From: Ziziphus jujuba
Lineage: Eukaryota > Streptophyta > Magnoliopsida > Rosales > Rhamnaceae
Assembly: GCF_031755915.1 (NCBI RefSeq)
Contig: NC_083389.1
Coordinates: 17,415,001 to 17,479,000, forward strand
Reading direction: 5' to 3'
DNA length: 64,000 nt
This document shows, one piece after another, positions 1 to 64,000 of this stretch. The position numbers were made by a program, and so were the translations under genes. The notes below the pieces were generated by a model. That model did no database searches, was not told the origin of the DNA, and saw only the letters and a program-made list of their open reading frames with translations. Numbering within the stretch: the first letter of the stretch is position 1; each line of letters opens with the position of its first letter.

Positions 1-659
1 ACAAATTTCCAACCACAATCGAAGAATCCAATAACATGTCAGAAACATTGTCTCAAGTCTATGGATTGTCTTCCAAAGAATGCAATTACAATGTTGGTGT
101 TTATTCCTCATTCCAAGGCTTTAACCACGGCACCAAATACCCTGTTGTTCAACAAGGCAAGGAGTTTTTGCAAATGGGTTCGGTTGCCATTGATAATCTT
201 ATACAAGGGAAACCATTGCCAGAGAAAGGGAAGCTTCAGCAGGCTGTGTTTGAAGCTGGACCATTGCTTCAGACACTTCTTGTTGCACCTCCACCTCAAT
301 GGCGAATTCCTCCTCCTCCACGTCCTCTTCCTCCTTCGTTAATGTTGCAAAACCCATCGGATTTCAGGAATCACAATAATAACTTTGGGATTAATGTTTG
401 CAGCTCGAAGAATTGCCAGAAAGCAGCTTCCAATAACAACTCTTGTTTAGCTGCAGTGCAAAGTTCATCATCGAGTTCTTCACACCTTGATGAGATTATT
501 CCTCATGGAGTTCCTTCTAGCTCATGTTTGAGCAATGGGAAACCCAACAGTGGTGGTAGAAATTCCGATTTTGTCGAGTGTACAAAATCTCAGCAGGGAG
601 TAGAAGAATGTAACAATTTGAGAGCAGTCAAAAAAGAGCTTATTGGTAAATCTAATTGA
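1..659 (+). CDS. DUF1635 family protein, copy 1 (3' part only; 5' end outside window)
   Basis: The open frame runs from the window edge (codons in phase from base 3) to TGA at 657-659. It matches copy 2 (1,886-3,574) almost base for base. The segment GKPLPEKGKLQQAVFEAGPL followed by LLQTLLVAPPPQWRIPPPP is the conserved C-terminal block of the plant DUF1635 family. A Ser-rich, low-complexity tail follows. The coiled-coil N-terminal part seen in copy 2 must lie upstream of base 1. This copy keeps the full C-terminus ending in ELIGKSN, about 46 residues beyond the point where copy 2 stops, so it is probably the intact paralogue. The internal ATG at 36 is an ordinary Met codon, not the start. The family has no established biochemical function that I can cite. 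Confidence 0.8.
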   Translation, partial: KFPTTIEESNNMSETLSQVYGLSSKECNYNVGVYSSFQGFNHGTKYPVVQQGKEFLQMGSVAIDNLIQGKPLPEKGKLQQAVFEAGPLLQTLLVAPPPQWRIPPPPRPLPPSLMLQNPSDFRNHNNNFGINVCSSKNCQKAASNNNSCLAAVQSSSSSSSHLDEIIPHGVPSSSCLSNGKPNSGGRNSDFVECTKSQQGVEECNNLRAVKKELIGKSN

Positions 660-1064
660 GGATTGCTCATAGTTTATTAGTCTTGGTCTTGGACCTCTAA
701 ATAAGTTGGGAATCTCATACATATTAAACATTTTCCCTTTTGGAAGGCTGGCATATGTAAATGAAAAGCCAATTATTTTGGAATTAGTTTTTGTTAGCTA
801 TTTTTCCTTGTGTATATACAGTGGGTTTGTACTTTATTTTATTTTGTTATTTTTTTGTTATTATTATTTTTATTATTTGTGATAAGAATGAAAATTGACC
901 AACGGAAAAAAAATAAAAATAAAAAAATAAACCATTGACTTTAATTCTGTAAACAAAGGGTTGGAAATCATTCCACATTCCTTAATGGATATTTATATGT
1001 GGAGAGAAGAAAATACCTAGAATGGATATTTAATTGCCTTTAACATGTTAACTGCACTTTTATT
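1..1064 (+). repeat. Tandem gene duplication, unit 1 (partner 3,049-4,087)
   Basis: Coding sequence and about 400 bp of 3' flank are duplicated. Homology runs from base 1 to the sequence AACTGCACTTTT at about 1,050-1,064, matching 3,049-4,087. The flanking parts differ by small indels, mostly in T and A runs, plus a roughly 13-bp gap near 673. Divergence is low even outside the coding part, so the duplication is fairly recent. Beyond 1,064 and 4,087 the two sequences part. Confidence 0.85.
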
Positions 1065-1885
1065 GAATAAGGATTTTATTACATTTCACTAATAAATGCT
1101 GGACATGAGATAGATCATATAGTTAATCCGAACGAGAAAGAAAATTATTTCATGTGTGTGTGAGACTTTGTGAAGCTAAATATTAAATAAACGCTTTCAT
1201 TAAAAAGCATTAAAAAAAAAAAAGAAGCATAAATACATTCTGTCGTTAAGGGAGAGAAAAAAAAAAAAAAGGATTTGGGATTTACGTCATATGTTTGACA
1301 AAAAAAATGCTCGGTGCTATTTTTATTTTTATTTTTTTTGTTAATAGAAAAGCAATAAGTGGTAAAAGTCACTTTTTTTCACGCAAAGTTGGAATCCTTC
1401 TGCCCTCAATAAAAATAAATCTCAATAAAAATAAATAAATAAATTAAGGTATTTATGTGCTATTTTCAAATGTTACAGATGAATTTGTGCCATAGAATAC
1501 AAAGTACTTGGAAAAAAACACTATCAAAGGTAAGTTTGGATTTGAATCAGCAGAGAAACAAAGGGTAATGAATATTTTGAGAGGGGACAGAATCCCTTCA
1601 AGCACGGAAAATATTTCTAAGGAATTGTCCAAAATGAGACAAAAATCAGGATGTGAACCTTATATATTCTAAATAATCTATGGAAGGCTTAGTGGACATT
1701 CCTTATACTAATCAATAAATTATATTATTATGTTTAAGGAAAGTTTGCTAGCTATGAAATCAGCATTCAGCACTGCCCTTTCCCAAAAACCCACCTTAAT
1801 TTCTCCTTCTGAGTTTCGTTTATTAGGCCCTCTTAAATTGCTAACCTTGGTATATTGTATTTGTTCATGCGAGAAAATAAAAGGA

Positions 1886-3574
1886 ATGCATTCTATGCGG
1901 GGTGGCCAAGAGGTATGCACGTTTTTTTGTTTTGTTTTATTTTTTTTTTTCATACTTTTATTGTGCTATATGTAATTCCACTTTTTTTTTTAATTTTAAT
2001 TTTTTTAGTTTATAGATCTTCATTTGCAATGGGATTTTTTTTTTTTTTTATTTTATGATATATTATCAAAGTTTCCGGTAGAGATTTATGCCCCAAAGAG
2101 TGAATTGTGCAAATTTATAAGTTGATTTTGGAGCGACAAGAACTGCTTTTGTCATGCGCCCAACTGAATTGAAAAGTACTAAAAGCTATATACTAATAGA
2201 TATTTGCTTGATATCATTTTAATTAGAAAGTACATGATCATTAAATACCAGAAAATGTAACAAGCGCTATGGCCTTTTAGTTCTGAGAAAAAATATGACA
2301 CACAGAAGCACAAAGGATTTCCGAGTTTTGAGTAAATAAGAAAAAGTATAGCCTTTGGATATGTGTTTTTTGAGGGGTATAATATGTTCCTTCTTATTAG
2401 GCTAACAACTATCCACTTAATTTGACCATTAACTTTTCTTAAAAAAGTATGTGATTTATATTTCAGGTTTTAGACAAAAAAGAATTGAAAAAAAAAATGT
2501 TTTTCTCCGATGATATTTGACTAAAGAGTAAAATATGAGAAAAATAGTGAAAACTTTTTCTTCTTTTTTTTCTCTATCTTCCATTCCCTTATGAATTCCA
2601 AAATGGTTAGAATAGAAGTTTAATTTGGATTATTGTACTTGTCTTTTCGAATTCTAAATTTTCAATCTCAAAATGTTTGTTTATTTCCATGGTTAGCACA
2701 TTTTTCACTTACACATTTTTCACTTAACATTTATCTCTGCTAAATGAGATTGTTTTCCCGTATCATCCATAACTTACATATAACCATTGTAAAATTGTTA
2801 CTCTGACAGAACATTAACGATCTAAAACACAAGCTTCTCTGCAGCAACTTGGAGCTAGAAACTGTAAGAATGGTGGCAAAAGAAGAAATAGCCAAAAACA
2901 AGCAAACCATAAAACAATTGCTCCATCTCTTGAAGATAGCTTACCATGAAAGAGATGAAGCAAGAGACCAATTGCAGAGAATATTCAACAAGTACTTGAT
3001 ATCCACAGAGCCTGATCGTCAAATCATCACCAATACACCTATCACTTACAAATTTCCAACCACAATCGAAGAATCCAATAACATGTCAGAAACATTGTCT
3101 CAAGTCTATGGATTGTCTTCCGAAGAATGCAATTCCAATGTTGGTGTTTATTCCTCATTCCAAGGCTTTAACCACGGCACCAAATACCCTGTTGTTCAAC
3201 AAGTCAAGGAGTTTTTGCAAATGGGTTCGGTTGCTATTGATAATCTTATACAAGGGAAGCCATTGCCAGAGAAAGGGAAGCTTCTGCAGGCTGTGTTTGA
3301 AGCTGGACCATTGCTTCAGACACTTCTTGTTGCACCTCCACCTCAATGGCGAATTCCTCCTCCTCCACGTACTCTTCCTCCGTTAATATTGCGAAACCCA
3401 TCGGATTTCAGGAATCACAATAATAATATTGGGATTAATGTTTGCAGCTCGAAGAATTGCCAGAAAGCAGCTTCCAATAACAACTCTTGTTTGGCTGCAG
3501 TGCAAAGTTCATCATCGAGTTCTTCACACCTTGATGAGATTATTCCTCATGGAGTTCCTTCAGCTCATGTTTGA
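1886..3574 (+). CDS. DUF1635 family protein, copy 2 (two exons, C-terminus truncated by frameshift)
   Basis: Exon 2 (2,810-3,574) begins after a CAG acceptor. It encodes NINDLKHKLLCSNLELETVR, then a charged Leu-rich helix (KQTIKQLLHLLKIAYHERDE), the coiled-coil N-terminal region of DUF1635. The LPEKGKLLQAVFEAG / PPPQWRIPPPP block follows. Exon 1 is inferred: a short in-phase exon ending in GGQE at 1,912, before GTATGC, joins in phase 0 and gives MHSMRGGQE-NINDL, which resembles the YQE-x-IDELKQKLL start of the family. The intron would be 1,913-2,809. In-frame ATGs exist at 1,730, 1,754, 1,886 and 1,895; I chose 1,886 by family length, with low certainty. The product would be about 263 aa. Against copy 1, one base is lost near 3,560-3,562 (TCTAGC became TCAGC), giving TGA at 3,572 and removing about 46 tail residues. 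The conserved block survives, so it may still be functional. Confidence 0.7.
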
Positions 3575-4087
3575 ACAATGGGAAACCCAATAGTGGTGGT
3601 AGAAATTCAGATTTTGTCCAGTGTACAAAATCTCAGCAGGGAGTAGAAGAATGTAACGACGTGAGAGAAGTAAAAAACAGAGCTTATTGGTAAATCTAAT
3701 TGAGGATTGCTCATAGGGTCTTGGACTTCTAAATAAGTTGGGAATCTCATACATATTAAACATTTTCCCTTTTGGAAGGCTGACATATGTAAGTGAAAAG
3801 CCAATTATTTTGGAATTATTTTTTGTTAGCTATTCTTCCTTGTGTATATACAGTGGGTTTTTGCTTTATTTTATTTTGTTATTTTTTTTTTATTATTCTT
3901 GTTATTATTTGTGATAAGAATGAAAATTGACCAACATAAAAAATAATTAAAAAAAACCATTGACTTTAATTCTGTAAACAAAGGGTTGGAAATCTTTCCA
4001 CATTCCATAATGGATATTTATATGTGGAGAGAAGAAAAAACTTAGAATGGATATTTAATTGCCTTTAATATGTTAACTGCACTTTTT
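3049..4087 (+). repeat. Tandem gene duplication, unit 2 (partner 1-1,064)
   Basis: Second copy of the DUF1635 gene segment with its 3' flank. The offset falls from 3,048 at the start to about 3,023 at the end because of small deletions. Sequence upstream of 3,049 (exon 2 start, intron, exon 1) presumably also has a counterpart left of the window. Confidence 0.85.
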
Positions 4088-7000
4088 TGTCAAAAAAAAA
4101 AATCTTTAAGAAAATTATAATTTTTAAGATGGCACAAACTCGTGTTAAGAGTTTAATATATACATCTGGTAGTAGAAACTAGTAAAGAATGGTGCACTAT
4201 CATAAAGCAGTAGAACAATACTAGAAATGCTATTTATGTTAAATATAAAGAGGTAAAATAATGTTTTCCTATCAAAGTCGATTGGTGAACACAAATAAAA
4301 AGAAACAAAAATTCTTGTAAAAAAGGGGAAAAAAAAATAATACCCACAAAAATAATAAAACAAATTTAATTTAGCCCCTTTTTTTTCAAACTAGCTCTTT
4401 AAAACCAGAATGAACTGGGTTGAGTTGGGTTGAAATATGGGTATAAATACGGTTTCAGGTTAGGAATGAGAATTCCTAAATGAAAAGAGAGCAAAGGTCG
4501 CAGGGTTGAGGGTATCCCAAACCTATAGAAGGCCATCCGTATTGCCATTTGATTATGAAGATTTTAATCTCATTTTTATTTGTCAATGCATAATGCACAG
4601 AGATTTGTTAAGAAGACCAAAAAACTTATGATTATTGCATTACTTTTTTGTTTTTTTGGTGAATAATTAATAGTACCAAAGTAAGGTTCTGTTTGAGATT
4701 GATTTTGAAACTTTAAAATTGATTGTCAAACAAATTTAAAGCTATTTTTAATGTTTGGTAAAATTTAAAAATTTTGACTGTATAAGAATCTATATTATCT
4801 GGCATTATTATCGAGAAGCAGTAAAAGACTAACTTTTGAGATTAGAATTTTAATTTTTATAACTATCCATAATTAAAATATCAATTTTATCCCTTATTAA
4901 AGAGTTAATATCATTTTTGTCCTAAATTTATTAGTATTCTATTGAACAATGTTATAATCAACATTGTTTATTCTTTTTTTTTTTTTCATTTACTATATTT
5001 TTTTTAAACAACATTGAAAAAAAAAATTACGTCAAATATTTAGTAATATAATACATCAAGTAAATTGATGATAATTAATAATATACTTTTTGAGCGTTAT
5101 ATACTGTAACATTAATTAAACACTACAATTATTTATCAAAAACTTAAATACTGATTTAAAATATATAACAATTATGAAATAATAATTTATTAAATACTTA
5201 AACTGATTATTTCTGCAGTACAGTTAAAATTAATTTTTTTTAGAAGTTACAACAATATAAACTAAGCCTAAAATTGGTTTTCAAGATTGGGTTGGTTAGA
5301 ATAATTGAAGTAAATAAGAAAAAAAAAATTAAGGAAAGAGTGGATCTGATTATATATATATATATATATATATATATGATTTGAGGTTGTAAACAATAAT
5401 ACTGAACTCTAGGGATTCAACTTCGACGTAACAATTCAATTCCATGCATTAAGTAATCAAATATTTCAGAAAAACTAAATTCATATATATTTATCCATAT
5501 GACATCTAGTGTTAAGCAAGTCAAACTAATAATTTAACCCGTGTCTATTTTAAATAACTAGTTTGAACCCATTAAACACAAGAAGAACAATAAAGATCTA
5601 TGCATTTATCATGCTTTCTAACAAACTTAATAACGGCCGCAGCTGAATCAGCAAATGCCATGTTTTCTTAATTTTTCATATTCAAGTTTAAATTTATACC
5701 AAGATGGTAATACCGATAATTACAAAAATATATATATATATATATAGATATATATATTTAAAACTTAATAAATTTACCCATCCATTCATTAGTTCAGTAC
5801 AAGAGTCACATACGGTGTCAATGTAGACTTGAACAAGATTATCTTCGTAGGGATTCCAATAGTGTATCAGGTATCAAAATGAACATAAAAAAGTAGTTAA
5901 GCACACGTGAATGAAACCAATTAAAGGTCTAAATTTATTCAAAATCGAAATTTTTACGAAACAATATGAAATCTTATTGTTAGACTACAATGAAAGTTAT
6001 GGAGAATTAAATCAACGATAAACTCCATCGAATAGATCATTGAAAACACACAATTCAAAGATTATAACAACGAAGAAGAAGAAGAAGGCTGCTACAAACC
6101 CAATTTGCTCTTTTATGCCAAATTCCACATAAATTTCGTCCCTCCTATATCTCTTTAGGAAAGCGTTGCTTTGCAAGCCAGAAAAGGAGAAAATTTCTTC
6201 AAATCCTCCTTTAGAACATGTCTCTGACTTGTCTGATTTGCTCTTAGTGAAACATATTTTCTGCATATGCTTCATTAAACGGATCAGGAGCAATCAAATT
6301 AAAAGCTTTGACTTGGTCAGAGAGCCAAATAATTAAACTTTAAATTTTCTCTCTCTTTTTAAACGAAATTGATGATTCGTTTAATATTGCCTCTTGACAA
6401 TTTTTCTAGCTCCTTCTGTCCTTAACATTGCCAGCCTTGTAAGAATAAGCACCAAAGGCGTTTCTTGGTTTCCTCTTCTCAAAACAGCTCTAAAATTCAC
6501 TTTTTAATGCTCATTCTCTTTAAATTAGCCTTAAAATTATAAAACTGAAAATAAACACAAATGAAACTAATTGCACAAGTTTGGTACGAAAACAAAGCAA
6601 TAATTTAGTAAAAGAGTAATACAAAATGTATGTAATTATTGAGTTATCACCTTTTTTACAAAGTAATTGATAAAGTCGATCTGCCCCATTTACCAGTATC
6701 TAAGTGGCTCTAATGGTATTATAACAATGCAGAGAAATGGTTGGCTACTTTCTTAATTAATATTGGAATAGCTAATTGTATTCTTGCTAAGGTTTGATGC
6801 CATTTTCATGGTTCAAAACTAGTGTGGAAGCTGGAATGCAAAGCTTATTATTAAAATGAGTTTTAGAAAAAAAAAAAAGAAAAAAAATTGAGGTGGATTG
6901 GATTCAAGAAGATATTGATTCTTCATGTTCTTGTTGGAAATTATCATATATAGGTGCAAATGGCTTATTAAAAGAGGGTAGAAGGAAGTCATCATCCATA

Positions 7001-9939
7001 ACTAGAGAATGCAAACAAACAAAGTAGCGGGCTGTTTTGCCAACCTCAACTATCAATGATGCTATATTTATATAATAATAATAAAAATTTACCATTTAAT
7101 TGGTTATTTTTTATTTCACTCATTTAAGTTCACTTATATATATTTAAATAATATTAATATTTCACTAATAATACATTGATATATATTGGATAAATAATTT
7201 TGGTAAACAATTTGATGTTTGTAGAAATACTACATTTAATAGTGTCTTACTATAGAATTTTATTTTATTTTCAAAATATTTAAAACAAGATATTATTCTT
7301 TATTTAAAAAAAAAAAGATATTATTTTTCATTATGTAATAGCTTAGACCATTTCCGATGGTAAACGTAAATAAGAATTGATGTCCATGTGGCATAAAATT
7401 TGGTATTTTCTGAATCAAAATAGAATAAATATACAATTAATTTAAAATTATTATTCAATAACATACAAAAATTTATTTATGACTATTAATTCATTATATA
7501 TTTTATAATTTTTTTTTAATTATTTTTAAAAAAACTTCATAATATCAACCTCTACTTTAACAATATTTATTTTTTTTCTTGTCATATCAATATAACAAGA
7601 TATTTAAACAGAGCCATTAAAATTGTATTTTTGAATAACTGTTTTTTTTTAATATAATAAAAAAATCTAATAATAGATGGAATATTGAAAATGTCCCCTT
7701 TTTTTTTTCTTTTTTTCTTTTTTTTCTTTTTTTTTTCCTTTTTGTGTGTTTTGGGTCAACTCAGGAATAGAAGAAAAATTATATTTGTAGGTACACTTAG
7801 CAGTTTAAGAAATCCTCCCCTTTTTTTAGTTTAGAATGTATTATATTCCTTGAAAAAAAAATCCACATAAACAATGCTTCAATTAAACAATTTCTTATGA
7901 ATATATATATATATATATATATATATTCCGAAAATGTTGTCGGCCTGTAAAATTAGAGAAAATGTGTATAATGAGTGGCGTGGCCATGCGGGCTTTAGAT
8001 ATTCTTGGACACGGGGATTGGTTGAAGGTTAGTTCTTTCTACGCACCAGTTTTATCTTTTTACACTACATTTTCCGCAACATTTAAGACATTATATCTTT
8101 TCATTACAAGATGTGTATTTAATTTAAAATTTAATAAATTTAAAATAAATTATAAATTTTAAAGAATTTAATAGGTTATAATAAAATTTCATAAATTTCA
8201 AAAAAAAATTATGAGAATACAACGAAATCTTTACGATTAAAATCGGATTTTATATTGATAATTTTTTTTACAATTTTACTGTTAAAATTATTTCAAATCC
8301 ATTAAAATTTATTATTTTTTAAAATCTTTTAAAATTAATGATTTTTTGAATACCATTAGATTTGAAAAGAATTCTATAAAATCCTAATTGAATACACTTC
8401 GATTTTAATGAACTTTAAAATTTAAATTAAATACCTCTAAACTTTTAAATATTTTTAAAATCCTTCGAACTCTAGATTGAATATACTTTCTAAATGTTCG
8501 TTAAACAGTATTAAGTTCCTCATTTGATTTGGATTAAACAATAGATTAAATTTTTCAGTACATATCAACTGAATAATGTAAATATTTATAGCCAACAAAA
8601 ACTAAATGTATTTTTTTCCTTTGATTTTTTTTTTTTTTATGGTAGAAACCTATTACTTTTATTCATTTGTATGTATATAATTTATACATATGCATTATTT
8701 AATCAGTTTAAATATAATTTTATTTTGTCAAAGGAGTTTTAAATATCTTGCAAAGCTCCAACCTTAATCATATTATTCTATAAATTTTTAAGGTTTGAAT
8801 TTCGATTAAAAATTTGCCAATGAAATTTATGAATAAACTCTACGCTGCTTTGATAGATTGTAATTTTTTATTTTTTTTTGGGTACTAATAATTTACTTTT
8901 TAATTTAAAAAAAAATACATTTAGTTTTAGTTAGTTGAACATATTCATATTGCTTGGTTCATATATACTGCAAAATTTAATATTATTTATCCGTAGATTA
9001 TCCAACAATTTAATATTGTTTAATCAAAATCTAATGGTAATGACGTTTTAATGAAAAAATGTATTTTTCAAAATTTATATAAAAAGTAGTAGGAGAAGCA
9101 AAAACCTTTTGTTTTACCTTGTCATCTAAAATATTTTTAATCATCATATACGTATATATAATACAAACTCAAAAACTATTATTTAAAAATATAAATTTAA
9201 TGTCAAGTGATATTGATTTAGTTGGTAAACTTTTCATATATATGATAGGCAGATCATAAATTAGACATATTGAGATAAAAAATGAAAAAAATATTCTAAA
9301 AAATTAAAACTATTAACTCAATTATTTATAATCACATTTTATTGATAAAATAACCAATTTACAATTATATGTAGTATCAGATAAGGTTAAAATAAAGCAT
9401 ATAAATTCTATAAAATATTTATTTATTTATTTTGCATAAATTGTATAAAATATGAGATATTTTTTTTCCATTCCAAATTAACCATATACAATTCCATAAA
9501 AAATAATTTTATTAAACTATCTTTATTATTATTATTTTTATAAATTTTTAAGCTTTATATTTGGATTCTCCTTCCAAAATATCTAACAACCAAGTTTTAT
9601 CTTTTTATTATTTATTTTTTATTTTTTTAATCATTTTCTTTTAATGGGATAAAAGGTTTGTTTTGTATGAAAAACCAGCAAGCACTCTTGAAGCTAGATC
9701 CCTATAGATGTTACTCTAAATTTATCTTTGGGATAAAATGAAGGATAAAAATTTGTGAAAATAAAAGAATAATTTTTTAACTATTGTTGAGGAATAACAT
9801 TTTTTTTTAAAAAAAAACAATAATGTAAAATTAAAAAATAAAAATAAAAAAGGTGGTTTTAGAAATTAAAAATGGAGACCGCACTAACTTCATTTGCTAC
9901 CGCTACTAAAACTTCCCATTAAAATATTTATGAACCGTG
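4088..9939. other. Gene-poor AT-rich stretch
   Basis: No gene could be supported. The stretch contains (AT)n runs near 5,352-5,377, 5,731-5,755 and 7,902-7,925, a pyrimidine run near 7,697-7,741, and many A/T homopolymers. A minus-strand frame of 93 codons at 6,012-6,293 has a Phe-rich run and no recognisable domain. The part 5,800-7,050 is slightly less AT-rich than its surroundings but offers no exon chain. Confidence 0.5.
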
Positions 9940-10275
9940 TTCACCATCAAAGTTTAAAATATTCGATATTTTTTTGAAACTCATCGATATTTTTATTTTT
10001 TGAAGGGGTTGAAATAAAATTTAGGTTCGAAATGTAAATGGATAAAACTTCCATAATATCCATTGAAATTTCTGAAATTTCTGCAAAATTTCCATGGAAA
10101 TTTCTTTAAAATATCCACATCAAATCTTTAATGATTTGGTTAAAAAATTTATAATTTCTATGGAAACTTTTTGAAATTTTCACTGAAACTTCAAAAATAT
10201 CCATGAAATTTTTTAATTTTTTTTAAAAAATTCATAAATATTATTGATATTTAATAAAACTTTTTATCAAATTAA

Positions 10276-11083
10276 CTTCATTGATAATTTTTTTTTACCT
10301 TTTAATTGCTTTTTAGAAATTTAGTAATATAAGCAAAATAGAATGAATTGGATTGAATAACATTAATAAGTTCTACTTATTGAATATCGATAAAGCAAAA
10401 ATATAAAAATTATGAATTATATTTTTAAATCTGGAAAATCTTATTGTCGGGAATATATATTTTATAAATATGGGTAAATATTTATAAAATATATTTATAT
10501 ATATATATATATATATCTGTGTGTGTGTGTGTGTGTGAAATAATAATTTTTGTTTGAAAAATAAAAAAAAATTCCTAACAATTCACAAGTTTTTTTTTTT
10601 TTTAAACATTTTTGAAGAAGAAAATTGTTCAAAATATATTCTTTATAACAGGTTTTATTTTTTATTTTCATTTAAGAAGAAGATAATATATCATTTAATG
10701 GTGAACAATATTACACACATGCGACACAAGATGAAAATCATGGGAGTAGAGATGTAAGTCAAAGATTCGATACTGTTGGAAAAGACTATATGCATAAAGA
10801 AAAATCTATAATAGAAATGTCACAATAAGAAAAAGATTTGATTTCTATAAATTTTGAATCTATGAGGGTTGGAAGTCATTTTCATAACTTTTATTCAATA
10901 TATATATTTATGGAATGTCACAAATAGCAATTTATGGGTACCATCTCAAACTCAACCATAAGAGAGTAGTAGGCATATAGTCAACCAATAATATAATATC
11001 CATATAATTGGCATATTAATAATTATATGCAAAATTATAAAGGAGATATATTTTTTCATAATTACTTCTTACATTTTACATTT
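10276..11083 (+). repeat. 808-bp tandem duplication, unit 1
   Basis: Starts at CTTCATTGATAATTTTTTTT and ends where the same words begin again at 11,084. It includes an (AT)n(GT)n microsatellite (about 10,497-10,538) and a remnant coding-like stretch. Substitutions between units are few; most differences are in microsatellite length. Confidence 0.85.
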
Positions 11084-11293
11084 CTTCATTGATAATTTTT
11101 TTTTACCTTTTAATTGCTTTTTAGAAATTTAGTAATATAAGCAAAATAGAATGAATTAGATTGAATAACATTAATAAGTTCTACTTATTGAATATCGATA
11201 AAGTAAAAATATAAAGATTATGAATTATATTTTTAAATCTAGAAAATCTTATTGTCGGGAATATATATTTTATAAATATGGGTAAATATTTAT

Positions 11294-11329
<36 letters not shown>

Positions 11330-11905
11330 TATATCTGTGTGTGTGTGTGTGTGTGTGTGAAATAATAATTTTTGTTTGAAAAATAAAAAAAAAATTCCTG
11401 ACAATTCACAAGCTTTTTTTTTTTTTTAAACATTTTTGAAGAAGAAATTGTTCAAAATATATTCTTTATAACATGTTTTATTTTTTATTTTCATTTAAGA
11501 AGAAGATAATATATCATTTAATGGTGAACAATATTACACACATGTGACACAAGATGAAAATCATGGGAGTAGAGATGTAAGTCAAAGATTCGATACTGTT
11601 GGAAAAGACTATATGCATAAAGAAAAATCTATAATAGAAATGTCACAATAAAAAAAAGATTTGATTTCTATAAATTTTGAATCTATGAGGGTTGGAAGTT
11701 ATTTTCATAATTTTTATTCAATATATATATTTATGGAATGTCACAAATAGCAATTTATGGGTACCATCTCAAACTCAACCATCAGAGAGTAGTAGCTATG
11801 CATATAGTCAACCAATAATATAATATCCATATAATTGGCATATTAATAATTATATGCAAAATTACAAAGGAGATATATTTTTTCATAATTACTTCTTACA
11901 TTTCA
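11084..11905 (+). repeat. 808-bp tandem duplication, unit 2
   Basis: Near-identical second unit, slightly longer because its (AT)n(GT)n block (about 11,298-11,358) is longer. The homology ends near ACTTCTTACATTTCACAT at about 11,905, after which unit 2 continues into unique sequence with FQPSRSSMWY-coding potential. Confidence 0.85.
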
Positions 11906-12419
11906 CATCTCAAAATCAAAATGAAGAAAAAATCAATGATTTTCAACCATCCAGAAGTTCTATGTGGTATTAAGATGACATTTATAAACTAAAATATAAT
12001 TGTAATAATCGTTTTATATATTTTAGTTAATAAATATAATTGTAATAATCATTAATAAATAATTTTATCATATATATATATATATATATATTTTTTGACA
12101 TATTTTTATTAATAATAATTCATTTATGATTATTAATGCTTATTATAAATCAATTCACTAAGAACAATATAACATCCATTTAATATTTTAGCAAGTTTTA
12201 TAATTAATTTAATAATTGATTGATTAAATAAGCTAATTTTAAAATTTCGATTAAAATTTTTATTTTTTAAAACAAATTTTCATCATTTTTTATCAATATT
12301 CAATATTTTTTACATGTTCATTAAAATTTTTATATTTTAAACTTTCAATATTTTTATCGATATCGATTTTTTAAACTTTATTCACTGTATCATTTGTATA
12401 TTAATATTATTTTTTTTCC

Positions 12420-12438
12420 CTAATTTTGGATAATTTTA

Positions 12439-12482
<44 letters not shown>
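12420..12482. repeat. (TTA)n microsatellite
   Basis: A run of ATT/TTA triplets, pure from about 12,438 to 12,482, lies just outside the AFC1 promoter region. Confidence 0.9.
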
Positions 12483-12483
<1 letters not shown>

Positions 12484-12526
12484 CTTTTCATTAGGAGAAC
12501 CAAAAAAAAAAAAACAAAGAGAAAAC

Positions 12527-13068
12527 TCGTGGGCCCTACCAATGACTACACGCGTCACGTAAAGAGCATGACAAAACGGGGCTCTTTTAATTTGCCCTTT
12601 CACCAAAAGAGGGGCAATTTACAAAATGTGTCCCCGTGGGACCCACACCTCACTTTTCTAACCATGGTTAGACGATGCACCACCACTCCCAGTTAATTCC
12701 CATACACAACTTTTAACCATGGTTTGGCTCTACCCCCTTCGGCTTAGCTTTCAGATCTCTGAATTCTGAATTGATTTCCCCTAAGCTTAGGGTTTGTTTT
12801 TTTTTCTTTTTCACTATTTCTCTATTTTTTTTTAATTTTAATTTTTTAAAAAAAATTTCCCCCAATTTCGTTTTTATATCAAAAGGATAATCTTAGCAGA
12901 TTCTCAAACTTCTCATCGAGAATTTTTTTTCTTATTTTTTTTGTCGGAATATTTTATCGGGTTAAGAAAAAAATTGGGGGCAAAATTGAAAATTTTTTGG
13001 AACACTAGCCTGCAAATTGTTCTGCGGGTTGCTGATCGGGGATAAGGATTCGACCAAATATAGATAAA
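12527..13068 (+). promoter_or_regulatory. Promoter and 5' leader region of AFC1
   Basis: Base composition changes sharply at about 12,527 from AT-rich repeat DNA to mixed sequence. It contains GTGGGCCC (about 12,529), an ACGCGTCACGT block (about 12,549-12,559), and TTAGGGTTT (12,787-12,795), the reverse complement of the plant telo-box AAACCCTAA. A long pyrimidine-rich leader precedes the ATG at 13,069. Transcription start and TATA box were not located. Confidence 0.45.
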
Positions 13069-16000
13069 ATGGAGACTCAGCGGATAATGGAATTTCCTCA
13101 CAAGAACATGGACAAACGCCCTAGAAAGAGACCTCGATTAACATGGGATATGCCTCCTCCTCTTCCACCGCCAAAGGTCTTTCCTTTTTTGTTTTTTTTT
13201 TTTTTTTTTTTAACTCTTCGTGCATTCATGGTTATTGAATTTGAATTTGAATTCTTCTTCATCTTTTTTTTTAATTTTTTTTTAACTCAATAATCATTAT
13301 TTTTCCAAATAAAAAAAAAAAAAAACATTTTTAGATCTTGTCATTGATTGTGGAAAAATGGGATCTGTAAGTTTGCTTAATTGTTCCATTTTTTTTGTTC
13401 TTAAAGTTATTTCTTCATTGTTAATTATTGAGTTCTTTTTGTATAGATCATTGAAAAATTTTAACTTGATGGTGTTTAATAATTGATCCATTGAATTGGA
13501 GCTCGTGGCTAGTGATTTTTGTTTGTCCCCAAATTCACTGAAGTTTTAAGGGATTTTGTTTAATTTGTTTTGCAGGTTCTTCCAGCAATATATTGCGGGC
13601 AGGAGTTTGGAAATGGAGCTTTCCCCAGTTACGCGTATTCATCTATGTTTTATAGGGGACTTCCTCGCAATGGTTCCCCTCCTTGGCGACCTGATGATAA
13701 AGATGGACATTATGTGTTTGCCATTGGGGAAAATTTAACCCCACGTTGTAAGTCTTTTCAACCATTTTTTCTAAAAATATTAGCTTTTTAACTTTTTCGC
13801 AGTAAGGAATGGAAACCTTTTTTATGATTGTTTTTTTGGTCATTGTAATAAGTAAGATCGAATATTGAAATTTTCCAGTTTTGCTGCTCTCGATTGCATC
13901 AGTATGTAAATCATTCTGTAGCTCCTTTGCTTGCGGTCTTTTAATTATGTACCAAGTTTATGAACTTGGAGAATTGATTATTATACTTGACTAAGCACCT
14001 TCTTGTGTGTTAGTGGAATCATTTCCGAGCAATATATGGATAATCGTGCATCATGAGACAAATTTCTTCCTTCAATTATTTTATAAGTACTCACTATCTG
14101 TTTGTTGGTTTTGTTTGGTCATCGTACTTGCAGACAGGATTCTCAGCAAAATGGGTGAAGGTTGGTATTTTCAATGTCTTCCTGGAGAAGGGATGTGTAA
14201 ATTTTTCGGCTTTAATTGATATCTTTTCAATTGTGATAATAATTGTTATTGTGGGTTCTTGGGTGTAACTTTATAGGGACTTTTGGACAAGTTTTGGAAT
14301 GTCTAGATAATGAAAAGAAGGAAGTTGTGGCTATCAAAATAGTTCGTTCCATAAACAAGTATCGTGAAGCTGCCATGATTGAAATTGATGTCCTGCAAAG
14401 GCTATCCAGGCATGATGTTGGTGGCACTCGGTAAGGATGTTTTACTCTTTTTGTCTTCCCTTATTGGCTGTAATTCAAAGCGATGTTGGTGTAAGTGATT
14501 TTATTCTTTGCAGTTGTGTGCAAATACGGAATTGGTTTGACTATCGTAATCATATTTGTATTGTAAGTATCTATTGGTACTTCTGATTTGATTCATTTGA
14601 ACGGAGCAGTGAATGTTCCTTCATGCCTGAATATTCTGTGAGTTAAAAAAACTTGCGGATGAATTTAAATGGTTTCAACAGGTATTTGAGAAGCTTGGAC
14701 CAAGCTTATACGATTTTCTTCGCAAAAATAGCTACCGTTCTTTTCCCATTGATCTTGTTCGCGAGCTTGGAAGACAACTTTTGGAGTCTGTAGCATGTGT
14801 GTGGACAATTCTTGCACCGTTATATCTAGATTCTTTCAAATTGCATTTCAAACTTTATTTTCTTAAAAATATATCTTTCACTTTGATGCTCAAAACATAG
14901 TAATGCTGTGATTTGGGCATGGATATTTGTTTAATTTCCAATTGATTGTTTTACCAATTTTCAAATGCAACATTATTTTTGTTTGTGCAAACTTGTTCTT
15001 GATGATAACAATGTTAATGATTCCACCTTTTGTTGATTTATTGACTTGTTTTTGTTTGCAGTTATGCATGATTTGCGCCTGATTCACACTGATTTGAAGC
15101 CAGAAAATATTCTTCTTGTTTCTTCTGAGTATATAAAAGTGCCAGACTATAAGGTAGGCTATGTCAGGGCATACTCAATTGAATTTTAAGTGTGTTCAGT
15201 GGTTTTTCGCCTATCTAATCTGGTACTTTGATATTTTATCAATATTAGGTAATACATTCATGGTCAGGGTGACACTGTGTCTTATATCAATGTTTGTTTA
15301 TTAATATTTTCCATGCATGAATTCCTATGTATTTATGTAATGACATATGCATTTCAAGGATAAGATTGTAGTAAGAAATGGGGGATCATTTTACTTATTT
15401 ATTTATTTTTTTCAATTTGATTCCAAGTAGTTTTTGAAACTCGTGTTTTAGTTATGATTATTGGTAAAGTCCTAAGTATCTGATTTTTTTTCCTTCTCTG
15501 TTCTGTCTCGACTGCAATGAAGTTTCTATCACGACCTGCAAAAGATGGTTCCTATTTCAAGAACCTGCCCAAGTCAAGTGCCATTAAACTCATTGATTTT
15601 GGGAGCACAACATTTGAACATCAAGATCATAGTTATGTGGTATCAACACGCCATTATCGTGCTCCTGAGGTTATACTGGGTAAATTCATTTCCCTATAAG
15701 ATTCCTGTCAATACTGTAATTTGCTTCTCGGAGATGTAATTATGTATACTGCAGGTCTTGGATGGAACTACCCTTGCGATTTATGGAGTGTGGGTTGCAT
15801 ACTTGTCGAACTTTGCTCTGTAAGTGCTTCCATTCCATTCTAGATGGTTGTCATCATCTAAAGCTGATTCAATTTCTTCAACAATTTGCGATTGTAGATG
15901 TTGGTTTTGGGTATTACTTCTACTAGGAAGTGAAAGACCCATAATTCAATAAGAAAATGTTCTGACAAATGCCCTTAAAATATGAAGGCTGTCTGTTGGC

Positions 16001-16194
16001 GTAACTGACCATGTTTTCCCTTTGGTCAGGCTGTCCAGTAATCCTCTGAAATATTCATGTTGGATGATCTAAACTCTGCATTTTAGCTCTAACTATTTGT
16101 TTGAATCTATAAGAAATGTTTATTTTCTATTGAGTAATCATATGTATGGCCCAGCTATAAATCTCCCTTTTCTTCTTCTTCTTCTTCTTCTTCT

Positions 16195-16235
<41 letters not shown>

Positions 16236-16803
16236 CCCCAATAGGGTGAGGCCCTTTTTCAGACACATGAAAACCTGGAGCATCTTGCCATGATGGAGAG
16301 GGTTTTGGGGCCACTGCCTCAACATATGGTGCTTAGATCAGAGTAAGAGCATTGAGATTGCTGTCCATTTCTTTTTATCCTTCTATTTCTTTTTCTTGGA
16401 TAAGCATCTTATATTTTGCACCGGCACCTGATGATGTTCCAGCCGACGGGCAGAAAAATATTTTAGACGGGGTGCAAGGTTGGACTGGCCAGATGGTGCA
16501 ACTTCAAGAGAAAGCATGAAAGCAGTTTGGAAATTGCCCCGCCTGCCAGTAATTATTTAACATCTTTCCTTTAAATTGCCTTCTTATATTTTTTCTTATG
16601 CATAACGGAGAATTTAAATATGACTCTGTAATACTGTGTGGCAGAACCTAATAATGCAGCACGTCGATCACTCTGGTGGTGACTTGATTGATCTATTGCA
16701 AGGGCTCTTACGGTATGAACCAACAGAGCGACTGAAGGCAAGGGAAGCACTAAGACATCCCTTTTTTACAAGAGATATTAGAAGGGGTGGCTATCATTTG
16801 TAA
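13069..16803 (+). CDS. AFC1: LAMMER-type dual-specificity protein kinase AFC1 (CLK-like), 12 exons, 433 aa
   Basis: Exons: 13,069-13,176; 13,576-13,747; 14,134-14,160; 14,277-14,430; 14,514-14,562; 14,682-14,796; 15,062-15,153; 15,523-15,679; 15,755-15,819; 16,245-16,342; 16,443-16,548; 16,645-16,803. All junctions are GT-AG and keep frame (1,302 nt). Motifs seen: glycine loop GEGTFGQV (residues 101-108), catalytic VVAIK Lys about 123, HTDLKPEN with Asp about 219, DFG at 264-266, [13 protein letters not shown], and the family signature [12 protein letters not shown] (from about 325). The N-terminus has the basic [12 protein letters not shown] block, a possible nuclear signal. The family phosphorylates SR splicing factors in the nucleus. 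The sequence fits Arabidopsis AFC1 better than AFC2 or AFC3 ([20 protein letters not shown]). The chosen ATG corresponds to METQR-type sequence that lies internally in Arabidopsis AFC1, so the protein begins slightly later here. All catalytic residues are present. Confidence 0.95.
16169..16235 (+). repeat. (TTC)n followed by a 39-nt poly(T) in AFC1 intron 9
   Basis: TTC triplets (16,169-16,196) lead into an unbroken T run (16,197-16,235). CCCCAATAG and exon 10 (16,245) follow. The run acts as an extreme polypyrimidine tract next to the 3' splice site, and its length is likely variable between individuals. Confidence 0.9.
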
Positions 16804-19800
16804 AGCCTTCCTTCATATCCTCAGTATTGATGAGACCAGCATAAGCTTTCCGCAAGTTGGAGATGAGGAATTGATGAATGTTTAGACTTGTTGCGTTTCC
16901 CTTCTGTTGGTGTCTTTGATTGTAAGATTACACATGTATAGTGAAAGATATACCCTCCCTTTTTATCATATTTTCCATTTATTTCCAAGTTCTCTTCTCT
17001 TTTTGATTCGGGATACCAACGAAGCTATATTCTCAAGATAATATCTCGTTTGTTCTGTAATATTTATTACTTTTAACAAAATCGGATAGCAAAGTTGTTA
17101 TGTCGTGTTTTTGAGATTTGCAAATTGATGAACGTTATAATGTGTGTAAAATGAAAAGTACATGAAAGCTGCTGCGTTTGGTGAGGCTACTGAAACTGTT
17201 GTCATATGACTGAAAAGAGTAAGGTCAAAAACATCATATTTGTAATTTCTTTTTATAATAGTAAATCATTTACAATCAATCTTGCTAACATATTTGTAAA
17301 ACCCAATTGAGCATTTTGTGGTTCCCATTCGATCCGATTGGCATCACGTCAATCATAGATATCCGGAATTATTTACAATGAAAAGAAGAGAGTACCGCCA
17401 CGATATGCAGCAAGACAGAGATAATGAAATTACAGATTTATTACTTAGTAGAACAATTCCAGCTATACTAGTATCGTAGTTGGCCAATAGTCAAGTGGCC
17501 TGCTGTTTTATTCAACAAAAAATGAAAAGTGGCCTATTTTTTTGGGGGTAATCCGTGACCTACTGTTATAGCCCTACTAATTTACCTAAACTGAAATGCA
17601 AGTTGTATGGAGGACTCAGTTTGCAAACAGACAAAGTAGGCGTCATCTCCTCACATTAGGTCTCTGTACCTAAAAAGCAAATTAAATAAAAACAAGAAAA
17701 GCCCATTTGGGCAAGAAAAAGCATAATAAGTGGGATTAGATTTGCAGATGACCAAATTTGTGCAAATTGCAAAATGCCAAAAGAAATGGAATTTTTCTTT
17801 TTTCTTTTTTTCTTTTTTTTTTTTTTTTTTTTGGGTGTGCCTAGCTAAGTCCAAACATCTCTTCTAACTCTTTTGTGGGGATGATGGATCATATCTGATA
17901 TCCAACGTGATATCAAAAACAAAGCTAGCTGTATAAAACATTGCATCTTGTCCCCTATGCTTTTTGTTTTTGTTTCATTTTAGGCAGGGGATTATCGGGA
18001 TGTTGTTCTAAAAAGATAATTAAATTTTAGTATTGCTACAAAAACAATATGTTTACCAGAGAGATAATTTTATATACTTCCTTTCTAGTTTGAAAATTCG
18101 CATACTTCCCTTCTATTTTTTTTTTTTTTTTGGGGGAAAATTTCTTTTATGGTTTGAAATTTCTTGCATATGTTTACCTATTTAAAAATATAAAATATAA
18201 AAAATGTACCAAATCGATGGGTTGAACAAGAAAATTATCGAAGTAGTAATAGTACATATATCTTCAACTTAACAAAAAGGCGATAATTAATCAAATAAAA
18301 TTGACTCAATTTGTAACCCTTTCATACCTCTTATTAAGAGTAGATCTTGATTCAAACACATGGGTAAGGGAAATTATTGTAAGTGTTTAAAAAAAAAAAG
18401 GAAGGCTAATAATTAAATACTATTTAATTTCCAAAGACATTATAATTCAAAATATTATCATTATAAATCTAATTATTTCACTTTAATCCATCTATGAGAT
18501 GATGAATTCAGTTTTTATTTATTTATTATGCTTTTCCACTTAAAATTCGAATCCCATTTTATATTTTATTTTAAATGAATAAAGAAACTGTAAAGAAAGT
18601 GAAGTATTCTAAGAAATTCAAACTATAGGGGAAGTTTCTGGAAATATAAAATAACAATAGAAGAGTGAGTTGGCAAAAGTTTTAATCTATAAGAGAAATT
18701 TGTGAAATTATTATAGATTGAAAAAATTAGATAAACTAAATAAGTGAATCTCAATAAATGCTAATAAAATATTATTATATTATTTGCCATATTATTTGGT
18801 AAATAATTTTAATATCTGTAATTTTTACCAAAAAAGTTTTGATATATCCAATATAATTAATTAAAATTTGTAAAATCTTTTTTTAAAAAAAAGCATTGAT
18901 ATTTATTATTTTTTTTTTTTGGTAAATGCATTGACATTTTTCATGCAGGATGATACCCATTACAACAATAAACAATTTCATTTTAAATATCTTTTTTACT
19001 TTTTGCACTTTATAGGAAATAAACTGAATCATAGCATTCGCCCCCATCAAGGATCTTTAGCATATATGCCTCCTCAATTATTAGGCTTTTACACTTTAAT
19101 CCTTCTTTTGTTTTTTTCCATTTTCACTTCATCTTTAAATTATTTTATTATTATTATTATCTTTTACCTTTGGTCCTTTAATTATTTTTCCCTATGTTTT
19201 AGCAGTTTAAAATGTGTTGTACACTTGATGCAACATACAGTTCCTTTTTTTTTCTTTTTTTTTTAGGTTATCTAATTTTGTAGTTTTATTGTTATAATAA
19301 GAGCATTATATATCTCAAAACTGTTAAAAGAACCGAGGTATAGAAATTTTGAAGTTTTAAGGATCAAAATAGAGAAAAAAAAATTATAAAAAAAAATCAG
19401 AGAACAAAGTGCAAAATACAAAAGCTTAATGAAGTATAGGGTGTTCGTGCTATTAATAATTTGTCACATCAACTGTCTCTTTCTGTGCTATTAATTAACA
19501 AACAAAATTTTTGTAATATGAACCCATTGCAATTGATTTCATGCACTTAAAAATTGTTGATCAAGAATTGATGGTAAATTTTAAAAAACCGTCTTGTTGA
19601 TCAAGAAATTATTTTTTATCATTATTATTTTTTTTTTGGGGTTGCTGAGAAGTTTGTACCTTATTGATTGTCTCAAGTGGATTCCTTCAATAATTTAACC
19701 GAAAACATGTAGCAGGTCGCAGGTCGCAGGTCGTGTCATCATAGTCTCTAAATGTAATTGCACTAACAAATATTATATGAACACCAATTAAACAATTTTT

Positions 19801-20197
19801 TAAACTTTACTTGCAATAATAATAAAGTCGGGCAATGCAATTATGTTACAACGCTTTAGATTAAATAATATTTTCTCATTCAATTCAAGAGTTGAAACGT
19901 GCTTAATGTCTCTCTTTCTGAATCTGTTTTAGGATTTATCATTTTAATTGCACTGTGATGGGAGACGAAACTTTTGTCCTGTTTCTACCAATTAAGCTTG
20001 AGTGACTTTTGTCAAACCTTTTATGATTTTGTTTTGTTGCCTTATTTTTGCTTCCTCTACTCTTTTAATAGCAAAATTATTGCTTTTTTAAATAATGATC
20101 ATCAATTTGATTCTTTTACTTTCAAATCTACTTAAATACATAATTTTTAAACAAAGGACCGAATTCCAAAACTCCTCAATTATTTTTATGAAATTAT
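16804..20197. other. AFC1 3' region and intergenic DNA
   Basis: The first 150-200 bases are probably AFC1 3' UTR. The rest shows no exon chain. A 115-codon + strand frame at 18,919-19,266 is Phe/Leu/Ile-rich low complexity and is not credible as a gene. A pure T run lies near 17,805-17,832 and again at 18,118-18,131. Confidence 0.5.
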
Positions 20198-20793
20198 CAT
20201 ATTAATTCTCCATTTACAAGTATGATCCATATTTGGGGATTCATTCCATTTGAGTTGAAAACACTTCAAATGGAATTGAAGATCTTTTAGCCCATAATTG
20301 GGAGTCATCTTATCTATATGTTGAGAAGATGGTGAATTATGAAACTTTATTTACAGTGAACTATGGAAGACAATAGGCTATGCCCTTCTCAGTGAGGAGA
20401 GAGTCCGTATTGCAAAGCAAAGAAAGCGACATATCCAATTTTATTTTATTTACACATCTAATTTTATAATTTTATTTTACTTTTTTTGGTGAATAAGCTA
20501 CAGATTTAATTTAGTACAAAAGGCTGCAATAGATTTTCCTTCACTTTCAGGATAAGCGTAGGCCATCTAATGAGGAGTAGGCTAAACAGGAAACGAATAT
20601 ATTGAGCAGGTATTTGTATATATATATATATATATGTATATATATTTTGTACATTTTGAGGTTGAAATAGAGAAAAAGGACAAGTATTAGCACGGAGTTT
20701 ACTGTAAATAGAATAATTATTAGGCCCACGGTTGCGATGCACGATAACAACACCAAAAATGGTAGAAAAGTAAAAACGAATAATTGTATTTAG
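20198..20793. repeat. Dispersed duplication, copy 1 (partner 42,134-42,770)
   Basis: Shares ordered blocks with 42,134-42,770: CATATTAATTCTCCATTTAC, ATGTTGAGAA..ATAGTGAATTAT, CTACAATAGATTTTCCTTC, ACTTTCAGGATA..GTAGGCCA, an (AT)n block, then GAGGTTGAAATAGAGAAAAA and GGAATAATTATTAG. There are many substitutions and indels. No open frame is shared, so its nature is unknown. Confidence 0.7.
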
Positions 20794-21022
20794 ACAGACC
20801 ACCTTAATTTTGTTTTAATTACATTTCCTGTTAACTCTCAAATTATAGGCATTGAAGCGATCGAGCGAGAGACAGAAAGAAAACTATTGCACATGCCCCT
20901 CATTCACCCTTTACTAATATAATAGAAGGGAAGGCAAAAGCAGCTTAAGCCCTTCCGATCACCCGAGAAGTCCTCGATGAACCGCCTATAGTATTATATA
21001 TACTTATATATATATATATATA
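20794..21022. other. Left flank of the Helitron
   Basis: A short stretch of moderate GC with no gene. It ends in an (AT)n run immediately before the Helitron 5' end; the last base, A at 21,022, is the expected A of an A|T Helitron target. Confidence 0.5.
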
Positions 21023-21121
21023 TCCTTTAGTCTATATTATAAGCGAGAAGGACTCCTAAATTTTGGTCATGTTTTACTGTTCAAAATGGTTCCAAAACGA
21101 CTACTTTTGGTGCGTTTTGGC

Positions 21122-21378
21122 TTTTCTTTTCTCTGTTTTTTACTTTTTTTTTTTTTTACAATTTCATTTATCCAAATCTATCCTTTTTTTGTTTCATTTT
21201 ACAATAGTATGCCAAGGATAAAAACATCGTTAAAAACCTATACATAATAGTTTTCTTTTCTTTGTTTTTTACTTTTTTTTTTTTTTACAATTTTATTTAT
21301 CCAAATCTATCCTTTTTTTGTTTCATTTTACAATAGTATGCCAAGGATAAAAACATCGTTAAAAACCTATACATAATA
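21122..21378 (+). repeat. 129-bp tandem repeat, two units, near the Helitron 5' end
   Basis: Two copies of a segment with TTATTTATCC/CATTTATCC, ACAATAGTATGCCAAGGATA and AACATCGTTAAAAACCTATA, spaced about 129 bp apart. It is followed by CCGATGTTTTTACATAAAAA and another CATCGTTAAAAA (about 21,441). No coding potential was seen. Confidence 0.8.
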
Positions 21379-21728
21379 GCCGATGTTTTTACATAAAAAA
21401 GTCGGATTTTTTCCTTTTTCAACGACTGAATTCCAAAAACCATCGTTAAAAATTTATTTTTTATTTTTTATTTTTTTATTTTTAGTTCTTGCTGCCAAAA
21501 CGAGAACAAATTGAAGATCTAAGAAGAGAAAAAGAGTCAGCAGTGGACAAATGAAAGAAAGGGATAGGATATGATTATTTTCAGGTAAATTATCACATTT
21601 AGTTATTTATTTATTTTGATATCTATTTGCAAACATTATGGATTTTTATTATCAATTATCTATTTTGAAAATAATAATTATAATAATTAGTATAAAACAA
21701 TCTATGATTAATAACACTAACATTATTA

Positions 21729-22284
21729 CATATGTGAGATATAGTAAATTTTTTCACTTTAAATATTAAATAAATTTCTGTTAAATGGATTGGATTTTTT
21801 TGTTAATAAATAATATATTGGACTTACTCCAACTATTGCTTTGCATTAGCCTTTTATCTTTTATCTATTACGTTAATTAAAATCCTTGAATGTTCCATCA
21901 CATATTTGATCTTCAACAGTTGCCATACTGGTGAGATCCACATTTTATGCTTCTTTTTTTATTTTGCCATACAGGTGTCAGGGTTGTGGTATGGCATGCA
22001 TTGTGGTTATGATGACTTACAGTATGATAAGGATAGAGTTGGTGTACTTTATACAAAATTCTGGACTTCATTATTGTACTTCAGAAAAGACTTTGCCTTA
22101 CAATGTAAGTAAAGATTTTGATTTATATCCTTTAGTCAAAGCCTATTTCCTTGGTTTTCAGTATTTAAATGCCATTGGCTTTTTTTCTTTTCTATATATA
22201 TATATTTTTTTTTTGTTTTCAGCTTTTCTCTCCCCCTACTCTCTTTATCAATGACGACAAAGAACCTGAGGATTGTGTTATTCA
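21729..22284 (+). repeat. Helitron leader segment, copy A (partner 29,413-29,962)
   Basis: Near-identical to 29,413-29,962. It ends about 420 bp before the RPA start codon. It contains two exon-like pieces present in both copies: one ending CTTACAAT|GTAAGT (about 22,106) that encodes a Cys-bearing peptide (CGMACIVVMMTYSM), and one starting after TTTTCAG (about 22,223) that encodes LFSPPTLFINDDKEPEDCVI. The protein family is not recognised. It may be a promoter plus 5' leader shared by the two Helitron genes. Confidence 0.75.
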
Positions 22285-22703
22285 CTACAAAATTGGTAAC
22301 TTTAATTTTTTCCATTCCTTTGTCTTATTACTTAATTTCCTCATGCATTTCAATTCTTTTGTGAGTTCATGAATTTCATTGTCCATGGATCTTTGCATTT
22401 TTCATTGCTTTTGTGTGCACATGCATATGATTTATATTTCAGTTCTTCACCCAATATCACATATTGATATATGAAAAACCAACATGTATTTATGTTGGGG
22501 AAAAAAAACAGTAAAAAAAAAAAAAACAGAAAAAAAAAAGTAGTAGGAGAGCATGCAATCCCACAAGAGATCGTGATGGTCATTGTTTTTTTTCTCTCAG
22601 TCTAAAAAACAAATAAATAGTCAATGACTATGTCATCTATAATTTGGTTTATTTGATTCATAGTGATTTCATTTTATGTTTTTCTAAAATATAATATAGC
22701 AAA

Positions 22704-25700
22704 ATGGTTAGAGAAGTAAAGCTAATCAAGGATATTCAAGCTCAACAAAGAGGTTGGACAGTAAAAGTGGTGGTTATTGAGAAAGCAATGCCACGAGTTT
22801 CTAAATCAAGTCCAAACAAATATCAAAGGTTAATCTTAGCTGATGAAGAAGTAAGTTTGTTTTTATAATATATTTATTTTGTATAATTTGTTTCATATAT
22901 AACTCAATTTTAAGTCTCTTGTTTTTCTTATACAGGGTGATAAGATCCAGGCCACAATATATGGTGGAGACATCCACATCTTCCGAGACACACTCATAAT
23001 TGGGAAAAATTATTATATTTCTAATGCTTGGGTTAAAGAAATTGGTGCACAATATCAGATTGTTCAAAATAATTTGCAATGGACTATAAATGGTCGAACC
23101 ATTGTGGAAGAAGTGACTGGAGATTCAGAGATAATTGTGCCTGCTGTTTACAACTTTGTTCCGTTCTCACGACTACACACTTATATTGATTCTCTATCCC
23201 ACGTCGGTATGTTTGTCTATATAGTCAATTTGTTCGGCTATATTTTATAACTTTTCATTTATATTTAATTCATCATGTGGACAAATTTCTAATGATCTAT
23301 AACATTTTAATTAACTTTTGAATTTGTTTATCATCATATGTGATTGGAATAGCGATTGAAATCAAGCCAAAAAAGGAGATAATCACGAATGATGGCTTAG
23401 AGATTGTCCAAGAGATGACTTTGATGAATGATAAGTAAGTACTCCAAAAAAATAAAAATAATTATTAATTATTAAATAAGTTAATAAACATTTTTCTGAA
23501 TTTTGATTTTAATTTTATGGACAGTATGGATACTTTGATGCTCACCATGTAGAACCAATTTGTGAACAATGAATGTACTCAAATTTTGAATATTATGAAT
23601 AGAAAACCAATCATAATTGGATGTCGACTTAAAGTTAGCTCATATAATGGTATGTTTCCTTAATGACTACACTACAATTCATGTTATTTTTGAACAATTT
23701 TTATGTAATTAAAATAGTCAGCAATTTTCTAAATTAGTTTTTATTAATTCAATTTTTTACATGCATATTTGTATTATTTATATCATCATATAGGTATCTC
23801 GCTTTCAACCAAATCCTCCAGTTCATTTGTTATTGAACCGGGGATACCACAAGCAGCTGCTTTATCAATTTGGTAAACTAATATTGGAGTTTAAATTTAG
23901 AACAATTTTTCTTGTATAAAAAATAAAAATAGCAATAATTAATTTGAGCAATTACAGGTATAATGCTAATGCTGAAAAAGCCATGGACATAATATGTGGA
24001 AGGATTGGTCTTGAGACAAAGTCACTGTCTACACTTCCTTCTGCTGAGGACATCATTACCATTAAGATGATAGATAATCAACTTAATACGGTAAATTTCT
24101 TGACTATTATTTTGTTTATAATTATTAACAACTATAATATTAAGATATGTTTGTACTTTTCATTATGTAAACAGAGGAGAAGCTTTTGGATCAATGGTCA
24201 CATCAAAGTGACAAATTTGATTCAACCTTTTTGGTACTTAAGCTGTGAAAAATGCACAAAAGCAACTGGATATGAATTTGAACAGAGGTTTAACTGCTTG
24301 TATTGCAGACATGATCAAGTTAAAGCTATGCCAAGGTATGCATACAAATATTTGTTGTTATTATTATTATTATTATTGTTATTATCGTCCAATTATGCAA
24401 TCATCATTATATGATTGTAACTTACAACTACTGGGTTTTTTTCCCCATTAAAAACACACTAATTAATTATGCATGAAAAATTTATAATCAATGATATTAT
24501 ATTTTTCATCTCACGTGTGAAACATAAGATAAAGCTTTGATCTAAATGAATAGGACAAGAATAAAACAGAAAAAAGATATGATTATACCTTGCACTGATC
24601 GATTTGTACATTTGTTGAGCCCCATAGCAATCACCCCATTCTACAACTTTTGCTCATTTGTCAATATGCTGCATTTAAAAGCAAAAACAGGCTACATTAT
24701 GATTGAGGATCGTGCTTGCTAGCCAAAATAACAAGATTTGTTGCAAGAAAAACTCCACTGTCTTTTGAGTATTTTCGGATATTTAGTTGCCATAATAATT
24801 GAGATCCACAAAAATTAATAATTGAAATTAATCATCATTATTTGAAACTCAAAAATCAAACTTAAACAGAGATCGTGTTTAAGGATTGCAACACAAAACA
24901 AAGAAAAATAACAAAATGAGCCATTTTTTATGTTAAGCATGTTCATTAGGAATTTTTATTTATAGTTTAGTAAGCAAAATATAGAACTCCATAAATTTTT
25001 GTTCTCTAAATACTTAGCTTATCTTTGTCATATAGATTATTACTTCATCTACATTATTACTTCATCACCTTTTGTTGTAATACATTAGGTTAATGCCTCA
25101 ATCTTTGCCTCTACTCTCTCCACCCAGTGCCACTTCAATTTTGTATAATATGAAATACTTTATTCAATTATTGTATAAGACATTTCATATTATTTATTTT
25201 ATCATTAATTATAATCTCTAACTGGTAATTCTTCTTTTATTCAGGTGCCGAGTCATTGTTGATTTGATAGATGAGTCTTCATCATTGAATGCTACATTGT
25301 TCGGAAATCAAGCTGAAAAATTTCTTGGTTGCACTGCATATGAGTTGATGAATAAATCTGATGGGGTAATATAATTCGTTTCATATGTATTTGTGGAAAT
25401 GACTGGTTAGTTTTAACTTGTTCTTTGAAAAAACATATATAAATGATGTAAATGCTTATGTGAGTACTAACTGTGAATCTTTCTTTTTTTTAGGATTCTG
25501 TTAAAGATATTGAAAAAATTGCCACATTATCCAGTAGTCATAAGCTTCTAATTCAAGTTAAAGCATCTAAACATGAATATCGTGATATTACAAGATGGAA
25601 ATACACAATCCTTTCTGTTTGTGATACTATTTCAAAAGAAATCAACACATTAACACAAACAGATACTTCAAATGATGCTGAAGTTAGTCAAGTTTTAAAA

Positions 25701-26079
25701 ATTGTTGAAGAGCAAAGTGGAAAATCATTAGGCATAACTGAATTGAGAGGTATGAACATGTTTGATACATTATATCCTAAGTGAAATTACATGAGCTTTT
25801 ATTTAATGTTCTAATGCATATATATTGCAACTTTCAAAATCAGATATATCTGGAAGTGTTGACAATGCTAAGATAGAGCAAATGAGCAATGAAGATAAAG
25901 TCCTAGCTGATTTGGTTTCAAAGCCTACTGCAAGAAACAATGCAACAAAGAAACTAAAGCTGATGATTTCCAAAAGTGCAGGTGAGGCAGATCCAATAGC
26001 GCTGAATCTTGAAAGTTCTCATTTACAATTTGGTGAAGGGAGTAGGAAGCAGTTTGCCGAGCTTAAAGACAATGCTTAA
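22704..26079 (+). pseudogene. Helitron-borne RPA1-like single-strand DNA-binding protein, 10 exons, one in-frame stop
   Basis: Exons: 22,704-22,850; 22,936-23,206; 23,353-23,434; 23,525-23,649; 23,794-23,872; 23,958-24,090; 24,175-24,335; 25,245-25,365; 25,494-25,749; 25,844-26,079. All junctions are GT-AG and in phase, totalling 537 codons. The start MVREVKLIKDIQAQQRGWTV and the following segment form the first OB fold of plant RPA1-like proteins. YNFVPFSRLHTYID and the DTLMLTM region belong to the second. Exon 7 has a CxxC...CxxC zinc ribbon (CEKC, CLYC) typical of the C-terminal RPA1 fold. Codon 176 is TAG (23,550-23,552) where the family expects Trp in TLW, a TGG-to-TAG change. Plant Helitrons often carry such genes. 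Intron 7 is long (909 bp) and shows no clear insertion. Confidence 0.85.
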
Positions 26080-26858
26080 TTCGTTATCATGGGAACCATC
26101 TTTTTGTTAATGTGGACATGATAGATTACTATCAGTTCATAAGTAGATTATTATCAGTCTTTTGTGAATTTATAGCATATTTAGACTATACTGTGATAGT
26201 TACACTAATATTATTATTTTGTACATTGCAAGATGTAATAGAAATTGATTTAGGTATAACCTAATACATTTCTATTAAATCTTGCAATTTATCTTAGGAA
26301 GATAGCAATGATGCTAAGATAGATTCATCTATGACACAAGTATTTTATGACAACTTTTTGTTTAACGAAAGTAAAATAGTAATTATGAGTTTTTATGATT
26401 GTACTTATATTTCCTATGATCATTTTTTATTTTTTGTGTTTCTTTTAGTTAATATATAAATCCATGAATAAATTAAATTTCATGATAATGGACTAGAATC
26501 AAAATAAATTGTTTATGTTTTCATTAGTTTTAAAATTAATTTATTCTCACTAAATATCTAAAACATCTCAATATTGATTGGTGTATAAAAAACAAATAAA
26601 ATTGAAAGGATGAAGCTAGAATCTATTTACGAACAATAATGGTTTTTGCTTTTTCAAATTTTCTGCTTTTCTAGATTTTCTGTTCATCTAAGAGTTGGTG
26701 ATGCAACCTTGGTGCCTTTATCTAGAAAGTAATTCATTCTCAAAAGAGCGTGTCCATACCTAAAGATAAAAGACCTGTTTTAAGTATTCAAGTGGTGGAG
26801 GCTGATACATCGGACACCCATATATCGGATATTTTATATCGGACACCCATGTCTCGGA
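26080..26858. other. RPA gene 3' region with a second copy of Helitron 3' subterminal sequence
   Basis: The stretch 26,803-26,840 reads TGATACATCGGACACCCATA then TATCGGATATTTTATA. It matches 35,268-35,306 near the true Helitron 3' end with about three mismatches. No hairpin plus CTRR follows here. The left target duplication of the nested MITE is 26,851-26,858. Confidence 0.65.
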
Positions 26859-27543
26859 TATACCTGGCAATTCGGGTTGGTGGGTCGTGTTCGTGTCAAC
26901 CCGTTTAATAATCGTGTCAAAAATGCCTAACCCGAACACGACCCATTTATTAATCGTGTCAGGTACCTAAAACACTAACCCGACCTGTTTATAAATAGGT
27001 CAACACGACACGACCCGTTTAACACGATTATTTTAACGGGTCGTGTTGACCTATTAACCCGTTAACCTGAAATTGACCTATTAACCCGAAAACTAACCTA
27101 TTAACCCGTTAACCCGAAAATTAACCTATTAACCCGAAAATTTTTTTATTTTTTTTTATTTTTATGTTTTTGTTTTATTAAAGATGTATTTTTTGTTTTT
27201 AAAAAATTAGTAATAGAAAATTATTTTTATAAAATTTTTAATTTATAATATTTTTTAGTTATTAAATATTATACTAGTGATAAAATATTAATTTAAAATT
27301 AAATTTAAATGGGTTGTAATAGGTATATAATCGTGTCGAGTTGAAACTGACACGTTTAATAAAAGGGTCGTAACGGGTCAATTTCGAGTTAAACAGGTCA
27401 ACCCGAAAATGACACGATTAATAATCGTGTTAAACGGGTTGACCCGATTATGACCCGAACCCATTTATAATAAACTCAAACCCATTTATTCCGTGTCGTT
27501 TTCGAGTCGTGTTGCCGTGTCATGATCCAAATTGCCAGGTCTA
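26859..27543. mobile_element. Non-autonomous hAT-type MITE (685 bp) nested in the Helitron
   Basis: Flanked by the 8-bp direct repeat GTCTCGGA (26,851-26,858 and 27,544-27,551). Terminal inverted repeats are TATACCTGGCAATT (26,859-26,872) and AATTGCCAGGTCTA (27,530-27,543), with one mismatch. An 8-bp duplication with TA-starting inverted repeats fits the hAT superfamily. The interior is rich in inverted words such as TAATCGTGTC, GGGTCGTGTT and AACCCG, and has a central run of TTAACCCG-like units (about 27,053-27,140). It has no coding capacity. Removing it restores a continuous CCATGTCTCGGACACAACTTA junction with the minisatellite. Confidence 0.85.
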
Positions 27544-29240
27544 GTCTCGGACACAACTTAGCTCGGACAGACATCAGTTAGCTCGGCCAGACACAACTTA
27601 GCTCGAACAGACATAACTTAGCTCGGACAGACATCAGTTAGCTCGGCCAGACACAACTTAGCTCGGCCAGACACAAGGTAGCTCGGACAGACATCAGTTA
27701 GCTCGGCCAGACACAACTTAGCTCGGCCAGACATAAGTTAGCTCGGCCAGACATAAGCTAGCTCAGCCAGACACAACTTAGCTCGGCCAGACATCAGTTA
27801 GCTCGGCCAGACACAACTTAGCTCGGCCAGACATAAGTTAGCTCGGCCAGACACAACTTAGATCGGCCAGACATCAGTTAGCTCGGCCAGACACAACTTA
27901 GCTCGGCCAGACATCAGTTAACTCGGCCAGACACAACTTAGCTCGGCCAGACATAAGTTAGCTCGGCCAGACATCAGTTAGCTCGGCCACACATAAGTTA
28001 GCTCGGCCAGACACAACTTAGCTAGGCCAGACATCAGTTAGCTCGACCAAACACAACTTAGCTCGGCCAGACACAACTTAGCTCGGCCAGACATAAGTTA
28101 GATCGGCCAGACATCAGTTAGCTCGGCCAGACACAACTTAGCTCGGCCAGACATAAGTTAACTCGGCCAGACACAACTTAGCTCGGCCAGACACAACTTA
28201 GCTCGGCCAGACGTAAGTTAGCTAGGCCAGACACAACTTAGCTCGGCCAGACATAAGTTAGCTCGGCCAGACACAACTTAGCTCGGACAGACATCAGTTA
28301 GCTCGGCCAGACACAACTTAGCTCGGCCAAACACAAGGTAGCTCGGACAGACATCAGTTAGCTCGGCCAGACACAACTTAGCTCGGCCAGACATAAGTTA
28401 GCTCGGCCAGACACAACTTAGCTCGGACAGACATCAGTTAGCTCGGCCAGACACAACTTAGCTCGGCCAAACACAAGGTAGCTCGGACAGACATCAGTTA
28501 GCTCGGCCAGACACAACTTAGCTCGGCCAGACATAAGTTAGCTCGGCCAGACACAACTTAGCTTGGCTAGACATCAGTTAGCTCGGCCAGACACAACTTA
28601 GCTCGGCCAGACACAAGTTAGCTCGGCCAGACACAACTTAGATCGGCCAGACATCAGTTAGCTCGGTCAGACACAACTTAGCTCGGCCAGACATCAGTTA
28701 ACTCGGCCAGACACAACTTAGCTCGGCCAGATATAAGTTAGCTCGGCCAGACATCAGTTAGCTCGGCCAGACATAACTTAGCTCGACCACACATAAGTTA
28801 GCTCGGCTAGACACAACTTAGCTAGGCCAGACATTAGTTAGCTCGGCCAGACACAACTTAGCTCGGCCAGACATCAGTTAGCTCGGCCAGACACAACTTA
28901 GCTCGGCCAGACATCAGTTAGCTCGGCCAGACACAACTTAGCTCGGCCAGACATAAGTTAGCTCGGCCAGACATAAGTTAGCTCGGCCAGACATCAGTTA
29001 GCTCGGCCAGACACAACTTAGCTCAGCCAGACATAAGTTAGCTTGGCCAAACACAACTTAGATCGGCCAGACATCAGTTAGCTCGGCCAGACACAACTTA
29101 GCTCGGCCAGACACAACTTAGCTCGGCCAGACATTAGTTAGCTCGGCCAGATACAACTTAGCTCGGCCAGACATCAGTTAGCTCGGCCAGACACAACTTA
29201 GCTCGGCCAGACATAAGTTAGCTTGGCCAGACATCAGTTA
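27544..29240. repeat. 20-bp minisatellite, about 85 units
   Basis: From 27,561 to 29,240 there are 84 consecutive 20-bp units with no length change at all. Consensus is GCTCGGCCAGACACAACTTA, with second-half variants ACATCAGTTA, ACATAAGTTA and ACACAAGGTA. A partial unit at 27,544-27,560 forms the left end. Higher-order structure exists: 28,241-28,380 (7 units) is repeated exactly at 28,381-28,520. GC is about 50% in an otherwise AT-rich element, with a CpG in nearly every unit. All frames on both strands meet stops, so it is non-coding. Confidence 0.95.
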
Positions 29241-29321
29241 GTTTTGATCCAATATGTATCAAAAAATAAATGTAAAATGAAGAAATAATTTATGTTTTGA
29301 TGTGTATATAAATATGTGCAT

Positions 29322-29324
<3 letters not shown>

Positions 29325-29360
<36 letters not shown>
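29325..29360. repeat. (AT)n microsatellite
   Basis: Pure AT dinucleotides between the minisatellite and the second leader copy. Confidence 0.9.
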
Positions 29361-29363
<3 letters not shown>

Positions 29364-29412
29364 TTTCAAAGTAAATTAAAAAAAATATAAATATTTTTGT
29401 TGAATATTTTAC

Positions 29413-29962
29413 CATATGTGAGATGTAGTAAATTTTTTCACTTTAAATATTAAATAAATTTCTGTTAAATGGACTGGACTTTTTTGTTAATAAACAATGG
29501 ATTGGACTTACTCCAACTATTGCTTTGCATTAGCCTTTTATCTTTTATCTATTACGTTAATTAAAATCCTTGAATGTTCCATCACATATTTGATCTTCAA
29601 CAGTTGCCATACTGGTGAGATCCACATTTTATGCTTCTTTTTTTATTTTGCCATACAGGTGTCAGGGGTTGTGGTATGGCATGCATTATGGTTATGATGA
29701 CTTACAGTATGGTAAGGATAGAGTTGGTGTACTTTATACAAAATTCTGGACTTCATTATTGTACTTCAGAAAAGACTTTGCCTTACAATGTAAGTAAAGA
29801 TTTTGATTTATATCCTTTAGTCAAAGCCTATTTCCTTGGTTTTCAGTATTTAAATGCCATTGGCTTTTTTTCTTTTCTATTTTTTTTTTTTTGTTTTCAG
29901 CTTTTCTCTCCCCCTACTCTCTTTATCAATGACGACAAAGAACCTGAGGATTGTGTTATTCA
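29413..29962 (+). repeat. Helitron leader segment, copy B (partner 21,729-22,284)
   Basis: Second copy of the ~550-bp leader, ending about 240 bp before the Rep/helicase ATG. Unlike copy A, it lacks the ATATAT stretch in the T-rich part, and its last exon-like piece ends TTATTCAG|GTATTT, a good donor site. It differs from copy A at few positions, including one extra G in CAGGGGTTG (about 29,667). Confidence 0.75.
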
Positions 29963-30204
29963 GGTATTTATACATTTGGCCTCACTTTTTAGGTGTTTTT
30001 TTTTTAAATAAAGAATTAGCAAGTGTGGTTTTCTTTAAATAAAAAATAGAAAATTTTTTTTCTTTGCTGATGTCTCTGTAAACATTTTGTTTTTTAGGTG
30101 TTCGTTGTTGCTATAGCTTAAATTTGGCCTCACTTTTGTTTATTAGAGAGTTTGGTAAGCTTGTATATATTTTCAGTTCTAATTTATCATTGATAGGTGA
30201 GAGT

Positions 30205-33200
30205 ATGGAAAAACAAAAACAAGATCAACAAAAATATGATAGTATGTCAAATGCTAAAAGAGAAGAAAAAAATAAAAAACGAAGAGAGAAAAGGCTATTA
30301 CGTAATGAATTACTAAACATAAATGTTAGACGAGACCGTTTATTTTTGAAAACTTCATTTGTTGAATGTCACAGTAATAACATTGGAAATACATCTGAAG
30401 CAATGATAGGTGTTGATGAAGGAAGAAGAAAAGAAGATAATTTAGGAATAGAAAACACCTATTCTAAAAAGAGCAAGACAAATGGTATGCATATAAAAGA
30501 TAATGATAATTTAGTAATAGTTAATAAGGAAGAACAATTAAGAAAAAGAAGAGAAAGATATGCAAAAAAATCGAAAGGGAAAAAAAACTAATTAATAAGC
30601 AACAAACCAAAGAAGGAAATGCACATAATGAAGTGTTAAAAATTATATATTTAGGATCTTCATCAAATCAGGTTGGTATTAATGATGCAAAAAATTTACC
30701 CATTGGATATGTAACTAAGAGTGGCATAGTTAATGCACATTTGAAAAATCAAATTGAAAATGAGTCATTAATATCTAATAAAGGAACAAGTGTTTGTAAG
30801 AAAAGAAAGCAACGAAAAAACATTTTGAAAGAAATAGTTAGTAGTGTGCATGTTCTATCAAATCCTACATTTTGTAATCATTGCAATGCTAAAATATTAC
30901 AATATGAACCCAAGGGATTTTGTTGTTCAAATGGAGAAGTTTTATTGGTTCATAATAAAATGCCTATTGAGTTGTATGAATTATTTACTTTAGATGCTGA
31001 AGAAGCAAAAGAATTTAGAAAATATGTTAGAACCTACAATAATACATTTGCTTTCACTTCTTTTGATGTCAAATATGATAAACAACTTTGGATGAGAAAT
31101 AAAGGTATTTACACTTTTCGTGTACAAGGACAGGTCTATCATTACATAAATGAATTGTTACCTATGGATAAGCAACCATCATATCTACAATTATATTTTT
31201 ACGACACTGAACATGAGTTAGAAAATCGTCTTCGTTGTTCTAATTCAATGAATTTAATGTTGCTACAAAAAATAATCAATATTCTTTCTGTGAATCCTTA
31301 TGTAAAGTTTTTTCGAAGCTTGAAAGATATTGAAAATTTACAAAATTATTCTATTCATATCAAATCTGATGTCGGATTAGATCAGAGAGTGTATAATCTT
31401 CCCACTGCATCTCAAGTAGCTGCTATATGGATAGAAGATATGAATTCTGAAAATAGAAATCGTGAAATTGTTGTGTATAATCAAGCTGGATATAGTCATA
31501 AAATAGAATACTATTTTGGTTGTTATGATGCATTACAATATCCTTTGATATTTCCTTTTGGAGATGCTGGTTGGCATCAAGGAATAAAAAAAATTAACAA
31601 AAAAAAAAGACAATCATATTGTGAAGGTCAATTTTTAACCAATGTGACTGAAATGGATTCTGTTGTAGACATGCTTGATAAGGAAACAGAAGGTGTATTT
31701 TTTTTTTTTTTTTAAACAACAGAATTTATGTATGTATATATATTTTCAATAGTCCTGCTAACTTATCTTCTTTGCAATTTTTCTACAATGATGGGAATGA
31801 AGAAGAAAAGAAATAGCGTTTCATGTCGTGAGTATTATTCTTATAAGTTGCAAATTAGATCACTAAATGATTCGATGATTTTACATATAGGATGTCTTTT
31901 GCAACAATTTGTTGTAGATATGTATGTAAAATTAGAAACTTCTAGGCTTGATTATTTAAGAAAAAATCAAACTGAAATTCGTGCTGAATTGTATCAAGGA
32001 ATTATGGATAGTGTTGATGTTGGAGAAACTAGGGGCATAAAAGTTGGTCGAAGAATTATATTGCCTTCTACTTTTATCGGTGGTCCTAGAGATATGCGTA
32101 GAAGGTACATGGATGCAATGACTTTAGTTCAAATATTTGGAAAGCCAGATATTTTCCTTACTATGACATGCAATCCAAATTGGATAGAAATTAAACAAGA
32201 ATTGATAAAAAATGAGGAAGCACAAAATAGACCAGATTTAGTTTCACGTGTGTTTAAAGCTAAATTAGAAGAGTTGAAGAAAGATCTTTTTAAAGATGAA
32301 ATTTTTGGTTCAGTAGCTGCACATGTACATGTAATTGAATTTCAAAAAAGAGGTTTACCACATGCTCATATATTAATCATTTTAAAATCTAATTCAAAGT
32401 TACTATGTCCCGATATATTTGATAAGATTGTATGTGCTGAAATACCAAATAAGAATGATAATTTACATTTATTTTCTGCTGTAAAAAAACACATGATGCA
32501 TGGACCTTGTGGAAAATTTAATCCTAAAAACATATGTATGAAAAAAGATGGTACTTGTAAAAATAAATTTCCTATGTCATTTACATCAAAAACTGTTTTA
32601 GGGAAAAATTATTTTCCATTGTATAGAAGACGTGATGATGGTTGTAAAGTTAAGGTTAGAGGATCTATTCTAGATAATCGATGGGTGGTTCCTTACAATC
32701 CTTATATGCTTGCAAAGTTTGACTGCCACATAAATGTTGAAATATGTTCTACAATAAAGGCTATTAAATATTTATATAAATATATATACAAAGGACATGA
32801 TAAAGTTGCAATGAATATAAAGTCATTTAAAAATGATGAAGATATTGATGAAATACATAGTTTTCAGTCTGCTAGATGGATATCACCGCCTGAAGCGATG
32901 TGGAGAATTTATGGCTTTTCTTTAAATGAAATGCATCCACATGTAATGACATTACAAATTCATTTGGAAAATAAGCAAATGATGAGTTTCAAGAATTCTG
33001 TTAATTTACAATCTGTTGTGAATAATGATTTCTTTGCAAAAACTATGCTTACTGAATATTTTGTTATGAATCATGTAAATGTAAATAGTAGACAATTATT
33101 ATATAGGGAGTTTCCTGCACATTATATTTGGTCCTCCCAATTTAAAACTTGGAATATACGCAAACGGTGTGATGTTGTTGGTAGAATTGTAAATGTGAAT

Positions 33201-35114
33201 CCATTTGATCATGAGAGGTATTATCTAAGATTATTATTAAATCATGTTAGGGGAGCCACATCTTTTGATGATCTTAAATGTGTAAATGGTGTTCAATGCT
33301 TATCATATCGTGATGCAGCTTTGTTGCATGGTCTATTAGAATCTGATAATAGTTTTGAGTTATGCTTGGAGGAAGCATCTTTGTACCAAATGCCTTATAG
33401 TTTACGAAGGTTGTTTGCTACTTTATTAGTATATTGTAGTCCAAGTAATCCGAGAGATTTATGGATTAAATATGAGAAAGCATTATCTGATGATTTTAAA
33501 TATTTAAATTATAGTGATAAAGTTAAAAGATCAAAAGTTTTAGGACATATTAACATTATCCTGGAATCAATGGGAAAAACTTTAGCTGATTATGATCTTT
33601 TGGAATTTGACATTGATGACAATGATATTCATGATGATAATAGAGAAATTAGTGAGGAATTATCGATTGTTATAAATGATGATGATATTGCATGTGCACA
33701 ATCTTTAAATATTGAACAAAAATATGCATACGATCAAATATTAGATAAAGTGTTCTCTAAAGTACGTGGTTTGTTTTTCATTGATGGCCCTGGTGGAAGT
33801 GGAAAAACTTTCTTATATAAAACAATTCTTGCTGCTGTTAGATCAAAAGGTTTAATTGCCCTTGCTACAGCATCTTCAGGAGTTGCAGCTTCCATTTTAC
33901 CTGGTGGAAGAAGAGCTCATTCCAGGTTTAAAATACCTTTAGTGATGGAAGAACATAATACATGTCATGTTAGTAAACAATCAGGATTAGCGAAACTTAT
34001 GAAAGATGCAAGTTTAATAGTATGGGATGAAGCTCCGATGGTAAAAAAGGAAGCAAGTGAATCATTAGATAAGATGTTACAAGATATAAATGAATGTGAT
34101 TTGTTATTTGGTGGTAAAGTAGTTGTTTTTGGTGGGGATTTTAGACAAGTTCTTCCTGTAGTTCCAAAAGGTACTAGAGAAGAAGTTATAAATTCATCTT
34201 TAGTTAATTCATATTTATGGCCAAAATTATATAAAATAAAATTAAGTCAAAATATGCGAGCTCAATTTGATCCTTTATTTATTCAATATTTGTTACGCAT
34301 TGGTGATGGAGTTGAAGAATATATTCATGATGATTATATTAAATTGCCATGTCAAATGATTGTTCCAAATGTTGATAAAGAAGATGCATTGGATAACTTA
34401 ATTAAACATGTATTTCTTGAAATTGAAAAGTGTGCTGAAAACTTAGATTTTATGATAAATAGAGCTATTTTAACACCTAAAAATGATTATGTGGATCAAA
34501 TTAATAATGTCTTAATAAATAGATTTGTAGGTGATACAATAACATATTATAGTTATGATGAATGTTTAGATAAAAGTTAACAAGATATTCATGAAGATTT
34601 CTTGAATATGTTAGTGCCTAATGGATTTCCTCCACATGAATTAAGATTAAAAGTAAATTGTCCAGTTATGCTATTAAGGAATATTAATCCTTCTGAAGGG
34701 CTATGCAATGGAACAAGATTAATTTGTCGTAGATTTGATCAAAATGTGATAGATGCTGAAATTAGTGTTGGAGAATATCGAGAAAAAAGAGTTTTCTTAC
34801 CTAGAATTCCATTTATGCCAATAGAGAATGTAAAAGATGTCTTACATTTTAAACGTAAACAATTTCCAATACGATTATGTTTTGCAATGACAATTAATAA
34901 AGCTCAAAGACAAACATTAGACTATATTGGTGTATATTTACTGCAACCAGTTTTTTCTCATGGTCAGTTATATGTGGCTTTGTCTAGAGCAAAGATGCGA
35001 CAATGTATAAAAATTTTGAATATTATGCCTTCAATAGATGAATTAGATTATACATTGACCAAAAATGTTGTATTTCATGAATTGTTGAGTTTAGTAAATT
35101 CTTCAAATAGGTAA
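30205..35114 (+). pseudogene. Helitron Rep/PIF1-type helicase, frameshifted and with one internal stop
   Basis: Starts at ATG 30,205 (MEKQKQDQQKYDSMSNAKRE), a Lys/Arg-rich N-terminus. The frame must shift in the A run near 30,563-30,569 to continue as KKLINKQQTKEGN. A short intron 31,695-31,802 (GT-AG, phase 0) joins ETEG to KKRNSVSCREYY. The Helitron Rep domain has FQKRGLPHAHIL (HUH His pair, about 32,340-32,375) and KYLYKYIYKG with the paired Tyr (about 32,765-32,795). The SF1B helicase has GPGGSGKT (33,786-33,809), WDEAPM (about 34,023), GGDFRQVLPV and SQNMRA. Codon 34,578-34,580 is TAA where the frame otherwise continues as QDIHEDFLN to 35,114. The late motif reads KAQRQT where KSQGQT is usual. 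The Rep nicks and joins DNA ends for rolling-circle transposition and the helicase unwinds. As written, the gene cannot make a full protein. Confidence 0.9.
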
Positions 35115-35501
35115 GCTCAATGTATGTTACTTATATTATTGATGTTATTTTTATTTATTTATTTATTTTAAATTTTCTGGTCATTTTTTATATATTTGAA
35201 ATCATGCTTTTGAACATATATGATTGTTTTGTTTTTTTAGGGATTGAGGTCAATTCCATTAGAATATATATGATACATCGGACATCCATACACCGGATAT
35301 TTTATGATGCGATTTGGATATTAAATTTATGAAAAACTTGGGATAAAATGATTAATTTCTTTATGTTTGTTAATAATTTAAGATTAAATCCTTCTAAACA
35401 AATTGAAAAATGTTAATTAAAAAAACTAATTTAACAATTTTTTTATTCAAACTTTTCCATATTACTTCAAAGCTATTAAACATTCAAATTTTAATCCAAA
35501 T

Positions 35502-35529
35502 CACGTGCATCGCACGTGGCCATACCTAG
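35502..35529 (+). terminator. Helitron 3' terminus: hairpin plus CTAG
   Basis: Perfect 7-bp stem CACGTGC/GCACGTG with loop ATC, then GGCATACC-like tail (GCCATAC) and CTAG. This is the transposition terminator, not a transcription terminator. The hairpin arms also contain the G-box word CACGTG. Confidence 0.9.
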
Positions 35530-36005
35530 TATATATATAAATGAAGTATGACTAAGTCGAGGAATAATCGTAGTTCCTGCACCTTGCGTGGCATCTCCTA
35601 GTCCACCATGGCTTGCACGCACCTTCTCTTGATCCAACCAACTCATGCCGTCGCCAATCCAGTGCCCAAGGAACTAGACCTTATGCAAAGCACCTTTTTC
35701 ACATAGAGATGTGTTCCAGATCATAAGGGAAAATCAGCTCTATGTGAAAAAGGTGCTCCGCGTGTTCTTCCAATGAGAGTATACACAAAAATGGTTTCTG
35801 GTCTATTTAGTATCAAATAGCACAGACTACGAGAAACTTATCTAAGTAGGGACGAAATAAGTCATTCATCTTTGTGCAAAAGGAGGGATTGGTTAGACCA
35901 AATGGCGTTACTATGAACTCTAATGCCTCTCTTTCTCTTTCTCTTAAATTTAAATATACACAAGTCCTTATTATTTCTAATAAAAGTTCATATAAAATAA
36001 AAAAT
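35530..36005. other. Spacer between Helitron and LINE
   Basis: The first 60 bases are AT-rich target DNA. A mixed-composition island of about 250 bp holds the 35,689 stem-loop. No gene is recognised on either strand. Confidence 0.5.
35689..35757. other. Perfect 20-bp inverted repeat with a 29-nt loop
   Basis: Left arm AGCACCTTTTTCACATAGAG (35,689-35,708); right arm CTCTATGTGAAAAAGGTGCT (35,738-35,757). It lies in a non-AT-rich island (about 35,570-35,780) between the Helitron and the LINE. No known miRNA is recognised. Confidence 0.85.
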
Positions 36006-36021
36006 GATATGTTTGTTTTTT

Positions 36022-37921
36022 CTGGGCCGGAATGTGTTTAAGGATTATGAAGAATTAAAAAGTAAAATGGAGAATAAGTTGCAAAGCTGGAAAACAAAGC
36101 TCTTGTCTCAAGCAAGGAAAGTAACCTTAAATAAGTCAGTTACAAGCAATATTTCCATCTACACCATGTCTGTAGTGAAATTTCCTAAACGGTGGTGTAA
36201 GGATATCGAAAGCAAAGCGTTCAATTTCATTTGAAATGGAGGGAGGTCGAATCAAAGGCTGATTCCAATTTCTTGGTTGAGATGTGTTTATCAAAATATG
36301 CTGGAGGTTTAGGAATAAGGAGGCTTAAGGATATTAATTCTGCCCTCCTTAGTAAGTTAAGTTGGTATCTCGCAATAGAGTCTGATCGTTTGTGGTCTCA
36401 AGCTTTAAAATCAAAATATTTTGCCAGTACCACCTTCTTGCGATGTCCATGGAAGAAGCATGCTTCATGGACTTGGAAAAGTATCCTTCAGTCAAGGCAT
36501 CTTATCCTTAAGGGGCTCTGCTATCGGGTGGGGAGAGGAGACAAAATGAACATCTAGGAAGATCCTTGGATCCTTTTCAATCCAAATTTTAAGTCCAGTT
36601 CTTCAGATCTGAGTTTTAGAGTTTGTGGTATAGTTGAATCCTTAAGACTGCCAAATGGAGGGTGGAATGAGGAACGGTTACAGATGTTTGACAATAGCAC
36701 TGCAACCAATATCCGCAGGATTCCCATTACTAGCCGGCTTCTTGAGGATAAGCTAGTTTGGGTGGGCAATAACAATAGTAGCTTCTTAGTGAAATCTACC
36801 CACAAGCTGGGTTTCTGGAATAATGTCCAAGCATCACCTTGGTGGCAGTTACTGTGGAACTCAGGAGTACATGAATGTTTAAAGGTTTTTATATGGAAGC
36901 TTGCTAACCATGGGATTCTCACCGCCGATAATCTGATTGCTAGAAACATCAGGGTAGTTCAGGCATTTTGTGTTCATGGGTGCAATTGTCTTGAGTCTGC
37001 AAACCATTTGTTTTTTCATTGGCAGGTGGCCAAGGCAATCTGGTTTGTCATGCCTTTAAAGTATAAAATGGGATGCCTTCATAGATTTTTCCTTGAAAGA
37101 GAAATTATACCTCTTAGGCCACCCGATTGGAGTTCTCCCGGTGCATCCGAATGACGGAGCACACTTTTTCCTATTTGGATCTATCATTCTTCACCAGTTA
37201 TGGCAAATTAGAAATAGCTTATGTTTTGAAAACCAGCGTTTCTCATTAGAGAATACTATGGCTCTGCTTAATTTTAGAGTTAAGGAGGCTTTAACTCTCT
37301 TTCAATGAAAAACAGAAATTATATCAATTTGAGACACAATGCTTGCTTGGATAGCCTTAAAATTCCTCCTCAGTTGATCAGAATCAATATGGATGCAGCG
37401 ATCAAAAATGGCAGCAGCTTAGTTGGCATTGTTGCTTGTAGCCATGAAGGAGAAATATTGAAGATGTGAGCTATCCCTTTTCACTCAGACATTCCAAAGC
37501 TTGCTGAAGCCTTTGGTATTCTGCAAGGGCTTGTAAAAGAAAAACAGGAAGGGTGGACTAATATTTGGTGTGTTTTAGATGCCAGGAGAATCATTCTTAG
37601 GCTGCATAGTGATGACTTGCAGGGCACGCATTGGATGGCAGAAAGTATTATTCAAGACATTTTGATGGAGAAAAATACTTTTCACGAAGTCATCTTCCAT
37701 TGGTCTCCCAAGGAATCATATATTATTGCAGATTTTGTTTGTAACTAGTGCATTAGGAATGGAATTTCTGGTGTAGTGGATGAAAGTATTCTTCCTAATG
37801 TATTTTTGTCCTTAGTTTCCTAGGAATGTGGTTTTTAAACCACCTCTTTTTTTGTAAGCTCTTTGTAGCTTTTCTGGGTTTTGGTTTCAATACACGTTTC
37901 TTTAGCCAAAAAAAAGAAAAA
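36022..37921 (+). mobile_element. 5'-truncated LINE (plant L1-type) with RT tail, zf-RVT and RNase H remnants
   Basis: Flanked by the 16-bp target duplication GATATGTTTGTTTTTT (36,006-36,021 and 37,922-37,937). It ends in an A-rich tail (about 37,907-37,921). Coding order on the + strand is the end of the reverse transcriptase (KLQSWKTKLLSQARKVTLNK, then GGLGIRRLKDINSALLSKLS), the zf-RVT region (FLVKSTHKLGF, WQLLWNSGVHECLKVFIWKL, NHLFFHWQVAKAIW) and an RNase H-like tail (RINMDAAIKNGSSLVGIVA, then HWSPKESYIIADFV). Several frameshifts and stops break it (for example 36,232-36,234 and 36,555-36,557). The endonuclease and most of the RT are missing, as expected from incomplete reverse transcription. 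Confidence 0.9.
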
Positions 37922-37937
37922 GATATGTTTGTTTTTT

Positions 37938-40900
37938 TGAAAATATTATCTGGACATAAAAAATAATAAATTTTTAGTTGAAAAGATTAGTTAAATTATC
38001 CTCCTTGAATGTATATTGATTATGTCTGAATTAACACATTTATGTCCTTTTTTGGTTGAATAAATTTTGTGTCCTTATTTATGGGTTAGAAGTTGCCTGC
38101 ATCTAGAAGGTTAAAATATTAAATTGACCAAAAGCCCTTCTCTCCTGTTCTCACTTTTCACCTTTCCTTTCCCAAGAAAATTCAATAGGTGAAGATTTTT
38201 ATACCAGCTGGAAAATTTAAACAGCCAAACACTCTCCACCATCTGCCCCAACGATAGAAACAGTTGCCCGTAAACTACTCAATGACTTTTTTTAAGGTGG
38301 TACAAATGTGATGTAAGAAATGAAATCTCCTAGTCAAGCACACGGATTTTAGCAAACAGAGCTCTATGTATGATGATGAAAAAAGTAGAACAGAATAAAC
38401 GGGTGAGAGGAAGGGATGGAGAAAAATAGGAGAAAGAGAACGACACGATAGGGTGGGGGTGAGAGAGAGAGAGAGAGAGCGAAAGGATTTGGTTTGGTTT
38501 AGATCTCGTAATTTGTAAAAAATCAATGAATAATTTTGGAAAAGAATTTTAAAAACATGGTAAGACAGAAATAATCAATTCATGACTTGAAATATAAATA
38601 AATTGATTTACATGAAAAAATCTTAAAATAATAGTAAAGTTGGAAAAGAACGGAAAAAAAGAAAAAAGAAAGAAAAACTAAAATCTCTAGTTAATAAGTT
38701 ATGTTAAAACATAAAATAATAATAATAATTGTACCTTTTTGGAGCCCAGCCCTTTTCTGGATCTAATGTAAGATAAATAAAGTAAATTTTTTTTATTTGT
38801 TACACCTCTTAATGAATATGATTGGAACTTGGAACTCATATTAAGATGATAATATACTAATTAGATGTATTTTAATTAAAAAACTATTATTCATTTAAAA
38901 TAAGTTCTATTAAGACAATACGATGGTAAACCAAGCACATATTTATCTTTTTAAGGTTAGCCTTTTTTAGATCTAAGGAAAGGTAAAAGAAAATTAATTT
39001 TATTATTTGTCATCATAAGTTATAAGTATCCGTATTGAGATAACATATCTTAATTAGACATATTTTATTATGTATTTATTTTATAATACTAAAAATCTAG
39101 TAAAAAAAAATCTCATTAAATATAATCAATTAAATTATTATATGACATTAAAATCATAATCCCTACCAATGTTTGACGAATAGAAATTTCAAATGGAATT
39201 AACTAGGTTTTTCTCTTTTTGAAAAAAAAAAAAATTGTCCAAAACTTCAAATTTAAAATTTTGTCTGCCCTATATTGTCCTATATTGTCCCTTTGATCAA
39301 TATTTATTATCTTCTTGTTTTAATTTTCTTGTATGTATGGATCTTCTTCATCTTGTTTTTTTATTCTTCTTTCCTTTGTTCATATATAAATAAAAAAAAT
39401 TTTAATTGCACTACTAAATGAATTATAAACAATCTCATTATAAATTTAAATTTTTATTCCATTTAAAATTATTACTAAGAACATATACTAATAATTAAGA
39501 ATATTTTCTAAATAAATCTATTCAAGTAACTTTTTTATAACAGTCTCATTCTTCCTCTCAAAATATACGCAGCATATGCTTCTATTTGTCTATTTCATAT
39601 TCCCTGGTAAACCACAGTTACAAACACGTCTATAAAAATCCTGGAAGCTAAAACCATAAAACAAAAAGTTATATTTAGTTTTTCCTTCATTTCAACATGA
39701 TAAGTTTTGTTTTCTAATTTTCAACTTTTGTTGTTTACCAATAACATCTGAAATTATGGGAGAATATTTGGTGCAACTAATCAAGTACAAATAACTATGA
39801 AAATATTCAGAAATATATATCCAAACATTTTCAAATTATTTTTACAAAGTTCATGATCGAACAATTTAAGAAAATATTATTATTAAAAAATGTTTAAAAC
39901 TACAGAAAAAATTTGAATTTATTTAAAAGTAACAACCTAACATATTCAAAGTTGTTCAGAAAATTATAACTGAACAAACACTCTAAGGATGAAAGTATAA
40001 AAAAACATTTGAAAGTACATGAATAAACAAGTTTAAAGACTTTGAGAAGTTCACAACAAAATTTTTTTAAAGTTATTTAGAAGTTTACAAGTGAATAATA
40101 CTTAAAAAAAATATGTTCTCAAAAAATTGAAAAAATATCAAAATTTATAAGACAAAAAGGCCACTAGATTGGAAGCTGGAATGAGTTGCCGGTTTAACTG
40201 TCAATTTGTAAGTTTTATCTCTGGTTATGGTGAAAAAGAAGTGATTTTGGTTGGGTTTTGGGTTGATTCTATAAAATGTAGATATTTTAGGTATAAGGAA
40301 TAGTATATAAAACATTAAAAAAAAAAAAGTTAGTAAAAAAAATTGTGCGTAAAATTATTTTATATTTTTTGTATATTTAAAGGGTACTATATAAAAAATG
40401 AAACTTTTCAAAGTTCTTTTGAAATTTTGAAAAAAAATTCTCTTTCATATACTAACATATTAGAGAAGACTTTTTAATGAACCATCATAGTTGTTAAACA
40501 TGTCTAATTTATGTTAGATAAATATTGTTATTTGAATCGGATGTAATTTTTTTAACTCTTTAATTTATAGTAGTTGGATCGAATAAATTGACAATTAGAA
40601 TAGTTTATTATTGCAAATAAATAAATTAGAATAGCTCGTTGAAGCCTAAATTTTGTATTTAATTGGGATTTTAATTGATTTTTGTAAACTTTTTTAGTGA
40701 TTGACTTTTGCAAAATTCATAGATTTCTATTAACTTTTATAGAGTTTGCAAAACTCCTACAGACATTTATAAACTTTTATTTTAAAATACTTTGATGGAG
40801 ATTTAGACTTTTATAATTATTAATCGACTTTCATAAATATTGATAAATTTTTATTAACTTTTAAATGTAACTATAAACGTTATAGTGACAAAACTATTTT

Positions 40901-42133
40901 ACATGTAAAGAAAAAAAAAATTCATAAGAATCACTTTAAAAAAGGAAAAATTGGTTAGAGAAAAATAGAAATGAAATTTTATGATATTCATGTAATTAAT
41001 TAGAAAAAATTCATAGTTTATAGTTTTTTCTTCTTCTTTTCATTTTTTATGTACAGTCAATAATTTTTTTTATTTTTTTATTTATATTATGAAGGGTAGG
41101 TAATGACCGATGGATAGTATACTCCAAAAATGTAAGAATAATAATGGGGTGGTGTGGGATGGAGATTCACTAAATGAATCTAAAGCATAAATGAAACATG
41201 ACAAGAAACCTATTTTTCCACATTTTTTCAGAAAAATAATATTCAATATTTTTTTAAAAAATAAAATTAGTTTATAAATATAAAATATATATTTTTACTA
41301 ATAAGTATTTCAAAGTATAAATATAAAGTATAACCAAATTTAAATAAACATATATACACAGTAGGAAGTACGTTTCCGATCTCATCTAGTCCCCATCTTG
41401 GATTTGTCTGTCTCATAGGGGCGGATACTTGAGGGTTACCATCCTTATGGGATTATTAGAGTTTTTTTCAATTGCAAATGAATTGTAAAATAACTTATGA
41501 GATAATTAAATTATATTCATTTTTAAAGTTTTAAAACTTAGAATTTTTTAAACAAATATTTCCATTTTTTACTTAAAAATCAATGAAAGTCATTAGTTTA
41601 AAAAATCAATAAAATCATTGAACATTTTAAATACCATATTAGTTTTATAAATTTATAAAAAAATTTAGTTGAATACTTTTTAATTTTTATAGGTTTTTAA
41701 AAAGTCATTTAAATCTATATTAAATATCTTAAACTTTTATAAAATTTTTAAAAGTTTGAATTAAATATCATATAACTTTTGAATTTTATAAAAATCAATT
41801 AAAATATCAATCAAATACGTCCCCTAAATCAAGTATTGATATACGGATCTTTCGGTTTTAGTTACAAGTTTAAATCATTAAATTTGAATATGTATTCTTC
41901 AAAATTTTGGATTTTTTGAGGCTGAACGACCACTAGACTTTTGCAATTTTTTTATGTACCACTTTTATAGGAATCTTTCACTTCCAAATAAAAAAAGAAT
42001 GAGGACTCTCATATGTAATTCTATTTCCATTATTCACATTTGAATGTGCATGTTTACATGACTTTCAAACGGGGAATTACATGATTTTCAAACAGAAGAA
42101 TGATATCCAAAAGTCTTATTTTTAAGGAAGTAC
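37938..42133. other. Intergenic AT-rich DNA with faded segmental repeats
   Basis: No exon chain is visible. An 83-codon minus-strand frame at 38,275-38,526 is Ser/Leu-rich and overlaps a GA run (38,461-38,480), and is not credible. Repeated themes occur: a GGATCTAA..GGTAAAAGAA..AATTAAT segment near 38,965-39,000 recurs near 43,021-43,050 and, weakly, 38,756-38,790. TTTTAATTTTCTTGT.. with a nearby CTTCTTCAT occurs near 39,317-39,350 and again in altered form near 43,170-43,210. Confidence 0.45.
41866..42030. repeat. Imperfect duplication, copy 1 (partner about 43,257-43,500)
   Basis: Shares ACAAGTTTAAATCATTAAA, TTGGATTTTT(T)GAG(G/A)CTGAAC, GACTTTTGCAA/GGCTTTTGCAA, TAGGAATCTT(T/C)CACT and CATATGT with 43,257-43,500. 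The partner holds an internal duplication of the GGATTTTTGAG part and an (AT)n insertion. Confidence 0.6.
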
Positions 42134-42770
42134 CATATTAATTCTCCATTTACAATTATGATTCATATTTGGGTATTCATTCTAATATATTTGGGATTTA
42201 TCTTTTCTATATGTTGAGAACATAGTGAATTATAAAACTTTAGTTATATTGAATTATGGAAGACAAAAATATTAAGCCGTATTGAATGAGAAGAGCCTCC
42301 TCGTAATTATTAATTGAAACTCGATTACATGGAGTTTGATCTTTATGTCAAGACAAAGAAAGCTAGCTACATGTCTAATTAGCACCAAATGCTACAATAG
42401 ATTTCCCTTCACTTTCAGGATATATGTAGGCCACCTAATTAAGTAGGTAAAAAAATTGATCAATTTGAGTGGACATAATATATATATATATATATACATG
42501 TATAAGAAAATTTTCTTCCCAGGAATAGAGCTTAAGAGAGGCACATCTCCAACATGTCGCAGACTATTTTAGATTCCATTCCCTCCCATAACCACGGGAC
42601 TAGACATATATATATATATATATTCAGGTTGAAATAGAGAAAAAACACTAGTATGAATACCGAAATTACCGCAAATGGAATAATTATTAGACCCAAATTT
42701 CTACCACAAAGACCAACGGTATGAAAAAAATAAATAAATAAATAAAGAAAAGTAGAAAACAAAATATTTA
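42134..42770. repeat. Dispersed duplication, copy 2 (partner 20,198-20,793)
   Basis: Same block order as 20,198-20,793, with two (AT)n tracts (about 42,479-42,495 and 42,606-42,623). The 93-codon minus-strand frame here is not conserved in the partner, so it is unlikely to be a gene. Confidence 0.7.
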
Positions 42771-43256
42771 TCCACAATTGCTTGCCAGTAATACTAATTT
42801 TACCCTCATCCAACCCAACTTTTATTTTTTGTTTAAATAAAAAGGTTGGAGGAGTAGAGGTTACTATACCCTTACAACGTTAAATTCATACATGCTGATC
42901 AGATAATTTATATACTATATTTATAGTTTTATATGTATCGATGGAACTTCTAATTCAAATGATAATAAAATTAAATTATCTATCTTCTTTATCATAATTT
43001 AAATTTATTATAAGTTCTTTTTGGATCTAAAAGAAGGTAAAAGAATATTAATCAAGAGAATGTATTACTTTTATTTTTATATTTATATTTTTTTGAAGAA
43101 AGAGTTCAAAACTTCCAATAAATTTTATCTTTGTATATTGTCCATTTTTGTCAATATTTATTATTTTGTTATTTTAATTTTCTGCTATTTATGGACGCTT
43201 TCTTCATTTCCCTTTTTGTTGTTTTGTTAACTTATTTTTCTTTGCCTTGTTTATAT

Positions 43257-43500
43257 ACAAGTTTAAATCATTAAACTTGCATATGTATTAAATTTGGATT
43301 TTTGAGCCTAAATAGCCTAGTGGCGTTTGCTCAAAAAAATTTGGATTTTTGAGACTGAACAACCAAGTGGCTTTTGCAACGTTTTTAAAGTACCATATAT
43401 ATATATATATATATATAGGAATCTTCCACTCCCAGACAACAAGAATAAGGCAGAGACTCGCCCTTCTGTCTTTCCTTCTTCCTCCCCCCTTCATATGTGG
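43257..43500. repeat. Imperfect duplication, copy 2 (partner 41,866-42,030)
   Basis: See the 41,866 entry. AATTTGGATTTTTGAG appears twice here, about 48 bp apart (around 43,290 and 43,338), and an (AT)n run lies at about 43,396-43,418. Confidence 0.6.
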
Positions 43501-46500
43501 ATTCTGCCCTTAGATATTATTACAAAGGAAGATAGTGCGGATGAATGCGTTCATAATCCGAGTGCTCGGGAAATCAAACGCCAAATCGTAAATTTATCAT
43601 ACAAAGAGACTTGAAGAGCTTATATATCCATCTTGGGCTAGGCTCCTAGTCTTTCTTTTATACCAGGTATTCATTAAGTGACGAGAAATGCATTTTGCTA
43701 GTTTTCAATTGGCAAAGTCCATTTTTGGGTTGCACATTTTTTTTTTTTTTTTTGGGGGGGGGGGCATTTGATACCTTTTAAATTTTAAGAAGTTGCATTT
43801 TGATGATAAATCGTTGAATATTAATGGAAACTGTTAAGCTCATTTATTTTTTAACATTAAATTCTATTATTTTTTTCATATACTTTAATGGATGAAATAG
43901 GCCCAAAAAAAAAAAAAAAAACTAAAAAGTGAATAAATTTTTCTTTTTACAATATCAAATTAACTCTAATAAGTTCCATAAAAATTAAATTTATCAACAA
44001 GCCCCTGACTTCTGTATTCCTTTGTTAGAGTTAAAAATTCCTCCTCAATTAGCAACAGTTGTACTGCCAATAGAAGGATCGGCATTGCTTTCAGCAAGGG
44101 CAGTGTATTCACACCGAGGCTCTAGCATCCTTGACGCCGGTGAGGACCTTAAAACACTTTTGGTCTTGGCAAAAGTGTGAGCTTCGGCATATTCATTATT
44201 TTAAGCTAACAAACTCGTAGAAACTTATTAAAAGGTCCAAATTAGTTACCCAAAAGTGTTGATATGGTTCACCTAATCTACTTTTTCAGGATGAAGATCA
44301 AAACGTAAACAAAAGGGAACATTATAACAAATCAATTTTTCTTTAAATCTAAACCGACCATCATCATTTATAGTGTGTATATATATATATATATATGGTT
44401 TGAAGAAAAACCAACCATAACCTCCAGTTAAAAGCTATTGTTTGCAACCAAATCGCTGCCACACTTGATCCACTGGTGGTGGCCACTAATGAATTGGAGA
44501 ATCTTTATTTTCAGAAAATATTCGATCTTAAAAAACAAAAAAGAAAATAAAATGTTAATTATTGAAAATTTAAAAAATTAGGCACTGTATAAAGTTATTT
44601 TGATATTACAAGTAGAAATTCTCTTATATTTAATAGTTTGTCACAAAAATACAATTGTTTGACATTTAAAGAATATCGAATGCAGAAAAAGAAAAAGAAA
44701 AAAGAAGAAGAAAAAATTAGAGACCCCAAAATGAATTTTGCCCCTGCTAAATGATAGTAAAGTGCATTATTTAACCTAAAGACCAAAAAAATAGCTCATC
44801 CGTCATTCTATTTCCATGATTAAAATTTGAAAATGGTAAAAAAATATCATCTCAGATTCTAGATGAAATTGAAATTAAATATGTTTGTTGAAAAATTTTT
44901 ACTATTTACCAATGGTGATGATAATTATCAATTGAATCATTACTGACTTGATAATTTTTAATTGAAAATATTTAATTATATATATTAATTTTTTATTTTA
45001 AAATTCTAGTTTTAAAAATTTAATTTATTTAAATAATCATACACGTACTTATACTATTCTATTTTTGTTGAATAGAAGAAAAATGTGCTTCTTTCTTTTG
45101 CATAAAAAATGATTTGAACTGACAGGTTTGGTTTTTTCTCACCGATTGACTACAAAAGATGGAAGGAGCATCTAGAATTGCCAAATATGGACCAGATCAT
45201 GAAAATCAAATGAAATGAGTACCTCATGAAATAGAAACCCCACTCACAATCCATAATCCAAATAAAGCAGTAAAAGAGAGTAAAAGCATCTCTTAACGGT
45301 CAAAGATGAATGTTGATTCTCCTTATAAATTGATATTATTTAAATACAAATGATATAAATATACAAATATTTTTTAAATTGTTTTATAATAATAATATGT
45401 ATAAAAATTATTTATAATTATTAATTAATTAATTATTTTATTAATATTTTTAAAAAATTAACTTTTTAAGAAAACATTATTTGTTAAAAAAATTGGCAAT
45501 ATTTAGTAAATTTCTAAAAATAGACATTTAATTTAATAATATTTAGATTATATCAGTTTAATATTTATTTCAAACATTATCAATGAAGAACAATATTTTG
45601 TTTAACATTTTGTCCATGTTACTTATATGATATATTTATTTTCACAATATATATTTCTTTTGGAGATATCCTAACAAGATAAGAAAACAATTTCAAATTT
45701 TTAACAAGATTTTAAGTACTTGTTATTTCAAAAAAGTAATAATAATAATAATAAGTACTCAGTTGGTAACATTCAAATTTTTCTTTTTCTTTTTGTTTAA
45801 GAGATCAATCATATATAAATAAATCACTATTATGATAGTCATTTATAATGACAAAACAAGAAAATTTGATTTATCAAAAAGATAAATATTACTTTTGGTC
45901 TCCTTTATTTTGAATTTTTTTGCATAAATGCATCTCTCTTTTTGAAAATTGTACGATAACCCTCTTACTTTCATTTTTATTTTACACTAGCCTCTTTTAC
46001 AGGTTAAAGGTTAAACCCTAGTCAAAAAATATATGTTAATAAAAAAAAGAAAAGTTTAATTCTTTTTTAATTCAAACATACACACACATAAAAATAAAAA
46101 TGAAATAACAGGGGCTAAAATAAAACAAAAATGAATCATAAAAGAGACGATAATTACATCTTTGAAAATAGAGATTCACTTGTGTTAAAAATCAAAATAC
46201 AGGACATCAAAGTGATATTTACTCAAATTAAGCTTTATTATATAAACAATTTGAAATGTTTTTGAATTTGATATTTTTATTTTATTTTTCTTTGATGATC
46301 TTATCACTGGTTTCTTTAAGTTCGTACTCAAGTGAAAGGCTTATAACTATTATTAAAAACACAATCCAATTATCCGCTACCAATATAAAAAAAAAATTAA
46401 AAAATAATCTACAAATTAAAAAATAATCGTCATAAAAACGTGGGGGAATTTAATATATATATATATATATATATACATAATTTATTAGATATACTTAATA

Positions 46501-47040
46501 TTTAAATCAATTCCGATAATTTTAGTGCATTTATAAGTTTAATTTGATGGTATGATGATTGAGAATATACCTTTAAATTCAGTATTCAAACCTTTATCTA
46601 ACTGAAATTGCCCCTCCCTCAAATAATCAAAAGGGATAACTAAATTTTACCCTTGTATAATGGCATTTTACAATCCAAATCACAAAACTTCATATATTGT
46701 ACCCATGAACTATTATTATCATTTTAGTTTCATCAAATCATGTATTTTTTTCCTGATTAAATTGGCAAAATTAATAATATTACTGTTCAAAAGTAAAATA
46801 AAAAATTTCTCTAACAATGCATTATTAGATTTTACTGACAGAAAAAGAAGGCAAAATAAAAAAATAAAAAAAATTGAATAAAAATGGTAAAGTATAAATA
46901 AGTTGTCAAATAAAATTGGCTTAATCACTAATACATTTACACTTGCAATTGAAAGTTTGCAAGTTACAAACATCAGTATAAAAGGGAAAAGTATTGTAAA
47001 CGGTAAAAATTTGCAGTCAAGCTGACTGTGGTAAAATGTA
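43501..47040. other. Intergenic DNA
   Basis: No gene is supported. Notable contents are a T17-G11 tract (43,737-43,764), a mixed-composition island at about 44,030-44,170 whose + frame reads PPQLATVVLPIEGSALLSAR before a stop (perhaps an old retroelement scrap), and several (AT)n runs (for example 44,379-44,395 and 46,453-46,475). Confidence 0.45.
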
Positions 47041-47950
47041 CTTATCGCTAATCCAAATTACCTCATGTGTAGATCTCAACTTGCACATAACGTGGCAGGT
47101 CCTGATGGGGGCAGTGAGAAGGGCTTTTGCTTAAGACGGCACGGCAATTTGAGAGAGCCGTTGGCCCGTTGGCCCAAAAAATGTGGGGCCCAACATTGCT
47201 GGTGAGGGAGTGTGGGCGGCGTAACGTGCACTAATTCCAAATCCTTCCCTTTCCTATAGGTTTCATTATAAAAATGCTTTTTTTTTTATTTTTTTATTTC
47301 ATTTTTTTTTCCTTAAAACAAAAAATAGAGCTTTTTTTGGGCATGTGGAGCCCATACTTCACGTGGAGATAGGACTTAGTGGCCACGTAAGACGACAAAC
47401 TAGGGCTCCTCATAGAATCTCCTCTAATCCTCTCTCCTCCAATAATCGTCCTCCTCCCACGTGGGAATCTGGGCCCCACATCCGCCCATGACGTCACACA
47501 CAAACATTTACCAGCCCTATTTTTCTTTTCTTTTTCTTTTTTTTATTTAAAATATATTTATATCCCTATAATTGCCCTTATATTCCTTGTATTTAAGCAG
47601 AGGATCCTAACTCTTTTTTAACTTATCCCACTGCATCCTTTAATTTCCATTATTATCATTATTATTATTATTTTGGCCTTCTTGATCTCCTTTCGCTGCT
47701 TCCTCTTTTTTTAATTTCCGTTTTTTTTTTTTTGGCTTTCTTGATCTGCTTTCGCTGCTTCCTCTTTTTTCTGTCTCTCTCTACTTTTTTTTCTAGGAGT
47801 TTCTTTTATGTTCAGATTGTTTTTTGCTTTATAAATATCTATCAGATCTCTCTTAAGTTTGTTCTTTTAAAAATAGAGCTAGAAATCTTCTTGCATATAT
47901 ATATATATATATAAACATAGAAAATACCAAGAAGAAAGGCTTACAAGAAC
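47040..47950 (+). promoter_or_regulatory. Promoter and leader of the TIGR01589 gene: ACGT and GGCCC element cluster
   Basis: CACGTG at 47,360-47,365, CCACGTAA at 47,383-47,390, the palindrome CCCACGTGGG at 47,456-47,465, TGACGTCA at 47,489-47,496, and AACGTGG at about 47,089. TCP/site II-like GGCCC words lie at about 47,163-47,192 (GGCCCGTTGGCCCA, GTGGGGCCCAAC) and at 47,470. G-boxes are bound by bZIP and bHLH (PIF) factors and TGACGTCA by bZIP/TGA factors. TATTTAAG at about 47,588 may act as a TATA element. The likely 5' leader has a 59-bp tandem duplication (unit 1 about 47,675-47,733, unit 2 about 47,734-47,790). Confidence 0.6.
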
Positions 47951-48784
47951 ATGAGTGACTCCCCTGCTTCCTATATTCACATGGTAAGCTAATTCTTTAG
48001 AAAGCTTCATGAGCTGTTAGATTTTTTGGTGATCTCACAATGATTTGATTTTTGATTTTTGATTTTGATTTTTGATGGTGATAATGATGCAAGTACAGGT
48101 GCACCACCTGATAGAGGAGTGTATGGTATTCAATATGAGCAAGGAAGAGTGCATGGAAGCCCTCTTCAAGCATGCAAATATCAAGCCTGTTATAACCTCC
48201 ACAGGTCCCAACAAAAACATCCTCACTAGCTATCTATTACATATATATATACATATATCTACACACACGCATATTTTGTATGTAGATAATTCTTTGAACA
48301 TATATACAAATAGCCCTTTCTATGAGATCCTTTTATAAGTTCTGGATTTGATTCTAAATATATGAGGGCCGGTTTTGATATATAATATATGAAATTTGTA
48401 TTCGTTGGGAGCAAATAGTTTCCAATGCTGATGATGTGGCAGATGATAAAAGTTTGTCATTTATTTTTGTTTGATTAGATTTTCAATTTGAAGTGACACT
48501 TTTAATAACGTACATATATAGGCAGGGTTTTTTTTTTTTTTTATATTTATCTCAACTTATATCAGGGACAATATTTCCAATTTATATCATATGGATGTAT
48601 TATATTTGTATATGATCGAATCAAGGTCTTAAATGGGTTGTTGTCTGTGTATGTGTATATAATAAGTGCAGTGTGGAAGGAGCTAGAGAAAGAGAATAAG
48701 GAGTTCTTCGAAGCCTACGAAAAGAGAAGGGAAAGGAATGGAGAGTCTGGGATGGAGACAGAGCAAAAGATCCAAAGAGCTTGA
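47951..48784 (+). CDS. Small plant-specific TIGR01589-domain protein (RPGE/PEL-like), 3 exons, 83 aa
   Basis: Exons 47,951-47,983, 48,099-48,204 and 48,672-48,784; junctions are GT-AG and in phase. The protein begins MSDSPASYIHM and continues VHHLIEECMVFNMSKEECME, ALFKHANIKPVITSTVWKEL and EKENKEFFEAYEKRRE, covering the whole TIGR01589 plant domain (YIxMVQHLIExCLxFNMSKEEC..HANIKPVITSTVWKELEKENKEFF). From memory, Arabidopsis members include the PEL/RPGE proteins, described as repressors of photosynthetic gene expression that act on GLK factors and are induced by PIFs. I infer a similar role, and the G-boxes upstream fit it. No signal peptide or membrane segment is present. Exon 1 is only 33 nt, which automated predictors may miss. 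Confidence 0.88.
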
Positions 48785-48959
48785 ATTTCGGATTCTTCCC
48801 AAAGAAATAGAGATGGGTTTTGATTCAGAAAACCATGTTTTGGGTCTTTTATTATTAGCTTTGTTATTTTCTACGTAAATGCTGTAGATAAGAAGGTGGA
48901 TAATAAAGACAAAAGGTTTATCAATTAAAGAAATAAAAAAAAAATTGACCAATGGGGGT

Positions 48960-49130
48960 TATAATACGACGTCGCAGGAAGAGAATCGGTTGTCCATATG
49001 GAGAAGCAAAATTAAGAAACGTGATGGCGTGCTCAAACGTGTCTAGGAGGGTGCATGGAGTTGACGACACGTTGTAAACACGTGGCGTTGCCCCTCCACA
49101 CCGTGTGAGTAGACAAAACTCCTAACGTTG
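48960..49130. promoter_or_regulatory. ACGT-core cluster downstream of the TIGR01589 gene
   Basis: Within 170 bp: GACGTC (48,968-48,973), AACGTG (about 49,018), AAACGTGTC (about 49,035), ACACGTTG (about 49,067-49,074), the G-box CACGTGG (49,079-49,085), CACACCGTGTGAG (about 49,097) and AACGTTG (about 49,124). It could be an enhancer or the promoter of an unrecognised transcript. Confidence 0.45.
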
Positions 49131-52100
49131 TTGAATTGGTCTATCCATATTTTATTTTGACATTGTGTGCGTCTTATTGTTTAAAAAAAAAAAAAATGTT
49201 CGATTTGTAATTGCACTTAGATTGTTGATTGTTGTAAGGATGATAATGTGGTATGAATATTGTATCAAAAATATTACTCTTATAGGCGTGATGGGGTGCA
49301 CTGAATTCTGAAAATTTTATTGCGAAAAAAAAGAAAAAAAGATTATTATTTGTCAAAAAAATATAATTGTTTGGTTAAGAGAATTGACAGATATTTTGTT
49401 TGTTATAATTTTATGTATTGGATGCTAGTAATGATTGTAGAGGTGTGGAGGTGAAGTATCAAAACATTGGGAAGCAGTGTGGACCATTGGAATCGTCACC
49501 ATCTCACTTTTAGAATTAAAGTTTGGTCAATTTTTTGAAAGTGATATGAACGTTCTTGTATTGTACGATTGAAACTGTATTTGTGACTTGTGATATAGAA
49601 AAAGATGTTCTGTCATTTTATATATACGTTTATAATTTCGAAATGGTGAACGGCTATGCAATTTCGAATTTGATTTTTTTTGGGTAAAATTACGAATTTG
49701 ATTTGTTAAAGAAGGTAGCTGAATTTTGATAGGTTTCTTGTATAATTTGTTCGTATATATATGTAAATTTTTTTTCTTCTAGGTTCTGGAGTCTATATTA
49801 TAATGGAATCCAACATTTTATTTTTATTTTTTTAGTCTATATGAAATTATGTTTTAAAAAAAAACATAATTTAAAAGTAATAATGTCGAAAATCTTCAAC
49901 AAAAAATTAAGGATTTTTTGAAAAAATCTCTTCGTTTCTTGTTGAAGACCGTCATTGCTTGGACTCTGAAAGCTAGGAGAAAAAAATTATACATATATAT
50001 ATATATATATATATGTTGAATCGATTATATCTAATTAAATGTTTGCTTAATGCAAAATTTTTTTTGTTTCGCTTAATTTGTTATTTTTTCCCCTTTAACA
50101 TTCGTGGGACTTAAAAAGGAACAGTACAATATGGTTTTACCGTTTTAGTTCATGGAATTAAATTTGACAAAATAAGCAACTAAAAAAAAAGGTTAGAAAA
50201 ATCAAAGAAAAATTTCCAACATTTTTAAAAATTTATAATTATAATCATTTTTTTATTATTTATATATATATATATATATACTAGCATTAACCATTATCAT
50301 CATTTTTGAATTATATATATATATATATATATATATTAGCATTAACCTCATAAGATGTGGTATGTGTACTTATAATAGTTGATTTTAAAAATAATATATA
50401 ATAATTAATTATGTTCAAATTTAATAACATGGAAAAAAAAATTACTAACTATCTTATTTTTATATATAATATAAATAATATATATCTATATATAATATCA
50501 TAAATAATAATTAAATAATAATATTTAATTTTTGATGTTATTATATATTACATGCACCTTTACATACAAAACATTAAAATTATATTATATATATTATTTG
50601 TTATAAAAAAATTTAAAATAAAATAAAATTAGATATACTGAAACAAATAATAATAATAATATGTAACAAAAATTAGAAAAACAAAAAAATAAAACTTGTT
50701 TATTCATTAAAATCATCTACTAATTTCTAATTTATCATCAAAGCTTAGGACCTCTCACAGTTTTGGGACTCAAATTTTTAACATTCACTTCATCTTAATA
50801 ATGTTGATCTGGTTGATAAAATCAACATGTCCAGCCATATTTAAAAACTTGTTTAAAAATTTTATTATTAATAAGTATATTTGTATTTTAATTTTTTCAA
50901 TATATATCGTAAAAGATTATCAGAAACTAAAAATTTGACCTCTATATATAATATTATTCAATTATGAAATTTAAATTCAAAAATGTTTACTTATTTAATT
51001 TTTTCCATCTATACAATGCAAATTCAAATTCCAATGTATTTATATAATTTAGTTCAAATTTAAAAGTATTTATATAATATTTTTCATCTATGGAATCCAG
51101 ATTTAAATTCAAATATATTATTTGATTTTTTGTAAATAATTAATTTTCTTATATTAAATCTTTATAATATAATTTTATTATTATTATTTATTTATCTTAC
51201 AAACACATTTTTATCCTATAAGGTAATTTATTTATGAAATTCAAATTGAAAAACGTTTACCTAATTATTTTTTTCATTTATAATATTCAAATTCAAATGT
51301 ATTATTTAATTTCCTAAAAATAATTAATTTTTTATATTAAATCCTTATAATAAAATTTTTAATTATACTTACTATTATTATTATTGTTACTATAACTTAA
51401 TTAACAATAATTTGGATTAGAGGTATATATATATATATACAGTTTCACTATCACATGTATCAACTTATACATTATGATACAGATTAGCATGAAATTATAC
51501 ATAATTTATGGAGTATTTTATATATTTTATTTTAATATCACATATAATTTGATTACAACTTACATTTAATGTGCATATCAATATTCATGATAGCAAAATT
51601 TTCAATATATAATATATATTATTACCAATAATCTATAAAATATATAAAAATAGAAATGTATATATATAATATATAAAAGTATAATATGTATAATATATAA
51701 TGTTATAACCACATTTATATATGTAAAAATATTTAAAATATATTTAATTAAGAGAATCATATATATGCAAATACAATTTATGTCATATAATATTATAATA
51801 ATAAAAATATATATTTTATTCTTTCACTTCATGTTCGAGTACAATATTTAACTGATCAACTTACTGTTTACTTCACGTCCATGATAATTATACTTATAAT
51901 ATTATAATAATAAATATATATTATTATTTATTATAAATAAATAATAATATATATTTATTATTATTATTATTATTTTATAATAATAGATTTTATATATTTT
52001 TGAATACATCTATAAAAAATAAAAAATTTCATATGCTTTCAATTAGTTATATAATATCATGAGAATAAAACATATATTTTTTAATACAACCAATAAAGGA

Positions 52101-52180
52101 TAAAAAAAAATTTATATTTTTAAATAATTGTTTCATTTGGTATTAATTAATATTTTGATAGGATCATCAATAATAAAAAG

Positions 52181-52217
<37 letters not shown>

Positions 52218-54147
52218 TCTTATTATGACATTCTAATGAAATTTTCAAGCAAACTTAAAGCGTATCCAATCAAGAATATGTAGCTATTTTAAAATACACA
52301 CGTACTCTTCATTGAATATGCTTAATTTCACATGAAAAATTTTATCAGGACATCTTAATGAGAGAAGAACTATATATATTTATATATATTAGTCAAGTTA
52401 ATATTATGACAACATGATACTATTAATATCAAGTTTTATTTATTAATCTTTCGATCATGGAGTTAAAATTTAAAATTTAAAAATGATAAATATAGATTTA
52501 GTGATATATTAAAATTTTATTTAGGAAAAATAAATTTTGTTGGATATGATAATTAATAAATATAATTTTAAATTTAAATTTTTGATAAGATTTAAGAACT
52601 TAAAAAGAAAATCTTGATATTAATTTTTTTAAAAGTCAACTTTTTTAAGAAAAAATAAAATACATAGTTAATTAATAATCATAAATAATTTTTCTATATA
52701 TTATCGTTGGAAAACAATTTTAAAATTGACTTTGTATTTATATCATTTAAATTTAAACAGTATCAATCTTATATGCCATAAAGCAATTTATACTCACTAC
52801 TAAAGATGCTTTAAGAGCTTTTAGATAGAATAAATATATAGAAAATTATAAAATTGTAGATAAATCTATCAAAGAGCTTTTTTTAAATGATTGTCTATTT
52901 TTTCATATGATAAGAAAATTTAACATTAAACAATGCTATTGGAGATGATATTATATATAAAATGAATGTTAAACTAATAAGGCATAGTTATTGCCAAAGT
53001 GAATCGTTTACTTTCATAAAACATGTTAGATGTTGTAAATTTTTCTTAAAAATTTATTTTTTTAAAAAAGTTAAATAATAAAACATGTAATAATTGATTA
53101 ATAGTACGCTAATGATTAGGTGGATTGCTAAAAATTTTTTTTGCCATATCAAAATATAGGTATTCATTTGAAAAAAACAAAGCCTCTTCTTCTGCTTTGT
53201 TAAAACTTAAAAGATCCTTTCAATAGAATGAGCTTTTTCATAATTTTTTTTTTTAAAAATTGCTCTACATTTTAAAAAGATTTGTTAGATAGTATAATTA
53301 AATAAAATATTTTTTAGATGGAAAAAAATAAAGAGATAAATCATTATTAATTGTTATTAGAATAAATTTCATTGAGATCTCTCAATTTTTCTATAATTAC
53401 ATTTATGATTCTTATTTATAAAAATTAATTGAAAAAACTAATAGATGAGTTATGAATATAATTTTTCATAGATAAAATTGAAAATGTCTAAATGAAAATT
53501 TTCCTTGTTATTATTTTTATTAGATGATATTTATTTATATACATTATTAATTAATTGAAATTTAAATAGAATCATTAAGAAATAATTTTTAGGTTAAATG
53601 TCTATGAGATAAACATTGATGACATACAAATTAGAAACTCTTTTTAATCCTTGTACTATATAGATAAAAATTTGGAAAGCCATTGAAAACACTCGGAGAT
53701 TTTTTGTTTTTCTTTTTGCATTTCTTTAATAGCAAAATCTGGAAATTTTTTTTTTATCTATTTACTTATTTTTTTAATTTTGGATCGAAGGAAGATCTGG
53801 AAAGATTTTTTATGGAATCTACATAAGGCTATGTTTGGTGAGACGCGCAAAATATCATAGAGTGTACCATTTTAACATGCTACAGCGTTCAGTAAATCCA
53901 ATGCATTTTCCTAACCATATAATTAAACCGGTGCCCACCGTCGAGAACTGTTTCCACCACCTAGATAGACCCCACCCTGCAGTCACCGCACAAAAATTAT
54001 TGGCATATATATATATATTTTAATTTTTTTTCTTATCTTTTACTTTTTTCATTTAATATCTTTGTCCTTTTTTTATTTTTTAGTTTATATTTTTGTTTTT
54101 GCTTTTTCGTTCTTTTTTTTTTTTTTGGGGCTTTGTGAGATAGAGTC

Positions 54148-54194
<47 letters not shown>

Positions 54195-55185
54195 TAGAAA
54201 ATCTATTTCTTTTTCTTATCTACTAATGATGGATATACCATTTTCAAAAATATAACTAATTTTTTAAAGTTAATAAAAATTATAAATTTTTAGTGTTAAA
54301 CTTTTTCTTAATTATTTGTAATGCAATTATTAAGATAAATAATGATCAACTTAATTTAATTTATTAGAATGATATAGTTATTTAAAAATATTAATAAATG
54401 ATAACAAAAAATCTATTTTATCTATTTTGAGTAACGCAATTATTTAAGAAAATAATATGCATTAAAAATAAAATAAAATTTATTTTTTTCTTAGTTAAAA
54501 TTAAACTTCTTTTTTTTTAATAAAAAAAAAGGAAATTGAAGTCTAGTATGTTTCTTGGCTAAATATTGTATAATATTAATATAATACAATACATTACACC
54601 ATATTTCAATCAAAGGCACTAAAATTAATAAAGTACAATTTTTCATACCAAATGTGCCATGAAGGGGCAATACAATGTAGTACTAATTAAATCAACTTTT
54701 ATCAAAATAATTGTTTTATCAAAAACATAAAAATTCTTATTTGAGTCTTAATAGATTAGTGCTTTTATAACATGACTTTATTGCATGTTTGGTAATGCTT
54801 TGTTTTTTTTTCCCCCTTTTTTTAATAAGCTAAAAGCACTTTTGAGAGTGTTTGAGTCGCTATGTAATTTATGTTAGCTGAATTCTGATTTTCTGCAAGC
54901 TTTTTAAATTTGATAAATGATAATCAAGACTGTTTGGCTGTAGGATTACACTTGAAAAAACTTTAGAGAAAGAGATGAACGGTCCTAGTTTATGAGCCCC
55001 TTTAATGAGAAACAATCCCATTGCTTTAGATATGGATGTGATTCCTTCTTTTTTTGGTTGACTTTCCATTGCTTTAGATATGGATGTGATTCCTTCTTTG
55101 TATGAATGATTTTCTCCTTTAATTTTTTTTTTAAAAAAGAAAAGAAAAAGAAAAGCCTCTCCTTTTTGAGATAATATCTTATGTA

Positions 55186-55220
<35 letters not shown>

Positions 55221-57540
55221 AGTGGCATTTCATTCCATTATTAGTATTTGATATGCGATTTATTAAATATTAAATTTGGAAAGTGAATCCATCTCACACG
55301 TGAATAATTATATACTTTTGATATAAAAGAAAAAAATTTCCTACTAATTTTTTTTTTTTTGTTTAAGTACTTTTTGTTAATAAAATGGTTCAACTAAAGA
55401 TAAGTGCTATTAAATATAAAAACTAGTAGAAAAAGCACTATCTAATATTACTCTTAATATTTGTTTTTTGAAAAAAAAAAAAAACTACCTGATTAATGTT
55501 ACACATACCATTTAATTTACCAACATATTTATAAAAAGTACACATGTTATAATTTGTTTGGTTAACATATTAATATATTCTAAAAATGAATAAGTGGATT
55601 TTTAAAAAGATAAATGTTACTAAATATAAACCGATCAAATAATGACACATATACTTTTAATAGATATATTGATAAATTAAATGATATTTATAGTATTATT
55701 CTTACCTTTCATATTACTCTATTCTCTTTTATGTTAAATGGTTTATTTCATATTTGACTGTTAATTAAGAGAAACAACCAAAATAAAGGAAACCAGAACC
55801 AAAAAAAAAAAAAAAAATCCCTTAGAAGAACTATTATGGTATTAAAGATTATGTTTTATGTCGTCTAAATTTAAGCTACCTAAATTGGGCTAAGCCCAAA
55901 AAATGGGATTTAGGCGGGTATTTTTTCAGGTTGGAGAGAGCATTGGAACTGGGTTGAGTTAATGTTCTAAATTTAAAGCCCATTATCCGCTTTTATGGGT
56001 ACTAAAGTGGGCATACATGGGTGTCAGAATTGAGCTTCAGAATTGCAGGAAAGGTCAAAATTTGGAATCCAAATTTTATGTTTTAATCTTTTAATAGTCT
56101 TTATAATTTGATTCAGTAGAGAGAATATATATATATATATTTTTTTTGCTTAAAACATCTTTATAATAATAAAATAAAAGTAATTACTTAATAAATAGAT
56201 AATGCCATAAGTACCAAGTTTAGTAATGAAATTTCATATATTAAAAGATATGGCCATTTATTAATAGTTGATATATTAATAAACTTTCTAAAATCACAAA
56301 TGATAAATCTAAATAGTAATGCAAAGATATTGGTTATAAAATATTTTATTAATAGATTTGGTGAATCTATAATTATTCTTAATAAGTTATCTTATTTTAT
56401 GACAAATAATAAATAAATATAATTTAACATATAATATATTGCACAAAAATAGAACAAAAATTATATCCAACAAACTAATCAAATTGGTTTTGGGTTGAAC
56501 TTCTGATCGGCCCAATGGATAGCCTAATGGATTCGGTTTCATGCAATATTTATAATAAAAATTTAAAGTCTGAATCTAACCCAAAAATAAATCAGACAAG
56601 TTCAAATCATATCGAATCCGAGTTAAATTTGGATCTTTCTTTGATCGTGTTTGATTGATTTTGGGTTTTTCGAATTCTTTACATCCGTAAAGATTATGGT
56701 TTAAATGTCTAAATAAAAGATTATGTTTTAAAATATTAGTTACTATAAGGTGAATAAATTAAGGTCCACATGGTTTGAGAGTAGGATCTTAAGCTAGGCC
56801 CAAAGTCCCATAAAATTTGGTGGATCTCAGTTTTATCAACTATTAACAATTCATCTTACTTACCCCCCCAAAAAAAAAAAAAAAAAAAAAAAAAAAAACA
56901 AAAACCTATTAACAATTCATCTAAACGTTCTTTACTTCTTTAGGAATATCGTGGCCTGGTTCATTCCTAAAATGAAATTTTTAATGTGATTTGATTTACT
57001 ACTAAGACTGTTGTATTAATAATGGTTCGGGATGACACTATTTTTATATTATTCTAAGATGAATTAGTTTGCCTGGTATACAAATACGTTGACTGTTGTT
57101 AAACCACGCCATTCAATGGAATGAGAATTTTTTCGATAAATATTAGGAATTTAAAATGGCTGGCCCCCACTGTTGGAAATGATTAAAGACTTATAAGCTT
57201 CTATATTAAAAGAAATTATTACATAAAAAATTGAAGAATTAGAAAAGTAGTTTATTCATTTTATCCAGATATGAACTTTTAAATTAATATTAGATTTATC
57301 CCTTTCCTTTTGTTTTCGTAATAAATATCAAATTTACCTTAGTTATGCTTTTTTATTAATTGATCTAAATAAATATTTACTAAAGATGCTCAAACTTTAT
57401 TAGTTCAATCCTCCATAATTTGGAGGTATGCTGTGTCCTAATGTTCTCTTTCTTTTTATTAATTTCTTCTAGTAGTAATGGATTATGACCTCTGAAACCC
57501 TTTTTTTTTTTTTTTTTTTTTAAGTTTACCAAAAAAATAT
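49131..57540. other. Long, extremely AT-rich gene-free stretch
   Basis: About 50,200-53,000 is nearly all A/T, with (AT)n runs at about 49,991-50,014, 50,260-50,280, 50,313-50,335, 52,187-52,214, 54,160-54,183 and 55,188-55,216. A less AT-rich patch at 53,830-54,000 holds a 62-codon frame with no known domain. A 48-bp tandem repeat lies at 55,021. Patches with GGGTT/TTGGGC words near 55,880-56,030 and 56,480-56,660 look like old non-autonomous transposon tissue. A 27-nt A run follows a C run at about 56,865-56,898. The 119-codon minus-strand frame at 54,869-55,228 is made of these repeats and is not credible. Confidence 0.5.
55021..55116. repeat. 48-bp tandem repeat, two units
   Basis: TTGCTTTAGATATGGATGTG followed by ATTCCTTCTTT occurs at 55,021 and again at 55,069. 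The units diverge after TTCTTT. Confidence 0.85.
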
Positions 57541-57653
57541 TTCTTCCAGTCATTATAAGCACGTCGTCGTTTGGACATATTCCAAGGGTTTTGAACCCTC
57601 CTCCCCCATTATACCCTCCCCTTTTGCACACCAACAGGGTTTTAGACCTATCC

Positions 57654-57657
<4 letters not shown>

Positions 57658-57692
<35 letters not shown>
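57658..57692 (+). repeat. (CT)n tract in the SG1 5' leader
   Basis: A 35-nt pure CT run ends 4 bases before the ATG in a good initiation context (AACCATGG). Such pyrimidine patches are frequent near plant transcription starts, but one this close to the start codon is probably within the 5' UTR. Confidence 0.9.
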
Positions 57693-57696
<4 letters not shown>

Positions 57697-58743
57697 ATGG
57701 AGTCCATTGCTAAACTACAGCAGTACCAACCCCTTTACCTATCGCTTCATCGCCACCGTTCATCATTCCCCATACCCATTTCATCCATCAAGATTCCACC
57801 ATCTCCATCATCATCACCCTTCAAATTTTCGTCTATCAGAGCCTCTTCATCATCTTCCGAACCACTTCACCATCTACACCAAAACCCAAAACCCTCACAC
57901 TTCCCAACCCTAACCCCTCTCGTCTCGTCGATTCTCAAGACCACCGTCACCACCTTAACCGCTGCCGCGTTCTTCTTCATGCGGTTCCACCACAAACCCG
58001 CCATTGCCACGCCGATTGCAACCCCTACGGTGGAGACCAGCGAAGAATCGGCCGCGAATGTCTCGTTCAATGAGAAAGAGAGACTCATCGAGGAGCAGTT
58101 GAGTCGGAATCCCGATGATACCGAAGCGCTTCGGTCTTTAATGGAGGTTAGGATCAGAGCTCATAAGCTTTCGGAAGCTGTCGAGGTTTTGGACCGGTTG
58201 ATTGAACTCGAACCCGGTGACTTCGAATGGCTATTGTTGAAAGCCAACATCCATAGCTTCATGGGAGAGCTTGAATTGGCTAGAAATGAGTTTGAGGAGA
58301 TTTTGTCGAAAGACCCATTTAGTGTGGAGGCTTACCATGGCCTTGTGATGGCGGTTTCGCAATCTTCTGGGAAATTGAAAGATGTTTTGAGGAGGGTTGA
58401 GAAGGCAATGGAACGGTGCGAGAAGGAGAAGAAGAATTCTGATCTTAGGGATTTCAAGCTCTTAGTTGCCCAAATTAGAGTTATGGAAGCGAATTATGTG
58501 GATGCTTTGAAGCTTTATGAGGAACTTGTTAAGGAGGAGCCAAGGGATTTCAGACCCTATTTGTGTCAAGGAATTATATATACACTGCTCAGGAAGAAAA
58601 ATGAAGCAGAGAAACAATTCGAGAAGTTCCGGAGGCTTGTACCGAAGAATCATCCATATAAAGAGTATTTTGATGATAATATGTTTGCAACAAAGCTTTT
58701 TTCACAAAAAGTTGAAATGGAGAGAGCTGGTTCAAAGGGTTGA
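57697..58743 (+). CDS. SG1: Chloroplast TPR protein, SLOW GREEN 1-like, intron-less, 348 aa
   Basis: A single open frame from ATG in AACCATGG context to TGA. Residues 1-55 are rich in Ser, Pro and basic residues with few acids, as in a chloroplast transit peptide. Residues about 73-96 (LVSSILKTTVTTLTAAAFFF) are hydrophobic, a likely membrane segment. From about 125 to 335 the protein is helical with TPR-style repeats: RNPDDTEALRSLMEVRIRAH, KLSEAVEVLDRLIELEPGDF, ELELARNEFEEILSKDPFSV and YVDALKLYEELVKEEPRDFR. The conserved end FATKLFSQKVE is present. The Arabidopsis homologue is a chloroplast membrane protein needed for normal chloroplast development, and slow greening results from its loss. 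Codon use is GC-richer than the surroundings. The last codons and the stop lie inside a 73-bp tandem repeat. Confidence 0.88.
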   Translation: MESIAKLQQYQPLYLSLHRHRSSFPIPISSIKIPPSPSSSPFKFSSIRASSSSSEPLHHLHQNPKPSHFPTLTPLVSSILKTTVTTLTAAAFFFMRFHHKPAIATPIATPTVETSEESAANVSFNEKERLIEEQLSRNPDDTEALRSLMEVRIRAHKLSEAVEVLDRLIELEPGDFEWLLLKANIHSFMGELELARNEFEEILSKDPFSVEAYHGLVMAVSQSSGKLKDVLRRVEKAMERCEKEKKNSDLRDFKLLVAQIRVMEANYVDALKLYEELVKEEPRDFRPYLCQGIIYTLLRKKNEAEKQFEKFRRLVPKNHPYKEYFDDNMFATKLFSQKVEMERAGSKG

Positions 58744-58873
58744 GAGTAATTGCTTTAGATTCATGTAGACTGGCTGATTTTGCTGTGAGGTTGCCCTTCT
58801 TGGTTCAAAGGATTGAGAGTAATTGCTTTAGATTCATGTAGACTGGCTGATTCTGCTGTGAGGTTGCCCTTCT
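58728..58873 (+). repeat. 73-bp tandem duplication across the SG1 stop codon
   Basis: Units 58,728-58,800 and 58,801-58,873 differ at about two positions (AAAGGGTTG versus AAAGGATTG; GATTTTGC versus GATTCTGC). The stop TGA at 58,741 lies in unit 1, so unit 2 is 3' UTR and the protein is unaffected. Confidence 0.95.
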
Positions 58874-60056
58874 TGGTTCCCTACTTCTGTTTAATTTATT
58901 GCCTTTTTTTTTTTTTTTTTGGGTTGTTATTTTTACTATATTCATTTAGATTTTAGATATAAGTGAATAGCTCTTAGTTCTCTTTTAGATTGTAGGGTGG
59001 TGGTGCGCAAATCATTCGGTGAAACTTAATATGGAGCTGAATTACTATTTTGTCTCTGTAATTTGAATAGAAGATAGCAATGAGGAAAACGTATTTTGGT
59101 GCAGAAAAAAGTTGCCACATTTGTTAACTTTCGGCAGCATGATGCAAGGTTTATGTGACAATACATGCGTTAGTATGTCTGGTTAAAGAACATTCAGCTG
59201 TCTTTTGTTTATTGAATTTGCTAAGTTTGATGTGTTATAGGATTTTATGCTTGATGGTCAAATGCATCTTTCCCATGAGGTCATTTCATGTATTGGTTTT
59301 GTTATGGTGAATGATGGCGAAATTGGGGGAAAGAAATTGTCTTGTTCTCTTAAAACTTTAGTTTTCTGTGCTACCTCAATTCTACATGATACTAACTATG
59401 ATATGTAGAACTCATAGGGCACTGTCAGTTACCTTGACATGCCAGAACATCTGCAAAAGTGTTATTTTAGTTAGGTTGCTTACCAAAAATTATTTTATTT
59501 AGTTACATATATGTAAACCTATAGAATTCAAAACACTTTGTTTTTCAAAAATTATCAATAACATGATATTGAAAGTCAGGAATATTTCAGGATATTATGC
59601 TCAGAATGTGATTTTTGAAGCCATTTCTTTGAAATTGGTGATATATTTAGTGTATTAATGATCTAAACTTTTTGGATGTACGTTTGCTTCAGTATTGAAA
59701 ATTATTATTTCCATGGTCAGTTGTGAAGACATCTGTTTCATACACGTTTTAAGGATATACTTTAGAAATCCTCATGTGGTAATGGTATATATGCATATTG
59801 TTGTCTGGACTCGATGTTCTTTTGAAGTGCCTTTATTGTTATTCCCTAGTCAGTTGTTGTTTTTGTGCCTTCTTGTTGATGGGGCTCTAGTGTCATAAGT
59901 TGCCAATTCACCTTATTAGTGCACCTAAAAGGTTATTGGCTTGAGAATCATTGTCATTCACAAAGTTTTAGATAGTAACTAGTCTCATTGTATCTCTGAT
60001 CGGCCGTTTAACAGTAACTGAACTGTTATATGTATGAAGAAATTTTACAGTTGATC

Positions 60057-60087
<31 letters not shown>

Positions 60088-63000
60088 TATATATGTAATT
60101 TATTTTATTTTTTGTTATTATTTGTTTTCAGGTGGTTAAATGACTATAATTCATTCTGTTTTAGGTGTTATTAAAATGTTGTTTGAGTGCTGTTTAGTAA
60201 ATCAGAGATATTCAGCTGACTTTCCGTTCTTTTAGTGAAAAAAAAAAAAAAAAAAAAAAAAGCTCTTCAACTAGCTGGTCAAGTTTAGTTCTTGATTAAG
60301 CTACGTAAATTAATGTATTATCAGCACAGATAACCCCTAAATTAGACCCTGTGTTGCAGCAGTACTCCCTGAACTTCCCAAATAGTGCTCTGAGGGGAGA
60401 TTTATCTAATATTTTTTTTTTTTTTTTTTTTTTTTTTTGGGGGGGGGGGGGGGCGGGGGATTATGACATTGGAAAGAATAGAAAAAGGTGGAATGCTGAC
60501 ATTTTAGCAAAATGACCTTGGTGTTCAACCTCTTCCTACGTTATAATTTTTTTTTTTTTTTTTAAAAGGGAAGTTTTGGGGGGGGGGGGGGGGGGGGTGG
60601 TGGGTGGTGGGTGGTGGGGGAGAATTATGTAGTTGTCCTTAAAGAGCACAAATTGGAAGCTTCAGGGTACTGCTGCTAATATCATAATTCTGGGGACAAG
60701 TTGCTACAAAGTGCATGGTTAGGGGCATTTGTGCAAAACACCCTAAATTAGTTGCACATGTTCACATGCTTCATATATGACGATGTGTTATGCATTTATA
60801 CATGCATGCGCGTGCGCATACACACACATATATAATGCCTCTCTTTCTCGTTGCATTTACTTGATTGCATTCAATTTGATAAAATTATTAGTTCATTTTG
60901 TACCCCTTTTTAAGTTTTTTTAATTTTTCGTTTGAAATACCTCTGTTGCTCTTATCCAACCTCATTCTTTTCTTTCTGTGCTGGTTCTAGTTTCTAGATA
61001 TTCTGATGGTGATTAATAATGGCTGTTTAACAAACATGGCTTGAAAATTAAAAGAGTTTCTTTAATTGATTTTGAGTTTGAGCTGATGACTTTGGACGTT
61101 GATTTAAGTTGCTTCAATTGATTTTTTTTTTTTTTTTTTTTTTGGTCACACCGTGCTCTAATATGTAGTCCATTTGAGAAAATTGAAGGAAAACTGGCTT
61201 GGACTGGTGAGGAAGTATTTGAGGGAAAACATCACATGATTGCTAATGGTAGGAATTCTTTCTTGCTAATGGTACCAATAGTTGCAATTATGTAAATGTC
61301 ATCTGTCATCTGTAGTACCTTTCGCTAAGGATGCATTGACTATTATATCTTCATTCTTACCGTTTGCTAGGATGTGTATTTACACCCTCTTAGTGGCAGA
61401 TGAATAGCGAAAACTTGGCATGTGTCATGGGAAAAAACTCTTGTCTAGGTTTATAATATCTAATAGACATTACCAAATTGGAACTTCTCTGAGGTATGTT
61501 AAATCTTGTGATTTTGACATAATTTTAATGCTTAGGCTTCTTCTACATGTTTTATGCTTTGAGCACATCTTACTTTGAGTTATGCATTATAAGTCGTGTT
61601 TTATATATTGTCTCATCTGGAACACTGGTCGGAATTCATCTGGGACGATGCGGGTGTGTAAATTTTTTCTACACGCATTCTAAAGGACAAATTCCGACTT
61701 TAGTTCCTGATGAGAGAAAAATCAATATATATGTATGTTTGTATATATAGTTGATATATGGTAAGGACTCCATGAGCTCCCCCCCCCCCCCCCCCCCCCC
61801 CCCCCAAGAAAGAAAATGTTGAATCACCTAAATTTTTATTCTAAAATTAATAAAAGAATCTAAATAATATGGCATTATTTGGTTGATGTAAACTGCCATA
61901 TGGAAAGTCCTCTCCTTTTTTGTTTTAATTGATTTGAAGATATAATTGATATTTGCATTTTGTTGTGAACGATCTATCATTCGTGTATCGGTTTCTTCCC
62001 CTTGGATCGTATGATTGCAATTTGTTTAGCTCAGTTTAAGAAATTTAGTTTGCATCTTTGATGTAAAATTTGTTGGAGAGGAAAGCTAAGCGATAGCCTA
62101 GTTTAACTTGAGATTGAATTTTATATTATCAAATACATTCAATTTTTTGGTTGGGGTGTTCGACTATGGTTTAAATAATTATACTAGAGTCGTCAAACTG
62201 TTATGCTAACTTGGTATTTATTTAGTTCCCCCCCCCCCCCAAAAAAAAAAACTTGGTATTTATTTATTTATTTGAGTTAAAAAAAAAATAAAAAATTGTA
62301 CACTGACTTTTTAAATACCAACCGATTTGGTTGTCTTAATTCAAAATTGGGATATCTAGAAAGGAATGGAATTTCTTTTTGGCTAATACTGGAATGGAAT
62401 GAATCTTGGCATGCTTATGAGAGGTATAAACAGAACCCACAGTTGCTTATGTTGGGATTCAATTATTCAAAATCTTATGCTAATGCAAATTAAGATTTTG
62501 TTCATGATGGAAAAGGTATGGTTTAGTTTCATGTGCAACCTTTCAGTTTTTGGCCTAATTGCTACTTACAAAATCATCCCTTTAGATTTCTCCCTTTAGA
62601 TTTTTCAAAAAATAATCTGCGAGCCCTGTTATGTTAGTTTTCATTTATGTTGCAGCATTGGATTGTATTGGGCTCAACTATTAAGTCTAAATTTAAAATA
62701 TTTCAATTTGATTGGTATAAATTTAAAATAGTACAGTTAAATCTTGCAACATTAATAGATCTTTAAAAGTAAACAGCTTAAGGGTAAAAAAAAAATGGTA
62801 GTTGTATAATCTGAAAACTAAGATAAGATGTGATTAACATGGAAAAAGATAAAGCAATAGTCATTAAAAGGAAAAAAATCAATGCTTAAGAGCTTAGTTC
62901 TTTTTCTTTTTTCTTTTTTTTTTCTTTCTGTTTTTTGGGTTTTTCAAGATTGTCAGAGATTTATTACGGACAAAGCGGATGATCGTTACCTTTTTCAAAA

Positions 63001-64000
63001 ACAAATATTTTATTTACCATATTGATATATGATACATTTACATTTTTATTATTTTCATTCTTGTAAAACACTTTTGGATTTATTATTAAATTTTAAAAAT
63101 ACAAAATAATTACCATTTTCATTTTACAAAATTGATTTATAAAAATTGTTTGTTGAAAACGTTAACGGCCCTTATGTGTCTGTCCAATTTGATTTGGTGA
63201 TTATTCTACCCCAAAACAATAATATATTGCTTTTCCCAATTTTTATTCTCAATCACCCAATCAGAAGAAAAAAGAAAGGAAAAAAAAAAAAGAAAAAGAA
63301 AAGGTGAAAGATCGTTTTACTCTCCAATCCAAGACAAAATTAAATAAATAAATAAATTAAGAAGATTCTTTTTTTTTTTTTCAATTTTTTAAGCAAGCAA
63401 GTAGAAGGGATTTGTCTTGCACCTTGTATTGATCCTTTCTAGTTCTAACCTTTAATACTAAAGTGGCCCCTTAACATTTGCAACTTAAAATTAAATAAGT
63501 TTTTATTTTTTTCTTTGTTTAATTCTATGTAATTTGTTTGTGCCAAATATTAGCTAATAGTGGTTATAATTTATTAGACGTTTTTAACAAGTATAAATAT
63601 GAAAGGGGCAAAAAAACGTAATTTAAAGTAGTGTTGAATTTGTTTTTGTTTTTGTTGTTGTTGATTTATTTATTTATTTTTAAAGTATAGTTAATTTGGA
63701 TACTTAGTAAACTCTAAAGATTACTAACCAATACTTGACATAAGTAAATAACATACAATTCAGTAGAGAAAATTAAAAATTAAAAATTAAAAACTAACCA
63801 TGTTACCAAATAATACATCATTTATTAATTATGCTTTTAGTTTTGAATTATTTAGCGTTTTATTATACTTTTATATCTAAGCCTTTTAATTGATTGATCA
63901 AAAGGCTAGAAATAAGATATTGTTATATATATATATATATATATATATATAATGGATTTGATTTTTAACTGGAAAGTATTGATTATTAAAGGTAGATTAA
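58874..64000. other. SG1 3' flank: T-rich DNA with homopolymer tracts, no gene recognised
   Basis: Long tracts: T run about 60,058-60,082, A run about 60,240-60,262, T then G15-C-G5 (60,439-60,459), T then G20 and GGTGGGTGG repeats (60,578-60,620), T run about 61,120-61,144, C27 (61,779-61,805), C13-A10 (62,228-62,250). One exon-like piece at 61,169-61,250 reads SPFEKIEGKLAWTGEEVFEG on the + strand, between TATGTAG and GTAGGAAT, but no partner exon is recognised. Frames at 59,695 and 62,296 show no domain. The last kilobase is AT-rich with an (AT)n run near 63,925-63,951. Confidence 0.45.

Follow-up and report, generated by a model that had tools for sequence, protein, structure and literature searches.

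A Composite Helitron of Ziziphus jujuba, Probably Assembled from Parts of Several Helitron Elements

Introduction

Excerpts of published papers describe several Helitron arrangements in which RPA and RepHel genes, or entire elements, lie together. In rice, Mothra and a sister family comprise an RPA-only Helitron beside relatives of ∼15 kb that carry RPA and RepHel, with termini in common (PMC4683698). In maize, an RPA remnant precedes Rep in ZmhelA1 and RPA follows the helicase in ZmhelB (PMC3288121), and Helitrons are found adjacent head to tail, for which Myotis is cited likewise (PMC2267711). The FoHelis of Fusarium include composite, nested, and multi-5' forms (PMC5148889), and read-through by Helraiser, from Myotis, takes downstream DNA along, in 11.7% of events when the element is intact and in at least 36% when it lacks the hairpin (PMC4778049). 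That Helitrons can bypass a terminator, form circles, and undergo self-insertion was known before, from experiments and scattered cases. In titles and abstract openings of the open-licence literature, Helitrons of composite or nested form turned up for Fusarium and maize, but neither a jujube composite nor an order switch of the kind described below did.

Results

The window, i.e. the whole stretch of 64,000 nucleotides of Z. jujuba DNA that was analysed, contains a composite Helitron of 14,507 bp (21023-35529, plus strand) lying between an A (21022) and a T (35530). Its ends were set by flank divergence in other copies, which placed them where the preliminary description had seen a fit to the Helitron rule (TC after an A, CTAG before a T). 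At the 5' end, likeness begins at TCCTTTAG (21023), and the flanks before it differ among the window and the nine loci compared; A precedes it in nine of them and T in the tenth (C1_36.56). Several of the 10 flanks are TA-rich. An alternative 5' end at 21031 (TCTATATTATAAGC) was ruled out, as TCCTTTAG (21023-21030) is common to all 10 loci and the flanks are unlike before it. When the first 300 bases were compared with the genome, 40 of the 43 matches listed began at query base 1 (40 of 109 candidates scored), which alone does not set the boundary because the query itself begins at 21023.

At the 3' end, a hairpin (CACGTGCATCGCACGTG, 35502-35518) is followed by CTAG (35526-35529), and the flanks part directly after it in the window and five copies. 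Other copies end with CTAG (C1_32.26) or TTAG (C10_21.10), with T next in both, C5_3.62 has lost its final 3' bases, and T follows directly in the window and the seven copies with a readable end. Folded as DNA, the hairpin has −7.6 kcal/mol, which none of 200 shuffles equalled. These features are those of a Helitron: TC at the 5' end (21023) and CTRR at the 3' end, here CTAG; a hairpin 10-12 bp from the 3' end, here of 17 bases and stopping 11 bases short of it; and insertion without target duplication at a site with A or T on the left and T on the right, although many of the sites are TA repeats, which could mask a duplication. The 3' terminal 231 bp (35299-35529, plus strand), which include the hairpin and CTAG, are common to RPA-only and RepHel-first elements; in a search with the 3' terminus, 15 of the 40 matches listed (40 of 135 candidates scored) reach query base 1, 24 begin at base 39 (35299), and one at base 28. 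From its ends and copies alone, we infer that the composite would move by rolling circle.

Two genes lie between these ends. The first (22704-26079, plus strand) is RPA70-like and has introns, with DUF223 and Rep_fac-A_C domains detected in pieces spliced by eye; its exon limits were likewise set by eye, and there is a stop inside it at 23550-23552. Jujube RPA gene models are 71-96% alike to it. The second, RepHel (30205-35114, plus strand), combines an HUH endonuclease with a PIF1-type helicase, as indicated by Helitron_like_N and PIF1 domains (PF14214, 1.7e-59; PF05970, 1.3e-69; PF21530, 4.3e-19). GLPHAH and YLYKYIYKG are read in its frame, and we take these to be the motifs of an HUH nuclease with two tyrosines. 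RepHel has a probable intron near 31695-31800 and a stop at 34578-34580, and its frame is interrupted at a run of A near 30585. An RPA70-like gene within the same ends as RepHel, as here, characterizes plant RPA-bearing Helitrons, and with both genes broken the window copy does not qualify as autonomous.

The preliminary description had left other copies of the composite to be sought, and at least 12 composite loci, the window among them, were found on nine contigs (C1, C4, C5, C6, C7, C9, C10, C11, and C12). Eight, counting the window, are complete in gene modules; in one, RepHel is mostly gone, and the three others, of which a part was read, include C7_7.18, where no RPA coding module was seen. 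All eight complete loci keep the module order of the window copy, RPA first and Rep/helicase second, as stated earlier, and the outer ends and order are common to the window and seven further loci, plus one locus with an internal deletion. The composite is therefore an amplified family. All data come from one assembly, and an assembly artefact, or chance neighbors that were never mobile as one, might be invoked; we consider this close to negligible, because the 12 loci lie on nine contigs and the nine composites read (as 18-kb regions or in the window) show identical modules between unrelated flanks. No relative of the composite was found among viral contigs. Three contigs of a bacterial MAG collection matched and were left out of the evidence.

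Each gene is preceded by a copy of the same leader, a duplication that had been noticed earlier and that holds at 96.7% identity across 568 columns (21719-22284 vs 29403-29962). Leader A, 5' of RPA (21719-22284, plus strand), lacks the first ∼160 bases present in leader B, 5' of RepHel (29243-29962, plus strand). Leader B abuts RepHel's own upstream sequence (29963-30204, plus strand) at joint 3 (29962/29963), with TTCA on both sides. Because this 4-base microhomology and its spacing are identical in the 11 composites possessing the RepHel start, the joint probably has a single origin. Leader copies in the genome number 40 among the matches listed; 18 of 19 non-composite leaders continue into RPA upstream sequence (18 examined), and jujube gene model P0122 reads leader-RPA-leader. 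RepHel's own upstream sequence also lies directly 5' of RepHel in four non-composite loci, and no leader was seen within 1.5 kb upstream of RepHel in any of the four non-composite RepHel loci read. The leader was thus originally that of the RPA unit, with TTCA as the point at which RepHel became attached to it. Neither the composite A leaders nor the composite B leaders form a clade (two changes each) in a leader tree that is poorly resolved: 20 of the 35 inner branches are open, the bootstrap is unsettled, and only the window subfamily has good support. A captured host gene, considered as a source of the leader, was not found: the two protein matches of the leader peptide are both jujube RPA models, in a search limited to candidates between 0.55 and 1.75 times 426 residues. 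The peptide matched no Pfam family and gave three weak matches only against the PDB.

Separate RPA-only Helitrons with their own ends, which the preliminary description had suspected, are present in the same genome. One of them, C3_20.99, was read end to end, its RPA being partial, and the ends were located in C11_16.85, C8_12.24, and C2_7.53. Their layout runs from a 5' end named alpha through the leader, RPA, and a minisatellite to the same 3' terminus as the composite's, with a 3' subterminal segment preceding the minisatellite and 3' end. Alpha is the 5' end of five RPA-only elements, and the 3' end is rightly placed for four of these five among the matches listed. A shared order in full copies together with an absence of separate units would have spoken against a fusion, as had been recognized; the eight full copies do share the order, but separate units exist for RPA. 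RepHel was found at 17 loci (≥94% across the whole query), comprising 11 composites, five RepHel-first loci, and one without leader; no stand-alone leader-RepHel element was seen among these 17. The leader follows RepHel in the five RepHel-first loci, a count that like that of the composites is a lower bound, and RPA sequence was seen beyond it in four; RepHel-first elements lie, among other places, at C1:31.23, C6:28.10, and C5:28.51 Mb. Fused gene models of other dicots are likewise RepHel-first (8 of 8), and the window and the mapped composites, with RPA first, depart from this order of their relatives. One might still take RPA first for the ancestral order of the family, with the leader copied by local tandem duplication within one element. 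Gene order by itself proves nothing, for excerpts of PMC3288121 show that in plant Helitrons RPA may either precede or follow RepHel. The RepHel-first relatives in the same genome and in the dicot models, the separate RPA-only elements, and the remnants of inner ends described below make this very improbable.

The interval between the genes retains traces of a joint. In the window, the 54 bases at 26805-26858 (plus strand) are left over from the 3' subterminal region of the RPA unit, matching the sequence from 35269 onward, and the two 3' subterminal segments reported before were borne out (26801 vs 35269, 31 of 36 bases alike). A 685-bp MITE (26859-27543) is an insertion in the window copy and outside the composite proper; it is presumably hAT-like, by its 8-base target duplication (GTCTCGGA, 26851-26858 and 27544-27551), and its site is unbroken in six of eight other mapped composites, the exact pattern not being found in the remaining two. 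Next comes a 20-base minisatellite (27550-29241, plus strand), which Tandem Repeats Finder reads as a 40-base double unit repeated ∼42 times and whose arrays differ in length among composites and RPA-only elements. Three older composites, read in part (C10_3.54, C12_4.38, and C7_7.18), have kept inner-end remnants at the joint: alpha sequence lies between minisatellite and leader B in all three, and two also retain ∼60 bp that in C1_25.67, an RPA-only element, come after the minisatellite. 

These remnants bear on a single-family alternative, in which a head-to-tail dimer or circle of a RepHel-first element was cut and trimmed. A RepHel-RPA dimer so trimmed would yield RPA and then RepHel, Helitron circles are known (PMC4778049, in excerpt), and the 3' terminus is common to RPA-only, RepHel-first, and composite elements. 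Nevertheless, the leader ahead of RepHel is not its own (0 of the 4 non-composite loci), and the inner joint bears alpha, with which RPA-only elements begin, so that we regard such a permutation as unlikely. It overlaps with a fusion of units. Alpha could turn out to be the 5' end of RepHel-first elements, which would favor permutation of one element.

The outer 5' segment (21023-21718, plus strand), which contains a 129-bp tandem repeat (21122-21379), has another source. The same segment stands alone at C9_17.47 as a short non-autonomous Helitron, H1, ending in CTAG before a T. Its hairpin is absent in the window and kept inside five other composites, there without its CTAG end. On the strength of this match, the outer 5' end (∼710 bp) derives from H1, a third Helitron. 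The H1 joints vary among composites, some having 710 bp and the hairpin and others about 120-160 bp, so that more than one event is needed to account for the 5' end. For five copies, the reading of CTGA as the native 3' end of H1 was dropped, because RPA-only units carry GATACTGATTTGATCC as sequence of their own. In C2_7.53, an H1-like 3' end lies 4 bp ahead of the alpha 5' end.

Taken together, these findings suggest, with a probability of roughly 0.75, that at least three Helitron elements of a single host genome contributed parts to the composite, which was subsequently amplified as a whole. The preliminary description had proposed two units fused head to tail; fusion under one outer pair of ends is supported by the RPA-only elements, the RepHel-before-RPA loci, and the inner-end remnants in three composites, but a third Helitron, H1, has to be added, and RepHel brought no leader of its own. 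A left RPA-only unit would have been joined head to tail to a right unit in which the alpha region is followed by leader and RepHel, with loss of the inner termini, and H1 would provide the outer 5' end. Such fusions may have arisen during rolling-circle replication, by terminator bypass or by strand switching on a head-to-tail circle or dimer. Read-through of the first terminator, the route suggested earlier, is plausible; no composite showed the terminator that belonged to the RPA unit, H1's hairpin in five composites being the only one still inside, and deletion or strand switching therefore explains the joint equally. Movement would be as in Helitrons generally, RepHel nicking at the 5' TC, one strand being peeled off, transfer halting at the 3' hairpin and CTAG, and insertion occurring between A and T. 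The leader may comprise promoter and 5' UTR, which would place RepHel under RPA's control.

Discussion

One jujube genome retains the parts (H1, RPA-only, and RepHel-first elements), half-way forms with joint remnants, and the amplified product, and the steps of the fusion are thereby readable. We offer tentatively, and with more doubt than belief, a wider reading in which Helitrons consist of modular parts: a semi-autonomous element with RPA only would have regained a transposase gene via one rolling-circle strand switch, set it under the RPA leader, gained its new 5' end by bypassing the terminator of a short non-autonomous Helitron, and then outnumbered its parent (12 vs 5 loci, both lower bounds). 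If the fusion itself is read correctly, a Helitron lineage that loses RepHel would not necessarily have reached a dead end, and the composite would exemplify, in nature, the placing of a transposase gene behind another gene's leader.

Excerpts of the papers introduced above allow comparison with known systems. As in Mothra, an RPA-only element exists alongside RPA plus RepHel elements with shared termini; the excerpt explains RPA-only Mothra by RepHel loss and describes no re-fusion, order switch, or duplicated leader (PMC4683698). ZmhelA1 and ZmhelB are, like the composite, two-gene plant Helitrons of 12-15 kb, but their two orders belong to different families, and no leader copy before both genes appears in the passages available (PMC3288121). 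The adjacent maize Helitrons show a possible starting point for fusion, comparable with the H1-like end in C2_7.53, although their inner ends are intact and the excerpt contains no account of the pair moving jointly (PMC2267711). Helraiser shares the 3' hairpin as terminator, whose bypass carries downstream DNA, yet it is a reconstructed bat element in human cells, and the DNA taken along is a marker or host sequence rather than a second Helitron's genes (PMC4778049). Finally, the FoHelis show self-insertion, loss of inner ends, and composites under one outer pair of ends, with several 5' ends and one 3' end; they differ in being fungal and non-canonical, and the excerpted text reports among them no order-switched fusion of RPA and RepHel units (PMC5148889).

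The composite is a Helitron that exists in multiple copies with common outer ends

Both ends of the 14,507-bp composite were exactly as proposed in the preliminary description (21023 and 35529, forward strand), since they coincide with the points at which flanks diverge in other copies. Similarity between the window and nine fetched loci begins at TCCTTTAG (21023), preceded by differing, often TA-rich flanks, and likeness between copies ends after CTAG at 35529, where the next base is T. Judging by these ends and by its RepHel gene (HUH endonuclease plus PIF1-type helicase), the composite is a Helitron, and the whole element, from 21023 to 35529, should transpose as a single unit. Its copies, which have common outer ends but sit between different flanks, indicate that it has done so. 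When genome G000 (393.8 Mb, 14 contigs), in which the window is C11:17415001-17479000, was searched, the 5' 300 bp gave at least 43 matches and the 3' 269 bp at least 40, which are lower bounds because 40 candidates were scored in each case, out of 109 and 135, respectively. The RepHel frame is 96-98% identical to the predicted Ziziphus jujuba proteins P0001, P0002, P0015, and P0017 over 43-70% of the query, and the leader peptide matches two jujube RPA gene models, one of which (P0122) has the order leader-RPA-leader; these matches point to a jujube-like host.

Nine 18-kb regions, chosen behind strong 5' matches, were fetched. Seven contain every gene module in the window order: C1_36.56, C1_32.26, C6_7.16, C9_8.07, C5_3.62 (3' tip missing), C1_0.59 (part of the post-RPA stretch absent), and C4_25.40 (RPA interrupted by a 2.7-kb insertion). 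C10_21.10 has the same order but has lost most of RepHel and a portion of leader B, and C9_17.47 is short and carries neither gene. Three further composites of another subtype (C10_3.53, C12_4.37, and C7_7.18) were partly read, with no RPA coding module seen in the part of C7_7.18 covered. Other copies of the composite, which the preliminary description proposed to look for, do exist: there are at least 12 composite loci, window included, across nine contigs, and the RepHel search recovers all except C10_21.10. In the eight mapped copies, RepHel shares 98.5-98.7% identity with the window module (C10_21.10 being partial), which suggests a recent, undated spread.

In the window copy, both genes are disrupted. 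Its RPA has a stop at 23550-23552, which is absent from all 11 of the other copies in which this site can be read. In the window RepHel, there is a frame break near 30585 in an A run whose length varies among copies, and a stop (34578-34580) that is also in C10_21.10 and absent in seven others. In the part of the gene compared, RepHel stops or frame shifts occur in 6/8 mapped copies; none were found in C1_32.26 and C5_3.62 within the stretches compared, which is not a claim that either is a working copy.

RPA-only and RepHel-first elements

The leader search of G000, with 40 of 84 candidates scored, listed 67 rows comprising leader copies and AT-rich pieces. There are at least 40 leader copies, 21 inside composites and 19 outside. 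All 18 of the latter that were followed further, C1_5.70 among them, continue into RPA upstream sequence; four of these 18 loci are RepHel-first, and the RepHel search found no match near the other 14. Five RPA-only loci have a 5' end ∼960 bp before the leader, with variants of TCCTTTAGTCTATAATATAAATGAG (alpha). Separate RPA-only elements, anticipated in the preliminary description, do exist, since four of the five (C11_16.85, C8_12.24, C2_7.53, and C3_20.99) also have a 3' end listed at a fitting place, giving sizes of 4.2 to 7.7 kb as computed from end positions. RPA is partial in most RPA-only elements examined and nearly complete in C11_16.85; C3_20.99, the sole one of the four read gap-free, has the last part alone. 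C2_7.53 (L037) is two Helitrons in tandem: at ∼490-545, an H1-like 3' end (...GGGCCGAACCTAG) is followed by TATA (4 bases) and then the alpha 5' end.

Among the 120 RepHel homologues listed, out of 5023 found, eight also have an RPA-type domain, in every case with RepHel first. Similarly, five RepHel loci in G000 lie 6.4-14.4 kb upstream of a same-strand leader (C6_28.1, C7_13.4, C1_31.2, C5_28.5, and C5_13.27), and RPA upstream sequence follows the leader in all four examined for it. In C1_31.2, the only one of the five read further (with gaps), the beginning of RepHel and its end part precede a leader, RPA, the post-RPA stretch, and the shared 3' terminus. Its RepHel match ends at module base 4574 of 4908, so that the locus is evidence for the gene order but not for a functional element. 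The 1.5 kb before RepHel, read in C1_31.2, C6_28.1, C5_28.5, and a further RepHel locus, C5_7.41, includes repeats of about 300 bp and contains no leader in any of the four. RepHel relatives (34-41% identity) are also encoded on three contigs filed as bacterial MAGs (L001, L002, and L003), probably eukaryotic contamination.

Joints between the units

The strongest evidence for fusion is the inner-end remnants at the joint between the RPA and RepHel units. In the window and 7/8 mapped composites, the minisatellite directly abuts the leader; the eighth, C9_8.07, gave no match to the exact search pattern. In C10_3.54 and C12_4.38, the ∼60 bp after the minisatellite match the first post-minisatellite bases of RPA-only C1_25.67, followed by alpha from base 185, and in C7_7.18 alpha is present from base 612. 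These remnants are what is left of an inner 3' part and an inner 5' part that have been lost.

At the leader B/RepHel joint, leader A reads GTTATTCA followed by CTAC, non-composite RepHel loci read AAGTTCA followed by GGTATTTATAC, and leader B reads GTTATTCA followed by GGTATTTATAC, with TTCA present on both sides. The distance from leader end to RepHel start is 242-245 bp in the 11 composites having RepHel's start, and this constancy argues for a single origin of the joint. The leader tree adds no proof: composite A leaders require two changes, as do composite B leaders, and support for most of its inner branches is weak. Leaders A and B of the window subfamily (the window, C1_36.56, and C10_21.10) group together (98/92), as expected if one had been copied onto the other.

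The outer 5' end belongs to H1, a short non-autonomous Helitron. C9_17.47 is a stand-alone H1: it has the common 5' end, a body of the same sequence that contains an insertion, and then ACACGTGCAAAACACGTGGGCCAAACCTAG followed by T. Five composites retain H1 body and hairpin, running directly into GATACTGATTTGATCC of the RPA unit, without H1's CTAG and the unit's first 960 bp. The window, C1_36.56, and C10_21.10 have lost the hairpin together with ∼160 bp at the start of leader A, and C1_32.26 has an inverted piece at this joint. C10_3.53 and C12_4.37 have about 120 bp of H1, then leader from base 354, as does C1_5.70, near which the RepHel search of G000 found no match; C7_7.18 has 162 bp, then leader from base 367. 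These differing joints therefore suggest that the composite 5' end has been exchanged or trimmed more than once. C6_7.16 (L018) and C9_8.07 (L023) start with an incomplete H1 5' segment, of 625 and 421 bp, respectively, which runs into a second, complete 5' end.

Other features

A 685-bp MITE at 26851-27551, with an 8-base duplication (GTCTCGGA) from which we take it to be hAT-like, is in the window copy only, the site being unbroken in six of eight other composites. Right of the Helitron, a zf-RVT (reverse-transcriptase-associated zinc-binding) domain (36558-37154, 6.5e-11) marks the remains of a LINE-type element. A fragmented dispersed repeat (20180-20728 and 42116-42695, 77-90% alike) has one copy immediately left of the Helitron. 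There are direct duplications at 1-1065/3048-4089 (94.1% alike) and 10276-11081/11084-11908 (95.9%), and a 365-aa open frame (57646-58743) presumably resembling a plastid TPR-repeat protein. Elsewhere in G000, six sites (C11:23.80, C10:6.61, C12:22.64, C9:9.93, C6:20.37, and C10:6.46 Mb) pair a divergent 5' end (87-88%, query 1-135) with a same-strand RepHel-type 3' end (96-98%) 3.7-6.5 kb away, probably representing a further non-autonomous family.

Comparison with known systems

In plants, RPA is on record on either side of RepHel (PMC3288121), and the order alone is therefore not new. Our search of open-licence literature found no order switch inside a single genome that still contains the parts and the intermediates. 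Fusion could have occurred by terminator bypass or by self-insertion with loss of the inner ends. Bypass is known from Helraiser (PMC4778049), where read-through occurred in about 11.7% of events for the intact element and in at least 36% when the hairpin was absent. For Fusarium, self-insertion accompanied by such a loss has been proposed, and the doubled 5' ends of C6_7.16 and C9_8.07 resemble the multiple 5' ends reported there (PMC5148889).
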